The notes under the pieces were generated by a model. That model was not told where the DNA came from, searched no databases, and saw nothing but the letters and a program-made list of their open reading frames with translations. From Rhizobiales bacterium 62-47 (GTDB lineage Bacteria; Pseudomonadota; Alphaproteobacteria; Rhizobiales; Xanthobacteraceae), in NCBI GenBank assembly GCA_001899255.1, contig MKVX01000002.1:434001-498000 (forward strand): DNA of 64,000 nucleotides, written 5' to 3'. The translations under genes were made by a program, and so were the position numbers. Each line of letters opens with the position of its first letter. Positions within the stretch are counted from its first letter, which is position 1. Shown here piece after piece: positions 1 through 64,000 of the stretch.

Positions 1-6
1 TGATGC

Positions 7-1545
7 ATGAACACGCCGATCAACGCTACCGCGAACGCCAACCTGTTTTCCCGCCTGTTCGACAATCTCGACGATCCCGCCCGGCTGGCGATCGAGACGG
101 CCGACGGCAAGCGCATCAGCTACGGCGACCTGATCGGGCGATCGGGACAGATCGCAAATCTGCTGGTGGCCCGCGGAGTCAAGATCGGCGACCGCGTCGC
201 CGTGCAGGTCGAGAAATCGGTTCAAAACCTGATCCTGTATCTCGCCGTGGTGCGTGCAGGCGCCATCTATCTGCCGCTCAACACCGCCTACACGCTCAAC
301 GAACTGACCTACTTCATCACCGACGCCGAACCGTCTTTGGTGGTGTGCGATCCGGCCAAGGCCGACGGCATTCGCGCTATCGCGCAGAAGGTCAACGCCA
401 AGGTCGAGACGCTGGATGCAAGCGGCAACGGTTCGCTCACTGACGCCGCCGACCGCGAAAAAAGCGAGTTCACCACGGTGCAGCGAGCCAACGACGATCT
501 CGCAGCGATCCTCTACACGTCCGGCACCACCGGCCGCTCCAAGGGCGCCATGCTGTCGCACGACAACCTGGCATCGAACTCGCTGACGCTGGTGGACTAC
601 TGGCGCTTCACCGACAAGGACGTGCTGATCCACGCACTGCCTATCTATCATACCCACGGCCTGTTCGTGGCCAGCAACGTCACGCTGTTCGCGCGCGCCT
701 CGATGATCTTCCTGCCGAAACTCGATCCCGAGCAGATCATCAAGCTGATGCCGCGCGCCACCGCGCTGATGGGCGTGCCGACCTTCTATACGCGCCTGCT
801 GCGAAGCCCGAATCTGACGAAGGAAGCGACCAGTCACATGCGGCTGTTCGTGTCCGGCTCGGCGCCGCTGTTGGCCGACACCCATCGCGAGTGGTCGGCG
901 CGCACCGGGCACGCCGTGCTCGAGCGCTACGGCATGACCGAAACCAACATGAACACCTCGAACCCCTACGACGGCGAACGCGTTCCCGGCGCAGTCGGCT
1001 TCCCCCTGCCCGGCGTTTCCGCGCGCGTGGTCGATCCGGAAACCGGCAAACCGCTCAAGGCCGACGAGATCGGGATGATCGAGGTCAAAGGCCCGAATGT
1101 GTTTAAAGGCTACTGGCGCATGCCGGAGAAGACCAAATCGGAATTCCGCGACGACGGCTTCTTCATCACCGGCGATCTCGGCAAGATCGATGCCAAGGGC
1201 TACGTGCATATCGTCGGCCGCGGCAAGGACCTGGTGATCTCCGGCGGCTTTAACGTGTATCCGAAAGAGATCGAGAGCGAGATCGACGCCATCGACGGCG
1301 TCGTCGAGTCCGCTGTGATCGGCGTGCCGCATGCTGATTTCGGCGAAGGCGTCACCGCCGTGGTGGTGCCGCAGAAGGGTGCGACGCTCGATGAGGCCGC
1401 AATCCTGCGCGCGCTCGATGGACGACTCGCCAAGTTCAAGATGCCGAAGCGGGTGCTGTTCGAAGACGATCTGCCGCGCAACACCATGGGCAAGGTGCAG
1501 AAGAACATCCTGCGCGACAAGTACAAGGATCTCTACAAGAAGTGA
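7..1545 (+). CDS. matB: Malonyl-CoA synthetase (MatB-type AMP-forming acyl-CoA ligase)
   Basis: Predicted to activate malonate (or a methylmalonate-like acid) to its CoA thioester through an acyl-adenylate in the cytoplasm. The 512 residues show the ANL-family order: the P-loop YTSGTTGRSKGA near residue 170, the YGMTE block near 312, the hinge GRGKDLVISGGFNVYPKE near 404, and the catalytic lysine in NTMGKVQK at K496. Length and closing motifs fit MatB rather than long-chain ligases. The ATG lies only seven bases into the window, so an upstream start cannot be excluded. No malonyl-CoA decarboxylase or malonate transporter is in view. Family assignment is firm; the malonate substrate is inferred from overall resemblance. 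Confidence 0.85.
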   Translation: MNTPINATANANLFSRLFDNLDDPARLAIETADGKRISYGDLIGRSGQIANLLVARGVKIGDRVAVQVEKSVQNLILYLAVVRAGAIYLPLNTAYTLNELTYFITDAEPSLVVCDPAKADGIRAIAQKVNAKVETLDASGNGSLTDAADREKSEFTTVQRANDDLAAILYTSGTTGRSKGAMLSHDNLASNSLTLVDYWRFTDKDVLIHALPIYHTHGLFVASNVTLFARASMIFLPKLDPEQIIKLMPRATALMGVPTFYTRLLRSPNLTKEATSHMRLFVSGSAPLLADTHREWSARTGHAVLERYGMTETNMNTSNPYDGERVPGAVGFPLPGVSARVVDPETGKPLKADEIGMIEVKGPNVFKGYWRMPEKTKSEFRDDGFFITGDLGKIDAKGYVHIVGRGKDLVISGGFNVYPKEIESEIDAIDGVVESAVIGVPHADFGEGVTAVVVPQKGATLDEAAILRALDGRLAKFKMPKRVLFEDDLPRNTMGKVQKNILRDKYKDLYKK

Positions 1546-1551
1546 TTCGGA

Positions 1552-1815
1552 CTAGTCGTCGATCTCTTCCCTGGTCAGCGCGCCTGACCGGGGATCGACG
1601 TGAAACTCCATGATCTTGCCGTTCTTGACGCCCTTGCCTTCCCAGTGTCCGTCATCGGCCTCGAGACCCGTGATTTTGGTGTAGCCGTCGGCAGTGAGCT
1701 TCTGCATTACCTGTTCCTTGCTGATCCAATCCGCACCAGGTTGATCGGCGATGGCCGATCCCATGGTCAGAGCCAGCAGCGCCACGGCAGGCGCGATCTT
1801 ATGAAATGCGGCCAT
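1552..1815 (-). CDS. Small secreted PepSY-like protein
   Basis: An 87-residue protein with an N-terminal signal peptide (hydrophobic run PAVALLALTMGSAIA) followed by a single PepSY-like module. The module has a helix with ISKEQVMQKLTADGY, a strand, and a DGHWEGKGVKNGK turn ending in VDPRSGALTREE. PepSY domains are usually periplasmic and may inhibit peptidases or bind membrane partners. I start it at 1815 because a GAGAG ribosome-binding site stands six bases upstream; a longer in-frame reading to 1890 lacks such a site. It converges with matB with only a few bases between the stops. Specific role unknown. Confidence 0.75.
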   Translation of the reverse strand: MAAFHKIAPAVALLALTMGSAIADQPGADWISKEQVMQKLTADGYTKITGLEADDGHWEGKGVKNGKIMEFHVDPRSGALTREEIDD

Positions 1816-1900
1816 TTGCATCTCTCGCGGTTGGCGTTGAACCTGCCAAGCCAACCGCACGGTCGCACCATCGTTCCCGCCGCGCGGCACGGCGATAATG

Positions 1901-2791
1901 TCACACCTGACTGATGAGACTGATGACGAAGCGGCTGCCGACCGTCAGCAGATACAGCCCAAACGCGACCTCGAGCGTGCGTTTCGACAGCGAATGTGCC
2001 ACCCGGACGCCGAGCGGCGCCACCAATAGGCTGGTCGGCATCACCAGCAGCGCGCCGATCAGCGAGACGTAGCCGAATGCGAATGGGAATTGGAGCGCCG
2101 CGACATTCGGATAGAGCGCTGCCGCCGGCCAGCCGGCGTAGACATAGCCTAGCGCGCCGGGAATCGAGATCAACACCGCCAGTCCGGCCGAGGTCGCCAC
2201 CGATTGATGGATCGGCCGCCCGTAGAACGTCATCATCAGATTGGCGAACAGCCCACCGCCGATGCCCATCAGCGTCGATAACAGGCCGATGCCGGCGCCA
2301 TAGGCCTTCATGAACAGGCCGCGCGGCATCTCATCGCCAAAACGCCAGTTCTCGCGCGCGAACAGCAGGCGCACAGCAGCCGACCACGCCACCATGACGA
2401 ACACCACCTTGAACAGGCGTTCCGGCGCATAGCGCGCGATGACGCTGCCGGTGACGACACCGACCAACACCGGTATGGCCCATTGCCGCAGCACATCCAT
2501 GTCCACCGCGCCGCGCGCATAGTGCGCGCGAAACGAGCTGATGGCGGTGGGGATAATGATCGCCAGTGACGTGCCGATGCACAAGGGCATTCGCACCTCC
2601 AGCGGCACACCGGCGATGCGAAAACACTCGTAGAACACCGGAACCAGAACCGCGCCGCCGCCGATCCCGAAGACACCGGCCAGAAATCCTGCCAGTGCCC
2701 CGACAGCGATCAGCAACATCGCCAGTTCGATGATTTCGGTCAGATTCAGTCCTGCGCCCACGGTGTCCGCCCTATTTTCGCGGGTTTCCAT
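1901..2791 (-). CDS. Sulfite exporter TauE/SafE family (TSUP) permease
   Basis: A 296-residue polytopic inner-membrane protein. It carries the TSUP double repeat: GFLAGVFGIGGGAVLVP near residue 35 and a second glycine-rich copy, LMGIGGGLFANLMM, in the C-terminal half, each starting a block of about four transmembrane segments. The family moves sulfur-containing or organic anions, but the substrate cannot be read from sequence. The first 15 residues are hydrophilic, so a start slightly further in is possible. It runs opposite to the sdh operon, sharing the roughly 250 bp upstream region with it. Confidence 0.85.
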   Translation of the reverse strand: METRENRADTVGAGLNLTEIIELAMLLIAVGALAGFLAGVFGIGGGAVLVPVFYECFRIAGVPLEVRMPLCIGTSLAIIIPTAISSFRAHYARGAVDMDVLRQWAIPVLVGVVTGSVIARYAPERLFKVVFVMVAWSAAVRLLFARENWRFGDEMPRGLFMKAYGAGIGLLSTLMGIGGGLFANLMMTFYGRPIHQSVATSAGLAVLISIPGALGYVYAGWPAAALYPNVAALQFPFAFGYVSLIGALLVMPTSLLVAPLGVRVAHSLSKRTLEVAFGLYLLTVGSRFVISLISQV

Positions 2792-3037
2792 GACCCGCTT
2801 TTACAGCCCTGAATCCGGCTTCAGCGCCAACAACTTGAACAGCGCAGGCAGCAGTCCGCGCGGCCGCTGTCAAGTGCAGTAACCGCAGGGCTCAAATGAA
2901 AGAATGAATGCCGGTTCGTTCTAAGCGAATTGATCGTTGCACTGGCTGTTTCGACTTCGTAAATAGAATTGCTCTACCCGTTGCGTCGCAACCGGGCGAG
3001 CTCGCCCCAAATGCCGCGACAATCATAAAAGCAGCCA

Positions 3038-3436
3038 ATGACCGCCAGGATCGATCGCCCGCTTTCACCGCACCTGCAAACCTATCGCTGGACCCTGACG
3101 ATGGCGATGTCCATCGTCCATCGCGCCACCGGTGTCGGACTGTATTTCGGCACGATCCTGTTGGCCTGGTGGCTGATGGCGGTGGCTTCCGGACCCGGGG
3201 CCTACGGCATCTTCTCCTCGTTCATCGGCAGCTGGATCGGCCGGCTCATCGTGTTCGCCTACACCTGGGCGCTGATGCACCATTTGCTCAGCGGCGTCCG
3301 GCATTTCGTCTGGGATCTGGGTTACGGCTTCGGCCCGAGCGAGCGCGAAGGCCTGACCTGGGCCGCGCTGATCGGCGGCATCGTCCTGACCGTTCTGATC
3401 TGGATCATTGCCTATGCGTTCGGAGGCGGACGATGA
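3038..3436 (+). CDS. sdhC: Succinate dehydrogenase cytochrome b556 subunit
   Basis: Membrane anchor of complex II. The 132 residues contain the SdhC signature: RPLSPHLQTYRW near the N-terminus, SIVHRATGVGLYFG in the first transmembrane helix (the conserved S and R near the quinone site), and HHLLSGVRHFVWD, with the heme-ligand histidine region, in the second. Three hydrophobic helices are visible. Its stop codon overlaps the sdhD start in an ATGA arrangement, so the two subunits are probably translationally coupled. It is first in the sdhCDAB operon. Confidence 0.95.
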   Translation: MTARIDRPLSPHLQTYRWTLTMAMSIVHRATGVGLYFGTILLAWWLMAVASGPGAYGIFSSFIGSWIGRLIVFAYTWALMHHLLSGVRHFVWDLGYGFGPSEREGLTWAALIGGIVLTVLIWIIAYAFGGGR

Positions 3437-3837
3437 GCAACGGTCCTTCGAAGTCCTCGATGCGCACCCCGCTGGCGCGGGTCCGCAATCTCGGCGCCTC
3501 CGGCTCCAGCGCGACGTCCGATTTCTGGTGGCAGCGAGTCACCGCGGTCGGCATGTTGCTGCTGATCGTTCCGGTCATCGTCATTGTCATGATGCTGCTG
3601 GGCCGCAATCAGGCCGGCGCCGGGCAGATTCTCGGAACGCCCCTGGTGGCGCTGATCGTCCTGCTGTTCGTCATCGCCAGCGCCTGGCACATGAAGATCG
3701 GCATGCAGGTCGTCATCGAAGACTACGTGCACAATGAAAAGCTGAAGCTGATTGCGATTCTCGCCAACAACTTCTTTTCGATCGCGGTCGCCCTGGCCTC
3801 GATCTACGCCATTCTGAAACTATCGTCTGGAGTTTAG
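3433..3837 (+). CDS. sdhD: Succinate dehydrogenase hydrophobic membrane anchor subunit
   Basis: A 134-residue second membrane anchor of complex II. It starts with the ATG that overlaps the sdhC stop. The first helix ([20 protein letters not shown]) follows a conserved R near the quinone pocket. The second carries [17 protein letters not shown], the SdhD region with heme and quinone-site residues. A third helix ends the protein. An in-frame reading extends to 2908, but its extra residues are out-of-frame sdhC sequence and are not believable. Only four bases separate it from sdhA. Confidence 0.93.
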
Positions 3838-3841
3838 TGCG

Positions 3842-5680
3842 ATGGCCGCCAACGGCAACAGCGCAAACGGTGGTGGGACTCCCGCGACCAACGGAAAAGC
3901 CTATCCGATCGAAGATCACAGCTACGACGTTGTCGTGGTTGGCGCCGGTGGCGCCGGCCTGAGGGCCGTTGTCGGCTGCAGCGAGGCCGGACTGCGCACC
4001 GCCTGCATCACCAAGGTGTTTCCCACTCGATCGCACACCGTCGCGGCACAGGGCGGCATCTCCGCCGCACTCGGCAACATGCACGAGGACAACTGGCGCT
4101 GGCACATGTACGACACCGTCAAGGGGTCGGACTGGCTCGGCGATCAGGATTCCATCGAATACATGGTGCGCCACGCGCCCGCGGCGGTTTACGAGCTTGA
4201 ACATTGGGGCGTGCCGTTCTCGCGCACCGAGGAAGGCAAGATTTATCAGCGTCCGTTCGGCGGCATGACCATCGACTACGGCAAGAGCCAGGCGCAACGG
4301 ACCTGCGCCGCCGCCGACCGTACCGGCCACGCCATGCTGCACACCATGTACGGCCAGGCGCTGCGCCATTCCGCTGAATTCTACATCGAGTTCTTCGCCA
4401 TCGACCTGATCATGGACGATCAAGGTGCCTGCCGCGGCGTCATCGCGCTCAAGCTCGACGACGGCACGCTGCATCGCTTCAGGGCGCAGACCACCATTCT
4501 CGCCACCGGCGGCTATGGCCGCGCTTACGCCTCCTGCACTTCGGCGCATACCTGCACCGGCGACGGTGGTGGCATGGCGCTGCGCGCCGGACTGCCGCTG
4601 CAGGACATGGAATTCGTGCAATTCCATCCGACCGGCATCTATGGCTCCGGCTGCCTCGTCACCGAAGGCGCACGCGGCGAGGGCGGCTATCTGGTCAATT
4701 CCGAAGGCGAGCGCTTCATGGAGCGCTATGCACCCTCGGCCAAGGACCTGGCCTCGCGCGATGTCGTCTCACGCGCGATGACCATTGAGATTCGCGAAGG
4801 CCGCGGCGTCGGCAAGAAGAAAGATCACATCTACCTGCATCTCGATCATCTCGATCCCAAGGTACTGCACGAACGCCTGCCGGGCATCTCGGAATCCGCG
4901 CGCATCTTCGCCAATGTCGACGTGACGCGCGAACCGATCCCGATGATTCCCACCGTGCACTACAACATGGGCGGCATCCCGACCAATTATCACGGCGAGG
5001 TCGTTACCAAGAAGGACGGCGACGACAATGCGGTGGTGCCGGGCCTGATGGCTGTCGGTGAAGCGGCCTGCGTCTCGGTGCATGGCGCCAACCGCCTCGG
5101 CTCCAACTCGCTGATCGATCTCGTGGTGTTCGGCCGCGCGGCGGCGCTGCGGCTGGCGGACAAGCTGACGCCGAATGCGGCGCAGCCGGAACTGCCGGCC
5201 GATTCCGCCGACAAGGCGCTCGGACGGCTCGATCATTTCCGTTACGCCAAGGGCGGCACGCCGACGGCGCGGCTGCGCGAGAACATGCAGCACGTCATGC
5301 AGAACAACTGCGCCGTGTTCCGCACCGGCGACGTGCTGAAGGAAGGCCAGGAACTGATCCACAAGGTCCACGGCGGCATCGGCGACATCGCGGTGTTCGA
5401 TCGCTCGCTGGTGTGGAACACCGACCTAATGGAGACGATGGAATACGACAATCTCATCGCCCAGGCTGTGGTGACGATGGATTCCGCCGCCAACCGCACC
5501 GAAAGCCGTGGCGCGCATGCCCGTGAGGATTTTGCCGCACGCGACGACAAGAACTGGATGAAGCACACGCTGGCGTGGATCGATGATCGTGGCAACACCA
5601 CGATCAACTACCGTCCGGTGCATGACTACACGATGACGAACGACGTTCAATACATCCCGCCGAAGGCGCGCGTGTATTGA
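3842..5680 (+). CDS. sdhA: Succinate dehydrogenase flavoprotein subunit
   Basis: Catalytic subunit that oxidises succinate to fumarate with covalently bound FAD on the cytoplasmic face. The 612-residue length is typical. The dinucleotide-binding motif [13 protein letters not shown] lies near residue 30. The flavinylation site is [15 protein letters not shown] with H65. Substrate-site blocks such as HPTGIYG and [11 protein letters not shown] follow, and the C-terminal end IPPKARVY is characteristic of SdhA. A GGAG site overlaps the end of sdhD and fixes the start. Third gene of sdhCDAB. Confidence 0.97.
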
Positions 5681-5703
5681 TCGGCATAGCGAAGGCTTAG
5701 ACC

Positions 5704-6489
5704 ATGGTTGAATTTGCGCTTCCGAAAAACTCGAAAATCTCCGGCGGCAAGAGCTGGCCGAAACCGGAAGGCGCGACCGAGACGCGCGAGTTTCGCATCT
5801 ACCGTTGGAATCCCGACGACGGCAAGAATCCCAGCGTCGATACCTATCAGGTCGACGTCAACGATTGCGGGCCGATGGTGCTCGACGGCCTGATCTGGAT
5901 CAAGAACAACATCGACCCGACACTGTCGTTCCGCCGCTCCTGCCGCGAAGGCGTTTGCGGCTCTTGTGCGATGAACATCGACGGCCAGAATACGCTGGCT
6001 TGCACCCAGTCAATGCATGACGTCGCCGATGGCGGCGCCGTGAAGGTCTATCCGCTACCGCATCAGCCGGTGGTGAAGGATCTGATTCCCGACCTGACCA
6101 ACTTCTACGCGCAGTATGCCTCGATCGAACCGTGGCTGCATACCACGACGCCCGCGCCGCAGAAGGAATGGCGGCAGAGCAAGGAGGACCGCGAGAAGCT
6201 TGACGGCCTCTACGAATGCATCCTGTGCGCCTGCTGCTCGACATCGTGCCCGAGCTACTGGTGGAATTCCGACCGCTATCTCGGCCCAGCGGCGCTGCTG
6301 CAAGCTAATCGCTGGGTGATGGACAGCCGCGACGAAGCCACCGGCGAACGTCTCGACAACGTCGAGGACGCCTTCCGACTCTATCGTTGCCACACCATCA
6401 TGAATTGCACCAAGGCGTGCCCAAAGGGACTCAATCCCGCCAAGGCCATCGCCAACCTGAAAATGAAGCTGGTCGAGCGGCAGGTCTGA
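5704..6489 (+). CDS. sdhB: Succinate dehydrogenase iron-sulfur subunit
   Basis: Carries electrons from FAD in SdhA to the quinone in the membrane. The N-terminal ferredoxin domain has the 2Fe-2S ligands in [16 protein letters not shown] with a further distal Cys. The C-terminal domain has [16 protein letters not shown] and [17 protein letters not shown] for the 4Fe-4S and 3Fe-4S clusters. At 261 residues it is full length. It closes the operon 23 bp after sdhA, and a terminator-like hairpin follows at 6511. Confidence 0.96.
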
Positions 6490-6510
6490 CCTGCTGCTCC
6501 CCTTGACGTC

Positions 6511-6537
6511 TCGCGGCAACTGAAGCCGCGATGTTTT
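6511..6537 (+). terminator. Probable intrinsic terminator of the sdh operon
   Basis: Seven-base perfect stem, TCGCGGC (6511-6517) with GCCGCGA (6525-6531), loop AACTGAA, followed by TGTTTT. It lies 22 bp after the sdhB stop, between convergent genes. The T-tract is short, so efficiency is uncertain. Confidence 0.55.
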
Positions 6538-6587
6538 GCACCGGGCTCCCATCAAGCGAATTGATGCGGAGCCCGAGTTGTTCTGCG

Positions 6588-6962
6588 CTACTTGAACGCT
6601 GGCAGCACGAAGATCGCGATATTGACCAGCCATCCGAGAGCGAACACGGCCGAGCGTAACGTCGCCTGATCGGCAATATAGAAAGCGGCGTGAAGGATGC
6701 GCAGCAGCAGGTAGATCGCCGCCAGCGTATTGACCGTGCCTGGCGTCGCACCCTGCGTGACCGCGACGATCACCGCGGCGGCGAAGAACGGGAAATTCTC
6801 ATAGGCGTTGAGATGGGCCGCGTAAGCGCGGCGGCGCGCGCCGGACAAGCGATCGACATTGTCGCGCGGATGATGATTATCGCCGCCGCCCGATTTGGCA
6901 TAGATGACAACGACGACCGGCAGCAGCGCTGCGACCAGAACGCACCAGTAAGCCAGTGGCAT
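6588..6962 (-). CDS. MAPEG family membrane protein
   Basis: A 124-residue protein with about four transmembrane helices and the MAPEG pattern: RRAYAAHLNAYENFPFFAAAV near the middle (the RAxxAHxNxxEN signature) and LRILHAAFYIADQATLRSA in helix 3 to 4. The family includes glutathione transferases and eicosanoid synthases; bacterial members of this short type have no settled substrate. It is monocistronic and convergent with sdhCDAB. Confidence 0.85.
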   Translation of the reverse strand: MPLAYWCVLVAALLPVVVVIYAKSGGGDNHHPRDNVDRLSGARRRAYAAHLNAYENFPFFAAAVIVAVTQGATPGTVNTLAAIYLLLRILHAAFYIADQATLRSAVFALGWLVNIAIFVLPAFK

Positions 6963-7115
6963 TCGTTCCTCCCCAATATGAGCCTCGACCTGTGAATGGT
7001 TGCCGGAGGACTGTCAATGCAAGCTGATCATCATCCTTGCGAGGAACATCCGGCTTCACGCGCCGTTAGGTTAGCTGGAACGCACCTTCATCCGCGATGA
7101 GTTTGGGAGACTGAC

Positions 7116-7604
7116 ATGGCCAGCAATGACGCTGCACGCGACATCGACCGCGCTTGGGAACTGATGCACAAGATCGGCTTTGCGATGCTCGTCACCCAGG
7201 ACGGCGATAAATTGCGGGCGCGTCCGATGAGCGCCAGCATCGATCGCGACAACAATGCGATCTATTTCCTCACCGATGCACGGCGGCACAAGGATGACGA
7301 AATCGCGCGGCACCCGCAGGTCAATCTGTCGTTCGCACATCCCGGCGATCAGAAATACGTCTCGGTCAGCGGCACCGCGACGGTGACCAACGATCGCGCC
7401 AAGATCAAACAGTTGTTCTCCACGCCCGCCAAAGCGTGGTGGGACAACGCCGACGATCCCAACATTCGCGTGCTGAAGGTAGATCCGCAGGATGCGGAGT
7501 TCTGGGATTCGCCCGGGTCGATCGTCAGCTACGTCAAGATGGCTGCGGCGGCCGTGACCGGGACGCGTCCCGATCTTGGCGATAACCGCAAGGTCGCGAT
7601 GTGA
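7116..7604 (+). CDS. Pyridoxamine 5'-phosphate oxidase family protein (general stress type)
   Basis: A 162-residue split-barrel flavin-binding protein resembling the short general-stress FMN proteins. Visible features are the opening IDRAWELMHKIGFAMLVTQ, the strand LRARPMSASID, and the IYFLTDARRHKDDEI block, which normally contacts flavin phosphate. Such proteins bind FMN or related cofactors and often have no proven enzymatic activity. Its stop overlaps the start of the next small gene, suggesting co-transcription. Confidence 0.83.
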   Translation: MASNDAARDIDRAWELMHKIGFAMLVTQDGDKLRARPMSASIDRDNNAIYFLTDARRHKDDEIARHPQVNLSFAHPGDQKYVSVSGTATVTNDRAKIKQLFSTPAKAWWDNADDPNIRVLKVDPQDAEFWDSPGSIVSYVKMAAAAVTGTRPDLGDNRKVAM

Positions 7605-7834
7605 TGGCGAAGGTCCCCCGCGAGGTCCCGCCGAATCAACCCGGACAACCGACCGAGCCGCCTCAAGAGAGTCCGCCGGCGAATCCGCGCCCGGAAGTGC
7701 CACCCCCGATGCAGGATCCCGACACGCCACAACAGCCGCAGGAATTGCCGGGTTACACGCCGGAAGAACTGCCGGTGCGCAATCCGGGCGAACCGTCGGC
7801 ACCGAATCCTGCGACCGACAGCAGCGCATCCTAA
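7604..7834 (+). CDS. Small proline-rich hypothetical protein
   Basis: A 76-residue low-complexity protein rich in Pro, Glu, Asn and Gln (for example PEVPPPMQDPDTPQQPQE), with no signal peptide, membrane segment or cysteine. It is probably intrinsically disordered. The ATG touches the stop codon of the preceding flavin protein, which is the main argument that it is translated. No family recognised, and a spurious reading frame in GC-rich DNA remains possible. Confidence 0.55.
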   Translation: MAKVPREVPPNQPGQPTEPPQESPPANPRPEVPPPMQDPDTPQQPQELPGYTPEELPVRNPGEPSAPNPATDSSAS

Positions 7835-8128
7835 ATTGTTCGCGAGATATCGAGTCGCTTTCGAGGGAGTCGAGCTACATCGCTTCCGTTTGCCGGCAAC
7901 AGTCAGTTGAATGCAGCATGAATATCGGCAGCGTCATTTTGTCCGCGCCGAAAAATAAATTCCGGAACCCGTCGACGCGTGTTGCTTCGCTGCCTTATTG
8001 CGGCCCCATGGCTATCAGTTGATCGCAATGCACGTAACGACATCGACGATCGATCGCCCATCGATCGGACTTGCCGCCATCCTCTCGTCACGTTTTTCCA
8101 TCGGCCTTTTTCGGGGACCAAAGTTATC

Positions 8129-10096
8129 ATGACAAAGTTACGCCTCGCCTTGCTCGCCACCACTGCACTCGCGGCGGGCACGTTTGCAGCAGCATCGTCG
8201 CAAGCTCAGACTCCGGCTCCGCTGTTGCTCGCACAGGCCGCGCCATCACCCGCAGGCCCCGCCGAAGACGGCAAAGCAAGACCCGCCCCCAAGCAAGCAC
8301 CCAAGGAGGCGCCGAGGCCACCGGCAGCCGCTCCTCAGGCTCCGCCCCCACCAGCCGCACGTCCCGCTCCGCCGCCGCCATCCGCTCCGCCACCGGCCGC
8401 CCGTCCGGCTGCGCCACCGCCACCACCTCCGGCACCGCCCGCGGTGCGTGCGCCAACGCCGCCGGCAGCCGCTCCGACACCTCCGGCTGCAAGTCCGCCG
8501 CCGCCTCGGCAGGTTTCGCCTCCGGCCGCGCCAACGCCGCCTGCGGCAAGACAACCTGCAGCCCCTCCGCCGCCACCCGCAGCCAAGCAGCCATCGGCTC
8601 CCCCGGCCGCAGCGCAGCCACCCGCTTCGCCGTCTCCGCAGCGCATGGAACGGCCAAGGCCCGAATCCGGCTCGGCACCGACCCCACCCGCCGGGGCCAA
8701 GCAACCTGCCGCGCCGACACCAGCGCCCTCGGCCGCCCCTGCCTCACCGCCTCCTGCTTCGGGATCGGCACCCGCTGGTCGCCCGGCGACGCCACCAGCC
8801 GGCGGCTCGCTCGGTACGCCGGCGCCGCAACCCCAGCAGCAGACGGAACCGGCGCCTGCCCCCGCTGGCCAACCGCCGGCTGCAGGCGGCCGCATGGGAG
8901 GTGCACCAACATCACCGCCTGCCCAGCCAGCCGCCCCCGCCGCAACGTCGGGCGGCGCGACGCCTCCGGCAGCCCCTAGCGCAACACCTCCCGCCACGTC
9001 TCCTGGAGCACCGAATGGCAGTGGACGACAGGGCGCACGAACCGACCGCCCGGCGCCGCCGACGGTCGCCGCGCCAATCCCCGCTGCACCTCCGGTTGCG
9101 ACCACGGTGATCGCGCCGGGCGCGCAGCAAGGTCCGCGCCGCATGGACGACTTCCGTTCGGAACGACGGGAAACCCAACAGGGCGGTCGCACCATCATTA
9201 CCGAGCCCGGCCGCATCATCGTTCGCGACCCGAGCGGGCAGGCTTTCATCCGGCACAATGAAGAGGATCGCTTCCGGTACGGTGCGCGCGACATCCGCCG
9301 CGAGCAGGTCGGCAACGAAAGCCGCACCATCGTCGTGCGTCCCGACGGCACGCAGATCATCACCGTCAACGACCGCGACGGCCGGCTGCTGCGCCGCATC
9401 CGGCGCGATCAACGCGGGCGGGAAATCGTCATCATCGACAACAGCTATCGCGGGGTCGGCGCAGCCGTTGCCGCAGGCGTGGTCGCTGGCGCTATCGGCG
9501 GCTATTTCGTGTCGTTGCCGCCACCGCGGCTGACCATTCCACGCGATCGCTACATCGTCGAAGCCGAAGATGCGCCGCCGGAATTGATCTACGACACTTT
9601 GACGGCGCCACCGGTCGATCACATCGACCGCCGTTATTCGCTGGACGAGATTCGCTACAGCCCGTCGGTGCGCGAGCGCATGCGGAGTATCGATCTCGAC
9701 AGCATCAACTTCGACACGGGTTCGTGGGAGATTCCGTCGGATCAGGCGTCGAAGCTGCAGGTGATTGCCGACAGCCTCAACCGCGCCATCTCGCGCAATC
9801 CGCGCGCGGTGTTCCTGATCGAAGGCCATACCGATGCGGTGGGCTCCGACATCGACAATCTGTCGCTGTCGGATCGCCGCGCGCAATCGGCCGCGGAATT
9901 GCTGACACAACAATTCCAGGTGCCGCCGGAGAATCTGACGTCGCAGGGCTATGGCGAACAGTATCTCAAGGTGCAGACCGACGGTCCGTCACGCGAGAAT
10001 CGCCGGGTCACCATTCGCAACATCACGCCGTTGCTCAATGGCGGACAGGCATCGTTGCCTCCGCCGCCTCCCGGCACAGCACCGCCGCGCCGTTAA
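8129..10096 (+). CDS. OmpA-family outer-membrane or periplasmic protein with long Pro/Ala linker
   Basis: A 655-residue exported protein. A signal peptide (residues 1 to about 28, LALLATTALAAGTFAAASSQAQ) is followed by roughly 300 residues made almost wholly of Pro, Ala, Ser and Gln. Then come an Arg/Asp-rich central region, a glycine hydrophobic segment (VAAGVVAGAIGGYFVSLPP, about residue 450), and an OmpA C-terminal peptidoglycan-binding domain. That domain has INFDTGSWEI near 525, EGHTDAVGS near 565, LSDRRAQSAAELL, and GYGEQYL through to NRRVTI near 623. The start at 8129 gives a clean signal peptide; an extension to 7979 does not. The linker could span the periplasm. A strong hairpin terminates it. 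Confidence 0.88.
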   Translation: MTKLRLALLATTALAAGTFAAASSQAQTPAPLLLAQAAPSPAGPAEDGKARPAPKQAPKEAPRPPAAAPQAPPPPAARPAPPPPSAPPPAARPAAPPPPPPAPPAVRAPTPPAAAPTPPAASPPPPRQVSPPAAPTPPAARQPAAPPPPPAAKQPSAPPAAAQPPASPSPQRMERPRPESGSAPTPPAGAKQPAAPTPAPSAAPASPPPASGSAPAGRPATPPAGGSLGTPAPQPQQQTEPAPAPAGQPPAAGGRMGGAPTSPPAQPAAPAATSGGATPPAAPSATPPATSPGAPNGSGRQGARTDRPAPPTVAAPIPAAPPVATTVIAPGAQQGPRRMDDFRSERRETQQGGRTIITEPGRIIVRDPSGQAFIRHNEEDRFRYGARDIRREQVGNESRTIVVRPDGTQIITVNDRDGRLLRRIRRDQRGREIVIIDNSYRGVGAAVAAGVVAGAIGGYFVSLPPPRLTIPRDRYIVEAEDAPPELIYDTLTAPPVDHIDRRYSLDEIRYSPSVRERMRSIDLDSINFDTGSWEIPSDQASKLQVIADSLNRAISRNPRAVFLIEGHTDAVGSDIDNLSLSDRRAQSAAELLTQQFQVPPENLTSQGYGEQYLKVQTDGPSRENRRVTIRNITPLLNGGQASLPPPPPGTAPPRR

Positions 10097-10115
10097 GAAC
10101 AACGGTAACGAAATG

Positions 10116-10145
10116 AAAATGGCCGGGAGCGATCCCGGCCATTTT
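10116..10145. terminator. Bidirectional intrinsic terminator between ompA-like gene and argG
   Basis: Thirteen-base perfect stem AAAATGGCCGGGA (10116-10128) with TCCCGGCCATTTT (10133-10145), tetraloop GCGA. The A-run and T-run at the two ends make it work in both directions, as expected between convergent genes. Confidence 0.85.
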
Positions 10146-10191
10146 TATTGCAGCCATTCAAAGCATCGCCGTCACCTGGCGCCCGCGCGGT

Positions 10192-11577
<1,386 letters not shown>

Positions 11578-11615
11578 TCAAACTTCGCGCCACCGGGCAC
11601 GCGTTTATATAGAGT

Positions 11616-12392
11616 TTACGGCAACGGCCGTGGGCCGACATCGCGGCCCCGCCACCGCTGCATCGCCCGATAGCCGGGCCAGGCCAGCCGCGTCAGCGCG
11701 GCATCGATCCGGTCATCGCTGAGCCGGGTTTTCGGCCAGCGGTAGATGTAGCCGTGCAGCAGCCAGATGACGAAGAAGGTCACCAGGCCCGCGCCCGCGA
11801 CATCGGTAAAGAAGTGTCCGCCGAAGGCCATGCGCAAGCCGCTGGTCGCGGCGCCGAACGCCAGCGCGGCGACATAGGCCACCGGCCGCAACGCCGGCGG
11901 TGTCAGCGCCGCCGGCGCTATGGTCCAGAACGCGGTGGCGCCCTCGCCGGAAATGAACGAGCAATTTTTCGCGCAGCGGCCGCGCGGATCCCACCATGCC
12001 ACGAAGGGCAGCGGCCCGCTGAATTCCGTCACCGCCACCGGGCGCGGCCGCCCCCAGAAGCTCTTGAACGTGAAATTGGTCAGAACGCCCGCCGCCATCA
12101 ACATGGTCAGCAGCAGGAAGACGGCCGCGCGGCCCGACATGATAAGGCGACGATCCGGCCGCAGCATTTTGACAACGAAGGCCGCGATCGCCGGCAACGC
12201 GAACGCCCAGGCGACCCACATCGCCGCATCGCGCAGGAAGTCGGCATGCGGATTGAGCCGCAGCGGGAAATCCTTGATCGCCGGATCGTAGAACAATCCG
12301 GCGAGCTTGAGATCCAGTTCGGGATAGACGCCGAACACCACGCCGATAACGAGCGAGAGGCCGAGCGCGATGAAAAGTCCGGTCCGGTTCAT
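11616..12392 (-). CDS. PAP2-family membrane phosphatase
   Basis: A 258-residue inner-membrane protein with about six transmembrane helices and the PAP2 catalytic blocks: KSFWGRPRP (motif 1), FISGEGATAF in place of the usual PSGH (motif 2), and SGLRMAFGGHFFTDVAG (motif 3). Known relatives dephosphorylate lipid A, undecaprenyl or phosphatidyl lipids. Loss of the canonical PSGH histidine is notable, though variant motif 2 forms occur in this family. I start at ATG 12392; the longer frame to 12440 runs through a dispersed repeat. Confidence 0.8.
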   Translation of the reverse strand: MNRTGLFIALGLSLVIGVVFGVYPELDLKLAGLFYDPAIKDFPLRLNPHADFLRDAAMWVAWAFALPAIAAFVVKMLRPDRRLIMSGRAAVFLLLTMLMAAGVLTNFTFKSFWGRPRPVAVTEFSGPLPFVAWWDPRGRCAKNCSFISGEGATAFWTIAPAALTPPALRPVAYVAALAFGAATSGLRMAFGGHFFTDVAGAGLVTFFVIWLLHGYIYRWPKTRLSDDRIDAALTRLAWPGYRAMQRWRGRDVGPRPLP

Positions 12393-12403
12393 GGGCGGGG
12401 TTA

Positions 12404-12450
12404 TAGCGTTTTCGGGCGAAGTGGAAACCGGTTCGCGCAAAGAAACCGCA
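12404..12450. repeat. Dispersed extragenic repeat, copy 1
   Basis: The segment from TAGCGTTTTCGGGCGAAG to GAAACCGC closely resembles 29813-29860, sharing AGCGTTTTC, GGCGAAG.GGAAACCGGTTCG and a trailing GAAA. It lies directly upstream of the PAP2 gene. It resembles a common intergenic motif in Rhizobiales; function unknown. Confidence 0.65.
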
Positions 12451-12488
12451 TCGAAACCAGATTCAAAAGAGCGCAGGCAGTGCGTAGC

Positions 12489-12965
12489 CTAGGCATCTTG
12501 CCGATCGGGGCCGCGCGGCGGCGGAGCCGCAGGTTCGCGCCATGCGCCGGCGTTGCGCCCGGCGATCAGCCAGTACACCATGCCAGCCACAATTCCCGCA
12601 CCGGTCATGACCTCGAGTTCGCGACGCACGATGCCGTTGAAATGCAGGGTCGCGGGATCGAACGGCACGAGGCCGAGATAGCAAGCGAGACCGACGGCCG
12701 CGCCGCCGAGCGCATAGGCCAGTGCGCGGCGGATGCAGAAGGCTTCGGTGATGGCCACCACCAGCATCGCCGGCACCAGAGCGAAACCGCTGACGAAGAT
12801 GAAGCCGAAGCCGAGCAGGATGTTGAACGCGTTGGGATCGATCGGGCCCAGCGCCAGATCGCTCCAGTCGGGAAACAGCAGCGCGATAACCACGACCATT
12901 CCCGCGGCAAGACAGGCGAAGAGAAATCCGAACAGGATTGCGAACAATCGACCGATCAATGCCAT
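12489..12965 (-). CDS. Hypothetical four-helix inner-membrane protein
   Basis: A 158-residue protein with about four hydrophobic helices (IGRLFAILFGFLFACLAAGM, the NILLGFGFIFVSGFALVPAM region, ALAYALGGAAVGLACYLG, MTGAGIVAGMVYWLIAG) and a charged Pro-rich C-terminal tail. I know no functional family for it; it is the kind of conserved rhizobial membrane protein left unnamed. ATG 12965 is chosen, with an alternative at 12989. It lies upstream of the PAP2 gene on the same strand, about 96 bp away. Confidence 0.65.
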   Translation of the reverse strand: MALIGRLFAILFGFLFACLAAGMVVVIALLFPDWSDLALGPIDPNAFNILLGFGFIFVSGFALVPAMLVVAITEAFCIRRALAYALGGAAVGLACYLGLVPFDPATLHFNGIVRRELEVMTGAGIVAGMVYWLIAGRNAGAWREPAAPPPRGPDRQDA

Positions 12966-12990
12966 GATTACGAGTCCCGCATCTCGCAAC

Positions 12991-13089
12991 CATCCTTCGA
13001 GACTCGCAAGTGCTCGCTCCTCAGGATGACGGCCCGGCTGATTTCGTCACCCTGAGGTGCCGACGCGAAGCGGCGGCCTCGAAGGGTAG
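12991..13089. repeat. REP/BIME-like palindromic element, copy 1
   Basis: Two facing half-elements: CATCCTTCGAGAC...CTCCTCAGGATG and CACCCTGAGGTGC...GGCCTCGAAGGGT, which are near reverse complements. Related halves recur at 28121-28197. This is the extragenic palindrome family typical of Bradyrhizobium-like genomes. Confidence 0.75.
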
Positions 13090-13110
13090 CGCGATGACAC
13101 AACACTTGGC

Positions 13111-14337
13111 TCAATCCGTCATCGCCATGGCGCGCAGTGCCTGACGTTCGCGCGCCGAGAGCTTCTCGGTTTCCGACTTGAGCTGACCGCAGGCAGCGAG
13201 AATGTCGCGGCCGCGCGGCGTGCGCACCGGCGACGAATAGCCGGCGTTAAATACGTATTCGGAAAACTTCTCGATCTGCTCCCAGTCCGAGCATTCGTAG
13301 CGCGTGCCGGGCCATGGATTGAACGGAATCAGGTTGATCTTGGCCGGAATGCCCTTGAGCAATTTCACCAGAAGCTTGGCATCGTCGAGTGAATCGTTGA
13401 CGCCCTTCAGCATGACGTATTCGAACGTGATGCGTCGCGCATTCGACGCGCCCGGATAGTCGCGGCACGCCTGGAGCAATTGCGCGATCGGATACTTGCG
13501 ATTGAGCGGCACCAGTTCGTCGCGCAGTTCGTCGCGCACCGCATGCAGCGAGATCGCCAGCGACACGCCGATTTCGGCGCCGGTGCGCGCGATGTTCGGC
13601 ACCACGCCTGACGTCGACAACGTAATGCGGCGTTTCGAAATACCGATGCCGTCGCCATCGGCGACGATCAAAAGCGCATCGCGCACCGCATCGAAATTGT
13701 AGAGCGGTTCGCCCATGCCCATCATGACGATGTTGGTAACGAGACGGCTGCCGGTCGGCGTCGTGCGATCGGCCCAATCGTTCAAGCGGTCGCGCGCCAC
13801 CATGATCTGGCCGACGATCTCGCCGGCGGTGAGATTGCGCACCAGACGCTGCGTGCCGGTGTGGCAGAACGAACAATTCAACGTGCAGCCGACCTGCGAC
13901 GACACGCAAAGCGTGCCGCGATCGGTTTCCGGAATGTAGACGCACTCGACCTCATGGGCCTTTTCGCCCGCCACGCCGCTCGGCAGGCTGAGCAGCCACT
14001 TGCGCGTGCCGTCGTTGGAAATCTGTTCGGCGACCACGTCGGGCCGCGCCACGGTAAAGTGCTGCGCGAGTTCGGCGCGCATCTCTTTCGAGATCGTCGT
14101 CATCGCGTCGAAGTCCTGGACGCCGCGGACATACATCCAGTGCCAGAGCTGTTGCACCCGCATCTTGTGCTGTGACGCCGGGACGCCGATGTCCCCGAGC
14201 TTTGCGGCCAGTTCCACGCGCGACAACCCGATCAGCGACGGCTTCGCCAGCGGCACATAGGCCTCCAGCGCGACTTTCTCCAACGGCACGTCGTTGGCGC
14301 GCGGCGCGGCTTTGGCCTCGGTTGAAGTCTGGGTCAT
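13111..14337 (-). CDS. rlmN: Dual-specificity RNA methyltransferase RlmN (radical SAM)
   Basis: Methylates C2 of an adenosine in 23S rRNA and in some tRNAs. Visible features are the radical-SAM cluster motif [13 protein letters not shown], the preceding VSSQVGC with one of the methyl-carrying cysteines, [20 protein letters not shown], and the C-terminal catalytic Cys in [10 protein letters not shown]. The N-terminal domain with [14 protein letters not shown] is the RlmN-type accessory domain. ATG 14337 (408 residues) is preferred over a TTG at 14358. Confidence 0.95.
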
Positions 14338-14498
14338 GGGTATCACGTTACTCGGCAAGTGCTCGGAGGACCGGCTTCACATAGGCCTTTCGGCCGCGCG
14401 TGGAAAGGCGGCGCGGGCCGAAACGGTCATATTGTCAGTTTTCTCGGAACCCTCGGGGGCGGCCAAAACACGATGAATTCAGCCAAAAACGCTAATTT

Positions 14499-14527
14499 CG
14501 TCACTGCGAGGAGCAAAGCGACGAAGC
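14499..14527. repeat. Short extragenic repeat half-element
   Basis: CGTCACTGCGAGGAGCAAAG followed by CGACGAAG resembles the CGTCATTGCGAGGAGCGAAG half-repeat common in Bradyrhizobium-like genomes. Only one half is present here, between the IalB gene and rlmN. Confidence 0.4.
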
Positions 14528-14535
14528 ATGGACCC

Positions 14536-15141
14536 TCAGCGGCACTCCTGCGCGACGCGATCCAGCGCCTGCGACAAGCCCTTGAGCGAGAAAACGTCGG
14601 TGGTCTGGGTGCCCTTGCCGGACACCGCCTTGACGGTGACGTCGGCGCCCTTGCGCATCGCCTCGACCAGCTTGGCCTCTTCGGCGGCGTTCTTGATCCA
14701 TAGGCCGTCGCCCTGCGTGTACATGGCGTAGCTGGCGCCGCCGACATCGAGCGTCGAATCCGATCCCGGCTTGACCGGATAGCCGATCATGATCGAGACC
14801 TCGTTGGCCACCTTTTCCGCAGGGCGAGTAGAGATGAAGGCATAGGCCGGATCGCGCGGCCGATTGGGCGGGTTGGTCTTCGACGAGGTCGGCTTGGCCA
14901 GCGCGAAGCAAACCTTCTTGCCGCTCGGAGCTGCCGTATAGGCGCCCCACCCGCCGAACTGACCGAGCAGCGTCGGCTCCGCGCCACCGGCGGCCTGCTT
15001 GGCCTCTGGCTTGGCTGCGGCCTGCTTCGCGGGAGCCTGCTTGGCGGATTTGCTCGACGCACCCTGTGCCAGCGCGAGGGAGGTTCCCCCACACAGCATT
15101 GCGCTTGTCGTCAGAAGTATCAGCGTTCGCCGCACGGACAT
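14536..15141 (-). CDS. Invasion-associated locus B (IalB) family secreted protein
   Basis: A 201-residue exported protein: signal peptide LILLTTSAMLCGGTSLALAQ, a Lys/Ala/Gln-rich linker (SAKQAPAKQAAAKPEAKQAA), and an IalB-like beta domain (FGGWGAYTAAPSGKKVCFAL, IMIGYPVKP, YAMYTQGDGLWIKNAAEE). IalB proteins are periplasmic or surface proteins named from Bartonella; their molecular role is unsettled. A GAGG ribosome-binding site upstream of 15141 and the signal peptide set the start; the longer frame to 15384 lacks both. A second IalB member lies at 44370. Confidence 0.83.
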   Translation of the reverse strand: MSVRRTLILLTTSAMLCGGTSLALAQGASSKSAKQAPAKQAAAKPEAKQAAGGAEPTLLGQFGGWGAYTAAPSGKKVCFALAKPTSSKTNPPNRPRDPAYAFISTRPAEKVANEVSIMIGYPVKPGSDSTLDVGGASYAMYTQGDGLWIKNAAEEAKLVEAMRKGADVTVKAVSGKGTQTTDVFSLKGLSQALDRVAQECR

Positions 15142-15608
15142 CACCGGGCCTCGTTCTCGTACGATTGTGACTGGAAGATGACTTCGCATCGTTCGCCGCC
15201 CGAATCTGCAATAAACGGGAATCACCTTGATGGGAAGGGCAGCCGTTTTCCCGCCGCTGCGCACCGTCGCATCCGTGTGCCGATATTCACGCGCTGATGC
15301 GATTCGCTGATGCCGCGGCTGCGACGACAATCCGATGCTAGAGCGTAACTGTACCCAACCGCGCGTTGATCCGCTGCACCACATCGTCCGCGTCGCTAAG
15401 GACGATCGTCATGCGGCCCCGATGGTTCGAGGCGGCTTGAGCGCGCCGCCTTCTCATGAGGTCGTGTCGAAACAGATTGTAGCCTGCCGCCAAATCCGGC
15501 AAAAAGCCTGACAACACCGTGCGCGCTTTGCGAAAGTCATGCTCTCGCAAATTCCACCTCTCGCAATTCCCGCTCGTCCAGCAATTGTCCTGCAAAACAG
15601 GTGCGTTC
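15142..15608. other. Divergent intergenic region, no gene recognised
   Basis: About 470 bp separate the IalB gene from the divergent quinone oxidoreductase. Open frames on both strands extend into it, but they show no signal peptide, domain or convincing start. Presumably it holds the two promoters; I could not pick out clear elements. Confidence 0.5.
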
Positions 15609-16583
15609 ATGAAAGCGATCCTCTGCTCCGAATATTGTGGTCCCGACGATCTCGTGCTGGCGGACGTGCCGGATCCGGTGGCCGGCCCCGGCGAAGCGGT
15701 GATCGCGATTAAGGCGGCGGCGCTGAATTTCTTCGACCTGCTGATGATCCAGGGCAAGTATCAGATCAAGCCGCCGTTCCCGTTCTCGCCATCGGCCGAA
15801 GTTGCCGGCGTCATTGAAAGCGTCGGCGCCGGCGTCACTGACTTGAAGGTCGGCGACCGCGTGATGGCCTCATGCGGTCATAACGGCGCGCGCGAGAAGA
15901 TCGCGTTACCCGCAACGTCGATCATCAAGATTCCGGACAACCTCGATTTCGATCGCGCCGCCGGCATCACCATCATCTACGGCACCACACTGCACGCGCT
16001 GGAAGATCGCGCCAGCCCGAAACCCGGCGAGACGCTGGCGGTGCTCGGCGCCGCAGGCGGCACGGGTCTCGCCGCCTGCGAACTCGGGAAACTGATGGGC
16101 CTGAAGGTGATCGCCTGCGCGTCCTCCGACGAGAAGCTCGCTTTCGCCAAACAGCACGGCGCCGAACTGACGCTGAATTACGCCAAGGAAGATTTGAAAG
16201 AAGGACTGAAGAAGCTCACCGGCGGCAAAGGCGTAGACATCGTATTCGATCCGGTTGGCGGATCGTTTGCCGAAGCCGCGCTGCGCGCCATCGCCTGGGA
16301 AGGCCGTTTCCTAGTGATCGGATTCGCTGCCGGCGACATCCCGAAGATGCCGCTCAATCTCGCGCTGCTCAAAGGCTGCGACATTCGCGGCGTGTTCTGG
16401 GGCGCATGGACCAAGATCAATCCGCAGAAGAATCGCGCCAACCTCGAGAAGCTCGCCAGGTGGACCGCCGAGGGCAAGATCTCATCGCATGTCGATCGCA
16501 CCTTCCCGTTGGCGCAGACCGCCGACGCGCTCAAGGTGCTCGCGGGCCGCAAGGCAATGGGCAAGGTGATCCTGCATCCGTGA
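15609..16583 (+). CDS. Zinc-independent NAD(P)H:quinone oxidoreductase (MDR superfamily)
   Basis: A 324-residue medium-chain dehydrogenase/reductase of the QOR type. The N-terminal GroES-like domain contains LNFFDLLMIQGKYQIKPPFPF and the GVIESVGAGVTDLKVGDRV block. The Rossmann motif VLGAAGGTGLAACELGK, with GG rather than zinc-ligand cysteines, indicates NADPH binding. Family members reduce quinones or enones; bacterial paralogues are often linked to acyl-CoA metabolism. The start at MKAILCSEY aligns with the family; the upstream in-frame stretch to 15519 is not homologous. Confidence 0.87.
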   Translation: MKAILCSEYCGPDDLVLADVPDPVAGPGEAVIAIKAAALNFFDLLMIQGKYQIKPPFPFSPSAEVAGVIESVGAGVTDLKVGDRVMASCGHNGAREKIALPATSIIKIPDNLDFDRAAGITIIYGTTLHALEDRASPKPGETLAVLGAAGGTGLAACELGKLMGLKVIACASSDEKLAFAKQHGAELTLNYAKEDLKEGLKKLTGGKGVDIVFDPVGGSFAEAALRAIAWEGRFLVIGFAAGDIPKMPLNLALLKGCDIRGVFWGAWTKINPQKNRANLEKLARWTAEGKISSHVDRTFPLAQTADALKVLAGRKAMGKVILHP

Positions 16584-16672
16584 GGTCACCGTACTTATGC
16601 TGGACGCCTGATCGAAAATGCGTTCGACATCTTCGAACTCTTTTCTTGCTCGCTTGAACAAGTATCAGCTTT

Positions 16673-16703
16673 CGTCATGGCCGGGCTCATCCCGGCCATG
16701 ACG
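16673..16703. repeat. REP-like perfect hairpin
   Basis: Thirteen-base perfect stem CGTCATGGCCGGG (16673-16685) with CCCGGCCATGACG (16691-16703), loop CTCAT. It lies between convergent genes. It has no T-tract, so it is more likely an extragenic palindrome than an intrinsic terminator. It shares its core with 22848-22936. Confidence 0.75.
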
Positions 16704-16753
16704 TCCCAATTGGCATTAGCACTATTTCAGTAGCGTCCTTGAGAGCCCGACTC

Positions 16754-17134
16754 TCATGTCGCATCGTCCTCCACCGCGCCACGCTTGAGCGCGGCGCGCG
16801 CGGCATCGCGATGCTCGGGGCGGATGTTGCTTGCCACCATGCGGATTGCCGTGGCGAGCACAGCGGCATCGTCGGTGAAGCCGAGCACCGGCAACACGTC
16901 CGGCACGAAATCGAACGGCAGCACGAAATAGGCGATGGCGCCGAGCAGCGCCGCCTGCACATGGCGCGGCGTCTGCCGGTCGAAGGCGCAGTAATACGCC
17001 GCCAGCAAATCCTCGGCGAACGGAAGCTGCGCCACCACACGCTTCAGCTTGCGCCAGAACTCCTTACGGACACGCGCGGGATCCTTCGCCAGCCGTTCGG
17101 CCGGACCGAAGCCCATACTGAATTCCTTGGCCAT
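16754..17134 (-). CDS. YkvA family (DUF1232) protein
   Basis: A 126-residue protein with the DUF1232 core ALLGAIAYFVLPFDFVPDVLPVLGFTDDAAVL, an amphipathic or membrane-dipping segment with conserved P, D and DD. The N-terminal half is helical and basic. No biochemical role is established for the family. Convergent with the quinone oxidoreductase. Confidence 0.82.
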   Translation of the reverse strand: MAKEFSMGFGPAERLAKDPARVRKEFWRKLKRVVAQLPFAEDLLAAYYCAFDRQTPRHVQAALLGAIAYFVLPFDFVPDVLPVLGFTDDAAVLATAIRMVASNIRPEHRDAARAALKRGAVEDDAT

Positions 17135-17211
17135 GGCCAGCCTTCCTCACCTGACGGTTGCCGCTCTCCGCACTTCAATTGGGGAAGCCACAAAGCCAGT
17201 GCAAGATTGCC

Positions 17212-17517
17212 TCACGCCACCCCGAGTTGCGCAGCGATGGCATTCATCGCCCTGGCCAGCGTCACGTCGCGGGCGGTCACGCCCCCGGCGTCATGGGTTG
17301 CCAGCACTACCTCCACAGTTTTGTAGACGTTGCGCCATTCGGGGTGATGATCGCTCTTTTCGGCAACCAGTGCGGCGCGGCTCATGAAACCGAACGCCTC
17401 ATTGAAATCCTTGAAGATAAACGTCCGGGTGATGGCCTCGCGGCCGCTCACGTCCGACCAGCCCTTAAGTTCCCGCAACGCCGCGCGACGCGCCTCCGCC
17501 GATAGCCGTTCGGTCAT
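17212..17517 (-). CDS. phhB: 4a-hydroxytetrahydrobiopterin dehydratase (PCD/DCoH)
   Basis: Dehydrates the carbinolamine formed by pterin-dependent hydroxylases and recycles the cofactor. The 101 residues carry the signature [20 protein letters not shown] with the paired histidines, then [20 protein letters not shown] site eight bases before ATG 17517 supports this start rather than the longer frame to 17583. No phenylalanine hydroxylase is nearby. Confidence 0.92.
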
Positions 17518-17697
17518 GTTTCCGCTCTCCATGTGTATCAACCTTATAGGAACACCGGTACGGACACACAGTGCCTGCCACAATAATGAACCAAATTCAG
17601 TCCAGATGCGGCAAAGTAACCATGACGATGACGTGAACCCGCACCGGTCGACTCCTCTGCTAGGATTGATGGCGTCGACTAAATTGGGCCGCTGACA

Positions 17698-19146
17698 TTG
17701 GACACCAAGCGATTGTTTTCAAGATCGATCGCGGATGGCCCGAATCCCGGCGGGCCGATGCCGCCACCGTCGGCTCGCTCCGTGAAGCGAAAGGTCACGC
17801 TGATCACGCTGGCGGGCACGCTGGCGCTGGTCGGTGCCGTGGTGGGCACATACTACTTCGCCATGCGGCCGGTGACGCTGCGCGTTGCGGTAGGCCCGCC
17901 CAACAGCGAGGACGTGAAGGTCATTCAGGCGCTGACGCAGGCCTTTGCCCGGCAGCAGAATTCCGTGCGCCTGCGTCCTGTGCCAACCGACAGCGCCACG
18001 GCAAGCGCGGCGGCGATCGCCAACCAGACGGCCGATCTCGCGATCGTGCGCGGCGATCTGGAACTTCCCAAGACGGCCCAGGCGGTGGCGACGTTGCGCA
18101 AGAACGTCGTGGTGTTGTGGGTCCCGCCGCGAAGCAAGGACAAGGCGGCCGCCAAGAATGCCGGTCCGAAGATCACCAAGATTTCGCAATTGGCCGGGCG
18201 TCGCGTCGGTGTGATCGGCCGTACGCCGGCTAACGTCAACCTGTTGAAGGTGATCGTGCAGCAGTACGGCGTCGATTTCAGCAAGCTCGACGTCGTGCAG
18301 TTCTCGACCAGCGAAGCCACCGATGCGGTGCGCAACCACAAGGCGGATGCGTTCCTCGCCGCCGGCCCGGTGAACAGCAAGATCACCACCGAAGCGGTCA
18401 ACGCCTTGCCGCGCGACGGTGCGCCGACATTCCTCGCCATCGATTCGGCCGATGCGATTTCGCAGAACCATCCCGTTTACGAAGCCGCGGAGATTCCCGC
18501 CGGCGCCTTCGGTGGCTCGCCGCCGCGGCCGGAAGAGGAAGTGAAGACGATCAGCTTCTCGCATCACATCGTCGCGCGCAAAGGATTGTCGGACACCACG
18601 GTCGCGGCCTTCACCCGGCAGTTGTTCGCGATCCGCCAGTCGCTGATGTCGGAATTTCCTCTCGCTGCCAAGATTGAAACTCCGGACACCGACAAGGATG
18701 CGGTGCTGCCGGTCCATCCCGGCGCCGCCGCCTACGTCGATGGCGAAGAAAAGTCCTTCATGGACCGCTATGGAGATTACATCTGGTGGGGCTTGATGGC
18801 GATGTCGGCGCTTGGCTCGGCCGGCGCCTGGTTCGCCAGCTATCTGAGGAAGGACGAGCGCACCAGCAATACATCGTTGCGCGGGCGCCTGATCGACATG
18901 CTGGCTATCGCACGCCACAGCACCTCGATCGAGGAACTCGATCAGATGCAGGCCGAAGCCGACGGCATTATGCGCGACACGCTCGATTGCTTCGAACGCG
19001 GCGGCATCGAGGAAGGCTCGCTGACCGCCTTTCACATCGCGCTCGAGCAGTTCCACAACGCCGTGGCCGATCGCAAATCGCTGCTGATGTCGATGCCACC
19101 GGACACTCCGAAATCGAACGTGCAGTTGATCGCCAGCGCATCGTAA
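17698..19146 (+). CDS. Membrane-anchored TAXI-family periplasmic solute-binding protein
   Basis: A 482-residue protein. A cytoplasmic Pro-rich start is followed by a transmembrane helix at about 33-56 ([20 protein letters not shown]). A TAXI/NMT1-like periplasmic binding domain follows, with [42 protein letters not shown] and [12 protein letters not shown] second helix at about 361-383 ([19 protein letters not shown]) leads into a helical cytoplasmic tail of about 100 residues. TAXI proteins normally deliver substrates to TRAP permeases, but none is nearby, and two anchors with an inside tail fit a sensor or scaffold. The start is TTG; ATG 17758 is an alternative that keeps the first helix. 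Confidence 0.75.
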
Positions 19147-19198
19147 CCGACGCCGCGCGTGCCGCTCATCACCCCGCGCCGCCTGTGGCGATGACACA

Positions 19199-19606
19199 TT
19201 ATGGGCGCGGCACTGACCAGTTTCGCAACACCGTCTGCAGATCGTCCATCGCATAAGGTTTGCTGAGGATCGGCCGATGCGCAAAGCGGCTGAACAGCGC
19301 AAGGTCGGCGCGATAACCGGTGACGAGGGCAAAGGGCACCCCGAGCTCGACAAGCCGATCCGCGACGACCAGACTGGTCTCCGAGCCAAGCCCGACATCG
19401 AGCAGCGCGAAATGTGGTGTCCGCTCCGCGATCATGGCCAGCGCTTCGTTGACATTGGCCGCCGTACGCACGGCTTGGACCCCAAGGCCGAGAATGGCCT
19501 CCTCGAAATCCATCGCGATGATGGCGTCGTCCTCGACGATGAGCACATCGTCAGGCATCGCGCCGAGAGCCGTGACCGGCTGACCTTGGGGAGGCAACGT
19601 TTCCAT
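19199..19606 (-). CDS. Single-domain response regulator receiver
   Basis: A 135-residue CheY-like receiver with no output domain. Visible features are the acidic pair in VLIVEDDAIIAMDFEEAI, the phosphoacceptor Asp in FALLDVGLG (about residue 70), the T in ALVTGYR, and the conserved Lys in PILSKPYAMDDL. Such proteins often relay phosphate or feed into general-stress histidine kinases. The start is 19606, or 19558 if the 16-residue leader is not translated. It is divergent from the Crp/Fnr regulator at 19813. Confidence 0.86.
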   Translation of the reverse strand: METLPPQGQPVTALGAMPDDVLIVEDDAIIAMDFEEAILGLGVQAVRTAANVNEALAMIAERTPHFALLDVGLGSETSLVVADRLVELGVPFALVTGYRADLALFSRFAHRPILSKPYAMDDLQTVLRNWSVPRP

Positions 19607-19757
19607 GATCTCGCGACTGATGCGTTGGAGGCAGCTCTGATCGGGTGAGCCTTGCAGACAAGGGCCTGCAAGACGCGGCGTCCCGCCAATGCCTCAACGA
19701 GCACATCTTCGGTTCCGACACGGAACTCATCACATCATCGCCCTATTGTCTGTTCAC

Positions 19758-19769
19758 TTGTGCACACAA
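19758..19769. promoter_or_regulatory. Possible operator palindrome upstream of Crp/Fnr gene
   Basis: TTGTGCACACAA is a perfect 12-base palindrome 44 bp before the start codon at 19813, in the divergent region shared with the receiver gene. TTG...CAA half-sites resemble those of Crp/Fnr proteins, but the spacing is two bases short of the usual box. Autoregulation is a guess. Confidence 0.35.
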
Positions 19770-19812
19770 ATCCTGTCACAGCTCAGATACAACTGCCGCT
19801 CGGAGTGGGACC

Positions 19813-20571
19813 ATGGATCAGCAAAGCTCATCCTCGATATCGGGCGATCGACCGTACAACAACCTGTTACGCCGATTGAGCGCCAGCGATTACGCGCTGA
19901 TCGCGCCGCAACTCGAGATGTCGGAGGAAGCCGCCGGCGAGCTGATCTACAATCCCGGCGACGACGTCGAGACGGTCCACTTTCCATGCGGCCCCAGCCT
20001 TGCCTCTTACCTGATTACCAATGAAGACGGCCGCGATGTCGAAACCATCCTGGTCGGGCGCGAAGGTGCGATTGGCGGCATCGTCAGCCAGGGCCACCTG
20101 CCGGCCTATTCGCGCATAACCGTGAAGTTCGGCGGTCCCTTCGCGCGGCTGCGGGTCGGGACGCTGGAGGCGGCGAAGCTCAAATCGGCAACGTTGCGTA
20201 ACCTGTTCGCGCGCTATGCCGACTGCATGCTGGCGCAAGTGTTCCAGTCGATCGCCTGCAACGCCATTCACACCATCGAGCAGCGCACCGCGAAGTGGAT
20301 CATCTCCGCGATGGATCGCACCGACAGCGATCTGGTACCGCTGACCCACGAACAGCTGGCCACTATGCTTGGCGTCGGGCGCAGCTATGCCAGCCGCGTG
20401 GTGCAGACGTTCAAGGCGGAACGGGTCCTCGAAACCCGGCGCGGAGCGCTGCTGGTGCGCGATTACGAGGCGCTGAAATCGCGCGCCTGCCTCTGCAATG
20501 ATTCGGTCAAGGCTCACTTCGAGGAGGTCTTGACGGGGGTCTACCCCAGCGAGGAAACCGAGGGCGCCTGA
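19813..20571 (+). CDS. Crp/Fnr family transcriptional regulator
   Basis: A 252-residue regulator with a divergent N-terminal cyclic-nucleotide-like beta barrel (ELIYNPGDDVETVHFPCGP; VETILVGREGAIGG) and a C-terminal winged helix: IEQRTAKWIISAMDR then LTHEQLATMLGVGRSYASRVVQTFKAERVLETRRG. No FNR-type N-terminal cysteine cluster is visible, so oxygen sensing by iron-sulfur is unlikely. ATG 19813 has a GGAG/GGGA site upstream; the longer frame from 19645 lacks domain support. Confidence 0.87.
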   Translation: MDQQSSSSISGDRPYNNLLRRLSASDYALIAPQLEMSEEAAGELIYNPGDDVETVHFPCGPSLASYLITNEDGRDVETILVGREGAIGGIVSQGHLPAYSRITVKFGGPFARLRVGTLEAAKLKSATLRNLFARYADCMLAQVFQSIACNAIHTIEQRTAKWIISAMDRTDSDLVPLTHEQLATMLGVGRSYASRVVQTFKAERVLETRRGALLVRDYEALKSRACLCNDSVKAHFEEVLTGVYPSEETEGA

Positions 20572-20634
20572 GCGGCACGGACGGCGCCCGTTAACATTTC
20601 GCGCCGATGTCGTGCGAAATTCGCAAAGAAGCCG

Positions 20635-20662
20635 TTGTTATTTAACTTTTTCCGACTATATT
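20635..20662 (+). promoter_or_regulatory. Sigma70-like promoter in the typA leader
   Basis: -35 TTGTTA (20635-20640) and -10 TATATT (20657-20662) with a 16-base spacer, in an AT-rich patch within otherwise GC-rich DNA. Predicted start near 20669, about 330 bases before typA. Confidence 0.5.
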
Positions 20663-20679
20663 GCGCCGCAACGCGTCCC

Positions 20680-20716
20680 GTGCCCGGTCCATTCAGGAAC
20701 CGGGCACCGCTTTTTT
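20680..20716 (+). terminator. Intrinsic terminator upstream of typA
   Basis: Nine-base perfect stem GTGCCCGGT (20680-20688) with ACCGGGCAC (20699-20707), then CGC and six T (20711-20716). It lies 109 bp after the Crp/Fnr stop and only about 18 bp after the -10 of the promoter at 20635. It may end the regulator transcript, act as an attenuator for typA, or end a very short RNA. Confidence 0.75.
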
Positions 20717-20998
20717 GAAACACGCGCCAGCCCGCATGCGCCCCGGATTGCTTAAGGCAGGGGATATCGCACGGTCAGGCGCCGCTCCCGGCTCTTGCGA
20801 CTGTCGCCGGGGTGCAAGGAAACAGACCGCTGCCATGACGTGGCCGAGTGTAAACGGTTTCTGATTCGTTGTTCGACTGCGTGGGCCTGAGCCCGCGCGG
20901 CGCCTCTGGCGCTTTTTCCATCCCGACACACTGAACCGCCCTGTCCCGGCCGCCATTTCGGCTTCGGCACGGCTTCCGAGAACCTGAAAAGCAGACCC

Positions 20999-22819
<1,821 letters not shown>

Positions 22820-22847
22820 GCACCGTTCACGCATAAGTGCAATTTTC

Positions 22848-22936
22848 GTCATGGCCGGGCTTGTCCCGGCCATCTACGTCTTTAAAACCTTGCGTAGACA
22901 AGACGTGGATGCCCGCCCCAAGGACGGGCAAGACGA
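22848..22936. repeat. REP-like composite palindrome
   Basis: Contains the perfect hairpin ATGGCCGGG (22851-22859) with CCCGGCCAT (22865-22873), an ACGTCTT/AAGACGT pairing (22876-22882 with 22900-22906), and TGCCCG/CGGGCA (22910-22915 with 22925-22930). It is a full-length member of the Bradyrhizobium-like element seen also at 16673. It sits immediately before the amine oxidase start, so it may lie in that gene's leader. Confidence 0.75.
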
Positions 22937-22948
22937 CGGTAAGCTTTC

Positions 22949-24199
22949 ATGTCGCTCCCCTCCGAAGTCGATGTCGCGATCATTGGCGCCGGCGCCGCCG
23001 GACTCGGCGCCGCCAATGCGTTGCGTGATTCCGGCCTCTCCGTGCTGGTGCTCGAAGCCCGCGACCGACTCGGCGGCCGCAGCCACACCATCCTGCCCGC
23101 CCCGGACATAGCCTTCGACCTCGGCTGCGGCTGGCTGCATTCGGCCGACCGCAACTCGTTCGTTCCGATCGCCCAAGGCCTCGGCTTCGAGATCGACAAG
23201 AGCCGGCCGCCGTGGCGCGACGAGAGCGTCAACGTCGCCTTCCCGCCGCGGGAGCGCGCCGAGTTCATCGCTGCGATCGACGCCTTCTACGAGCGTTGCG
23301 AGGATGCGTCCGACGCCGCGCAGGACAGCGTCGCCAGCGAATGGCTCGAACCGGGCAACCGCTGGAATCCGATGATCGACGCGATCTCGACCTACATCAA
23401 CGGCTGCGAGCTCGATCAGGTCTCGGTCTACGACATGGATGCCTACGAGGACACCGAGATCAACTGGCGGGTGCGGCGCGGCTATGGCGCGCTGATCGCG
23501 GCCTATGGTGCGGCGTGTCAGGTGGCGTTGAACGCCAACGTCAGCCGCATCGATCATTCCGGCCATCGCGTACGCATCGAAACGTCGCGCGGCACGCTGA
23601 CGGCTACCAAAGCGATCGTCACCGTGCCGACCAATCTCCTTGCCGACGAGGCGATCAAATTCGATCCGCCGCTGCCGGCGAAAGTCGGCGCGGCGCGCGG
23701 CCTGCCGCTCGGTCTCGCCGACAAGGTGGTGCTGGCGCTTGACGCGCCGGAGTCGCTACCGAAAGACGGCAACCTGCGCGGCGCGACGATGCGCACGGCG
23801 ATGGGCAGCTATCATCTGCGGCCCTTCGGCCAGCCGTGCATCGAGGGCTATTTCGGCGGCCGCTTCGCGCAACAACTGGAAGACGCCGGTCCCGGCGCGC
23901 TCGCGGCGCAGAGCATCGACGAAATCGTCGCGCTGCTCGGCTCGGATTATCGCCGGCGGCTGACGCCACTTGCCGCATCGCGCTGGGCGCACGATCCGTT
24001 CGCACGCGGCTCGTACTCGCATGCCATGCCCGGCTGTTCCGATTGCCGCGCGGTGCTGGCGGCGCCGGTCGATGGCCGCCTGTTCTTCGCCGGCGAAGCG
24101 ACCTCGCTGAATTTCTTTTCTACCGCGCATGGCGCGCGCGACAGCGGCGAACGCGCGGCGCAAGAGGTGATGACTGCCGGCCGAACCCAGTCCCGGTGA
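22949..24199 (+). CDS. FAD-dependent flavin amine oxidase family protein
   Basis: A 416-residue flavoprotein. The N-terminal dinucleotide fold VAIIGAGAAGLGAANALRDSG is followed by LVLEARDRLGGRSHT, the amine-oxidase GG-RxxT motif. C-terminally, RLFFAGEATSLNFFSTAHGA is the FAD-contacting GEAT motif. The family oxidises amines or carotenoid-like substrates; the substrate here is unknown. The stop lies seven bases from that of the convergent hydrolase. Confidence 0.87.
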   Translation: MSLPSEVDVAIIGAGAAGLGAANALRDSGLSVLVLEARDRLGGRSHTILPAPDIAFDLGCGWLHSADRNSFVPIAQGLGFEIDKSRPPWRDESVNVAFPPRERAEFIAAIDAFYERCEDASDAAQDSVASEWLEPGNRWNPMIDAISTYINGCELDQVSVYDMDAYEDTEINWRVRRGYGALIAAYGAACQVALNANVSRIDHSGHRVRIETSRGTLTATKAIVTVPTNLLADEAIKFDPPLPAKVGAARGLPLGLADKVVLALDAPESLPKDGNLRGATMRTAMGSYHLRPFGQPCIEGYFGGRFAQQLEDAGPGALAAQSIDEIVALLGSDYRRRLTPLAASRWAHDPFARGSYSHAMPGCSDCRAVLAAPVDGRLFFAGEATSLNFFSTAHGARDSGERAAQEVMTAGRTQSR

Positions 24200-24206
24200 C
24201 TCTCGG

Positions 24207-25121
24207 TCAACGTTTCGGTTGTCGCAACGCATCGTCCTTGGTGACAGCATCCAGCATCGGGCCATAGATCGCCGCGCTGCCGTCACGCTCCGCAAGCCAA
24301 TGGCCTTCGCCGCCGAACGGCGGCAGGACGCGAAAGTCGACCTTGTCGCCACCCGCACCAAAAGCCTCGGACAACTGCCGCGAAATTCCCGGCGCAAAAT
24401 AGCTGTCGTTATTGGCGACCAGCCAGAGCACCGGAATTCGCGCGCCCTGCCCGAATTCCCTCGCCGCCGCGATCAGATTTTGCGGCGCGCAGATCTGATT
24501 GGGGCGGTCGTCGGCATGGCCGCCACGACCGGGCGCAAACGCGACGATTTGCGCAATCGCTTTCGAGTTGCCCTGCGCGAGCGCCAGCGTCCCCCACGCT
24601 CCGGCAGAATGACCGATCACCAGCGCCCCGCCATTGCGTATGAAGGGTTGTTCGCGCAGGAACGTCAGCGTGGCGGCAATCGCTGCCGCCGTCGCCCGCC
24701 CCGCGCGCAGATAATTCGCGTCGTCGCAACTGCCCTGATCTTCGCGGTAGCGGCCGCCGGTCTCGCCGTGGCCGAGCCGTTCGGGCACCAGCACGGCATA
24801 GCCGCGCGCCACCAGCCAATGCGCCAACGTTCGATATTCCGGCTGCGGCATCTGGGCGCGCCGCAAGGCATTCTGCGTCGAGGCATGGGCGATCACCGCG
24901 AGCGGAAACGGGCCGGCGCCCGCCGGGCGAAACAGCACGGCGCGCGACGCCACCTGCGGGTCCGACGATGGCACCAGCCACTGCTGACGCCGGTCCGGCA
25001 GCGCTTCGGGGCCCTGCGCGCCGAAATGGTTCTGCGCGGCAGCCGGTAACGGCAGCAAGCCTGCAAGCAGTACCGCCACCTGCAAGATTCCGCGCATACT
25101 GATTGCGATCGATGTTGCCAT
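24207..25121 (-). CDS. Secreted alpha/beta hydrolase (dienelactone-hydrolase-like), paralogue 1
   Basis: A 304-residue exported hydrolase. Signal peptide MRGILQVAVLLAGLLPLPAAA; nucleophile elbow VIGHSAGAWGTLAL; acid region LVANNDSYFAPG; histidine in GGEGHWLAE. SCDDANYLRAGR and PNQICAPQ suggest paired cysteines in the periplasm. It aligns closely with the hydrolase at 45023 around the elbow, the NDS/TYF motif and the EGH motif, so the two are paralogues. The start at 25121 gives a signal peptide with a nine-residue leader; 25097 is also possible. Confidence 0.8.
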   Translation of the reverse strand: MATSIAISMRGILQVAVLLAGLLPLPAAAQNHFGAQGPEALPDRRQQWLVPSSDPQVASRAVLFRPAGAGPFPLAVIAHASTQNALRRAQMPQPEYRTLAHWLVARGYAVLVPERLGHGETGGRYREDQGSCDDANYLRAGRATAAAIAATLTFLREQPFIRNGGALVIGHSAGAWGTLALAQGNSKAIAQIVAFAPGRGGHADDRPNQICAPQNLIAAAREFGQGARIPVLWLVANNDSYFAPGISRQLSEAFGAGGDKVDFRVLPPFGGEGHWLAERDGSAAIYGPMLDAVTKDDALRQPKR

Positions 25122-25362
25122 GGCGTCGAAAGATAGCTGGTGACGCCGGCTTCGGGGTATCCGAATCGCGGCTCTATGCACCGCCGGACAGCACGCTTTC
25201 CACAGGTCGCGAGCGCGGGATCTTGCGTCGGACGCCAACAACTCCCGGCAAGTGTTTCCTTTCGGCACAAATCGGCAGTCTACTGATGCCGAAAGTCCAC
25301 ATATTAACCGATAATTAACGATGCATCTTGATGCCGGGCGAATGTCTTGCTTTGATCGGGGC

Positions 25363-25872
25363 ATGAGCACAACCCTAATCGAGGTTCGGCCGGCCAGAGC
25401 TGCGGATGCTTTCGCGGTCGCTTCCACGCATGATGAAGCCTGGCGCGCTGCCTATCAGGGCATCATTCCCGGCGCCGAACTCGACAAGCTGATCAATCGG
25501 CGCGGGCCGCATTGGTGGGAAGGCGCGATCCGCAAAGGTAGCCGGGTCAGCGTTCTGGTGTTCGGCGACAAGGTCGCGGGTTATGCCAACTACGGCCGCA
25601 ACCGCGCCCGCAGCCTGCATTTCGAAGGCGAAATCTACGAGCTTTACCTGCGCCCGGAATTCCAGGGCCTCGGTTTCGGCCGTCGCCTGTTTACTGCCGC
25701 CAAGCGCGATCTGACGCAGAGCGGCCTCAAGAGCATGGTGATCTGGGCATTGTCCGACAACGAACCGGCGACCGAGTTCTATCGCGCGCTCGGCGGCCGT
25801 ATGGTGGCGCGCTCCTCGGAGCGCTTCGGCCAGAAGTCGCTCGACAAAGTGGCGTTCGCCTGGACCAATTAA
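25363..25872 (+). CDS. GNAT family N-acetyltransferase
   Basis: A 169-residue acetyltransferase with the acetyl-CoA block ELYLRPEFQGLGFGRRLFTAAK (the Q/R-x-x-G-x-G/A loop is QGLGFGRR) and a C-terminal WALSDNEPATEFYRALGGR, typical of GNAT motif B. Acceptor unknown. The start is chosen at MSTTLIEVRPARAADA, where the fold begins; frames to 25342 or 25321 are possible but add non-homologous residues. Confidence 0.85.
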   Translation: MSTTLIEVRPARAADAFAVASTHDEAWRAAYQGIIPGAELDKLINRRGPHWWEGAIRKGSRVSVLVFGDKVAGYANYGRNRARSLHFEGEIYELYLRPEFQGLGFGRRLFTAAKRDLTQSGLKSMVIWALSDNEPATEFYRALGGRMVARSSERFGQKSLDKVAFAWTN

Positions 25873-25927
25873 GCCTACGACCAACGTCTCCCCCGCTCCG
25901 CGGTTTTCCGTTTGATCTTCGTTTAAA

Positions 25928-25951
25928 CAAGGTCTTTAGAGAAAGACCTTG
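25928..25951. other. Perfect hairpin between GNAT gene and ppa
   Basis: CAAGGTCTTT (25928-25937), loop AGAG, AAAGACCTTG (25942-25951): a ten-base perfect stem. No T-tract follows, so it is not a standard terminator. It lies 93 bp before the ppa start and could be in its leader. Confidence 0.5.
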
Positions 25952-26043
25952 ATCGGCCGTTGCCATTGCGGACGCCGTCGGCGATGGCTGCCGGGCGTGG
26001 TGCTGCGGCCCAACCCTTTCCTGATTATTTCGCGGAGTTTTCG

Positions 26044-26583
26044 ATGCGCATCGATGCCATTTCACTCGGGGCAAACCCGCCATACGAGGTCAACGTCATC
26101 ATCGAGGTGCCGGTCGGAGGCGAGCCGATCAAGTACGAGATGGACAAGGAAGCGGGAACGCTGGTGGTCGATCGCTTCCTCTATACGGCGATGCGCTATC
26201 CGGGGAATTACGGCTTCATTCCGCATACGCTGTCGAGCGACGGCGACCCTTGCGACGTGCTGGTGGCCAACACCCGTGCCATCGTACCGGGCGCGGTCAT
26301 CGCGGTGCGGCCGGTCGGCGTGCTGATGATGGAAGACGAGGCCGGCGGTGACGAGAAGATCATCGCCGTGCCGGTCTCCAAGCTGACGCAGCGCTACGAC
26401 AAGATCAAAACGCACAGCGACCTGCCGGACATCACCCTGCAGCAGATCCAGCATTTCTTCGAACATTACAAAGATCTCGAACCCGGCAAGTGGGTGAAGG
26501 TGCTACGTTGGGGCAACGCCGAAGAGGCGCAGCGGTTGATCCTCGATGGCATCGCCCGCGCCAAGGCCGAAGGCAAAACCTAG
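26044..26583 (+). CDS. ppa: Inorganic pyrophosphatase
   Basis: Hydrolyses pyrophosphate to phosphate, pulling biosynthetic reactions forward. The 179-residue soluble class I enzyme shows [30 protein letters not shown], and the metal-binding [15 protein letters not shown] site eight bases before ATG 26044 sets the start. The reading frame extends upstream to 25960, but those residues are not part of the family. Confidence 0.95.
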
Positions 26584-26605
26584 CTTCCGCCAGGAGACAC
26601 CACAG

Positions 26606-28087
26606 ATGCGCCGGCTGATGAGATGGATTCGAAACATCGTGCTGGCGCTTCTGGCAGGCGTCGTGGTTCTTGCCGGCGTCCTGCTGTTCAATGTCATGCG
26701 GCATGGTTCGCAACAGTTGCAGGTGGCAGCCGTGCCGCCTGCGACCGTCGATACGCAAGGAGCGGCGCGACGGCTTGCCGAAGCCATCCGCTTCAAGACC
26801 ATCTCGAATTTCCTCAATCCGGATCAGGATGCCGAAGCCCTGCGCGGCTTGCGGGCGCATATCGCCGCCAGTTTCCCGGCGTTCCACGCCGCCGCCAAGC
26901 GTGAGATCGTCAACCAGCACAGCCTGCTCTTCACGTGGCAGGGCTCGGACGCGACGGCCAAGCCGATTGCGCTCTTGGCGCATCAGGACGTGGTGCCCGT
27001 CGCACCCGGCACCGAAAAGGATTGGGAGCAACCGCCATTCGACGGTGTCATCGATGACGACTTCGTGTGGGGCCGTGGCTCGTGGGACGACAAAGGCAAT
27101 CTCTATTCCATCCTCGAAGCCGCCGAGCAGATGGCCAAGGCGGGTTTTCGTCCGAAGCGCACGATCTATTTCGCCTTCGGTCACGACGAGGAAGTTAGCG
27201 GCACCCGCGGCGCCAAGGCGATGGCTGCGCTGCTGGCTTCGCGCGGCGTCAAGCTCGATTTCGTTCTCGACGAAGGCCTGCTGATCACCGACGGCATCAT
27301 GAAGGGCCTCGACAAACCGGCGGCACTGATCGGAGTCGCCGAGAAAGGTTATGCGACGCTGGTGCTGACCGCGCATGCCACGCCGGGACATTCATCGATG
27401 CCGCCGCGCGACACCGCCATCGGCATGATGAGCGCGGCGCTGACACGGCTCGAGGATCACAGCCTGCCGGCGCGGGTACGCGGCAGCGTCGCCGAGATGT
27501 TCGACACGCTGGCACCGGAGATGAGCGGCTTCAACCGCGTCGTGCTGTCGAACCTCTGGCTATTCAAGCCGCTGCTGCTGCGCGAATTCGACAAGGGCGG
27601 CGCGACGCGGGCGATGGTGCGCACCACCACGGCGCTGACCATCTTCAATGCCGGCGACAAGGACAATGTGCTGCCCGGCAACGCCGAGGCGACGGTGAAT
27701 TTCCGCCTGCTGCCCGGCGATACCCAGGCCAGCGTCACCGATCATGTCCGCGATACCGTCAAGAACGACAAGATCTCGATCGCACCGTTCCCCGGCAACA
27801 CCGATCCGCCGCCGGTGACCGGAACGGCGAGTCCCTCGTATCAGGCGCTCAACCGCACCATTCGCGAAATCTTCCCCGATGTCGTCGTCGCGCCGGGACT
27901 GATGGTGGCGGCGACCGACTCGCGCCACTATGCCGGACTGACCGACAACATCTTCCGCTTCTCGCCGGTGCGCGCTACCTCCGACGACCTCAAGCGATTT
28001 CACGGCACCAACGAGCGCCTCAGCATCCCCAACTACGCCGACATGATCCGCTTCTATCGCCGGCTGCTGCAGAACACTGCAGGCTGA
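26606..28087 (+). CDS. M20-family zinc carboxypeptidase, membrane-anchored
   Basis: A 493-residue protein with an N-terminal signal-anchor helix (IVLALLAGVVVLAGVLLFNVM) and an M20 catalytic domain with metal ligands in LLAHQDVVPV, DDDFVWGRGSWDDKGN, FGHDEEVSGTRGA and DSRHYAGL. The overall shape resembles the CPS1/PM20D1 subgroup, whose members cleave or form N-acyl amino acids or dipeptides. An AGGAG site nine bases upstream supports ATG 26606. It follows ppa by 22 bp and may be co-transcribed. Confidence 0.87.
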   Translation: MRRLMRWIRNIVLALLAGVVVLAGVLLFNVMRHGSQQLQVAAVPPATVDTQGAARRLAEAIRFKTISNFLNPDQDAEALRGLRAHIAASFPAFHAAAKREIVNQHSLLFTWQGSDATAKPIALLAHQDVVPVAPGTEKDWEQPPFDGVIDDDFVWGRGSWDDKGNLYSILEAAEQMAKAGFRPKRTIYFAFGHDEEVSGTRGAKAMAALLASRGVKLDFVLDEGLLITDGIMKGLDKPAALIGVAEKGYATLVLTAHATPGHSSMPPRDTAIGMMSAALTRLEDHSLPARVRGSVAEMFDTLAPEMSGFNRVVLSNLWLFKPLLLREFDKGGATRAMVRTTTALTIFNAGDKDNVLPGNAEATVNFRLLPGDTQASVTDHVRDTVKNDKISIAPFPGNTDPPPVTGTASPSYQALNRTIREIFPDVVVAPGLMVAATDSRHYAGLTDNIFRFSPVRATSDDLKRFHGTNERLSIPNYADMIRFYRRLLQNTAG

Positions 28088-28120
28088 TCGCTTAATCCGG
28101 CCACGCGACCAGCCTCGGCC

Positions 28121-28197
28121 ATCACCCTGAGGTGCGAGTGACAGCAACGTAGCTCCGCGTCCTCATAGTCCGAGACGTGCGCTCCTCAGGATGAGGT
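28121..28197. repeat. REP/BIME-like palindromic element, copy 2
   Basis: CACCCTGAGGTGC (28123-28135) faces CTCCTCAGGATGAGG (28182-28196), the same half-elements as at 12991-13089 in opposite order. It sits between the convergent M20 peptidase and folD genes. Confidence 0.7.
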
Positions 28198-28235
28198 TCA
28201 ACGCTAGCGACGATTCAATCTGAATTTATCGTGCC

Positions 28236-29120
28236 TCAGACTGCCGGAGCAGGCAGACCCTTGATGGCGCAGGCGGCACGCAACGTGTTGACCAGCAGGC
28301 ACGCCACCGTCATCTGGCCGACGCCGCCGGGGACCGGCGTCACGGCGCCAGCCACCTGCATCGCGTCGTCGAACGCCACGTCGCCGACCAGCCGGGTCTT
28401 GCCCTCGGCGGTCGGAATGCGCGTAATACCGACATCGATCACGGTTGCACCCGGCTTGATCCAGTCGCCGCGCACCATCTCCGCCTTGCCGACCGCAGCA
28501 TAGACCAGATCGGCCTGACGGCACAGACCCGGCAGATCGCGCGAGCGCGAATGCGCGATGGTCACCGTGGCGTTTTCGTTGAGCAGCAATTGCACCAGCG
28601 GCCGGCCGACCAGATTGGAGCGGCCGATGACGATGGCATTCAAGCCTTCGAGCGAGGTATGCACGCTCTTGGTCAGGATGATGCAGCCGAGCGGCGTGCA
28701 CGGCGACAACGCGCGCAAGCCGCCAGCAAGCCGCCCGGCATTGTTCGGATGCAGGCCATCGACATCCTTGGCTGGATCGATGGCGGCGATCACCGCCTCG
28801 GTGTTCAGCCCCTTCGGCAGCGGCAGTTGCACGAGAATGCCGTGCACCGCCGGATCGGCGTTGAGTTTGCCGACCAGTTCGAGCAGCGCGGCTTGCGACA
28901 CATCTGCCGGTAACTTGTGCTCGAACGACGCCATGCCGGCGGCCTGGGTTTGCGTGTGCTTGCTGCGGACATAGACTTCGCTCGCCGGATCGTTGCCGAC
29001 CAGCACCACCGCCAGACCCGGCATCAGACCGTGGTCACGCTTGACGCGAGCAACTTCGTCAGCGGTCCGGGCGCGCAGCTCGGCGGCAATGCGTTTTCCA
29101 TCGATAATCTGCGCCGTCAT
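28236..29120 (-). CDS. folD: Bifunctional methylenetetrahydrofolate dehydrogenase/cyclohydrolase
   Basis: Interconverts 5,10-methylene-, methenyl- and 10-formyl-THF with NADP. The 294 residues show [19 protein letters not shown] with the catalytic lysine, [41 protein letters not shown] (NADP site) and the C-terminal [12 protein letters not shown]. It is the last gene of the yggT-DUF167-folD operon, with 12 bp to the upstream gene. Confidence 0.96.
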
Positions 29121-29132
29121 CGTATCCTCTGT

Positions 29133-29468
29133 CTACTTGGTGTGGTCCGCGGCCTTCGCCGCAAGCAATGTTTTCAGCGTCTCGCCAAGACGGCGCGGGT
29201 CGCCGTCGACCGCGACCTGCTTCAGCCGCGAGGTAACGCCGGACTGGATCCGCACTTGCCGTTTCGGCACGCCAAGCACCTCGGCCAGCAGTTCGGTCAC
29301 GGCGCGATTGGCTTCGCCGCCTTCGGCAATGGCCCGCACCCGCAGCTTGAGCACGCTCTTGCCGTTGGCCAGCGTCTCGGTGCCGTCGATCTCATCGCGG
29401 CCGCCGCGCGGCGTCACCCGCAACGCGATGCTGATGCCCTGCGTGGAATAGCGCCAAGGATCTGCCAA
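29133..29468 (-). CDS. DUF167 (YggU) family protein
   Basis: A 111-residue protein matching the YggU/DUF167 fold: IALRVTPRGGRDEIDG at the N-terminus, LKLRVRAIAEGGEANRAVTELLAEVLGVPK in the centre (the conserved P/E-G-x-AN motif), and QVRIQSGVTSRLKQVAV. Function unknown despite wide conservation. It sits between yggT and folD, a common rhizobial arrangement. Confidence 0.9.
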   Translation of the reverse strand: MADPWRYSTQGISIALRVTPRGGRDEIDGTETLANGKSVLKLRVRAIAEGGEANRAVTELLAEVLGVPKRQVRIQSGVTSRLKQVAVDGDPRRLGETLKTLLAAKAADHTK

Positions 29469-29502
29469 ACACCAATACCCGTCGAAAGCAATCGAGCAGC
29501 GA

Positions 29503-29793
29503 TCAGAACACCGCCGGATAGATGTAATAGGTGATCACCCGCTGGATGAACATGATGATCAGGATCAGGATGATCGGAGAGATGTCGAGCCCGCCCAGAT
29601 TGGGCATGAAATTGCGGATCGGCGCCAGCAGCGGTTCGGTGATCCGGTACAGGAACTCGGCGATCGACGAAACGAACTGGTTGCGCGTGTTGACGACATT
29701 GAATGCGATCAGCCACGACAGGATGGCGGAAGCGATCAGCAGCCAGACATACAGGTCGAGAACGATCAGGATGATGTCGAGAATGGCGCGCAT
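29503..29793 (-). CDS. YggT family membrane protein
   Basis: A 96-residue inner-membrane protein with two YggT-type helices (ILDIILIVLDLYVWLLIASAI; IIMFIQRVITYYI) and the conserved loop ITEPLLAPIRNFMPNLGGLDISPII. Bacterial YggT proteins are linked to osmotic tolerance and cell-envelope placement. First gene of the operon with DUF167 and folD, 34 bp before the next. Confidence 0.92.
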   Translation of the reverse strand: MRAILDIILIVLDLYVWLLIASAILSWLIAFNVVNTRNQFVSSIAEFLYRITEPLLAPIRNFMPNLGGLDISPIILILIIMFIQRVITYYIYPAVF

Positions 29794-29812
29794 GGCGGGA
29801 TTGGCTCGCGGT

Positions 29813-29860
29813 TAGAGCGTTTTCCGGCGAAGGGGAAACCGGTTCGTCACGGAAAACGCG
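29813..29860. repeat. Dispersed extragenic repeat, copy 2
   Basis: TAGAGCGTTTTCCGGCGAAG followed by GGGAAACCGGTTCG and GGAAAACGCG matches the element at 12404-12450. It lies upstream of yggT in a roughly 350 bp gap that otherwise holds only the approach to tRNA-Ala; I see no gene there. Confidence 0.65.
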
Positions 29861-30140
29861 GCCAAAAACTTTCAAGGCAAGACCCGGTTCGATCCAGGCG
29901 GATTGGACCGGGTCGCGGTTGCAGAGGCCGCAAACTATCGGTTCGCCCTCGCCTAAACAAGGGAAGTTCCTGCCCAATTGTGCCGCACCAAAGTCGAGGA
30001 AGGGGGCCGTTCGAGAAACCCGATTCCGCCCCAAACGGGGGAATCAGACGACGCGACGCAGTGTCCTTGACTTGGCATTGGGGAGGATTGTAAATGGCGC
30101 CAATTGTCGGTCCGCGCTGTTTTGTCGCCCGCCGTGCAAT

Positions 30141-30216
<76 letters not shown>

Positions 30217-30235
30217 ACCTTCGCCAGCAATCCCC

Positions 30236-31051
30236 TCAACTACCCGTGAACCGTGGCGGCCGCTTTTCCATGAAACTGGCGACGCCTTCGCGGAAGTCCG
30301 CGCCCTGCAGCGCGACGTGCATCTCCCGGTTGGCATCGATGGTGGCTTCGGCCAAGGTCTGGAACGGCACGTCGTAGAGCTGCCGCTTGATCACGGCCAT
30401 CGCCGATGGCGAGACGAAGTCGGCCAGGTCGCGCGCATAGGCATAGGTCTGCTCGCGCAACTGATCCGCCGGATACAACCGATTGACCAGCCCGATCCGC
30501 AACGCCTCCTCGCTCGACACCCGGCGCGCCGACAGCAGCAGATCGAGCGCATTGGCATGGCCGACGATGCGCGGCAGCATCCAGCTGATGCCGTGCTCGG
30601 CGATCAGGCCGCGACGCGCAAAGGCCGTCGTGAAAACGGTGTTATCGGCGGCGAAGCGCAGATCGCAATACAGCGCATGCACCAGACCGATGCCGGCCGT
30701 CGCACCGTTGAGCATCGCGATAATCGGCTTGGCGATCGACGGATAGAAGGCGTAGCGCGTCTGCCAGTCCGGGCGCCGGTTCATGTCAAACGCTGGCAAA
30801 TCGCCGCCGCGCCGCTTGATGTCGTTGGGATCGAGACCCTTCAGTGCGTCCATGTCCGCACCCGCGCAAAACCCTCGCCCGGCACCGGTCAGCACGATGA
30901 CGCGCACGCCGTCGTCCTGCGCCGCCGCCGCCATGGCGCTGCGGACCTCGCGCTCCATGGTCGGCGTCCAGGCATTCATGCGATCGGGACGATTTAGCGT
31001 GATCGTCGCGATCCTGTCATCGACGCCGTAGAGGATGTCCTGATAGCTCAT
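30236..31051 (-). CDS. Enoyl-CoA hydratase/isomerase family protein
   Basis: A 271-residue crotonase-fold protein. Oxyanion-hole blocks are [17 protein letters not shown] near residue 60 and [22 protein letters not shown] near 110. A Glu in [17 protein letters not shown] occupies a catalytic position. The family hydrates, isomerises or hydrolyses acyl-CoAs; the exact substrate is not readable. AGGGAG before ATG 31051 sets the start; the frame extends to 31342 without homology. It follows the NTF2-like gene by 23 bp, a likely operon. Confidence 0.87.
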
Positions 31052-31074
31052 CGCAATCTCCCTGTGCCGCAGCG

Positions 31075-31581
31075 TCAGCTGCTGTCCTTCGCCGATGCTC
31101 TGCCGCGCGCCAGATAAGCCACTGTTTCCGGGCGCTCTTCGAGCCAGCCGGACCAGCGCTTGAACACCTTGGTCATGCGTTCGGGTTCGACGCCGAGTTG
31201 CGCCATCGCCACGCCACCGTTGACCGATTCGCGATACTCCGCGATCAGCCCATCGCGGACGATGAAGCGGCTCATGCCGTCGATGACCACGCGCCGACCT
31301 TTGAATTGCGGAATGGTCGAGGTGAAACTCGACAGCGACCACGCGTAACCCATGTCGCCGCTACACACCGGATCGAACATCTCCCAGCGATAGTCCGTGG
31401 CATCGCGGTGAAAGAGGTGCTGCATCATATGCGCGATATCGGCGCGGCCCCGATGCGGCCCGTAGATGTAATCGTAATAGATCGCATCGTCGGTGAAATG
31501 ATTGGCGAAGCGCGCGCCATCGCCGGATTCCGCCGCCAGTGTGAAATCCCGCAACAACCGTGCAAATTCGTCAGCGTTCAT
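31075..31581 (-). CDS. NTF2-like / SnoaL-type nuclear transport factor 2 family protein
   Basis: A 168-residue cone-fold protein: FARLLRDFTLAAESGDGARFANHFTDDAIYYDY at the start, then IYGPHRGRADIAHMMQHLFH, RWEMFDPVCSGDMGYAWSL and VIDGMSRFIVRDGLIAEYRE. Members include isomerases, dehydratases and small ligand binders. Coupling to the downstream enoyl-CoA hydratase hints at a degradation step. The long frame to 31779 is not supported; ATG 31581 opens the domain. Confidence 0.8.
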   Translation of the reverse strand: MNADEFARLLRDFTLAAESGDGARFANHFTDDAIYYDYIYGPHRGRADIAHMMQHLFHRDATDYRWEMFDPVCSGDMGYAWSLSSFTSTIPQFKGRRVVIDGMSRFIVRDGLIAEYRESVNGGVAMAQLGVEPERMTKVFKRWSGWLEERPETVAYLARGRASAKDSS

Positions 31582-31691
31582 ATGCCGCCCTCGCGATGGT
31601 CGTGTAAGACAATCGCAATTCAGACGGCGCGGCAAGTGGCGCGCACCACGCTCGGTCGATGCGGACGACGGCTCATTCCGCGCAGCGGAAA

Positions 31692-32519
31692 CTACTCGGC
31701 GGCTTGACGCAACCGCGCGTCCGTCATCGCCATCGTTGGCATGCGCTGCAGCCAATGTTGCAGGAATCGCATCAGCCACGCGCGCTCGACGACATCGTAG
31801 ACCGCGCGGCTGATGAAGTGCTCGTGGCGCGGACGCGCACCCGGCAGCGCCAGCCGTTCATCGCCGCGCGTGGTCCAGCGATGCATCATCGCCGTGGTGA
31901 CGTCCGGATGAAATTGGAGGGCGAACGCATTGTCGAAGCGAAACGCTTCGAACGGGAAATCGCTGCCCTCGGCCAGCAGTTCGCTGCCGGAGGGCAAACT
32001 GAAGCCTTCGCAATGCCAATGATAGACATGGTCTGGCCACGGTCCGCACAGCGCGCCCCCGGCGGCGGTCAGGCGGATCGGATAATAGCCGATCTGCGCA
32101 CGGCCCTGCGGATGCGGCGCGACGCTGGCACCGAGATGCTTCGCCAGCATCTGCGCGCCGAGACAGATGCCGAGAAAGGGACGCTGCTCGGCAAGCGGTA
32201 TCGCAATCCAGTCGATCTCGCGCTTGATGTAGTCGTCCGGATCGTTGGCGCTCATCGGGCCGCCGAATATCACCGCGCCGGCGTGGCCGGCAAGCGTGCG
32301 CGGCAGCGCATCGCTAAAGCGGGGCCGCCGAATATCGAGCGGATAGCCGAGCGCCCGCAGCGCATTGCCGACGCGGCCCGGCGTCGAGGTCTCCTGATGC
32401 AGCACGATCAGCACGGGCTGCAGATCATGGGTCCGCAATGGGGGGTGGGAATCGACGCACCCGGCATCGACGGCGGCCGCGGCCATGACAGGTTTGAAAC
32501 TGATCGTCCGCAACGACAT
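31692..32519 (-). CDS. Class I glutamine amidotransferase (GMP synthase-like)
   Basis: A 275-residue GATase1 protein. The fold starts at PVLIVLHQETSTPGRVGNAL. Nucleophile Cys is in FLGICLGAQMLAKHLGA, and the catalytic His is in ALQFHPDVT, with Asp where Glu is more usual. Stand-alone GATase1 proteins may act in amino-acid or gamma-glutamyl metabolism. ATG 32519 is chosen; the first 45 residues are poorly conserved and 32486 is an alternative. Confidence 0.8.
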   Translation of the reverse strand: MSLRTISFKPVMAAAAVDAGCVDSHPPLRTHDLQPVLIVLHQETSTPGRVGNALRALGYPLDIRRPRFSDALPRTLAGHAGAVIFGGPMSANDPDDYIKREIDWIAIPLAEQRPFLGICLGAQMLAKHLGASVAPHPQGRAQIGYYPIRLTAAGGALCGPWPDHVYHWHCEGFSLPSGSELLAEGSDFPFEAFRFDNAFALQFHPDVTTAMMHRWTTRGDERLALPGARPRHEHFISRAVYDVVERAWLMRFLQHWLQRMPTMAMTDARLRQAAE

Positions 32520-32624
32520 CGTCGTTCTTGCTTTGCGCGTTGGAAGCACGGGATCAGCGCGCAATCTAGGATAACTATCGTAAATATTTCCTAACCGTGC
32601 TGGTGCCGCGGCAGCCCGATCGCA

Positions 32625-33398
32625 TCAGCGCCTGCGCTGCAGGCGGCCGACCGCCGCAAGCACGATGTCGCGCGGGACGAAGCGCAACATCGAAGGCACA
32701 AGGCCAACGAGTCCCGGCACCACCGCACGCTTGTTGCGCATCAGTGCGCGATATCCAGCCCGCGCCACCTTTTGCGTCGACACGTTCAGCACGACCGAAT
32801 CGAATCCCGGCTTCAATCCGGAACGCGCCTGAAACTCCGATGGCACCGGACCCGGGCAGAGCGCCGTGACGCGCACACCGTGCTCGGCCAGTTCATTACG
32901 CAGCGCCTCGGTGAACGACAGCACGTAGGCCTTCGAGGCATAATAGACCGCCATTCCCGGACCCGGCAGAAACGCGACCACCGACGCAACATTGAGCAGG
33001 CCGCCGCGATGCCGGATCAGGCTGTCGGCAAAGCGCAACGACAGGTCCGTCAATGTGCCGATATTGACCGCGATCATCTCGAGTTGCTCGGCACGGCTGA
33101 GCTTGATGGCGCGGCCGAACAGGCCGAAGCCGGCATTGTTGACGAGGTAGTCGATCTCGACGCCCGCCGCCGCCAACGCCGCAGCGATAGCGTCGCCGGC
33201 GTCCGGCCGCGCCAGATCGCAGGCAATCACCAGCGGCGCCGCGCCGCCGGCCGCGACGATATCCGCGGCAAGCGCTTTGAGGCGGTCTTCGCGCCGCGCC
33301 ACCAGCGCCACGCGATGGCCGTTGGCGGCGAAGACGCGCGCCAGATCGGCGCCGATACCTGCCGACGCACCAGTGATCAATGTCACGCAATCAGTCAC
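32625..33398 (-). CDS. Short-chain dehydrogenase/reductase
   Basis: A 257-residue classical SDR: the cofactor loop LITGASAGIGADLARVFA, DYLVNNAGFGLFG, and the catalytic S/Y/K set in NVASVVAFLPGPGMAVYYASKAYV, followed by CPGPVPSEFQ. The DltE-like C-terminal region (VARAGYRALMRNKRAVVPGL) suggests a membrane-lipid or ketone reductase type. The start codon is GTG. Confidence 0.9.
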   Translation of the reverse strand: MTDCVTLITGASAGIGADLARVFAANGHRVALVARREDRLKALAADIVAAGGAAPLVIACDLARPDAGDAIAAALAAAGVEIDYLVNNAGFGLFGRAIKLSRAEQLEMIAVNIGTLTDLSLRFADSLIRHRGGLLNVASVVAFLPGPGMAVYYASKAYVLSFTEALRNELAEHGVRVTALCPGPVPSEFQARSGLKPGFDSVVLNVSTQKVARAGYRALMRNKRAVVPGLVGLVPSMLRFVPRDIVLAAVGRLQRRR

Positions 33399-33558
33399 GC
33401 TGTGATGCTCTCGCGCGAAATGTTGAAATCAAGCTGCGGCACAAAGTTGGCCACCGGATACAATTAAAATCGAGATCGAAAAACGACTAGCAGAATTGCG
33501 CCTTCGAAGGTCGGGCATCCTCGCCGGCCCGGCCTGTCATGCGATCACAATATCCCAA

Positions 33559-34038
33559 TCAGCCAGCCGTATCCGGCTCGGGCTGGTTGCGGGCGGCCAG
33601 GTGCTTGAGTTCGATCCGGTCGCGCGACGACACGCCGAGCAGATCGGCGGCGCGCCACACCACGTTGTCCTCGAACTCGCTGACATGGCCATCGGCAAAT
33701 ACCAGTTCCCACATCATCTCGATGATGCGTAACCGGCCCGGCTCGTCCACCGAGCGCATGATGACGCTCGTGAAGTGATAGAGATCGACCGCCTCGCCCT
33801 CGACGCGCGTCGCGGCTGCGATCAATTGCGATGCCGTGCCGGGATCGAGCTGGAAGCGGCTTTCCAGCAGGCTGTGCAGCTTGCGCTTCTCGGCGTCCGA
33901 CGGCTCGCCATCGAGGGAAATGACATGGATCAGCAGCGCCGTAGCGGCCAGGCGATAATCGGTCTCATCGAAAATCCGGTCGTCACCGGTCTCGGGCGAC
34001 ACCACGTCGGCAATGAATTGACGTAACTTGTCCAGCAT
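33559..34038 (-). CDS. TerB-family protein
   Basis: A 159-residue all-helical TerB-like protein. Acidic metal-binding turns are visible in ALLIHVISLDGEPSDAEKRKL and MMWELVFADGHVSEFEDNVV, the two repeated D-G-x-x-S/E motifs of the fold. Stand-alone TerB proteins are common in Rhizobiales and not clearly tied to tellurite. AGGAAG upstream supports ATG 34038. Confidence 0.87.
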   Translation of the reverse strand: MLDKLRQFIADVVSPETGDDRIFDETDYRLAATALLIHVISLDGEPSDAEKRKLHSLLESRFQLDPGTASQLIAAATRVEGEAVDLYHFTSVIMRSVDEPGRLRIIEMMWELVFADGHVSEFEDNVVWRAADLLGVSSRDRIELKHLAARNQPEPDTAG

Positions 34039-34264
34039 CAATCTTCCTATCGAACTGAGTCAAAGAGCGGCAGAAAGAAAACGGCAATCGACGTCCCGTG
34101 CGTATCCGGCAACCCTTAGGGGCAGCGGAGCGCACATTGGCCGCGCTCTATGGCCTGAAAATGCAACGCATGCAATCGATTCCGGGTTCCCGCCGGCGGG
34201 ATTAAGGTTCCTTCATGCGCGAATCTGCCGAAACATTCGGCAGGAACCGGGCCGGCGCGGACCG

Positions 34265-35674
34265 TCAGGGAATTTCGAACACCACGACCTTGTCGGTAAT
34301 GCCGCGCAACGCCGCATGCTTGCGGATCGGGGTGATCGACGCCTTGCTCAGGATGTCGGCGACCTCCGGCGTCTCGATCACCGGACCCGTCACATGAATG
34401 GCCTGATCCATCGACAGGCCCTGCACTCGTGACGCGATGTTGACGGTCTGGCCGAAATAATCCTGCCGCTCGTTCAACATCACCGCGAGGCAAGGCCCTT
34501 CGTGAATGCCTATCTTCAACACCAGATCCTTGGTGCCGCGTTGCGCGTTGAGCGCGTCCATCGCGGCGCGCATGCGCAAGCCGGCCGCCAACGCCTGTTC
34601 CGGCCGGACGAAGGTGGCCATCACCGCGTCGCCGATGGTCTTGACCACGGCGCCGGCCTCCGACGAAATGATCTCGAGCAGCGCGTGAAAATGCGCCCGC
34701 ACCAGATCGAACGCGGCGAGGTCGCCGACGCGTTCGTAGAGCGCCGTCGATCCCTTGAGATCGGTGAACAGGAACGTCAGCGACGTGATCTTGAGCCGCT
34801 GGTCGATGTTGAGATTGTCCGCCTTGTAGACATCGCGGAACGTCTGATTAGCCAAAACGCGCTTGGCGGTGAGGATCGGCTTGCGCTTGCCGAGCAGTTC
34901 GTGCAGCGCATCGCCCGCCACCCAGACCGACGGCAACACCCGCACATCGGACTGGTTTTCCAGCGTCAGCCGCAGCGGCCCCGGCCGCATCTCCACGGTC
35001 CCGGTCGGTGCATGCTGACGGGTAAAGATCACCGACAGATGCTGGCGCTCGCGGGTCGGCTCGCCGCTAATCGAAAGAAACTGCGCCGAGTGCGTCACCG
35101 GCTCGAAGACGATGCAGAACTGGTTCGGCAACTGCAGCGACAGCACCGCTTTCTCGCCGGGCGGCAATTCGATGGCATCGAGCGTCACCTCCTCGATCAG
35201 CCGCGAAAACGATTCGTCGTCGATCTCGATGCCGGAACTCCAGAAGATCTGCCGGGCGTATTCCCATAGCGGCAATGTGTTCGGATCGTGCGCCGCGATC
35301 CGCCGGACGCGCGGGCTGATCGTGAACGCCGCCTCGACGTAGTCATCGACAGAAGCCTCGTAACCCGCCGCACACAACGCACAGTTATAGTCGTCATGAC
35401 GCAGCGACTTCAGCGTGCTGTGCGCGTCCAGCACGCCGCTGCAGCCCGGGCACAGCACGTTCCAGGTCAAGTCGAACAGGCCGAGCCGCGACGCATGCAG
35501 GAATCCGGCGATGACGCGCTCTTCCGGCAGGCCGGTCTTGCGGGAAAAATCCAAGAGATTGATGCGATTGAGGTCGCGATCCGCGCCTGTCTCGACGAGC
35601 CGCTGAATAGCGTCCGCCACCGGCGGGTCGGCAGTCTGCCTCAAGACTGAGAACAGGGCCTGAACTTCGCTCAT
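34265..35674 (-). CDS. Adenylate/guanylate cyclase-domain protein with zinc-ribbon N-terminal region
   Basis: A 469-residue protein. The N-terminal 300 residues match the region that precedes many rhizobial cyclases (DUF5939-like) and hold CPGC and CALC at C75/C78 and C98/C101, a likely zinc ribbon. The C-terminal class III domain shows FLFTDLKGSTALYERVGDLAA (metal-binding Asp), VKTIGDAVMATF and GQTVNIASRVQGL. It probably makes cAMP in the cytosol under control of the N-terminal module. The segment 34042-34264 between it and the terB gene has no gene. Confidence 0.85.
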   Translation of the reverse strand: MSEVQALFSVLRQTADPPVADAIQRLVETGADRDLNRINLLDFSRKTGLPEERVIAGFLHASRLGLFDLTWNVLCPGCSGVLDAHSTLKSLRHDDYNCALCAAGYEASVDDYVEAAFTISPRVRRIAAHDPNTLPLWEYARQIFWSSGIEIDDESFSRLIEEVTLDAIELPPGEKAVLSLQLPNQFCIVFEPVTHSAQFLSISGEPTRERQHLSVIFTRQHAPTGTVEMRPGPLRLTLENQSDVRVLPSVWVAGDALHELLGKRKPILTAKRVLANQTFRDVYKADNLNIDQRLKITSLTFLFTDLKGSTALYERVGDLAAFDLVRAHFHALLEIISSEAGAVVKTIGDAVMATFVRPEQALAAGLRMRAAMDALNAQRGTKDLVLKIGIHEGPCLAVMLNERQDYFGQTVNIASRVQGLSMDQAIHVTGPVIETPEVADILSKASITPIRKHAALRGITDKVVVFEIP

Positions 35675-35738
35675 AGGCTAATGTTAACGCAGATCGCCAG
35701 CGGCTCCAAGCACTGGCCGGCGCGCCGCTTGCGATAAA

Positions 35739-37127
35739 CTAGCGCCGGGTGATGCGGAACAACGGCGAGCGATCCGGCTGCGTCGTCACCACGCCGACCG
35801 GCATCACCGGATCGCGATCCTGCAGGTCGACGCGGAAACTTCCGATCAATTTGGCCAGCGCGAGCGTTGCCTCGACGATCGCGAAATGCGCGCCGATGCA
35901 GACCCGCGGTCCGACGCCGAAAGGCAGATAGGCGAAGCGATCAGGCGGCGGCATGCCGGGCGCAAACCGCGCCGGAATGAAGGCATTAGGATCGTGCCAG
36001 AGCTTCTCATGCCGATGCAGCAGCCATGGCGCGATCAGGATGACATCCTTCGCGGCGACCGGGATACCAGCGATGTTATCCGGCCCTGCCGCAGCACGGG
36101 CGATCAGGAACGCCGGCGGATACAGCCGCATGGTTTCGTCGATCACCGCACGCGTGACGCTCAGCCGTTCGACGCCACCAGTATCGCTCGCCGCGATGTT
36201 GCGGACTTCGGCCGCGACGTCATCCTGCGTCGCCGGATCGAGCGCCAGCAGGTAGAGCGACCAGAACAGTGCCGTTGCCGTGGTTTCGTGCCCGGCGAGA
36301 ATCATCGTTGCGACCTGGTCGCCGAGTTGCTCGTCGGAAAACGCCGCGCCGGTTTCGGGGTCGCGTGCCGCCACCATCAGTTCGAACAGATCGCGCGGCG
36401 GCGCTCCCTCGTTCTTGCCACTGGCGCGCCGCTCGGCGATCAGCGCCTGAATGAACTGCGTCCATCGCTTGCGGAAGAAAATGCGGGAGATGTCCTGCGG
36501 GCTGGGCCAACCCAGCGGCAACACCAGATCGAGAAAGTGCGGGCGCGCCAGCCGCTCGCCATACTCGACGACGAAATCGCGCAACGCCGCACCGTGGCGC
36601 GCCATGCCGAACGAGAACATGGTGCGACCGGCTATTTCCAGAGTCATGCGCTGCATCACCTCGCGCAGGTCCACCGGCCCGTCGCGTCGCGCGTCGAGGT
36701 CAGCCATGGTCTCGTCGATTGCCGAGACCATGTGCGGCACCAGCGTCGTCACTGCGCGCGGCGTGAAGGCCGGCGCCAGCGTGCGGCGCTGATGTTTCCA
36801 ACTCCGGCCTTCGGCGAGCAGCAACCCTTCGCCCAGCATCGGCCGCAGCACGCGGAAGGCAGCCGGCGTCCGCGTGTAATTCTCGTAATTCTCGACCAGC
36901 ACGTGCCGGATCGCTTGCGGCGTGTTGAGGATGAAACTGCTGCGGCCAAAAAAACGGCCTTTGATGACATCGTCCTCGTAAGCGCGCTGGCCCCAAGTAT
37001 CGATGGCGCTGCGACGGATCGCCTTCAGGCGTCCCAGCGCGGTCATCGAATCGGAAGCGCGCGGCGGAAACGGCGGCACCAGCGGCTGGCGCGTCACCAA
37101 CTCATCAAAGACTTCGGCAATGCTCAC
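35739..37127 (-). CDS. Cytochrome P450
   Basis: A 462-residue monooxygenase. The I-helix is MILAGHETTATALFWSLYLL, the K-helix ExxR is in VIDETMRLYPPAFLIAR, and the heme-binding loop is FGVGPRVCIGAHFAIVEATL with the axial Cys. It has no membrane anchor or fused reductase; ferredoxin partners would have to come from elsewhere. The start is GTG 37127. Substrate unknown. Confidence 0.93.
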   Translation of the reverse strand: MSIAEVFDELVTRQPLVPPFPPRASDSMTALGRLKAIRRSAIDTWGQRAYEDDVIKGRFFGRSSFILNTPQAIRHVLVENYENYTRTPAAFRVLRPMLGEGLLLAEGRSWKHQRRTLAPAFTPRAVTTLVPHMVSAIDETMADLDARRDGPVDLREVMQRMTLEIAGRTMFSFGMARHGAALRDFVVEYGERLARPHFLDLVLPLGWPSPQDISRIFFRKRWTQFIQALIAERRASGKNEGAPPRDLFELMVAARDPETGAAFSDEQLGDQVATMILAGHETTATALFWSLYLLALDPATQDDVAAEVRNIAASDTGGVERLSVTRAVIDETMRLYPPAFLIARAAAGPDNIAGIPVAAKDVILIAPWLLHRHEKLWHDPNAFIPARFAPGMPPPDRFAYLPFGVGPRVCIGAHFAIVEATLALAKLIGSFRVDLQDRDPVMPVGVVTTQPDRSPLFRITRR

Positions 37128-37277
37128 AAACGGGCCCCACGTGCGACGGAGGTAGCGATGCTGGCCGCCGCTTCACGCTGGCCGGCATCTTCCACCAAAG
37201 ATTCTACCACGACATAGGTCCGAATCCGGGCGCCTTGAAGGCGCGCGGCAAGACCGCGCACGGCGTCCCCGGAGCGC

Positions 37278-38654
37278 TCAATCGGTCAGTTCGGCGATCG
37301 ACACCCGATTCTGCGACGCCGGCCATGCCCGCGCGACGATCCGTTCGTCGTTGAACATCGCCACTACCGGGCGGCCCAACTCGGATTTGGCGAGCCTGAC
37401 CGTCGTCGTCGAATCGGTCGGCACGCCGGATTTGACGTCAGTCGGCGTCTTGCCATCGAGCAGCACGATATCGCGCGGCAAGCCGAAATACCCGCGCGGC
37501 CGCGACATCGTCACGATGGCGCCAGCGCCACTCTCGGCAGCCGACAACGGCCGTGCCGCACGCAGGTGGACGACATCGGATGACCGCAGGAACGGCGACC
37601 GATAGATGTGCGTGATCGGCGACCCGGGTGTTCCCAGCACGAATTCGAGATACCAGTCAGGCTGCACTTTCACCGGTCCCCAACGGCCATCGGCACCTGT
37701 CTTCGATGCATGAATCGCGTCGCCCATACGTTCGCCGCTGTCGGGCGATACCCGGTAAATTTCGACCGAGGCGTCCGCCACCGGCAGATTTGTCGGCACA
37801 CCGCCGGGCACGCCGGTGACCAGACCGCTCAAACTCACCTCTCCCTCGGGCACGATAGCGATACGCTCCGGTTCGCGACCGGCAATGAACTTGTAAATCT
37901 CGCGGAAGGCCCGCGATGAAAACGCCGTCTCGCGATGATCCACGCCGCCAAGCACCAGATTGGTGGCGCCGCGCAATTCCGGCCCTTCGAACGTCACGTT
38001 GGTCGCTTGCCCCGGCTTGCCGACGAAACGGCCATCGGGCTGGGCGTATTTGTCGTAATCGTCGCTGCGCAAGGTCAGGTAGGCGGTGCCCGCGATCACC
38101 TCGGACGGCCCGGCATTGAGCGCGCTGAGGAACGGGCCGCGGCCATTGAACTCATTGCCGAGGCCGTCGTCCCAGGCATAAACGCCGTGATTGGGTACCC
38201 CGCACAGCACCGCGTGGCTGACATCGCCCCCGCCGCCGTGCTTGATGAAATTGCGGATCGCATAACCGCCGCGCGAATTGCCAACCAACGCAATTTGAGC
38301 TGCGCCGGTGCGCTGCTTCAACGCCGCAACCGCCTCGCCGAGCTCGTTGCGCTGATCCTCGGTCGAGGATCGCATCGGCTGCGGCTTGCTGTCGTCGGTC
38401 CGAGCCAGCGGATTGGTGAAATTGAGCGCTGCCATGCGCTCCCGCGGAACACCGTTGGATTCCATCCGCCACAGCGTGGTCATCCACAGCGCCGCGTGGT
38501 CGCCGTTGCCGTGGACGAACAGGATCGGCGGCAGGCCCGTGGCGGCGGGAGCGGCGGCGTTGCCTTGAGCGCGCGCCATGCGCTGACCAAGACTGCTAAC
38601 GGCCAGCGGCACGATCGCTGCCGTCTTCAACAGGGCCCGCCTCGAAAAGCGCAT
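37278..38654 (-). CDS. Tat-exported alpha/beta hydrolase (lipase/esterase-like)
   Basis: A 458-residue protein with a twin-arginine signal (RFSRRALLKTAAIVPLAVSS) and a lipase-like catalytic domain: PILFVHGNGDHAALW (oxyanion region) and the nucleophile elbow ALVGNSRGGYAIRNF. A C-terminal beta-rich domain (VSLSGLVTGVPGGVPTNLPVADASVEIYR) resembles a carbohydrate-binding or transthyretin-like module. GGAGG six bases upstream sets ATG 38654. Divergent from the MFS gene. Confidence 0.82.
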   Translation of the reverse strand: MRFSRRALLKTAAIVPLAVSSLGQRMARAQGNAAAPAATGLPPILFVHGNGDHAALWMTTLWRMESNGVPRERMAALNFTNPLARTDDSKPQPMRSSTEDQRNELGEAVAALKQRTGAAQIALVGNSRGGYAIRNFIKHGGGGDVSHAVLCGVPNHGVYAWDDGLGNEFNGRGPFLSALNAGPSEVIAGTAYLTLRSDDYDKYAQPDGRFVGKPGQATNVTFEGPELRGATNLVLGGVDHRETAFSSRAFREIYKFIAGREPERIAIVPEGEVSLSGLVTGVPGGVPTNLPVADASVEIYRVSPDSGERMGDAIHASKTGADGRWGPVKVQPDWYLEFVLGTPGSPITHIYRSPFLRSSDVVHLRAARPLSAAESGAGAIVTMSRPRGYFGLPRDIVLLDGKTPTDVKSGVPTDSTTTVRLAKSELGRPVVAMFNDERIVARAWPASQNRVSIAELTD

Positions 38655-38753
38655 TTCTTGCCTCCAGGTCAACTTCGACTCTAACGTGCGTCAGACGACT
38701 CATAGCTGGCCAACCCCTGGGCAGCCAAGACCATTCGCGAGCACCGACGCGTC

Positions 38754-40439
38754 ATGACCGAGCCGCCGAAACGTTCGCCGTTTGCCGCCGACGGGATTGC
38801 CGCACCGCTGCGACATGCGGTGTTCCGGCGCATCTGGCTCGCAAGCTTGCTCTCCAACCTCGGGCTGATGATCCAGAGCGTGGGCGCCGCCTGGGCGATG
38901 ACGCAAATGACCTCGGCCGCCGACAAGGTGGCGTTGGTGCAGACCGCCCTGATGCTGCCGATCATGCTGATTTCGATGCCGGCCGGCGCCATCGCCGACA
39001 TGTACGACCGCCGCGTGGTGTCGCTGGTCTCGCTGGTGATCGCGCTTGCGGGCGCCATCAGCCTGACGGCGCTGACCTGGGCCGGGGCGATCACGCCGAA
39101 CATCCTGCTGGCATTCTGTTTCATCATCGGCAGTGGCATGGCATTGTTCGGACCGGCGTGGCAGGCTTCGGTCAGCGAACAGGTGCCGCCGGAGACGCTG
39201 CCGTCGGCGGTCGCCCTCAACGGCATCAGCTACAACATCGCCCGCAGTTTCGGCCCGGCCATCGGGGGCATCGTCGTCGCCGCAGCGGGCGCCGTGGCAG
39301 CCTTCGCCGCCAACGCGATGTGTTACGTGCCGCTGCTGGTCGTGCTGTTTCTCTGGCGCCGGATCAGCGAACCGTCGCGTTTGCCGCGGGAGCGGCTGAA
39401 CCGGGCCATCATTTCCGGCGTGCGCTACATCGCCAACTCCCCCTCGATCCGTGTCGTGCTGGCGCGCACGCTGGTCACCGGCATCGCCGGCGGCTCGGTC
39501 TCGGCACTGATGCCGCTGGTGGCGCGCGACCTGTTGCATGGCGGCGCGCAAACCTACGGCATCATGCTCGGCGCCTTCGGCATGGGCGCCGTGATCGGCG
39601 CGTTGAATATCGGCGAGATGCGCAAGCGGATGCATGGTGAGGCCGCCATCCGGCTGTGCGCCATCGTCATGGGTATTGCCATCGTCGCGGTCGCCACCAG
39701 CCAGATGGCCATCATCACAGCGGCGGCGCTCGTCGTCGCCGGTGCCGTGTGGATGCTGGCTGTGGCGCTGTTCAATATCGGCGTGCAGCTGTCGGCGCCG
39801 CGCTGGGTGGCAGGGCGATCGCTGGCAGCGTTTCAGGCCGCCATCGCCGGCGGCATTGCCGTCGGCAGCTGGGGCTGGGGCCATCTCGCCGATTCCATCG
39901 GCGTCGAAGGCGCGCTCATAGTGTCCGGCATCACCATGGCAGCGTCGCCACTGCTCGGGCTCTGGATCACCATGCCGCCGATCGGCGGTCGCGACGAGGA
40001 CGCCGATCTGCTCGCCGACCCGGAAGTTCAGCTCTCGCTGACCGGACGCAGCGGACCGATCGTCGTCGAGATCGAATATCGCGTCGATGTCGACAACGCG
40101 CGGCCGTTCCACAACCTGATGCAGGAGGTGCAGCTCAGCCGACAGCGCAACGGCGCCTATGGCTGGTCGATCGCGCGCGACATCGCCGACCCGGAATTGT
40201 GGATCGAGCGCTATCATTGCCCGACATGGCTGGATTATCTGCGCCAGCGCAATCGCGCCACACAATCCGAGCGCGCGTTACATCAGCGCGCCATGGCGTT
40301 TCATCTCGGTCCCGATCCGGTGCGCATTCATCGCATGCTGGAGCGGCCGTTCGGATCGGTACGATGGAAGGAAGAGACGCCGGATCGCGCCACTGGCGAG
40401 GTACTGCCGGTATCAACGCCGGCAGGTAGCAGCACGTGA
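38754..40439 (+). CDS. MFS exporter with C-terminal cytoplasmic domain (MFS_3 type)
   Basis: A 561-residue transporter: about 12 transmembrane helices in residues 25-415 with the MFS loop AGAIADMYDRRVV, then a soluble domain of about 140 residues (VEIEYRVDVDNARPFHNLMQ...WLDYLRQRNRATQSERALHQ). This is the architecture of the transmembrane secretion effector / EntS-like group. Transported compound unknown. It has its own short intergenic promoter region shared with the divergent Tat hydrolase. Confidence 0.85.
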   Translation: MTEPPKRSPFAADGIAAPLRHAVFRRIWLASLLSNLGLMIQSVGAAWAMTQMTSAADKVALVQTALMLPIMLISMPAGAIADMYDRRVVSLVSLVIALAGAISLTALTWAGAITPNILLAFCFIIGSGMALFGPAWQASVSEQVPPETLPSAVALNGISYNIARSFGPAIGGIVVAAAGAVAAFAANAMCYVPLLVVLFLWRRISEPSRLPRERLNRAIISGVRYIANSPSIRVVLARTLVTGIAGGSVSALMPLVARDLLHGGAQTYGIMLGAFGMGAVIGALNIGEMRKRMHGEAAIRLCAIVMGIAIVAVATSQMAIITAAALVVAGAVWMLAVALFNIGVQLSAPRWVAGRSLAAFQAAIAGGIAVGSWGWGHLADSIGVEGALIVSGITMAASPLLGLWITMPPIGGRDEDADLLADPEVQLSLTGRSGPIVVEIEYRVDVDNARPFHNLMQEVQLSRQRNGAYGWSIARDIADPELWIERYHCPTWLDYLRQRNRATQSERALHQRAMAFHLGPDPVRIHRMLERPFGSVRWKEETPDRATGEVLPVSTPAGSST

Positions 40440-40443
40440 GTAT

Positions 40444-40665
40444 TTACATGCCGGTGAACCCGGCTTTCACCGTATCGATGCTGCCGTCGCGCTCGCGCAG
40501 ATAGGTCAGCCCGCACACCGTCAGCCGATGCGGATCGGTCTCGCCAGCCTCGGTCAATGTCGCAAGATACTGAATCAAATCGCTACGCGCCTCGTCACTT
40601 GCCGCAGCGGTGCGATTGGCAAGCAGGTCGTAAGTCAGCATGACGCGATCGATAACAGCTTGCAT
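40444..40665 (-). CDS. Small conserved-type hypothetical protein
   Basis: A 73-residue soluble helical protein (MQAVIDRVMLTYDLLANRTA...). No domain recognised. A clear AGGAG site six bases before ATG 40665 argues that it is expressed. It lies 48 bp after another small protein on the same strand and probably shares its transcript. Confidence 0.6.
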   Translation of the reverse strand: MQAVIDRVMLTYDLLANRTAAASDEARSDLIQYLATLTEAGETDPHRLTVCGLTYLRERDGSIDTVKAGFTGM

Positions 40666-40713
40666 GAATGGCTCCTGCATGGCGTTGACGACGATGATGT
40701 GGGAATGCGCGAA

Positions 40714-40938
40714 TCAGATGCCCGGCGCGGCCAGAAACCGTGCGATGGCATGATTGGCCAGACGGATCTTGTTGTGATCGCCGGCATAGAACTGCTGCAC
40801 GATGATTTCCAGCAATGTCTCGTTGACTGCGTTGGGGTCCGGTATTTCGCCGCTCCGTCGCAGGTAGTTCGCCGCGATATCGTAAGCCTCGCCGACGATA
40901 TTGACGTTCCTGACCTGCAGCCCGCGTTCAACCAGCAT
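40714..40938 (-). CDS. Small hypothetical protein
   Basis: A 74-residue helical protein (MLVERGLQVRNVNIVGEAYD...NHAIARFLAAPGI). No family recognised. A GGAGG site eight bases before ATG 40938 picks this start over 40962. It pairs with the following small gene; both are of a size and make-up typical of unnamed rhizobial proteins. Confidence 0.6.
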   Translation of the reverse strand: MLVERGLQVRNVNIVGEAYDIAANYLRRSGEIPDPNAVNETLLEIIVQQFYAGDHNKIRLANHAIARFLAAPGI

Positions 40939-41105
40939 GGCAATCGCCTCCAGCCTAAACATAAGTCGCAATTCCGAATTTGGTTCCCCGCAATGGATGA
41001 AATGTTGCGATAGGCATCGCGGTAGCGGGGAACGGCTGGGTGACGCACACTAAGCCAGAAGACCCTCTCCCGAATCGGTTCGCTTCTTTCGCCGCAAAAC
41101 GGACT

Positions 41106-42623
41106 TCAGAACTGGAAATACAAAAACCGCGTCGTCCGGAAAAACAACAGAACCGAGACTCCAAAAAGAACGCCAAGCAGCACGGCTCCAGACGCGGAGC
41201 CGAGAAACATTCGAAGCCTCTCGATCTGCCGGGAGTCCGGCTCCAACGTCGGATATCCGCCCTGCTTGGCGTCAGAACCGCTCACCACGGGATGGAACGG
41301 CAGCCTGAATATCTGCTGCACATTCGGACATGCAAAGACGATGACAAGGCTCAGGATGAGAAGCGCAAAAGCAAAATAGCGCTCATTTACGAGCTGAGGT
41401 GCGGTGATGTTCCAGGCGATGCCAAAGCCCGCCATCGACCGGAGGATGTGAAGAGCGGCCTCGATCGTTGGTGCGCGAAAGAAGACCCAAGCCACCACCA
41501 CGCAAAAGAACGTCAAGATGACGCCGACAGCCTGGACCCCGAATAGCGCCGCCAACCACCGCGGCGCATTCTTGCGAAAGGCATGATTGATCAGGAGGTA
41601 GCAACCATGAATCGTTCCCCACACGACGAAGGTCCATTCCGCGCCGTGCCAGAGACCGCCGAGCATCATCGTGATCATGAGATTGACGTATCGCCTGGAA
41701 TGCCCGCTGCGATTGCCTCCGAGCGGGATATAGAGATAGTCGCGCAGGAAGCGGGATAACGTCATGTGCCAGCGCCGCCAGAAATCGACGATGCTCGCCG
41801 CACGATAGGGAGAGTAGAAATTGAGCGGAAGCTCGATATTGAACATCAGCGAAATGCCGATCGCCATGTCGCAATATCCGGAAAAATCGAAATAGAGCTG
41901 GAGCGTGTAAGCGAGCGCGCCAAACCAGGCATCTGCGAAGGACAGGCTCGATGTCGAATTGAAGACCATATCCGCGTAAGGCGCCAGCGCATCGGCGAGC
42001 AGAATTTTCTTGGCAAGCCCGATAATGAAGATCGCTGTTCCTGTACTGAAGTTCCGATAGGAGAACCTTGCCGCATTTGGCCGATTGAACTGCGGGATCA
42101 TTTCCGCATGATGAAGGATCGGACCGGCGATCAGATGCGGGAAATACGAGACGAACAAGACATACTCTGGAAGTCCCGTCTTTTTTACCTTGCCGACGTA
42201 GCAGTCCACCAGGAAAGCAATTTGCGTAAAGGTATAAAAGGAAATGCCGACAGGGAGCACGACGCTCCACGTCGATGGTGAAAGACCAAACGCCTGCGTG
42301 ACATTGGCCAGAAAGAAGCCTGCATATTTGTAGTAGCCGAGCGCGGCCAGATCGGCTGCAATCGCAAGAGCCGTAATACTTTTCGCCGAGATCAGTGCGC
42401 CGGGCTTTCTTGCTTTTACGATGAAGTAGCCCGCGGAGAAATTAAGAATGATCGACCCCGCCAACAACCACACCAGCGCAGGGCCGGACACGGAGTAGAA
42501 CACCAGCGACATCGCGCCGAGCCAGAGCACGGGCCATTGTCCGCCGGCACGTCCCAGCAACACATATCCGATGAGACAGACGGGCAGAAACGCAAAGATG
42601 AATGCGTAGGAATTGAACAGCAT
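41106..42623 (-). CDS. MBOAT family O-acetyltransferase (AlgI-like)
   Basis: A 505-residue polytopic membrane protein that moves acyl groups across the inner membrane onto extracytoplasmic polymers. AlgI-type features are YFPHLIAGPILHHAEMIPQF, DFSGYCDMAIGISLMF, LPLNFYSPYRAASIVDFWRRWHMTLSRFL, and the catalytic His in LGGLWHGAEWTFVVWG. It starts eight bases after the stop of the SGNH-like gene, so the two form a pair in the style of AlgI with AlgJ/AlgX. The target polymer is unknown. Confidence 0.9.
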   Translation of the reverse strand: MLFNSYAFIFAFLPVCLIGYVLLGRAGGQWPVLWLGAMSLVFYSVSGPALVWLLAGSIILNFSAGYFIVKARKPGALISAKSITALAIAADLAALGYYKYAGFFLANVTQAFGLSPSTWSVVLPVGISFYTFTQIAFLVDCYVGKVKKTGLPEYVLFVSYFPHLIAGPILHHAEMIPQFNRPNAARFSYRNFSTGTAIFIIGLAKKILLADALAPYADMVFNSTSSLSFADAWFGALAYTLQLYFDFSGYCDMAIGISLMFNIELPLNFYSPYRAASIVDFWRRWHMTLSRFLRDYLYIPLGGNRSGHSRRYVNLMITMMLGGLWHGAEWTFVVWGTIHGCYLLINHAFRKNAPRWLAALFGVQAVGVILTFFCVVVAWVFFRAPTIEAALHILRSMAGFGIAWNITAPQLVNERYFAFALLILSLVIVFACPNVQQIFRLPFHPVVSGSDAKQGGYPTLEPDSRQIERLRMFLGSASGAVLLGVLFGVSVLLFFRTTRFLYFQF

Positions 42624-42631
42624 CGCGCGAA

Positions 42632-43750
42632 CTATTCCGGCGGACAGGTGACAGAGGCTTGTGCGATAGCGCGCACGGCAGCACTGATCGACGCATTTGA
42701 CTCTGCGGTCCGCTGATACGTACCGTCATGCATCCAACGCACGAGCTGGTCGCTGGCCGCCGGATCGAAATGGCCAACGTCCATGAATCGTCGGCAATCG
42801 CGCTCGATACTGTCGGCAGCAAGAAAATCGAAATATCGAATGTTCGGGATATCGGCAATCTTTGCGACGAAGGCTTCCTGGGCGATGTTCGATGCCGCAA
42901 TCAATCCTGCCTGCTCGCGGTAGCGAAGCAGCATTTGTAGCAGCGGCGGATTGAAAATATAGAACGTCGTCGCCGGCCAGCGCTTTGCCAGACTTATGAA
43001 ATCATCCATACATTTGAGTGTCGCCGATGCTTCGGCGGCGATCCGGGCATCATTCATCGGCGGTGGTTGAGTTGCGGGAATTTCTCGCTGGATCGCGTTG
43101 GCAATATGAGCGGGGTTATCGAAATTGGATGCCCACGTCTCGTACCACCTGTGAGTGGCTTCTGGATGCCTTGAAAAGTAGGAACTTCTGTACCCTGCCC
43201 GAAACAGCAGCTCGCCTGCCGAGAACAGCAACGACTCGAAAGACGCAAGATACTTGGCGTTGCCTCTCGCGCTGTCGTCATACAGGTCGAGTGGAAACTT
43301 CCAGAACGGATGGTATCCCTCGCCGCACACGCCCCAGGTCGAAGCCTCGAGAAACACATAACGCAGATGGGGGCGATGCCCCAACAGGTAGTCACGCGTG
43401 ATCCGTTGCTCGCGGCTCGAACCGCCGAAGACCGAGAAGACTTCAGTCCGCACACCGAACAGCGCTTCGATCAATGCCGGATCGAAATTGCCAATGTAGG
43501 AAGAGCCAACAACCGCAGCCTGAAATGGCGGATCGGTACGAATACGGCCCGCGTTCGTCGTCCGCTGATAATTCCGCGAGACAACATACACATCGCTGCC
43601 GCGGATGAGATGAAGCGGATCGACGACAAAATTTGTCGCGACGACGACGACAAGCGTGGTGACGAAAGCCGCGAACAATACGATCCACCAACGCCGCCCT
43701 ACCGGGAGGCTTGCCGACCGCTCTGGCACGATTGCAGCTTCGCGTTGCAT
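42632..43750 (-). CDS. Membrane-anchored SGNH/AlgX-like partner of the MBOAT protein
   Basis: A 372-residue protein with an N-terminal signal anchor (WWIVLFAAFVTTLVVVVATNF) and an extracytoplasmic domain of SGNH-like layout: nucleophile region AAVVGSSYIGNFDPALIEAL, a middle region with FLEASTWGVCGEGYHPFW, and a C-terminal DVGHFDPAASDQLVRWM that would supply Asp and His. Likely the periplasmic acetyl acceptor/transferase working with the downstream MBOAT. ATG 43750 precedes the anchor directly; the frame to 43849 adds an unlikely leader. Confidence 0.78.
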   Translation of the reverse strand: MQREAAIVPERSASLPVGRRWWIVLFAAFVTTLVVVVATNFVVDPLHLIRGSDVYVVSRNYQRTTNAGRIRTDPPFQAAVVGSSYIGNFDPALIEALFGVRTEVFSVFGGSSREQRITRDYLLGHRPHLRYVFLEASTWGVCGEGYHPFWKFPLDLYDDSARGNAKYLASFESLLFSAGELLFRAGYRSSYFSRHPEATHRWYETWASNFDNPAHIANAIQREIPATQPPPMNDARIAAEASATLKCMDDFISLAKRWPATTFYIFNPPLLQMLLRYREQAGLIAASNIAQEAFVAKIADIPNIRYFDFLAADSIERDCRRFMDVGHFDPAASDQLVRWMHDGTYQRTAESNASISAAVRAIAQASVTCPPE

Positions 43751-44043
43751 ATGACCATCATCGCAGAAGGGTAATGACCGACACAACTTGTCCGTGAATG
43801 AGCAGGAGGATAGCAATCGCCCCCTGTTCTTTGGAAAGGCCGCTCGCAACCGGCCTCAACGCTCGACTTTCTAAATCTGGAAATAGCGAGAATATCTAAA
43901 ATCCCGGTTTGACGCGTATGGAGACTACGCCGCTCAATTCGGATTTGAGGCTACGAAAGCACAGTCTGGAATATTGAGCTGGTGCGCGAGAGGGCATCAC
44001 ATTTTGTTACTAGCTGCTACGTTGACGTGCGTTTTCGATGTAA

Positions 44044-44211
44044 TCAGATGCATATACCAACGAATATTCAGACAACCCGGACGACAAGCTCTCGACGGTC
44101 GTAACCGAGATCGTTGGCGATCTTGCTTTGGTAGGGCTTCCGATCTCGGACGACACGATCCGCCGATATCTGAAGGAAGCGCGCGAACACCTGGGCCAGT
44201 GGCAGGAGTGA
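44044..44211 (+). pseudogene. Degenerate C-terminal coding fragment
   Basis: An open frame of 55 codons directly after a TAA, with no usable start. The end reads DDKLSTVVTEIVGDLALVG, then LPISDDTIRRYLKEAREHL, a plausible soluble helical protein end with balanced composition. It looks like the tail of a gene that lost its 5' part. Parent family not recognised. Confidence 0.45.
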
Positions 44212-44242
44212 CCTTCGGCTGAAGCTTTCTGCACCAGGCTCC

Positions 44243-44271
44243 ATGTCTGCTTCGGTCCCGGAAGCAGACAT
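44243..44271. repeat. Perfect 11-base hairpin
   Basis: ATGTCTGCTTC (44243-44253), loop GGTCCCG, GAAGCAGACAT (44261-44271). No T-tract. It resembles intergenic palindromes in Bradyrhizobium-like genomes. Confidence 0.5.
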
Positions 44272-44369
44272 ACATCGATGCGGCTTTAACCGTCGGCTTA
44301 GGGCCATCAGCGGTTGGGCGGGCGTTAACGAAAACCATAGCCACAAACCGCGCCCCCTCCGATCGCGCG

Positions 44370-45002
44370 TCACTTATCTGGCGATGACGGGCTCTCCAGG
44401 CTTCGACCAAACATCATGCTAGGTGCTTCTTGATTCACCGAGGCAAACTGATTGAGCGGCACCGAAGTCATAACGGTGGAAATGCGTGAATCGACGACCT
44501 TTAGTATCATCTCTCGTCCAGCCTTCATCCGGCGAATGAAGACCGCATCCACCGCGCGCGCAGCGACGCAGGTATTAGAAAAACACCAGGCGAAGGGAAT
44601 GCTGACCGCATCGCGTTGGCCGAGGGAGACCCTGACGCCGGCCTCCAGGAACAACATCGGCGGCACGAAAATCTGCAGACGGCCGCCCTTGCCGGCGGCT
44701 CCTTCTATCAAATCGACCCGCAGCATCTCCTGACCCGTCTCCGTCACGCCGGTGATGCTTGTCCGGCAAATCATGGCCTCGGAAGGTTGAAAGCAGAGTT
44801 TACGCCAGCCGGAGAATCTGAGCTGCCTGAGCTGACGCTCGCCACGCGCTTCGATCATCGCTTCCGGAGACTTTGTAGCCGGAGCCTGGCTCGCCGAATT
44901 CGCTTTCTGTCCTCTGGCGCTCCCGCCCGCGTCTGCCGCCAGAGCGATACCTACGAGCAGCAATATCCGAGACGCAGTCCATCGTGAGCGACGACGAGCC
45001 AT
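44370..45002 (-). CDS. IalB family secreted protein, second copy
   Basis: A 210-residue exported protein: signal peptide (ASRILLLVGIALAADAGGSA), linker, then the IalB domain with FSGWRKLCFQPSEAMICRTS, LQIFVPPMLFLEAGVRVSLG and PFAWCFSNTCVAARAVDAVF. The four cysteines match the disulfide-forming pattern of IalB proteins better than the copy at 14536. It starts 20 bp after the stop of the upstream hydrolase, so the two probably share a transcript. Confidence 0.83.
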   Translation of the reverse strand: MARRRSRWTASRILLLVGIALAADAGGSARGQKANSASQAPATKSPEAMIEARGERQLRQLRFSGWRKLCFQPSEAMICRTSITGVTETGQEMLRVDLIEGAAGKGGRLQIFVPPMLFLEAGVRVSLGQRDAVSIPFAWCFSNTCVAARAVDAVFIRRMKAGREMILKVVDSRISTVMTSVPLNQFASVNQEAPSMMFGRSLESPSSPDK

Positions 45003-45022
45003 GATTGATCTCCGCGGAGCAA

Positions 45023-45970
45023 CTAGGGGTGCAGATCCAGGAAGCGGCTGACAATTGGTGACCAGATCGGGATTGCATCGGCCGAATGCAGGAAGAAATG
45101 CCCTTCGTCCCCGAAATCCGGCAGCAGGTGATACTCGGCGTTCCCACCGGCCGCCCGATAGGCATCCAACACCTTCTTCGACAGATCGGGGCCGAAATAG
45201 GTGTCGTTGTGGACGTAGATCGATAGCATCGGAATTTTGGCCGTGCGGCCAAACTCGCCGGCCGCGGCAACGAGCCTGTCAGGCGCGCAATTGTTGTTGG
45301 GCTTGCCGTCGACACGGCCGCCGCGGCCTGCCTCAAACGTGATGATCGCCCGGATCGAGTCGGACTTCAGGCTCGAGAGGGCGATCGCGCCCCAGCCGCC
45401 ACCCGACTGGCCGACGACGATGACCCCCTTCGGCAACACCTCGTTTTGACGGATCATATGATCGATGACCCACTGATTGATCGTGGCAACGGCAATCCCC
45501 GCGTCGCGGAAATTGACCGCCGAGCATTGCCCGACATCGCCGAAATACAGTCCGTACAGACCGCGCTCGGGGAGATCGATTGCGGAGCGCGCAAATCCCG
45601 GACGGATGGGAACGACGACCAGATTGCCTCGCCGCGCGAACCAGAATGCGGCATCCCGGAATTCGACCAGCGGGAAGAAACTCCGCTCGGTCGCATCCAG
45701 CGACTCGCCGTGGTTCATGACGACGAGGGGGAGGGGACCTGCGATGATGGGCCGGAACTCGTACGCGAGAATGGGGATCGGCGTCGAAAGCAGTATCAGC
45801 TTCTCTTCCACCCGCGGCATCGAGTCATCGGCAGCACGGCTCGATGCGGCGGCGAGGACGAGCATGCAGACGGCCAGGAGCAACCTGCTCGCCGTCGCGC
45901 ACAACGTCGCCGGCGAATTCTGTCTCACAAGAGCTGCTTGTGCACCATTCATCGGTTCGGCCGGTAACAT
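45023..45970 (-). CDS. Secreted alpha/beta hydrolase, paralogue 2
   Basis: A 315-residue exported hydrolase: signal peptide RLLLAVCMLVLAAASSRA, elbow VVGQSGGGWGAIALSSL, acid motif VHNDTYFGPDLS, His in GDEGHFFLHS, and a Cys in GDVGQCSAVNF. The same landmarks occur at 24207. A GAGAG site six bases before ATG 45970 supports the start. It is divergent from the DUF3604 gene at 46105, and a perfect dyad lies 16 bp upstream of its start codon. Substrate unknown; ester or carboxylic substrates are likely for the fold. Confidence 0.82.
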   Translation of the reverse strand: MLPAEPMNGAQAALVRQNSPATLCATASRLLLAVCMLVLAAASSRAADDSMPRVEEKLILLSTPIPILAYEFRPIIAGPLPLVVMNHGESLDATERSFFPLVEFRDAAFWFARRGNLVVVPIRPGFARSAIDLPERGLYGLYFGDVGQCSAVNFRDAGIAVATINQWVIDHMIRQNEVLPKGVIVVGQSGGGWGAIALSSLKSDSIRAIITFEAGRGGRVDGKPNNNCAPDRLVAAAGEFGRTAKIPMLSIYVHNDTYFGPDLSKKVLDAYRAAGGNAEYHLLPDFGDEGHFFLHSADAIPIWSPIVSRFLDLHP

Positions 45971-45985
45971 GGAATCTCTCGGCGC

Positions 45986-46005
45986 ATTGTTCGCGGGCGA
46001 ACAAT
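45986..46005. promoter_or_regulatory. Perfect 9+2+9 dyad operator candidate
   Basis: ATTGTTCGC (45986-45994), GG, GCGAACAAT (45997-46005) is a perfect inverted repeat in the 134 bp between the divergent hydrolase and DUF3604 genes. Size and symmetry fit a dimeric repressor site (TetR, GntR or LacI style). It is not a Crp/Fnr box. Confidence 0.65.
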
Positions 46006-46104
46006 TCGTCTGGGAAATGCATGGTAAAGGAGCGTGCCTCGCGGTCCGGGAAATCTTCGGACGCGCGACCCGAAGCGCGGCGGCGACAAATACGGGGCCT
46101 GAAT

Positions 46105-48030
46105 ATGAAGAACAGTGCGGAGGACCTCACCACAATCAGGCATCGCGCCATCGGCGGCGGCCTGCTGCTGGCCGCATCCTTGTTCACGCTTCAAGTGCGC
46201 GCGAACGAATTGAAGCTCATGGCGGCCAATCCCGCGATTCAGAAGGAACAGGCGCGGATCGTGGCCGCGGAGGCCAAAGCTCCCTCCAACCCGCTGCGCG
46301 AGGCTTATTTCGGCGAGACACATGTCCACACGGCCTATTCGCTGGACGCCTATCTCGGCGGAGCGCGGCTGACGCCGGATACCGCATATCGCTTTGCCCA
46401 GGGCGAAAAGATGACGGTCAACGGGCGGGTGCATCGCATCGTCGAGCCGCTCGATTTCGCGGCGGTAACCGACCACGCGGAATATCTAGGCGAGATGTAT
46501 TCGACCATGGTGAACGGCGCGCCGGGACACGATCAGGACAAGCTGAAGGAGCTTCGGTCGATGACCTCGATCGAGGACCGTGAGACCTGGTTCCTCAATT
46601 ACGTCGTGAAGAGCAATCGGTCCGATACGCCGCAGCACCCGCCGTTCTTCGCGGGTCCCGAGACCACGAAGAGCGCCTGGGTCATCGAGCTCGAGGCCAC
46701 CGAGCGGAACTATCATCCGGGCAAGTTCACGACGATCCCGGCGTTCGAATGGAGCGCAGCGCCCAAGGGCGGCAATCTGCATCGCAACGTGTTCTTTCGG
46801 GACATCCGCGTTCCCGAGATTCCCATGAGCTACATCGAGATCAATCGCGAGGACGGGCTTTGGGCCTGGATGGGCGGCCTGGAAAAGATCGGCGCCTCCG
46901 TCATCGCGATCCCGCACAATTCGAACGCCAGCAAGGGCATGATGTTCGACCCGCTCGATCCGCAGGGCAGGCCGATCGATGCGGCCTATGCGAAGACGCG
47001 GGCCCATTTCGAGCCGCTGATCGAGATGATGCAGGTGAAGGGCAATTCGGAGGTTCACCGGAATTTCTGGGCCGCCGACGAATTCGCGAATTTTGAGAAC
47101 GCGGACTCGATGGCGAACTACAGCGGGCGTGTGGCCAAGAAAGAGAATTTTGTTCGCTACGGGCTAGTCAAGGGACTCGAGTACGAGCGCACGCTGGGAG
47201 CCAATCCCTACAAGTATGGCGTCGTCGGCGGCACCGATAGCCACAACGGCACGCCCGGCGATACCGACGAAAGCAATTTCAAAGTCGGCAGCCACGGTGC
47301 CGCCGACGGCACGGTCGAGCGACGCCGGACCGCGGAGGTCGGCGGCTGGATCGGCGGCATCGACCTCAATCCCGGAGCGCTTGCCGGCGTCTGGGCGACC
47401 AGCAACACGCGCGGCGCCATCTGGGACGCGATGAAGGCGAAAGAAACGTTTGCCACCAGCGGTGTCCGCATCAAGGTCCGCATGTTCGCGGGCTTCGATC
47501 TTCCCGGACCAGATGCCAATCCGAAAGCCATGGTCGAGACCGGCTACAGGCTGGGCGTGCCGATGGGCGGAACCCTGCCGGCGGTCGCACCGGGCGAGAA
47601 GCGGCCGTTGCGCTTCAATGTGACGGCGATCAAGGGTCCAAAGGACGCCAATCTCGATCGCATCCAGATCATCAAGGGCTGGATCGGCGCAGACGGCGCG
47701 CCGCAGGAAAAGATCGTCAACATCGCGTGGTCCGGCGATCGCAAGATCGGGCCGGACGGCAAGCTGCCGCCGGTGGCCAATACCGTGGATCTGAAGACGG
47801 CAACCTACCGCAATTCGGCCGGAAGCCCCCAATTGACCGGGAGCTGGGTGGACGACGAATTCGAGCCCACCCAGTACGCGCTCTATTACGCCCGTGTGTT
47901 GCAGATCCCGACACCGCGCTGGAGCACCTATGACGCCGTGCGCGCCAACCTGCCGCTGCTCGACGGCGTGCCGGCCACGGTGCAGGAGCGGGCCTGGACG
48001 TCGCCGATCTGGTACACGGCCGCGAAGTAG
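46105..48030 (+). CDS. DUF3604 protein 1: exported PHP-like metallohydrolase candidate
   Basis: A 641-residue exported protein with a signal peptide (AIGGGLLLAASLFTLQVRA). It carries the landmarks of a PHP-type metal site: GETHVHTAYSLDAYL with H73 and H75, AVTDHAEYLGEM with D123 and H124, IPHNSNASKG with H271, and GGTDSHNGTPG with D378 and H380. The protein ends QERAWTSPIWYTAAK, shared with the copy at 50805. The family is annotated only as DUF3604; PHP membership and hydrolase activity are my inference from motif order. ATG 46105 gives the signal peptide; the frame extends to 45844 through the operator and upstream gene. Confidence 0.85.
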   Translation: MKNSAEDLTTIRHRAIGGGLLLAASLFTLQVRANELKLMAANPAIQKEQARIVAAEAKAPSNPLREAYFGETHVHTAYSLDAYLGGARLTPDTAYRFAQGEKMTVNGRVHRIVEPLDFAAVTDHAEYLGEMYSTMVNGAPGHDQDKLKELRSMTSIEDRETWFLNYVVKSNRSDTPQHPPFFAGPETTKSAWVIELEATERNYHPGKFTTIPAFEWSAAPKGGNLHRNVFFRDIRVPEIPMSYIEINREDGLWAWMGGLEKIGASVIAIPHNSNASKGMMFDPLDPQGRPIDAAYAKTRAHFEPLIEMMQVKGNSEVHRNFWAADEFANFENADSMANYSGRVAKKENFVRYGLVKGLEYERTLGANPYKYGVVGGTDSHNGTPGDTDESNFKVGSHGAADGTVERRRTAEVGGWIGGIDLNPGALAGVWATSNTRGAIWDAMKAKETFATSGVRIKVRMFAGFDLPGPDANPKAMVETGYRLGVPMGGTLPAVAPGEKRPLRFNVTAIKGPKDANLDRIQIIKGWIGADGAPQEKIVNIAWSGDRKIGPDGKLPPVANTVDLKTATYRNSAGSPQLTGSWVDDEFEPTQYALYYARVLQIPTPRWSTYDAVRANLPLLDGVPATVQERAWTSPIWYTAAK

Positions 48031-48070
48031 GTCTCGTCGGATCGCGAAACCGGGGGCAGATCAGCGCCTC

Positions 48071-48502
48071 TTATTGGCGCCCGGCTCGGGCAGGCGTGCT
48101 TATTTCTTTATATCGCAGATGTTCGGAACGCCGGCGATCGAGCGCCGGCATTTCTCCGTCCTGGTCGGCGAGCAGCAGGCGCAAAATCGTTCGGAAGGAA
48201 ATGCTTCGATTGCCGAGCAACGCGGTGTTGTCGTTTTCGGCGCCGTGATCGGTATAGGTTCCGCTAAAGCCGATGGTGGCGACTTTTCGCGCGAAGGGCC
48301 GTGTCGCCAGGTCCAGCGTATGCTCTTGCGAGGTGACCTCACCCTTCCACTTGCCGCCGCTGCAGATATAGCTGCCGGTGAAATAGAAGAACGAGTCGCC
48401 GCCCCGGATCGTGCCGTCGCGCAGCACCAGGACGCCATTGCCTCCGCCTTGAACGCCGTCCAGCAACTCGACGGTCAGCGCGTACAGCCCGTTTCTGATC
48501 AT
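48071..48502 (-). CDS. GrlR-family regulatory protein
   Basis: A 143-residue small beta-barrel protein matching the GrlR type: it opens with IRNGLYALTVELLDG and continues VLVLRDGTIRGGDSFFYFTG and YICSGGKWKGEVTSQEHTL. GrlR in enteropathogens binds and silences the type III secretion activator GrlA; homologues in rhizobia are not tied to secretion and no such genes are here. ATG 48502 has AAGGG upstream. ATG 48523 is possible and would overlap the stop of the preceding small gene. Confidence 0.72.
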   Translation of the reverse strand: MIRNGLYALTVELLDGVQGGGNGVLVLRDGTIRGGDSFFYFTGSYICSGGKWKGEVTSQEHTLDLATRPFARKVATIGFSGTYTDHGAENDNTALLGNRSISFRTILRLLLADQDGEMPALDRRRSEHLRYKEISTPARAGRQ

Positions 48503-48519
48503 GACGGCGTCCCTTCGGT

Positions 48520-48720
48520 TCATGACGTGAAGTACAGATAGTTGCTCCAGCTCGTGCGGCCTTCGCCGTCTGCGGCAGCCAAGTGGCGCTGCTCGAGCTG
48601 CCGTTGGTCTACGTCGAAATTGCCGTGGCCGTCGGTGCCGCCGCTTGCGCCCGGGTCGATTTCAACCAGCAACAAGGGCAGCGTAAGAAGCGCTCGGATC
48701 AGAATGCCTGCGGCCTTCAT
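48520..48720 (-). CDS. Small putative exported peptide upstream of GrlR gene
   Basis: A 66-residue frame with a signal-like start (MKAAGILIRALLTLPLLLVE) and a polar, acidic remainder ending SWSNYLYFTS. GGAG six bases before ATG 48720 and a stop overlapping a possible GrlR start at 48523 favour a real two-gene unit. No family recognised. It could be chance. Confidence 0.4.
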   Translation of the reverse strand: MKAAGILIRALLTLPLLLVEIDPGASGGTDGHGNFDVDQRQLEQRHLAAADGEGRTSWSNYLYFTS

Positions 48721-48930
48721 TTGCACTCCCATCCAACTTTGCGACCGCGCGAGGGGATTTGCAGCACTCAGCCGCGCGCGCATCGCACTCGCTCGGGTAG
48801 TTCAAAGGTCACCGATCCGCGAAGAATAACAGGCGCCGGAATTGACATTGATCACGCGCGATCATTTGAAGACCAAATGTCTTAGGCCATCCAAGTGCGA
48901 TGTCGGCTGGTAGATTGGGTTGACCAATCT

Positions 48931-49926
48931 CTAGATCGCGAAGCTCGTAACCCTCGTCACGAACCAGACCATCGAAATGGTGCCGATCAGATAGGCGGCG
49001 GCGAGGCGGGTCGGCACGACCGGCCATGTGACGAGCGCTGTCGCCGCCCTGACGGCGATCAGGATCGCGGCGACGAAGAGAAGCTGGCCGGCCTCGACAC
49101 CCACGTTGAACATGAGCAGCGCCAGCGGGATGTCGAGTTGCGGCAACCCCGTCTCCTTGAGCGCGCCGGCAAAGCCGAAGCCGTGCAGCAGGCCGAAGGC
49201 GAAGGCCACCACCCAGGGATAGGCTTGCGAAAGCCGTCGTTCGCCCGCTTTGATCTTGATGAGCTCGCTCGCCACGAAGGCGATGCTGAGCGCGATAGAG
49301 GCTTCGACGGGCTTCTGCGGCAGGCTGAAATAGCCGAGAGTGGCGCCTGCCAGCGTGATGCTGTGTGCGATCGTGAAGGCGGTGATCGTCTTTGCCAGCA
49401 TCCAGAGGTCACGGATCAGCAGCATCAGCGCCAGCACGAACAGCAGATGATCGAAGCCCGTGAGAATGTGATCGACCCCCAGCAGCAGATAGGTCTTCGC
49501 GACCTCCAGCGTGCTCTGGGCGCCCACAACGAGGATGGTCGGGGAATCAGGGGTGATCCGTGCAACTTCCGTGGTGCCGTCGCGGTACTCAATTCGCGCC
49601 AGCGCGTCCGTCACGCCTGACTTCAGGCCGTCGACGGAAATCTCGCGACCCTTCAATCCGCCGGTGCAAACCACGCTCGATCGTTCAAAAAAGGACCCCG
49701 CCTGAATGGTCCTGACCGGTTCCGCCTTGGGGCGGCACGACGCCGGCAGTCGCACGTAGATCCCGAGCCGCAAATCGCCGAGCGCCGGCACTTTCCACAC
49801 GACCGCGAATTCGTCGGCGGCCGTTTCCCGGATGTCGAGATAGGCGGGCCGAAGCTCATCGGCCGCGGCGAGATGGACCGCGAACAACTGCGCGAGAAAA
49901 AGAAGAATGCCGGCGAGACGGGTCAT
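48931..49926 (-). CDS. HupE/UreJ-type membrane protein with periplasmic N-terminal domain
   Basis: A 331-residue protein. Signal peptide (LAGILLFLAQLFAVHLAAA), an extracytoplasmic domain of about 150 residues, then about seven transmembrane helices. They carry the HupE/UreJ histidine motifs LGVDHILTGFDHLLFVLALM, FTIAHSITLAG and FGLLHGFGFAGAL, and FNVGVEAGQLLFV. HupE/UreJ proteins are nickel or cobalt permeases; this longer group is less studied. Its ATG overlaps the stop of the parvulin gene, so it is the last gene of the DUF3604 operon. Confidence 0.83.
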   Translation of the reverse strand: MTRLAGILLFLAQLFAVHLAAADELRPAYLDIRETAADEFAVVWKVPALGDLRLGIYVRLPASCRPKAEPVRTIQAGSFFERSSVVCTGGLKGREISVDGLKSGVTDALARIEYRDGTTEVARITPDSPTILVVGAQSTLEVAKTYLLLGVDHILTGFDHLLFVLALMLLIRDLWMLAKTITAFTIAHSITLAGATLGYFSLPQKPVEASIALSIAFVASELIKIKAGERRLSQAYPWVVAFAFGLLHGFGFAGALKETGLPQLDIPLALLMFNVGVEAGQLLFVAAILIAVRAATALVTWPVVPTRLAAAYLIGTISMVWFVTRVTSFAI

Positions 49927-50789
49927 GGGCCGTTCGCCAACCGGGGAGCGCCCTTCGGCTTCTGCTCCATCGTGATCCGGTAGCGAGTCAGCAGCACGGC
50001 CAGGCGCTGCTCCTCGATCGCCTTTCTCTTCTCGTCCGCCCACTCGCGTTCGACCGCGGCGCGAACCTCGGCAAGGGCGGGCGCGCGCCCGGCCTGACGC
50101 TCAGTGATCCGGACCAGATGCAGTCCGAAGTCCGACTCGACCGGCCCGGTCCATTGTCCAGTCGCGATCTTGTCGAGGGCGTCAGCGAACGAGGGGCCAA
50201 AGGTATGGCTGATCGACGCCTTGCCGGTAAGTTCGAGCTTGCGCGGGAGCAGGGTGGCGTCGCCGAGCTCGCCCAGATCGATCGACGGTTTGGCGCGCAG
50301 GACCTGAAGGACTGAGGCTGCGTCCTGATCTATTTTTTCACCATGCCGATCGGGGCTCAGCAGCACCTGCTCGAAAGCGTAGGCGGGATCGACCTCGAAC
50401 TTTTCGGAATTGTCTTTCAGATAGGTTTCGAGCTCGGCGTCGGTCGGAGTCAAGGTCGCGGTCTCGGCGCTGTTCAAAAACTCCATCTTGAGACGGAGAC
50501 GGCGGCGAATGATCACGTCGTCCTTATCGAGACCAAGCGCGAGCGCCTCGCGGACGAAAATCTCCTCCTTCACGTAGTCGTCGATCAGATTCTTCAGCTC
50601 GACGGATGTCGGCGGCCGCTGCCAAATCGCGCCGAATTGCGCGGCAATCCGATCAACCCGGGACTCCGTGATGACGATCTCGTCCGACTTGCCCGCCTCA
50701 AAGCGATTGGAGACGCCGTAAGCGACAAAGACGGCGACGGCCAGCGCCAAAAAATGCAGCAATGGCTCTTTGAGGATGCGTTTCATCAT
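49923..50789 (-). CDS. Periplasmic parvulin-type peptidyl-prolyl isomerase (PpiC/SurA-like)
   Basis: A 288-residue foldase with an N-terminal signal anchor (PLLHFLALAVAVFVAYGV), a SurA-like helical region (LIDDYVKEEIFVREALALGL), and a parvulin domain (AYAFEQVLLSPDRHGEKIDQD; FGPSFADALDKIATGQWTGP; ESDFGLHLVRITER). It lies 15 bp after the DUF3604 gene and overlaps the HupE-like gene by four bases. A dedicated role in folding the exported DUF3604 protein is an attractive inference. Confidence 0.86.
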   Translation of the reverse strand: MMKRILKEPLLHFLALAVAVFVAYGVSNRFEAGKSDEIVITESRVDRIAAQFGAIWQRPPTSVELKNLIDDYVKEEIFVREALALGLDKDDVIIRRRLRLKMEFLNSAETATLTPTDAELETYLKDNSEKFEVDPAYAFEQVLLSPDRHGEKIDQDAASVLQVLRAKPSIDLGELGDATLLPRKLELTGKASISHTFGPSFADALDKIATGQWTGPVESDFGLHLVRITERQAGRAPALAEVRAAVEREWADEKRKAIEEQRLAVLLTRYRITMEQKPKGAPRLANGP

Positions 50790-50804
50790 GGATGCGGCCG
50801 CCGT

Positions 50805-52835
50805 TTACGAGGGCGTGTACCAGACGGGCGAAGTCCAGGCGCGCTCCTGATGCTTCATCGGAACCTCCGGCGGCATCTTGATCCCGAAGCGGAACGCATC
50901 ATAGGCGGTCCAGCGTGGCGTCGGGATCTCGATGACGCGCGCATAGTAGAACGCCCGCACGGTTCGATCGAAGTCCGGGTCCTTCCAGGTCCCGACGAGT
51001 TCGGAAGCGCCGATGGTGTTGGTCCAGGTGGCATGCGCCACGTCCACCGTGTCGCCGACCGGTGGCAGCTTGCCGTCCTTTCCAGGCTTGCGGCGCTGCG
51101 CATCGCTCCACACCACGTTGTAGATCTTTTCCTGCGGCTTGCCGGCCTTGTCGAGCCAGCCCTTGACGATCTGGATGCGGTCGAGGTTGCCACCTTGTGC
51201 GTCCTTCATCGCCGCGATCAGGAAGGAGGGAGCCTTGCCCGCCGCCAATGGCTTCGGGAGGTCCGCGCCCATCGGCACGCCCTTGGCGTAACCGGTCTCG
51301 GCGACGTAGCGCGAGCGCGCGTCGTCGGCGGTAAAGTCCCATCCGGCGAACAAGCGAACCGTCATGCGGGTGCCCGAAGTTGCGTAGACCTCCTTGCGCT
51401 TCATCGCGTCCCACAGCGCTTCGCGGGTGTTCTCGGTGGCCCAAACCGCCGCATAGCCGGCCGCCGTATAGTGCCAGTTGTAGCGGGTCTTGCCGAAACC
51501 CTGTTTGGCGACTCGCTCCCAGCGAGTCGGGCTCGGTTCCTGGTCGACGTGCTTGCCGTAGAAATTATCCTCCTCGATCGAGGTGAGCGAGTTGTGCACA
51601 TCGGTGCCGCCGATGAAGCCGAACTTGAACGGATTGATGCCGAGTTTGCTCTCCTGCATCAGGCCCTGCAGCAATCCCCAGCGGAGGTAGTTGGTCGGCA
51701 TCATCTCGCGGGACAGCGGCTTGTCCTCGAGCGTCAGATTGCCGTATTCCCAGCCGGCAATGCCGAAATCCGAGAACTCGTCGTTCGGGGACAGCGCGGG
51801 ATGTGTCTCGCTCGAGCCCTTGGTCTGCATCATTTCCTGCAGCACTTCCCAGCGGGCGCGGCGCTCGGCATAGTCCTTCGAGAGCGGCTTGCCGGCAAAA
51901 TCCACCAGTTCGAACATGCGGCCGTTGGACAGGTTCGCGTTATGCGGGATGGCGAGCAGGTTGCCGCCGGTCTTCTGCTCGTATTTCTCCATCCAGTCCC
52001 AGAGTTTCTCCGGATCCTCGCTCTGCCAGGACGAGAACGGCAAGATCTGATCGGCCTTGTCCTTATTGTCGCGGAACAGCACGTTGCGATGCAGATTGTT
52101 GCCGCCGGGAACGGAGGTCCATTCGAAGCCGATCATCGCGGTGAAGCGCCCGGGATCATTGAACTTCTCGGCGGTCGCCGTGTACTCCTGCCAGACCGAC
52201 TTCATGATCGGAACGACGACCTTCGGATTCTTGACGGGAGCCGGCAGCTTGCCCTGGGCCTGAGCTGACACAAGTTCGCGCATCGTCGCCGCCGCCTCCA
52301 GTCCTCCGGCCTTCATCGCCTTGCCCCACCGATCGAGCGTCGGATCGGCAGCAAATGCAGGATTCCCCTCGTAGACCTGCAGCATGACGCCCAGGCCTTC
52401 GGCGTGGTCCGAGATGACCAGGAAGTCCAGCGGTCGCGACAGCTTGGCCGGAACGCCGCTCGACGAGACGACCTCCTCGCCGCGCGCGAAGCGATAGGAT
52501 TGCTCCGGCGTCAGCCGGTTGCCGGCCATGAACGCGTCGCCGGAATTGGCGGTGTGATGATGCGTGTCGCCGAAGAACACGCGCGTGGGATATTTGCGGC
52601 CGGCATAGGGCGAGTAGCGTTTCTTTGCTTCAGCGCCTGCCGGCGTCTCCGGCTTGGTTTCGCGAGCAACGCCGTCGTCCGGATCGAACGCGCCCTTGAC
52701 CGAGACATCATCGGCGGCGGCCCCAGGCGCTGCCGATTGTGCGCTGGCATTTCCGGGCACCGCAACGGCGAGCGCCAGTCCGGCAACCGCAATGGCGATT
52801 GAGGCAGGAATAATTGTCCGCTTTTGCTTCATCAT
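50805..52835 (-). CDS. DUF3604 protein 2: exported PHP-like metallohydrolase candidate
   Basis: A 676-residue exported protein with a signal peptide (SIAIAVAGLALAVAVPGNASA). Metal-site motifs parallel the protein at 46105: FGDTHHHTANSGDAF (H92, H94), VISDHAEGLGVM, IPHNANLSNG and GGTDVHNSLTS. It ends HQERAWTSPVWYTPS. The two are diverged paralogues. ATG 52835 is chosen for its AGGG site and signal peptide; the frame runs on to 53039 through the promoter region. First gene of an operon with the parvulin and HupE-like genes, and controlled from the region holding an FNR/FixK box. Confidence 0.85.
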   Translation of the reverse strand: MMKQKRTIIPASIAIAVAGLALAVAVPGNASAQSAAPGAAADDVSVKGAFDPDDGVARETKPETPAGAEAKKRYSPYAGRKYPTRVFFGDTHHHTANSGDAFMAGNRLTPEQSYRFARGEEVVSSSGVPAKLSRPLDFLVISDHAEGLGVMLQVYEGNPAFAADPTLDRWGKAMKAGGLEAAATMRELVSAQAQGKLPAPVKNPKVVVPIMKSVWQEYTATAEKFNDPGRFTAMIGFEWTSVPGGNNLHRNVLFRDNKDKADQILPFSSWQSEDPEKLWDWMEKYEQKTGGNLLAIPHNANLSNGRMFELVDFAGKPLSKDYAERRARWEVLQEMMQTKGSSETHPALSPNDEFSDFGIAGWEYGNLTLEDKPLSREMMPTNYLRWGLLQGLMQESKLGINPFKFGFIGGTDVHNSLTSIEEDNFYGKHVDQEPSPTRWERVAKQGFGKTRYNWHYTAAGYAAVWATENTREALWDAMKRKEVYATSGTRMTVRLFAGWDFTADDARSRYVAETGYAKGVPMGADLPKPLAAGKAPSFLIAAMKDAQGGNLDRIQIVKGWLDKAGKPQEKIYNVVWSDAQRRKPGKDGKLPPVGDTVDVAHATWTNTIGASELVGTWKDPDFDRTVRAFYYARVIEIPTPRWTAYDAFRFGIKMPPEVPMKHQERAWTSPVWYTPS

Positions 52836-52973
52836 GATCCCTGACCTCTTCGCTGCTTGTTCGTTTGGAATGAGCGCGGGTTCTGCCGACGGGTCTTGGC
52901 GCAGGGCGAGTTCGCGTGCCGCCGAAACGGAATGCGACAGATAGCAGCGCACTACAAAACTACCTGTGCGATC

Positions 52974-52987
52974 TTGATCCTGATCAA
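52974..52987. promoter_or_regulatory. FNR/FixK-type box
   Basis: TTGATCCTGATCAA matches the TTGAT-N4-ATCAA consensus fully, and the symmetry extends to CTTGATC-CT-GATCAAG (52973-52988). It lies 138 bp upstream of the DUF3604 operon and 73 bp upstream of the Crp/Fnr gene. A weaker relative, TTGAGATTGATCAC, is at 53026-53039. Anaerobic or microaerobic control is implied. Confidence 0.8.
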
Positions 52988-53060
52988 GCCGTGTATTCGG
53001 CTCCCTGCCTAGCAATAAAGCCTCATTGAGATTGATCACCGGCGACCCATTGGAGCCAGA

Positions 53061-53756
53061 ATGATCAGCAAGGAAACAGCCTCTGAGATCGTGAGCGGCA
53101 AGGGTTGGCTCCGCAATACGCCGTCGTCATTTCGTAGCGCTGTACTGAAGCGCTGCCTGCTGGAGCACTTCGGCGCGGGCACGCCGATCTATGCGATCGA
53201 CGATGAGCCCGGCGGGCTTTATGGGCTTGTCGAAGGAGGACTCGGCATCTCGATCGCGCCCCGGGAACTGGGACCCTATACCGCGCATTTCGCGATGCCT
53301 GGCACCTGGTTCGGGGAAGGCTCGGCCTTTACGCGCCAACCCCGAAAGGTTGGCCTGACCGCGGCCAGGCCAACCACAATGCTGCATCTGCCGCTGCGCG
53401 GCGTCGACGAGATTGTCGGCGGCGACCCAGCTGCCTGGCGGTTATTCGGCCTCCTGGCGCTCGATCATCTCGATCTGGCCATGGGGGGCTCGGACGACCT
53501 GATGATACGCAATCATGTCAAGCGTTTCGTGGCTGTGCTGCTGCGCCTCGGGGACTGCCGCGTCGCAACTCCGGCAAACGACCAGCCGATCGAGGTGGAC
53601 CTCAATCATGAAGACATCGCCTATATGGCCAATGTCGCCCGAACCACGGCCGGTGCCATCCTGCGCCGGCTCGAGGCCGATGGGCTCGTGACACTGTCGT
53701 ACCGCTGCGTCGGCATCCTTGCGCCAGACACGCTACGCAAGATGCTGCTCGATTGA
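53061..53756 (+). CDS. Crp/Fnr family transcriptional regulator, divergent from DUF3604 operon
   Basis: A 231-residue regulator. The N-terminal effector domain (YAIDDEPGGLYGLVEGGLGISI; MPGTWFGEGSAF) matches the Crp-like barrel. A helical linker leads to a winged helix, HEDIAYMANVARTTAGAILR then RLEADGLVTLSYRCVGIL. It lacks the four-cysteine FNR cluster, so it would sense something other than oxygen directly or act in a FixK-like way. It is divergent from DUF3604 protein 2 across a perfect FNR/FixK box, which it or another family member may bind. Confidence 0.85.
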   Translation: MISKETASEIVSGKGWLRNTPSSFRSAVLKRCLLEHFGAGTPIYAIDDEPGGLYGLVEGGLGISIAPRELGPYTAHFAMPGTWFGEGSAFTRQPRKVGLTAARPTTMLHLPLRGVDEIVGGDPAAWRLFGLLALDHLDLAMGGSDDLMIRNHVKRFVAVLLRLGDCRVATPANDQPIEVDLNHEDIAYMANVARTTAGAILRRLEADGLVTLSYRCVGILAPDTLRKMLLD

Positions 53757-54421
53757 GCATGGCTCGATCGGATCGACCCTAGCAACGTCCGTTCGGGGTC
53801 ACTTCCGGACTCGCCGCGGCGACAGCGGCGGAGTCCGCTTTACCACGGACAGCTGACCCCGGCTGGTCTCGAACGCGCTGGGATATAGCCGCAAGACGAT
53901 GCCCAGAGCCGCATGCGGCCAATTACCAGGCCGGACTTGGGTCAAGGACGGCCGATTCCCGAAGCCGGTCAAGCTCGGCGTCAAGACCACCGCATGGCGG
54001 GTCGAGGGTGTCCTCTTAGAATTGATCTTCACATCGGAGAGGCGGCCGGTGGCAAGAGAGGATTTGCGCTGCCGTCCCCGGCCCGTCCCTAGCCCATTTT
54101 ACGCGAAAGCGGCTTCTGCTAGGTGCTGGTGCGCCACTCAGGGTAAAACTACGAACTCATATGTAATTGAAGTTATTATATAATTTCCAATGGTGGAACC
54201 TGATAATCAGAGCAATCGGCAAGCGTCAGGCACCATGACTTCGCAGAAAGCCGACGGTACCCAGCTGGCCGCTGTGGAAATGGCCGAGATAGCCAGCGCT
54301 TGTGCGGCCGCACGTTGTCGTAATGACTTTATGCCGTCTAGTGATGACGCCGAGAGTCCGTTCGGCAATTGGTAACACCTGTGGCACTATGCTCTCCGTG
54401 TAGCTTTGAGTTGTGTGCCTA
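53757..54421. other. Island border region with remnants
   Basis: About 665 bp with no intact gene. It includes an AlpA-like fragment (53935-54027), an AT-rich stretch near 54150-54190, and a GTGCGGCCGCAC palindrome (54302-54313) before the HTH gene. Short frames on both strands here have poor composition and no family match. Confidence 0.55.
53935..54027 (+). pseudogene. AlpA/excisionase-like regulator remnant
   Basis: One frame reads TWVKDGRFPKPVKLGVKTTAWRVEGVLLE, closely matching the recognition-helix and wing part of AlpA-family phage regulators (the usual GRFPKPVKLG...AW). The upstream helix (normally L-S-R-S-T-L-Y) is missing and the following residues are unrelated, so it is a broken piece of an island or prophage regulator. 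It marks the left border of the defence island. Confidence 0.6.
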
Positions 54422-54763
54422 ATGCCGTTGACCCGAACCTTTAAGAGTACCGTTAAGGCCCGGGCCACGCAGGACGCTACATTCCGTGCTGCTTTACTCT
54501 CCGAAGGCGTTGAAACCCTCCTGTCCGGCGACATCCAAAACGCCAAAAGCGCGCTGCGGTCTTATATCAATGCAACTATCGGCTTTGAATCTTTGGCGCG
54601 AACAACAGGGACGCCGCCCAAAAGTCTGATGCGGATGTTCGGCCCGCGCGGCAATCCGAGCGCACGCAACCTCTCCGCTGTTCTCAAGCACCTGCAACAG
54701 AACGCCGGTTTCGACCTTCAGGTCACGCCCGTCAGGCGCAACGCGAAGGGCGGGAGAAAATGA
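54422..54763 (+). CDS. HTH transcriptional regulator (antitoxin/controller type)
   Basis: A 113-residue regulator of the small HTH type found beside toxin-antitoxin and restriction genes. Features are LTRTFKSTVKARATQDATFR, ALRSYINATIGFESLARTTG (helix 1), TPPKSLMRMFGPRGNPSARN (recognition helix) and LSAVLKHLQQNAGFDLQV. No partner toxin is adjacent, and it leads directly into the restriction-modification operon through an overlapping micro-ORF, so a controller (C-protein-like) role is inferred. The start is the ATG at 54422. Confidence 0.78.
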   Translation: MPLTRTFKSTVKARATQDATFRAALLSEGVETLLSGDIQNAKSALRSYINATIGFESLARTTGTPPKSLMRMFGPRGNPSARNLSAVLKHLQQNAGFDLQVTPVRRNAKGGRK

Positions 54764-54840
54764 AGGTCATTTTGTTCTTGTTGTGTTCTTTTGTCGGGGC
54801 TACGCTCGTCCTTTATGATTTCGAAAGCGCAACATCGTGA
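54760..54840 (+). CDS. 26-residue membrane micro-ORF linking regulator and methylase
   Basis: The frame starts with ATGA overlapping the HTH stop (54761-54763) and ends with a TGA overlapping the GTG start of the methylase (54837). It encodes MKVILFLLCSFVGATLVLY plus a short acidic tail, a single hydrophobic helix. Overlaps on both sides suggest translational coupling through the operon. It may be a real micro-protein or only a coupling leader. Confidence 0.5.
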   Translation: MKVILFLLCSFVGATLVLYDFESATS

Positions 54841-57800
54841 CCGTCGGGCTCTCTACCCAATGGATGGAGACACTTTCTCTGTCCCGCCGCCAGGCGCCCG
54901 AATTATACATGGCCGGTACCCCTGTTGAGGGACCGCACGCTCAGGCTATTGCCTTCGCGCTGAAGGAACTGGGGCTCGCTGCAGTTTTTTGTATCGAGGG
55001 TGTACCGACGATCGGTTTTCTCAACGACCCGGATGCTTCCGCCGACCGTGTCGATACTGTTCACCGCATCCTATGGAACCAGGGGCTGATGAGTCTGCTG
55101 CTGGTGATCCGGCAGGATGACCTAATGGCCTATTCGCTCGTGAAGCGGCCATTTCACCGTGAGCAGGGGGCTAGCGCAGCGGATCCCCGTCTCATTACCA
55201 CGCTATCGCTCGTGAACGATGCGGTTCGCCTGCGAGAGCTTGTTGATTCAGCTCAATCGGGTCGGTTTTGGTTTGAGAACGACCCCTATTTCGATCCGGA
55301 TCAGCGCGTCGATAGTGTTTTGCTGTCAAATCTCCTTCAGTCCTTTCGCGAACTGAAGGAAGAACTCGGGAGCGATGCTGCGCAGGCGCTCCTCATGCAG
55401 ACGATGTTCATCGCTTACCTCGAAGATCGCAAGATCATCAAATCCGAGGTCTTTAAGGAGGCGTCAGACGGCGCTCATGCCAGTTTTTCTGACATGCTCG
55501 AAGCGAGAACAACCGCCTCATTCGAGACTTTGTTCGACTGGCTGAAGGCCGCATTCAATGGAAACGTATTCAACGCCCCCTGTGCGTTTGACGTTGAGGG
55601 GGGCCGGCCGCCCAAGCTAAAGGCTAAGCAGCTTAAGGTGCTTGCGCGATTCCGACATGGACGCGAGGAAATGACCTCCGGCCAGATGCACTTTTTCGGG
55701 TACGATTTTGAATATATGTCGATCGGCTTGATCAGCGCGGTCTACGATCGCTTTCTCAAGGAGGAAGTAGAGCGAGCTAATTCAGACGGCGCGTTTTACA
55801 CGCCAATGTTTCTGGCCGATGTCGTCGTCAACCAATTATGGGATGACCTCAACGATGAGCAACGCTCTTCGGGTGTTTTTTGCGATCCGGCATGTGGCTC
55901 AGGCATTTTTCTGGTGCGCCTGTTTCAGCGGCTTGTTGCCTATCACTGTCAGCAGAAGAAGAAGCGGCATGCCACATGGAACGAACTGAAGACGATTGCG
56001 CGTCGTCTTCGCGGTGCCGATATTAACCCGGCCGCAGTAAGAGTGGCCGCGTTCTCTCTCTATATAACACTGCTCGAGCAGTCCAATCCGCCTGATCTGC
56101 CGGCGCTGATAGACGCCGGCAAGTTGCTGCCGTCCCTTTACGGCGACACGCTTCGCCCGGCGCAGGATTTTTTCACGAGCGATGATGGCGGCCACTACGA
56201 TGCCGTTATCGGGAATCCGCCGTGGAAAGGACGCGGCGGGTCGGTCACCACAGCCCAACAGTGGACCAAATCGCAAAATCTTCCTGACCCTGCCAAGGAT
56301 ATCGCGTGGGGATTTGTCTGGAAGTCGCTACGCGTGCTTAAACCCAAGGGGATCGTTGCTCTCTTGCTTCCGGCAATGGGAATTCTGCACAACAACGACA
56401 GTGAAACAGCACGAAAACTTCTTCTTCTGAAGGCCAGGATTAGGCGCGTCATCAACCTCTCAGACCTGTGCTTTCAGCTTTTCGACGGCGCTCAAAGGCC
56501 GACTGCGTTTATTCTGTATGAAAATATTCGAACTGAGGGTGAGCCTTACCGTTTCGAGTATTGGGTGCCGAAAGCAGACCTGAACTTACGCCTCAAGCGC
56601 ATGATGACATTGTCGCGTGGTGATCGCATTCAGCTGCGTTCAGACGTAGTCAACGCAGATCCAAGCGTATTTAAGCGGCGTCTCTGGTCGAGACCCCCTG
56701 ACGAGAAACTCTTGCAGTTCCTACGCACGATTCCAGCGCTGAACGATTTTATAGGCGAGTATAAGACGCTTCGAAAGGCTGAATTCAACCGAGATAAGAC
56801 CTGGGCTATCGGCCAAGGCTTCCAACCTGCACAACCTGACAAGCTAGGAACCGAAGGCTACCGAACGACCACTTCGGAGATCGTTACCCGTTATCCCTAT
56901 CTCAGTGCTGATGCATTTTGCCCTGTGGCTCTGCCCAAGATCAAAACTAAGCCATGGAAAACAAAAACTGTGCGGCGAGCAGGCTTTCCGCACGGGTTCA
57001 AGGGCCCTCACATTCTAATTCCTCAGGGCGTTGAGCGCGCAATGCCTCGTCTTCGCGCAAGTTATACGGACCAAAGTCTGGTATTTGAAGACTCTCTTCA
57101 AGCGATTGCTTTCCCGCCGGCAAAACACCGCACCGCAAAATTGCTGACGGCAGTGCTCAACAGCAGTCTGTCGGCGTGGTTTTATTTTCATGATACAGCA
57201 AACTTTGGCGCCGACCGCGCCAAAGTTCACCAGAACGATCTTTTGAAATTGCCGTTTTCGCTTCCGAAAGATATGCCGGACCCGGATCGAGCTGCGGCAG
57301 CAGCCGCTAAGATCGTGCGTCTCATTGATCGCGAGATCAAACATTCAAACGATTTGCTGCGAGATTCAACCGGCGTATTAAACGAGATCGATCATCTCGT
57401 TTTCGAGTATTATGGGTTGGACCAGAGCGATATCGCTCTTGTCGAGGATACGTTCAATTATATTCTCCCAGCCATGCAGCCCCGTCGAAGCGCGGGAATG
57501 CAACGGATCTGGGAAAACAGCCGGATCGAACACCGGCATGCCTATGCGACGATGCTCTGCGATTCGCTGAAGCCGTGGTTCCGCAAGCCCATCATTGCAT
57601 CGCTTGCGGCAAAATCGGCAGACGTCGCAATTCTTCGCCTCAGCATCGCCGACAACAAAAGAGCTTCTGACTATTCCGAGACCAAATCAGATGAGTTGGT
57701 GCCCTTTCTCAATCAAATTAGCCAGAGCCTACCCAGGCGCTTGCCCGGAAATGTGCAGGTTGTGCCGGATCTGAGGTTTGTAATTGGGAGTGAGATGTAT

Positions 57801-57932
57801 CTCATCAAACCGCTTCAATTGAGACAATGGCTGAGATCTGCAGCGTTGGCTGATGCCGAGCAGATTGCCGCAGAGTTCAGCGCGATTGTCGCTCAACGCG
57901 ATAACAAGAGTGTTACCGATGTTAGCCGGTGA
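54837..57932 (+). CDS. Large N6-adenine DNA methyltransferase with specificity domain
   Basis: A 1031-residue protein. An N-terminal region of about 300 residues is followed by an HsdM-like helical part (GAFYTPMFLADVVVNQLW), the SAM motif FCDPACGSGIFLVRLF with D350, and catalytic NPPW at 460-463 (AVIGNPPWKGRGG). A C-terminal part (KTKPWKTKTVRRAGFPHGFK through the LLKLPFSLPKDMPDPD region) is typical of Eco57I/PglX-like specificity segments. No helicase is visible. In the N-terminal 120 residues I could not find a clear PD-(D/E)XK set. GTG start; codon use is more AT-rich than the flanks. The next gene overlaps by 14 bases. Confidence 0.83.
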   Translation: MTVGLSTQWMETLSLSRRQAPELYMAGTPVEGPHAQAIAFALKELGLAAVFCIEGVPTIGFLNDPDASADRVDTVHRILWNQGLMSLLLVIRQDDLMAYSLVKRPFHREQGASAADPRLITTLSLVNDAVRLRELVDSAQSGRFWFENDPYFDPDQRVDSVLLSNLLQSFRELKEELGSDAAQALLMQTMFIAYLEDRKIIKSEVFKEASDGAHASFSDMLEARTTASFETLFDWLKAAFNGNVFNAPCAFDVEGGRPPKLKAKQLKVLARFRHGREEMTSGQMHFFGYDFEYMSIGLISAVYDRFLKEEVERANSDGAFYTPMFLADVVVNQLWDDLNDEQRSSGVFCDPACGSGIFLVRLFQRLVAYHCQQKKKRHATWNELKTIARRLRGADINPAAVRVAAFSLYITLLEQSNPPDLPALIDAGKLLPSLYGDTLRPAQDFFTSDDGGHYDAVIGNPPWKGRGGSVTTAQQWTKSQNLPDPAKDIAWGFVWKSLRVLKPKGIVALLLPAMGILHNNDSETARKLLLLKARIRRVINLSDLCFQLFDGAQRPTAFILYENIRTEGEPYRFEYWVPKADLNLRLKRMMTLSRGDRIQLRSDVVNADPSVFKRRLWSRPPDEKLLQFLRTIPALNDFIGEYKTLRKAEFNRDKTWAIGQGFQPAQPDKLGTEGYRTTTSEIVTRYPYLSADAFCPVALPKIKTKPWKTKTVRRAGFPHGFKGPHILIPQGVERAMPRLRASYTDQSLVFEDSLQAIAFPPAKHRTAKLLTAVLNSSLSAWFYFHDTANFGADRAKVHQNDLLKLPFSLPKDMPDPDRAAAAAAKIVRLIDREIKHSNDLLRDSTGVLNEIDHLVFEYYGLDQSDIALVEDTFNYILPAMQPRRSAGMQRIWENSRIEHRHAYATMLCDSLKPWFRKPIIASLAAKSADVAILRLSIADNKRASDYSETKSDELVPFLNQISQSLPRRLPGNVQVVPDLRFVIGSEMYLIKPLQLRQWLRSAALADAEQIAAEFSAIVAQRDNKSVTDVSR

Positions 57933-58557
57933 ACCGTCGAATTGGTTGGCGCACTTTACAACGTTGGAAGAACGGGTCGCCGAAGCTGTTGAAGAGGTGT
58001 GGCCGATCTGCATCGAGCCATTGACCGCCAAGAAGGGCTCAATGACCCATGAAGATCATATCACTAACCATCTGGTGGCTGCGCTCATCAAAGCAAAGCG
58101 GCTGCCCGGGAGACTGATCCCGCAATACAGTTTGCTCACGGAGCTAGCAAATCAGGATGTGACTCTTTCCAGCAATATCGATTTCGTACTCACAATTGGC
58201 GATGACGAGGATGTCTATTTGGCGTGCGAATGCAAACGGCTCAACGTGCCATACAAATCGGGGGTGCGGGGTCTCGTTGGTGAATATATCGATGAGGGCC
58301 TCATGCGGTTTGTCAGAGGCCAGTATTCAAAGGGCCTCCCTCTCGCAATGATGCTCGGCTACGTCATGAACGCTAAAGTAGATAGAGCGCGTAACGGCCT
58401 GCGGCGGGCAATGACAGTCCGTACCAAGGCAATTAATTTGAAACATATCGCCGATTGTCCCGTGTTGGCCGGGCGGTCTATCCGATTTACATCGACCCAT
58501 CAGTGCAACGCAGGGCATGATATCGACGTCGCCCACACATTGCTGGGGTGGCCATAA
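57919..58557 (+). CDS. Small PD-(D/E)XK nuclease candidate of the restriction operon
   Basis: A 212-residue protein starting inside the end of the methylase gene. It contains a PD-(D/E)XK-like core: NIDFVLTIGDDEDVYLACEC then KRLN, giving D88 and E104-x-K106, followed by a helix with RFVRGQYSKGLPLAMMLGYV (a QxxxY-like element). An early THEDHITNHLVAAL helix may supply a further acidic residue. No close family recognised. Position between two methylases implies it is the cutting or nicking subunit of the first. Nuclease activity is inferred from the motif. Confidence 0.62.
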   Translation: MLAGEPSNWLAHFTTLEERVAEAVEEVWPICIEPLTAKKGSMTHEDHITNHLVAALIKAKRLPGRLIPQYSLLTELANQDVTLSSNIDFVLTIGDDEDVYLACECKRLNVPYKSGVRGLVGEYIDEGLMRFVRGQYSKGLPLAMMLGYVMNAKVDRARNGLRRAMTVRTKAINLKHIADCPVLAGRSIRFTSTHQCNAGHDIDVAHTLLGWP

Positions 58558-58559
58558 GC

Positions 58560-61500
58560 ATGGGCCAGGTTCTTATCCAGCGGTATCTCAACGATCTTGA
58601 TCGGATCCGTTCCGCGTCAGGCGCCACCCGTGAAACTGTGGTTCGGGAGGCCTTCAAGGATCTCCTAAAGCAATGGGGGCGCCAACAGGATCTTATTTTC
58701 ATCGCTGAGCATGAGCACATTGGTCCCACTAAAAATCGCTGCTACGTTGATGGTGCACTACTGCACGAAATTCGTGTGCCGTTCGGCTACTGGGAGGCCA
58801 AAGATACAAACGACAAGCTGGACGAAGAGATAGAAAAAAAGAAGAGGAAGGGATATCCGCAAGACAATATCATCTTCGAGGACAGCCGGCATGCTGTCCT
58901 TATCCAAGATCGTCAGGAAATCATTCGATGCGCAATGGCCGACGCGCCAAGCTTCGAGAAATTGCTATCGCTTTTTTTCCGATACGAGCGCAAAGAGATC
59001 GCAGAGTTCAGGAAAGCGGTAGATCAGTTTAAAGCTGACCTTCCCTCCGTTCTCAAAGCTCTCCGTGAAAAAATTGAGGAAGCTCACGTCGAAAACGCGG
59101 CCTATCAAAACGCCGAAATAAAGTTCCTCAAGCACGCTAAAGAAACGATTAATCCCACCCTCGGGATGGCTGATGTGCGGGAAATGTTGATCCAGCACAT
59201 TTTGACCGAAGAGATCTTCGCGAAAGTGTTTGATGACAGCGAGTTTCATACACACAACAACATTGCGAAGGAGCTATATACCCTTGAAGAGACCTTCTTC
59301 ACCGGTGGCCTGAAGAAGCAGACGCTCCGCGCACTCGACCCGTACTATGCAGCGATCCGCGCCTCCGCCGCCCAGATAACCAGCCATTCTGAGAAGCAGA
59401 CATTTTTGAAGGTCATCTATGAGAATTTCTACAAGGTTTACAATTCAAAAGCCGCTGATCGCCTAGGGGTTGTTTATACGCCAAACGAGATCGTGCGCTT
59501 TATGATCCATGGCGCCGACTGGCTGTGTAGGTCTCACTTTAAGCGGGGGCTTATAGACAAGGATGTCGAGATCTTAGATCCGGCGACGGGAACAGGCACC
59601 TTTATTACTGAACTGATTGACTACTTTCGCGGGGATAGAGAGAAGCTTGCTCACAAATATCAAAACGAGCTTCATGCCAATGAGGTAGCGATCCTTCCGT
59701 ATTACGTTGCCAATCTCAACATTGAATCCACGTACGCGTCTTTGACATCAAATTATGCGGAATTTCAGAATCTCTGTTTCGTAGATACGCTCGACAACAT
59801 TGCTCCTCTAGGTCTCCGAGCCGGCCATCAGCATGAGCTTTTCGGTAGCTTTTCCGAAGAGAATGTGAAGCGTGTCAAACGTCAAAACGCCCGCAGAATC
59901 TCGGTCATCATTGGCAACCCACCGTATAACGCCAACCAGATGAATGAGAACGACAACAACAAGAATCGCGACTATCCCAAGATCGACGAACTGATAAAAG
60001 CTACTTACGTAAAATCCTCGACCGCCCAAAAAACAAAAGTGTACGATATGTACGCTCGTTTTTTCCGCTGGGCGTCTGATCGACTAGATATCAACGGTGA
60101 TGGCATAATTGCGTTTATTACGAACCGCAGCTTTATTGAAAGCCGAACATTCGATGGATTCAGAAAGGCAGTTTCAAGCGAGTTCAACGAGGTCTGGCTT
60201 TATGATTTGGGTGGAGATGTTCGCGCCAATCCAAAACTCTCAGGAACAAAGCATAATGTCTTTGGTATCCAAACTGGGGTGGCAATCTCCTTCTTTGTTC
60301 GAAAGCGTGGCGTAAAGGGTTGCACTATCCGGTATGCACGGCAGCCTGAATATGCCACCGCCGAAGAGAAGCTTTCTTTCCTTGCTACGCATGACATCAG
60401 CTCGATCCAGACCCGCGAACTTACACCGGACAAGAAGAATAACTGGATCAATGGCGAGGAGAACGACTTCGCGGACCTCATGCCTCTGGCTGATCGGCAG
60501 ACCAAGGGCGCAAAAAACAAACGACAAGAGCGAGCGATTTTCAAGTTATTTGCGAGCGGCATAAAAACCAATCGAGACGAGTGGGTGTACGATTTTGACG
60601 GCAGGAATCTACTTCAAAAGGCGCAGTTCTTTTCCGAACGCTTCAACCACCATTTAGCTGAAGGTTCTAAGACCTTTGATCCAGCTATTAAATGGAGCCG
60701 CGATTTAAAGAAAAAGAAAACACCGATCATCACTTCCGAGCGAGATATTGTCACATCGGAATTCCGTCCGTTCGTCATGAAGCGCTATCTCAATAATAAA
60801 GTGATGAGCGACATTTTGACAAGCATGCATGTTGAGGCGTTTGGGAAGGATTTAGCTCAAGAAAACACTTCGATAGCATTTCTGTGCGTGTACTCATCTC
60901 ACCCGCTTGCATCGTTGGCTGTCAACGGACCGTTCGATTATTGTATGCTCAAGACTGGGAACGGTGGCACCGAGTCAGTACCGCGCTGGCGCTACACATC
61001 GGACGGCGAGCGTATCGATAATATCACCGATTGGGCTTTAAATCGGTTCATCGAGCGGTATGGAAAAAGTAGACCAAAAAATGGGCGGTCTATCACGAAA
61101 GACGCTATTTTCAACTATGTGTACGGTGTTTTGCATGACCCTGTTTATAGAGAAAAATATGCTCTGAATTTACGGCGTGAGTTTCCGCGTATTCCGCTCT
61201 ATCCAGATTTCTGGGCATGGGACTCTTGGGGGAGGAGCCTTATGAACCTACACGTTGGATTTCAAACGGCAGAGCTTTTTCCTCTCAAGCGGACCGACAC
61301 CGCCGATTCGAAGTCTCGAAAAGCAGGAGTGTCGCCCAAAATTATCCTGAAATCGAACAAGACGCTCGGAAAAATTCTGATCGATTCAGAAACAACCCTC
61401 GAAGAAGTACCGTTTGAGGCTTGGAACTATCTGTTGGGAAATAGGTCGGCCATCGACTGGATCCTTGACCAGTATAAGGAGAAGAATATTCGCGACGCCA

Positions 61501-61667
61501 CGATCAAGCAAAGGTTCAGTCACTACAGATTCGCGGATCATAAAGAGCAGGTAATAGAGCTGCTCAGACGCGTCATCACGGTTAGCATCCGAACCTTGAC
61601 AATTGTCGCCGAGATGCAGGAAGCCGACCGTGCGACGTCAGCTAATGCAAATGCTAAGATGGCATGA
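58560..61667 (+). CDS. Single-chain restriction-modification enzyme (type IIG / ISP-like without helicase)
   Basis: A 1035-residue protein. An N-terminal PD-(D/E)XK nuclease (CYVDGALLHEIRVPFGYWEA then KD: D64, E79, K81) is followed by a helical linker and an adenine methyltransferase with EILDPATGTGTFITEL (D340) and NPPY at 453-456. The C-terminal specificity domain is like that of type ISP enzymes, ending with VPFEAWNYLLGNRSAIDW and DQYKEKNI. The ISP helicase block is absent, which is why it is 500 residues shorter than LlaGI-type proteins. ATG 58560 is two bases after the preceding stop; GTG 58548 is an alternative. Confidence 0.83.
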   Translation: MGQVLIQRYLNDLDRIRSASGATRETVVREAFKDLLKQWGRQQDLIFIAEHEHIGPTKNRCYVDGALLHEIRVPFGYWEAKDTNDKLDEEIEKKKRKGYPQDNIIFEDSRHAVLIQDRQEIIRCAMADAPSFEKLLSLFFRYERKEIAEFRKAVDQFKADLPSVLKALREKIEEAHVENAAYQNAEIKFLKHAKETINPTLGMADVREMLIQHILTEEIFAKVFDDSEFHTHNNIAKELYTLEETFFTGGLKKQTLRALDPYYAAIRASAAQITSHSEKQTFLKVIYENFYKVYNSKAADRLGVVYTPNEIVRFMIHGADWLCRSHFKRGLIDKDVEILDPATGTGTFITELIDYFRGDREKLAHKYQNELHANEVAILPYYVANLNIESTYASLTSNYAEFQNLCFVDTLDNIAPLGLRAGHQHELFGSFSEENVKRVKRQNARRISVIIGNPPYNANQMNENDNNKNRDYPKIDELIKATYVKSSTAQKTKVYDMYARFFRWASDRLDINGDGIIAFITNRSFIESRTFDGFRKAVSSEFNEVWLYDLGGDVRANPKLSGTKHNVFGIQTGVAISFFVRKRGVKGCTIRYARQPEYATAEEKLSFLATHDISSIQTRELTPDKKNNWINGEENDFADLMPLADRQTKGAKNKRQERAIFKLFASGIKTNRDEWVYDFDGRNLLQKAQFFSERFNHHLAEGSKTFDPAIKWSRDLKKKKTPIITSERDIVTSEFRPFVMKRYLNNKVMSDILTSMHVEAFGKDLAQENTSIAFLCVYSSHPLASLAVNGPFDYCMLKTGNGGTESVPRWRYTSDGERIDNITDWALNRFIERYGKSRPKNGRSITKDAIFNYVYGVLHDPVYREKYALNLRREFPRIPLYPDFWAWDSWGRSLMNLHVGFQTAELFPLKRTDTADSKSRKAGVSPKIILKSNKTLGKILIDSETTLEEVPFEAWNYLLGNRSAIDWILDQYKEKNIRDATIKQRFSHYRFADHKEQVIELLRRVITVSIRTLTIVAEMQEADRATSANANAKMA

Positions 61668-61688
61668 GTTTCTGTAGGATGCATGCGG

Positions 61689-61802
61689 ATTCCGATTTAT
61701 TCCGGCCGGGTATTCCGACTTGAAGCCGGCCACCGTTCCGATTTGAAGTCGGCCGCGATTCCGAAATGAAATCGGCCGGCATTCCGATTTGAAGCCGGCC
61801 GG
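61689..61802. repeat. Tandem repeats at the IS21 left end
   Basis: Four full units of about 22-24 bp (starting 61712, 61736, 61758, 61781) with consensus ATTCCGATTTGAAGCCGGCC, plus a partial one at 61689. IS21 elements carry repeated transposase-binding sites at their ends, which this resembles. Confidence 0.8.
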
Positions 61803-61879
61803 TTTTTTGGAAGTCGGCGTTTTCGTTTGGGTCAGTCCTTCAGGCATCAAGTCCCTCGTTGATCAACGAGGGGAAGCGG

Positions 61880-63415
61880 ATGCCGGCCAAGAGAGAACTG
61901 ACCATGCGACAGATACGACAGATGCTGCGGCTTGCCCGTGATGGGGTGAGCGCCCGGGAGATCGGCCGCACGCTCGGCGTGGCACGCAGCACCATCCAGG
62001 ACAATCTCAAGCGTGCCTCGACTGCCGGGCTGGCATGGCCTTTGGCAGGCGATCTGACCGACGCCGTTCTTGAGCAACGTCTGTTTGCCCATGCCGGCGT
62101 CAGGCGCGGCTTCCGCCGGCGAGCTGAGCCGGATTGGGCCTCGCTGGCCTGTGAGCTGAAGCGGCCTGGCGTCAATCTGATGGTGCTGTGGGAGGAGTAC
62201 CGGGCGGTCCACCCGGAAGGTTATGGCTACAGCCGGTTCTGCGATTTATTCCGGGAATTCGAGCGGCGGCTGTCTCCGACGATGCGGCAGGACCATCCGG
62301 CCGGCGACAAGGTCTTTGTCGATTACTCCGGCAAGAAGATCATGATCGTTGATCGCGAAACTGGAGTTGTGCGCGACGCGGAGATCTTCGTCGCCGTGCT
62401 TGGCGCCTCGAATTACACCTACGCCGAGGCGACCTGGACGCAGAAACTTCCAGACTGGATCGAGGCCCATGTCCGGATGTTCCGGTTCTTTGGCGGGGTG
62501 CCACGCCTCGTCGTCCCCGACAATCTGAAGTCCGGCGTGCACCGGGCTTCGTTCTACGACCCTGAAATCAATCGCAGCTACGGGATGATGGCGTCCCATT
62601 ACGGCGTTGGCATCCTTCCGGCACGGCCAAGAAAGCCCCGGGATAAGGCAAAAGTGGAAGCCGGAGTGCGTTTTGCCCAGACCTACATCCTCGGGCGGCT
62701 TCGCCGGCAGACCTTCTTCTCACTGGTCGAGGCGAACGCGGCAATCACCGCTGCGCTGGAGCGGATCAATGCGCGCGTCATGCGCCGGATCGGCGTCAGC
62801 CGCCGACAATTGTTCGAGGCCGTCGAGATGCCTGTCCTGGCGCCGTTGCCGGATGCCGACTATCAGTTCGCGGAATGGCTCCTGGCCCGCGTCTCGCTCG
62901 ATTATCACGTCGAGGTCGACGGCTTCTTCTACTCCGTTCCTCACGGCCTGATCCGGGAGCAGGTCGACGTTCGTGCCACCACCCGGACTATCGAGTTGTA
63001 TCATCGGGGTTTGCGTGTTGCTGCTCACCAGCGCCGTTATGGCGGCCGCCGGCATGGCACTGATCCCGATCACATGCCCAGTGCGCATCGGCGTTACGCG
63101 GAGTGGACTCCCGACCGATTCCGGCGCTGGGGGCGGTCGATCGGGCCCAACACCGAGGGGCTCGTCCTCGCCGTCCTGGCCAATCGGCCTCATCCCGAAC
63201 AGGGATTCCGGACCTGTCTCGGCGTGCTTCGGCTGTTCAAGGATATTGATCCCGAACGCGCCGAACTGATCGCGGCCCGCGCGGTCGCGGTCAGCGCACT
63301 GACCTACAAGAGCATCGCCTCCATCATAGCCAACAAGCTCGAACGCGGTTCTCGCGATACCGAGGATGCGATCATCGAGCATCCCAATCTGCGCGGCCCC
63401 GGTTACTTCCATTGA
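61880..63415 (+). CDS. istA: IS21-family transposase IstA
   Basis: A 511-residue DDE transposase. The N-terminal HTH is QIRQMLRLARDGVSAREIGR with TLGVARSTIQDNLKRA. Catalytic residues are D148 in FVDYSGKKIMI, D214 in VPDNLKSGV and E260 in KAKVEAGVRF. The C-terminal part has DYHVEVDGFFYSVPH, typical of IstA. GAGGGG before ATG 61880 sets the start over a TTG at 61859. It appears intact. Confidence 0.93.
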   Translation: MPAKRELTMRQIRQMLRLARDGVSAREIGRTLGVARSTIQDNLKRASTAGLAWPLAGDLTDAVLEQRLFAHAGVRRGFRRRAEPDWASLACELKRPGVNLMVLWEEYRAVHPEGYGYSRFCDLFREFERRLSPTMRQDHPAGDKVFVDYSGKKIMIVDRETGVVRDAEIFVAVLGASNYTYAEATWTQKLPDWIEAHVRMFRFFGGVPRLVVPDNLKSGVHRASFYDPEINRSYGMMASHYGVGILPARPRKPRDKAKVEAGVRFAQTYILGRLRRQTFFSLVEANAAITAALERINARVMRRIGVSRRQLFEAVEMPVLAPLPDADYQFAEWLLARVSLDYHVEVDGFFYSVPHGLIREQVDVRATTRTIELYHRGLRVAAHQRRYGGRRHGTDPDHMPSAHRRYAEWTPDRFRRWGRSIGPNTEGLVLAVLANRPHPEQGFRTCLGVLRLFKDIDPERAELIAARAVAVSALTYKSIASIIANKLERGSRDTEDAIIEHPNLRGPGYFH

Positions 63416-63429
63416 AAGGATTATCCAGC

Positions 63430-64000
63430 ATGCTCACCCATCCCACCCTCGACCTGCTGCATAGCCTCGGTCTCCACGGTATGGCCAAAGGCTTCAAGGA
63501 CCTTGAAGCCCAGTCCGAAGCGCGCAGCCTAGAACACGCCGAATGGCTGGCGTTGCTCCTGGAACATGAGAAAACGCTGCGCCAGCAAAAGCGATTCGAA
63601 AGCAGAGCTCGAGCCGCCAAGCTGCGTCATGCCGCCTGCGTCGAGGACGTCGATTACCGCGCTATCCGCGGCCTCGACCGTGCGCTCTTTCTAAAACTCG
63701 CCGCTGGCGACTGGATCCGGGCGAGGCATAATCTCCTTGTCACCGGGCCGTGCGGCGTCGGCAAGAGTTGGCTCGCTTGCGCCCTTGGCAACAAGGCTTG
63801 CCGAGACGACTTCTCAGTTGCCTACCATCGTGTGCCGCGTCTCTTCGCCGCCCTCGCACTCGGCCGCGCCGATGGCCGTTACACCAAGATGCTGCGGGCG
63901 ATCGCACGACTTGATCTGCTGATCCTGGACGACTGGGGACCAGAACCTCTCGACGCCGACCAGCGCCGTGATTTGCTCGAAATCGTCGAGGATCGATACG
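63430..64000 (+). CDS. istB: IS21 transposition helper ATPase IstB (truncated by window end)
   Basis: The first 190 residues of IstB, open to the last base. It begins MLTHPTLDLLHSLGLHGMAK and contains EHAEWLALLLEHEKTLRQQ, Walker A GPCGVGKSW with K112, and Walker B LDLLILDDWGPEPLD. It starts 14 bp after istA. IstB is the AAA+ partner that assists target selection and strand transfer. Confidence 0.9.
   Translation, partial: MLTHPTLDLLHSLGLHGMAKGFKDLEAQSEARSLEHAEWLALLLEHEKTLRQQKRFESRARAAKLRHAACVEDVDYRAIRGLDRALFLKLAAGDWIRARHNLLVTGPCGVGKSWLACALGNKACRDDFSVAYHRVPRLFAALALGRADGRYTKMLRAIARLDLLILDDWGPEPLDADQRRDLLEIVEDRY

Follow-up and report, generated by a model that had tools for sequence, protein, structure and literature searches.

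It is, to our knowledge, largely an open question how the correct metal reaches enzymes whose folding takes place outside the cytoplasm, and the question is raised by a pair of DUF3604 genes in the window analysed here (the whole stretch of 64,000 nucleotides, in whose numbering all positions are given). DUF3604-B (50805..52835, minus strand; PF12228, 1.1e-239), which encodes a putative exported PHP-type metallohydrolase, is the first gene of a tight minus-strand operon. It is followed after 15 bp by PpiC (49923..50789, minus strand; PF13145, Rotamase_2, 1.3e-12), a membrane-anchored SurA/PEB4-type parvulin whose stop codon overlaps by 4 bp the ATG of HupE (48931..49926, minus strand; PF13795, 1.2e-46), a HupE_UreJ_2 permease with an N-terminal ZrgA/anglerase-like beta-sandwich. 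A second exported paralogue, DUF3604-A (46105..48030, plus strand; PF12228, 2e-202), retains every ligand position and lies 2.8 kb from DUF3604-B, and its own operon in the window is without PpiC and HupE. The two proteins are 41% identical and score 674 and 797 bits against a curated cut-off of 20.4, in agreement with an earlier note on this DNA that had reported two exported DUF3604 paralogues within 5 kb. The same note had placed DUF3604-B at 50805-53039; the gene is real, and the start at 53039 is that of the longest open reading frame only, the likelier start being MMKQKR at 52835, which leads into a signal-peptide-like N-terminus. In the literature searched, DUF3604 is mentioned once, in passing, PF12228 is not mentioned, and no function is described for DUF3604.

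The association of the three genes is near-obligate across genomes. Among the 44 DUF3604 loci with at least 4 kb of flank on each side, PpiC and HupE occur within 5 kb of DUF3604 in 32, always with PpiC preceding HupE on the same strand (32/32), and the other 12 have no linked PpiC/HupE. PpiC is also directly upstream of HupE in 18/18 loci retrieved from a phylum sample. In a class sample, DUF3604 of at least 600 bits was present in 12/142 genomes, and 11 of these carried this HupE subtype, as judged with an HMM built partly from that sample's own loci and, for G099, G116, and G121, assigned by adjacency and from incomplete loci. Outside those 12 genomes, the subtype was found at no place examined (Fisher 1.5e-15), a count that leaves out five weak PF13795 places of 21-26 bits (G080, G095, G104, G120, and G128). 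The phylum sample comprised 299 evenly drawn genomes, with at most seven candidates scored per genome; here all 16 genomes with a strong full-length DUF3604 by the same cut of at least 600 bits, the window's genome among them, carry the HupE subtype (Fisher 1.3e-25), as scored with a profile (A6) that includes the HupE sequences of G022 and of the window's genome, both of them members of the sample. PF13145 was uninformative as a survey probe for PpiC, being found in 141/142 genomes. Individual departures from the pattern were also found: G052 has a full-length DUF3604 (749 bits) with no HupE match genome-wide and no trio partner within the 14 kb examined, G254, in the phylum sample, has a divergent full-length DUF3604 (691 aa, ~30% identical, matched in three pieces) with the same outcome, and in G391 the nearest DUF3604 lies 42 kb from the PpiC-HupE pair. 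Overall, the HupE subtype is found almost only with DUF3604, and co-occurrence and gene order of the trio recur in many phyla and families, as placed on a tree made by a quick method. The earlier note had staked its proposal on conservation of the DUF3604-PpiC-HupE neighbourhood in other genomes, and the neighbourhood is conserved, across phyla. The trio is a real system, and chance is excluded.

Export appears to be general in the family, as a signal-like hydrophobic stretch is present in 122 of the 128 ORFs for DUF3604 proteins; 8 have a twin Arg and 26 a lipobox-like motif. A-type genes, defined as at least 58% identical to DUF3604-A, were found at 12/80 loci; that a B-like gene accompanies each of them has little meaning, because the 80 loci were retrieved using B. 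DUF3604 copies in the phylum sample are 36-45% identical to A and 37-54% to B, and are not clearly A-type; these ranges omit the divergent L194 (31% to A, 29% to B). PF12228 matches number 8-10 in each of three genomes, although some of these are fragments of a single gene.

The ligand order of the PHP family is HxH, DH, E, H, DxH. This order is present in DUF3604 across 73 aligned sequences, and the motif order is also visible in PolX sequences. The earlier note had read HxH, DH, H, and DxH in both window proteins; these motifs are there in order in A and B, together with an invariant Glu and a second His. In DUF3604-B, the predicted ligands are H33, H35, D41, D84, H85, E179, H190, H239, D353, and H355 (model numbering, with the codon of residue n starting at 52658-3(n-1)). 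Apart from D84 (at least 90%), each is invariant in the 73 sequences. The AF2 model of DUF3604-B (pLDDT 94.6, pTM 0.93) has seven strands (26-34, 79-82, 172-180, 234-238, 273-278, 347-350, and 403-407) alternating with helices, plus a C-terminal beta-sandwich, and the residue positions would place the ligands at, or directly past, the strand ends. A Foldseek search of the full model against the PDB gave no match at E <= 0.001; the PHP phosphoesterases 3o0f, 3e0f, and 9etk ranked 4, 11, and 12 with weak E-values of 0.020-0.033, intermixed in the top rows with potassium-channel and UNC119 beta-sandwiches. PDB sequence searches with the DUF3604 proteins or profile returned nothing meaningful, the single row being a chance match to spectrin (E 0.85). 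Profile comparison leads from DUF3604 to a DUF3604-like family (98.5%, 1.4e-15), from there to CehA/McbA-like proteins (96.5%, 8e-10), and from these to PolX PHP (57%), while a direct hhalign comparison of DUF3604 with PolX PHP is weak (probability 4.8%), with HxH and DH aligned. Because the Foldseek matches in the PDB are weak, it is the order of the motifs, the topology, and the chain of profile matches on which we base the PHP assignment. Structure prediction, which the earlier note had suggested as a check, gave a fold consistent with PHP, but only weak PHP matches. Taken together, sequence and model suggest that DUF3604 is most likely a periplasmic PHP hydrolase. It would share the motif order and the seven-strand barrel with the PHP superfamily (PolX, TrpH/RNase AM), from which it differs in being exported, in its long inserts and extra C-terminal beta-sandwich, and in its weak direct similarity.

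As is predicted for DUF3604, the CehA/McbA proteins (NF038032) are exported PHP-domain hydrolases, linked to it by profile via the intermediate family, but the window proteins have no NF038032 match at E 0.01 (criterion 80 bits), and the direct profile match is 25%. We know of no obligate PpiC/HupE operon for CehA/McbA; at one locus in our collection, L128, a CehA-like gene adjoins two HupE-type genes. CehA and McbA are described as carbaryl and carbofuran hydrolases that need histidines, those of McbA lying in a PHP-type domain (PMC8292978). The substrates of DUF3604 are perhaps esters or carbamates.

The closest solved relatives of PpiC in the PDB are PEB4 (3rfw, 8.8e-12), followed by SurA, HP_0175, and PrsA, and its domain plan is that of SurA, PEB4, and PrsA. 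It is distinguished from these by its tie to one gene family and by a Gln in place of the parvulin His, which is catalytic in parvulins: Q141, present in 43/51 sequences, aligns with the His of PEB4 AKHIL. The C-terminal parvulin signature WxGPxxSxxGxH, aligned with SurA GPIRSGVGFH, is kept, with W185, P188, S191, G194, and H196 invariant in 41 sequences. The foldase of the earlier note is thus indeed a SurA/PEB4-like parvulin, but one with Gln where the usual catalytic His would be. Judging from sequence, catalysis has probably been lost, and because that His is absent, PpiC more probably acts as a chaperone that binds its client than as an isomerase. PpiC also has weak NCBIfam similarity to NifM, which is cytoplasmic and for which we know of no permease partner. 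NifM, a PpiC-domain protein of nitrogenase Fe protein maturation, is a parvulin for one metalloenzyme (PMC12691677), as proposed here for PpiC.

HupE scores 158.7 bits with PF13795 against a cut-off of 24.5, and H131, D137, H138, H166, H226, and E256 of its transmembrane region are invariant in 47 sequences. The earlier note had recognised this HupE/UreJ-type permease but not its periplasmic domain. In the AF2 model (pLDDT 89.7), the N-domain matches ZrgA by Foldseek, with structures 8ezw (5.3e-5) and 8f1b both at probability 1.00 and E-values between 5e-5 and 4e-4; 9GCE is not among the best 50 matches for this domain, and a PDB search with the HupE profile returned 0 matches. A PF13795 part with a secreted N-terminal beta-sandwich is likewise the plan of the HupE/UreJ-2 anglerases described in 2025, for one of which, RbAng-1a, ZrgA (8F1B) is a DALI neighbour (PMC12537917). 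However, the N-domain has ~110 residues compared with ~175 in anglerases, and the fixed PpiC and DUF3604 partners are absent among the anglerase neighbours named in section 8 of that paper. The predicted mature N-terminus of the window HupE is Asp, and the anglerase His1 site is thus absent, whereas most of its relatives share it: with the cleavage site judged by eye from AxA patterns, position 1 is His in 40, Asp in 11, and Arg in one (a split ORF) of 52 aligned sequences, and His in 10 and Asp in 8 of 18 further loci. Profile searches of this genome found no further HupE, and urease or hydrogenase as HupE clients were rejected, as neither urease alpha (PF00449) nor NiFe hydrogenase (PF00374) was matched. 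That HupE handles Ni or Co cannot be assumed.

The reading we lean towards, with modest confidence, is that DUF3604-B, PpiC, and HupE work together as a single unit that couples folding with metal loading. DUF3604-B and A would be Sec-exported hydrolases with a PHP-type barrel, two or three metal sites, and a C-terminal beta-sandwich, and their targets would most likely be bonds of the ester or carbamate type in small molecules, many of them aromatic, that enter the periplasm. PpiC, as an inner-membrane-anchored SurA/PEB4-type chaperone, may take up the unfolded exported DUF3604, and HupE, as a polytopic metal permease, may capture or pass on a metal through its ZrgA/anglerase-like N-domain, so that loading would be coupled to folding; we infer contact among the three proteins. 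Since DUF3604 export is of the Sec type, a permease that only imports would be insufficient to load it by itself. A bolder version, which we put forward tentatively and think rather doubtful, is a dedicated periplasmic metalation machine in which HupE and the dead parvulin would load metal into the PpiC-held, Sec-exported apo-hydrolase. The metal might then be caught by the His1/Asp1 domain or exported through the HupE helices, and His1 versus Asp1 might tune the choice of metal delivered.

The remaining genes of the locus are less consistently present. A Crp/FNR-family regulator (53061..53756, plus strand; PF13545, 4.5e-11; PF00027, 7.9e-10) is divergent from the operon, and related genes occur in a few other loci, making it an occasional neighbour. 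Between this gene and DUF3604-B lies a perfect palindrome, TTGATCCTGATCAA (52974..52987, neither strand assigned), a candidate operator of the FNR/FixK type; it is the single perfect copy of TTGATN4ATCAA, which we take to be the FNR/FixK consensus, in the 64-kb window (0.08 expected). A general FNR-box rule for DUF3604 is unsupported, as sites with at most one mismatch occur in 6/129 DUF3604 upstream regions versus 3.7 expected, the window's own copies excluded. Searches for sigma-70-like promoters found 0 (1.9 in shuffles), and terminator-like sites were at chance level (9 versus 8.0 in shuffles). The earlier identification of the Crp/cNMP gene holds, as does that of IalB (2.5e-23). The genes named 'alpha/beta hydrolase' and 'GrlR' have no Pfam or NCBIfam match at E 0.01; in the former a GxSxG elbow can be made out by eye, whereas the latter's label is the earlier reader's own. 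Across the loci collected (L001-L196, many of them short), IalB is nowhere near DUF3604 outside window DNA, and the other two genes recur in Bradyrhizobium L003 only. These three genes are lineage-specific, are not conserved near the trio, and are rejected as system partners. Hence, of the exported metal-dependent hydrolase set that the earlier note had proposed, the PHP-type enzyme, foldase, and metal permease are supported, and these further partners are not.

That lineage-specific distribution is what one would expect if the neighbours had nothing to do with each other and had met by chance or through a recent transfer, and this remains the reading for the three rejected genes; for the trio it is contradicted by the recurrence, with order kept, in many phyla and families, and as an account of the locus it is highly improbable. 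Two other explanations keep the trio together and reassign its purpose, and both bear on what else is encoded nearby. Our neighbour tally covers 111/256 candidate neighbour ORFs, drawn from the 116 nearest and omitting the near-duplicate loci L064, L065, and L074. Among the 25 of 94 neighbour families listed, Phenol_MetA_deg is commonest (9/111), sulfatases (3) and AraC-type regulators (2) are present, and no TonB receptor or metallophore family occurs.

It is possible, though we consider it unlikely, that the system serves metal acquisition, with DUF3604 splitting an organic metal complex or metallophore outside the cell or in the periplasm, HupE importing the freed metal, and PpiC being a folding aid only. 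Section 8 of the anglerase paper describes HupE/UreJ proteins as importers of metal that use their N-terminal domains as metal-capture devices (PMC12537917); ZrgA, to which the HupE N-domain is similar, acts in zinc uptake (PMC9820375); and a gene of the second HupE family, PF04955, follows HupE_UreJ_2 at two loci, L027 and L034. By contrast, the tally, with Phenol_MetA_deg at its head and no TonB receptor or metallophore family among those listed, and the 8-10 PF12228 matches in three genomes, even with some being gene pieces, look more like a catabolic family. The same neighbours would fit a catabolic hydrolase with an uptake permease, in which HupE carries an organic product or a co-released ion and Crp provides a link to carbon or oxygen status, and pesticide catabolism is described as beginning with CehA/McbA relatives (PMC8292978). 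Yet the membrane part of HupE keeps its invariant His, Asp, and Glu residues alongside the ZrgA-like domain, and we regard this explanation as more improbable still.

If DUF3604-B, PpiC, and HupE do couple folding with metal loading, they would provide a compact three-gene test case for the two processes in the periplasm. DUF3604, a widespread family, is usually encoded together with a folding helper and a metal-handling membrane protein of its own, an arrangement that hints at a dedicated folding and metal route. DUF3604 would thereby be a client for one branch of HupE proteins, and the family likely represents a new set of exported enzymes, hydrolysing esters or carbamates, that many environmental bacteria possess.

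Both DUF3604 paralogues singled out in the earlier note match PF12228, copy A at 46105-48030 on the forward strand (674 bits) and copy B at 50805-52835 on the reverse strand (797 bits), and they share 41% identity. The reading frame of copy B is open up to 53039, and a signal-peptide-like N-terminus requires the start at 52835. A gene for a parvulin-type PpiC protein lies 3' of copy B on the same strand after a gap of 15 bp, followed on that strand by a HupE_UreJ_2 (PF13795) gene, whose ATG and the PpiC stop share 4 bp; copy A is separate from this operon, on the other strand. An IalB protein, an alpha/beta hydrolase and a GrlR-like gene had also been proposed as partners, a role for which we found no conservation across loci.

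A Crp/FNR-family gene (53061) is divergent from the copy B operon, and the 225-bp gap between them holds the only perfect FNR/FixK-type palindrome in the window (52974-52987). A similar site with one mismatch lies upstream of DUF3604-B in a Bradyrhizobium relative (L003), and these sites suggest possible oxygen-linked control, restricted to the window's lineage. On the far side of the Crp-family gene, G+C falls from about 0.63 to 0.49-0.55 at 54000-62000, possibly a genomic island, within which a 1031-aa ORF (54837-57932) resembles a DNA methylase/restriction protein by eye. In 41106-43849, an MBOAT/DltB-like O-acyltransferase (PF03062, 1.1e-35; the DltB model match is under the cut-off) adjoins a 405-aa ORF without family matches, possibly its partner in surface acylation.

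The association of DUF3604 with PpiC and HupE recurs far beyond this genome. Among 80 named loci, all found with copy B, 44 extend 4 kb or more beyond the DUF3604 genes on both sides; PpiC and HupE lie within 5 kb of DUF3604 in 32 of these but not in the other 12, and in all 32 linked loci PpiC precedes HupE on the same strand. Among the named loci, the trio occurs in Pseudomonadota, Bacteroidota, Planctomycetota, Verrucomicrobiota, Thermodesulfobacteriota, and one cyanobacterial MAG. A deeper DUF3604 branch, seen in two genomes (G123 and G054), has the same trio, a divergent DUF3604 protein (752 or 774 aa) adjoining distant PpiC and HupE. Genes of the A type (at least 58% identity to copy A) are present in 12 of the 80 loci; of the 16 loci whose B shares at least 69% identity with the window's, 11 have one. 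The paralogue pair thus recurs near the window's branch. In L027 (13616-14326) and L034 (11648-12340), a gene of a second metal permease family, HupE_UreJ (PF04955), immediately follows the trio's HupE_UreJ_2. In L128 (2-5511), two HupE genes, one of PF04955 and the other of PF13795, adjoin the gene for an exported protein of CehA/McbA-like type (NF038032 at 66 bits, under the cut-off), a further PHP branch found close to HupE permeases.

The linkage was also evident in genome samples that included the window's genome, where DUF3604 was counted at 600 bits or more. The class sample of 142 evenly drawn genomes had 12 with DUF3604, of which 11 also had the same HupE subtype (Fisher 1.5e-15); in the exception, G052, none of the trio partners was found in the 14 kb fetched. 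Across 299 genomes of the phylum, all 16 with DUF3604 encoded a full-length copy of that HupE subtype (Fisher 1.3e-25), these P values being descriptive because the sampled genomes share descent. The figure becomes 16/17 if G254 is counted, which fell under the cut because its divergent 691-aa frame (about 30% identity to the window's) gave three separate partial matches (219, 190 and 49 bits); its genome lacks this HupE subtype, and the 14 kb fetched lack the trio partners. Seventeen genomes together carried 20 genes of the subtype (297-431 bits, covering nearly the whole profile), and the best HupE outside the 20 scored 217 bits, its match beginning only at profile position 94. By coordinates, 19 of the 20 genes are no more than 1.6 kb from a DUF3604 match, which in one case is a remnant, and the sole exception (G391) is 42 kb away; PpiC is directly upstream of HupE at all 18 places fetched of the 20. 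The subtype was also found away from DUF3604 in L132 (E 5e-108) and L145 (E 4e-122), both in genomes that hold DUF3604 elsewhere. The remnant adjoins HupE in the seventeenth genome, G293, where L180 (G293:C12) retains PpiC and HupE next to 113 aa of DUF3604 with an internal stop, the enzyme having apparently decayed ahead of its helpers. In L195 (G167:C2:46039-46476), one frame of 333 aa matches DUF3604 at positions 1-54 and, after that, the final third of the HupE profile, which looks like an operon of the order DUF3604-PpiC-HupE shortened by internal deletion.

An alignment of 73 DUF3604 proteins, the window's pair plus 71 from loci that were fetched, shows no variation at H33, H35, D41, H85, E179, H190, H239, D353 and H355 (numbered by the modelled stretch); for D84, conservation is at least 90%. 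In the AF2 model of copy B (pLDDT 94.6, pTM 0.93), helices alternate with seven strands to about residue 420, a beta-sandwich follows, and the conserved ligand residues stand at strand ends or just past them, which is how topology and ligand order run in PHP domains. Foldseek gave no match at E 0.001 or below; the PHP phosphoesterases 3o0f and 3e0f and RNase AM (9etk) matched weakly (E 0.020-0.033) amid unrelated beta-sandwich proteins. Profile comparison led stepwise from DUF3604 to a DUF3604-like family (98.5%, 1.4e-15), then to CehA/McbA-like proteins (96.5%, 8e-10) and to PolX PHP domains (57%). Compared directly, DUF3604 reached the CehA/McbA-like set at 25% and PolX weakly, at 5%, with the HxH and DH motifs nevertheless aligned. 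CehA and McbA are reported to hydrolyse N-methylcarbamates with required histidines, those of McbA lying within a predicted PHP-type domain (PMC8292978). Because these are histidine-dependent carbamate hydrolases, an ester or carbamate might be guessed, by analogy, as the bond cleaved by DUF3604.

A hydrophobic stretch of Sec-like signals is present in 122 of 128 DUF3604 proteins, with twin arginines in 8 and a lipobox-like motif in 26, as scored by a simple script rather than a signal-peptide program; given these signals, folding and metal uptake probably follow export. The closest solved relatives of PpiC are PEB4, SurA, HP_0175 and PrsA. Its signature WxGPxxSxxGxH has W, P, S, G and H invariant in 41 sequences, and glutamine aligns to the parvulin histidine in 43 of 51, so PpiC is more likely a holding chaperone than an isomerase. 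A precedent for a parvulin that serves a single metalloenzyme is NifM (PMC12691677). A P-L-x-H-F motif precedes the PpiC membrane anchor in the window (50751-50765) and in relatives (P9 51/51, L10 47/51, H12 45/51, F13 51/51).

In the HupE model (pLDDT 89.7), membrane helices follow a beta-sandwich of about 110 residues, and the model's top Foldseek match is Vibrio cholerae ZrgA (8ezw, E 5.3e-5, prob 1.00), reported as a zinc-binding uptake protein (PMC9820375). ZrgA is also named as the closest fold to the Ang-1 domain of a HupE/UreJ-2 protein, in which Cu or Ni is bound by His1, the residue following the signal peptide, with a reported conservation of 100% (PMC12537917). As modelled, the window's protein is a HupE_UreJ_2 permease with this anglerase-like fold, but it lacks His1, since Asp follows its AxA site. 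Of 52 DUF3604-linked HupE proteins, 40 have His at this position, 11 have Asp and one (a split ORF) has Arg; a further 18 loci are divided between His (10) and Asp (8). On a quick tree the state changes at least five times, two changes being forced by starred branches. In the membrane part, all 47 aligned sequences share H131, D137, H138, H166, H226 and E256. The window's genome has no detectable urease alpha, NiFe hydrogenase or second HupE, leaving DUF3604 as the obvious client.

In the literature searched, mostly without subscription journals, DUF3604 appeared only as one table row, PF12228 was unmentioned, and HupE UreJ was not found together with peptidylprolyl isomerase; the matches listed for HupE, UreJ, PpiC and parvulin (titles and abstract starts) held no description of the trio. 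Each protein is of a known kind; the three-part unit with its private HupE subtype is, to the extent of these searches, undescribed. We propose that the exported DUF3604 enzyme would be held by PpiC and its metal handled by HupE, which may import the metal, the role suggested for its family, or offer it to DUF3604 on the periplasmic side; import would be the better fit to a metal-scavenging role. Among the families listed for 111 neighbouring ORFs, the commonest were Phenol_MetA_deg (9), HupE_UreJ PF04955 (4) and sulfatase (3), with DUF1254 (3), DUF1214 (3) and AraC types (2) also present, in line with a role in the catabolism of small, perhaps aromatic, compounds.
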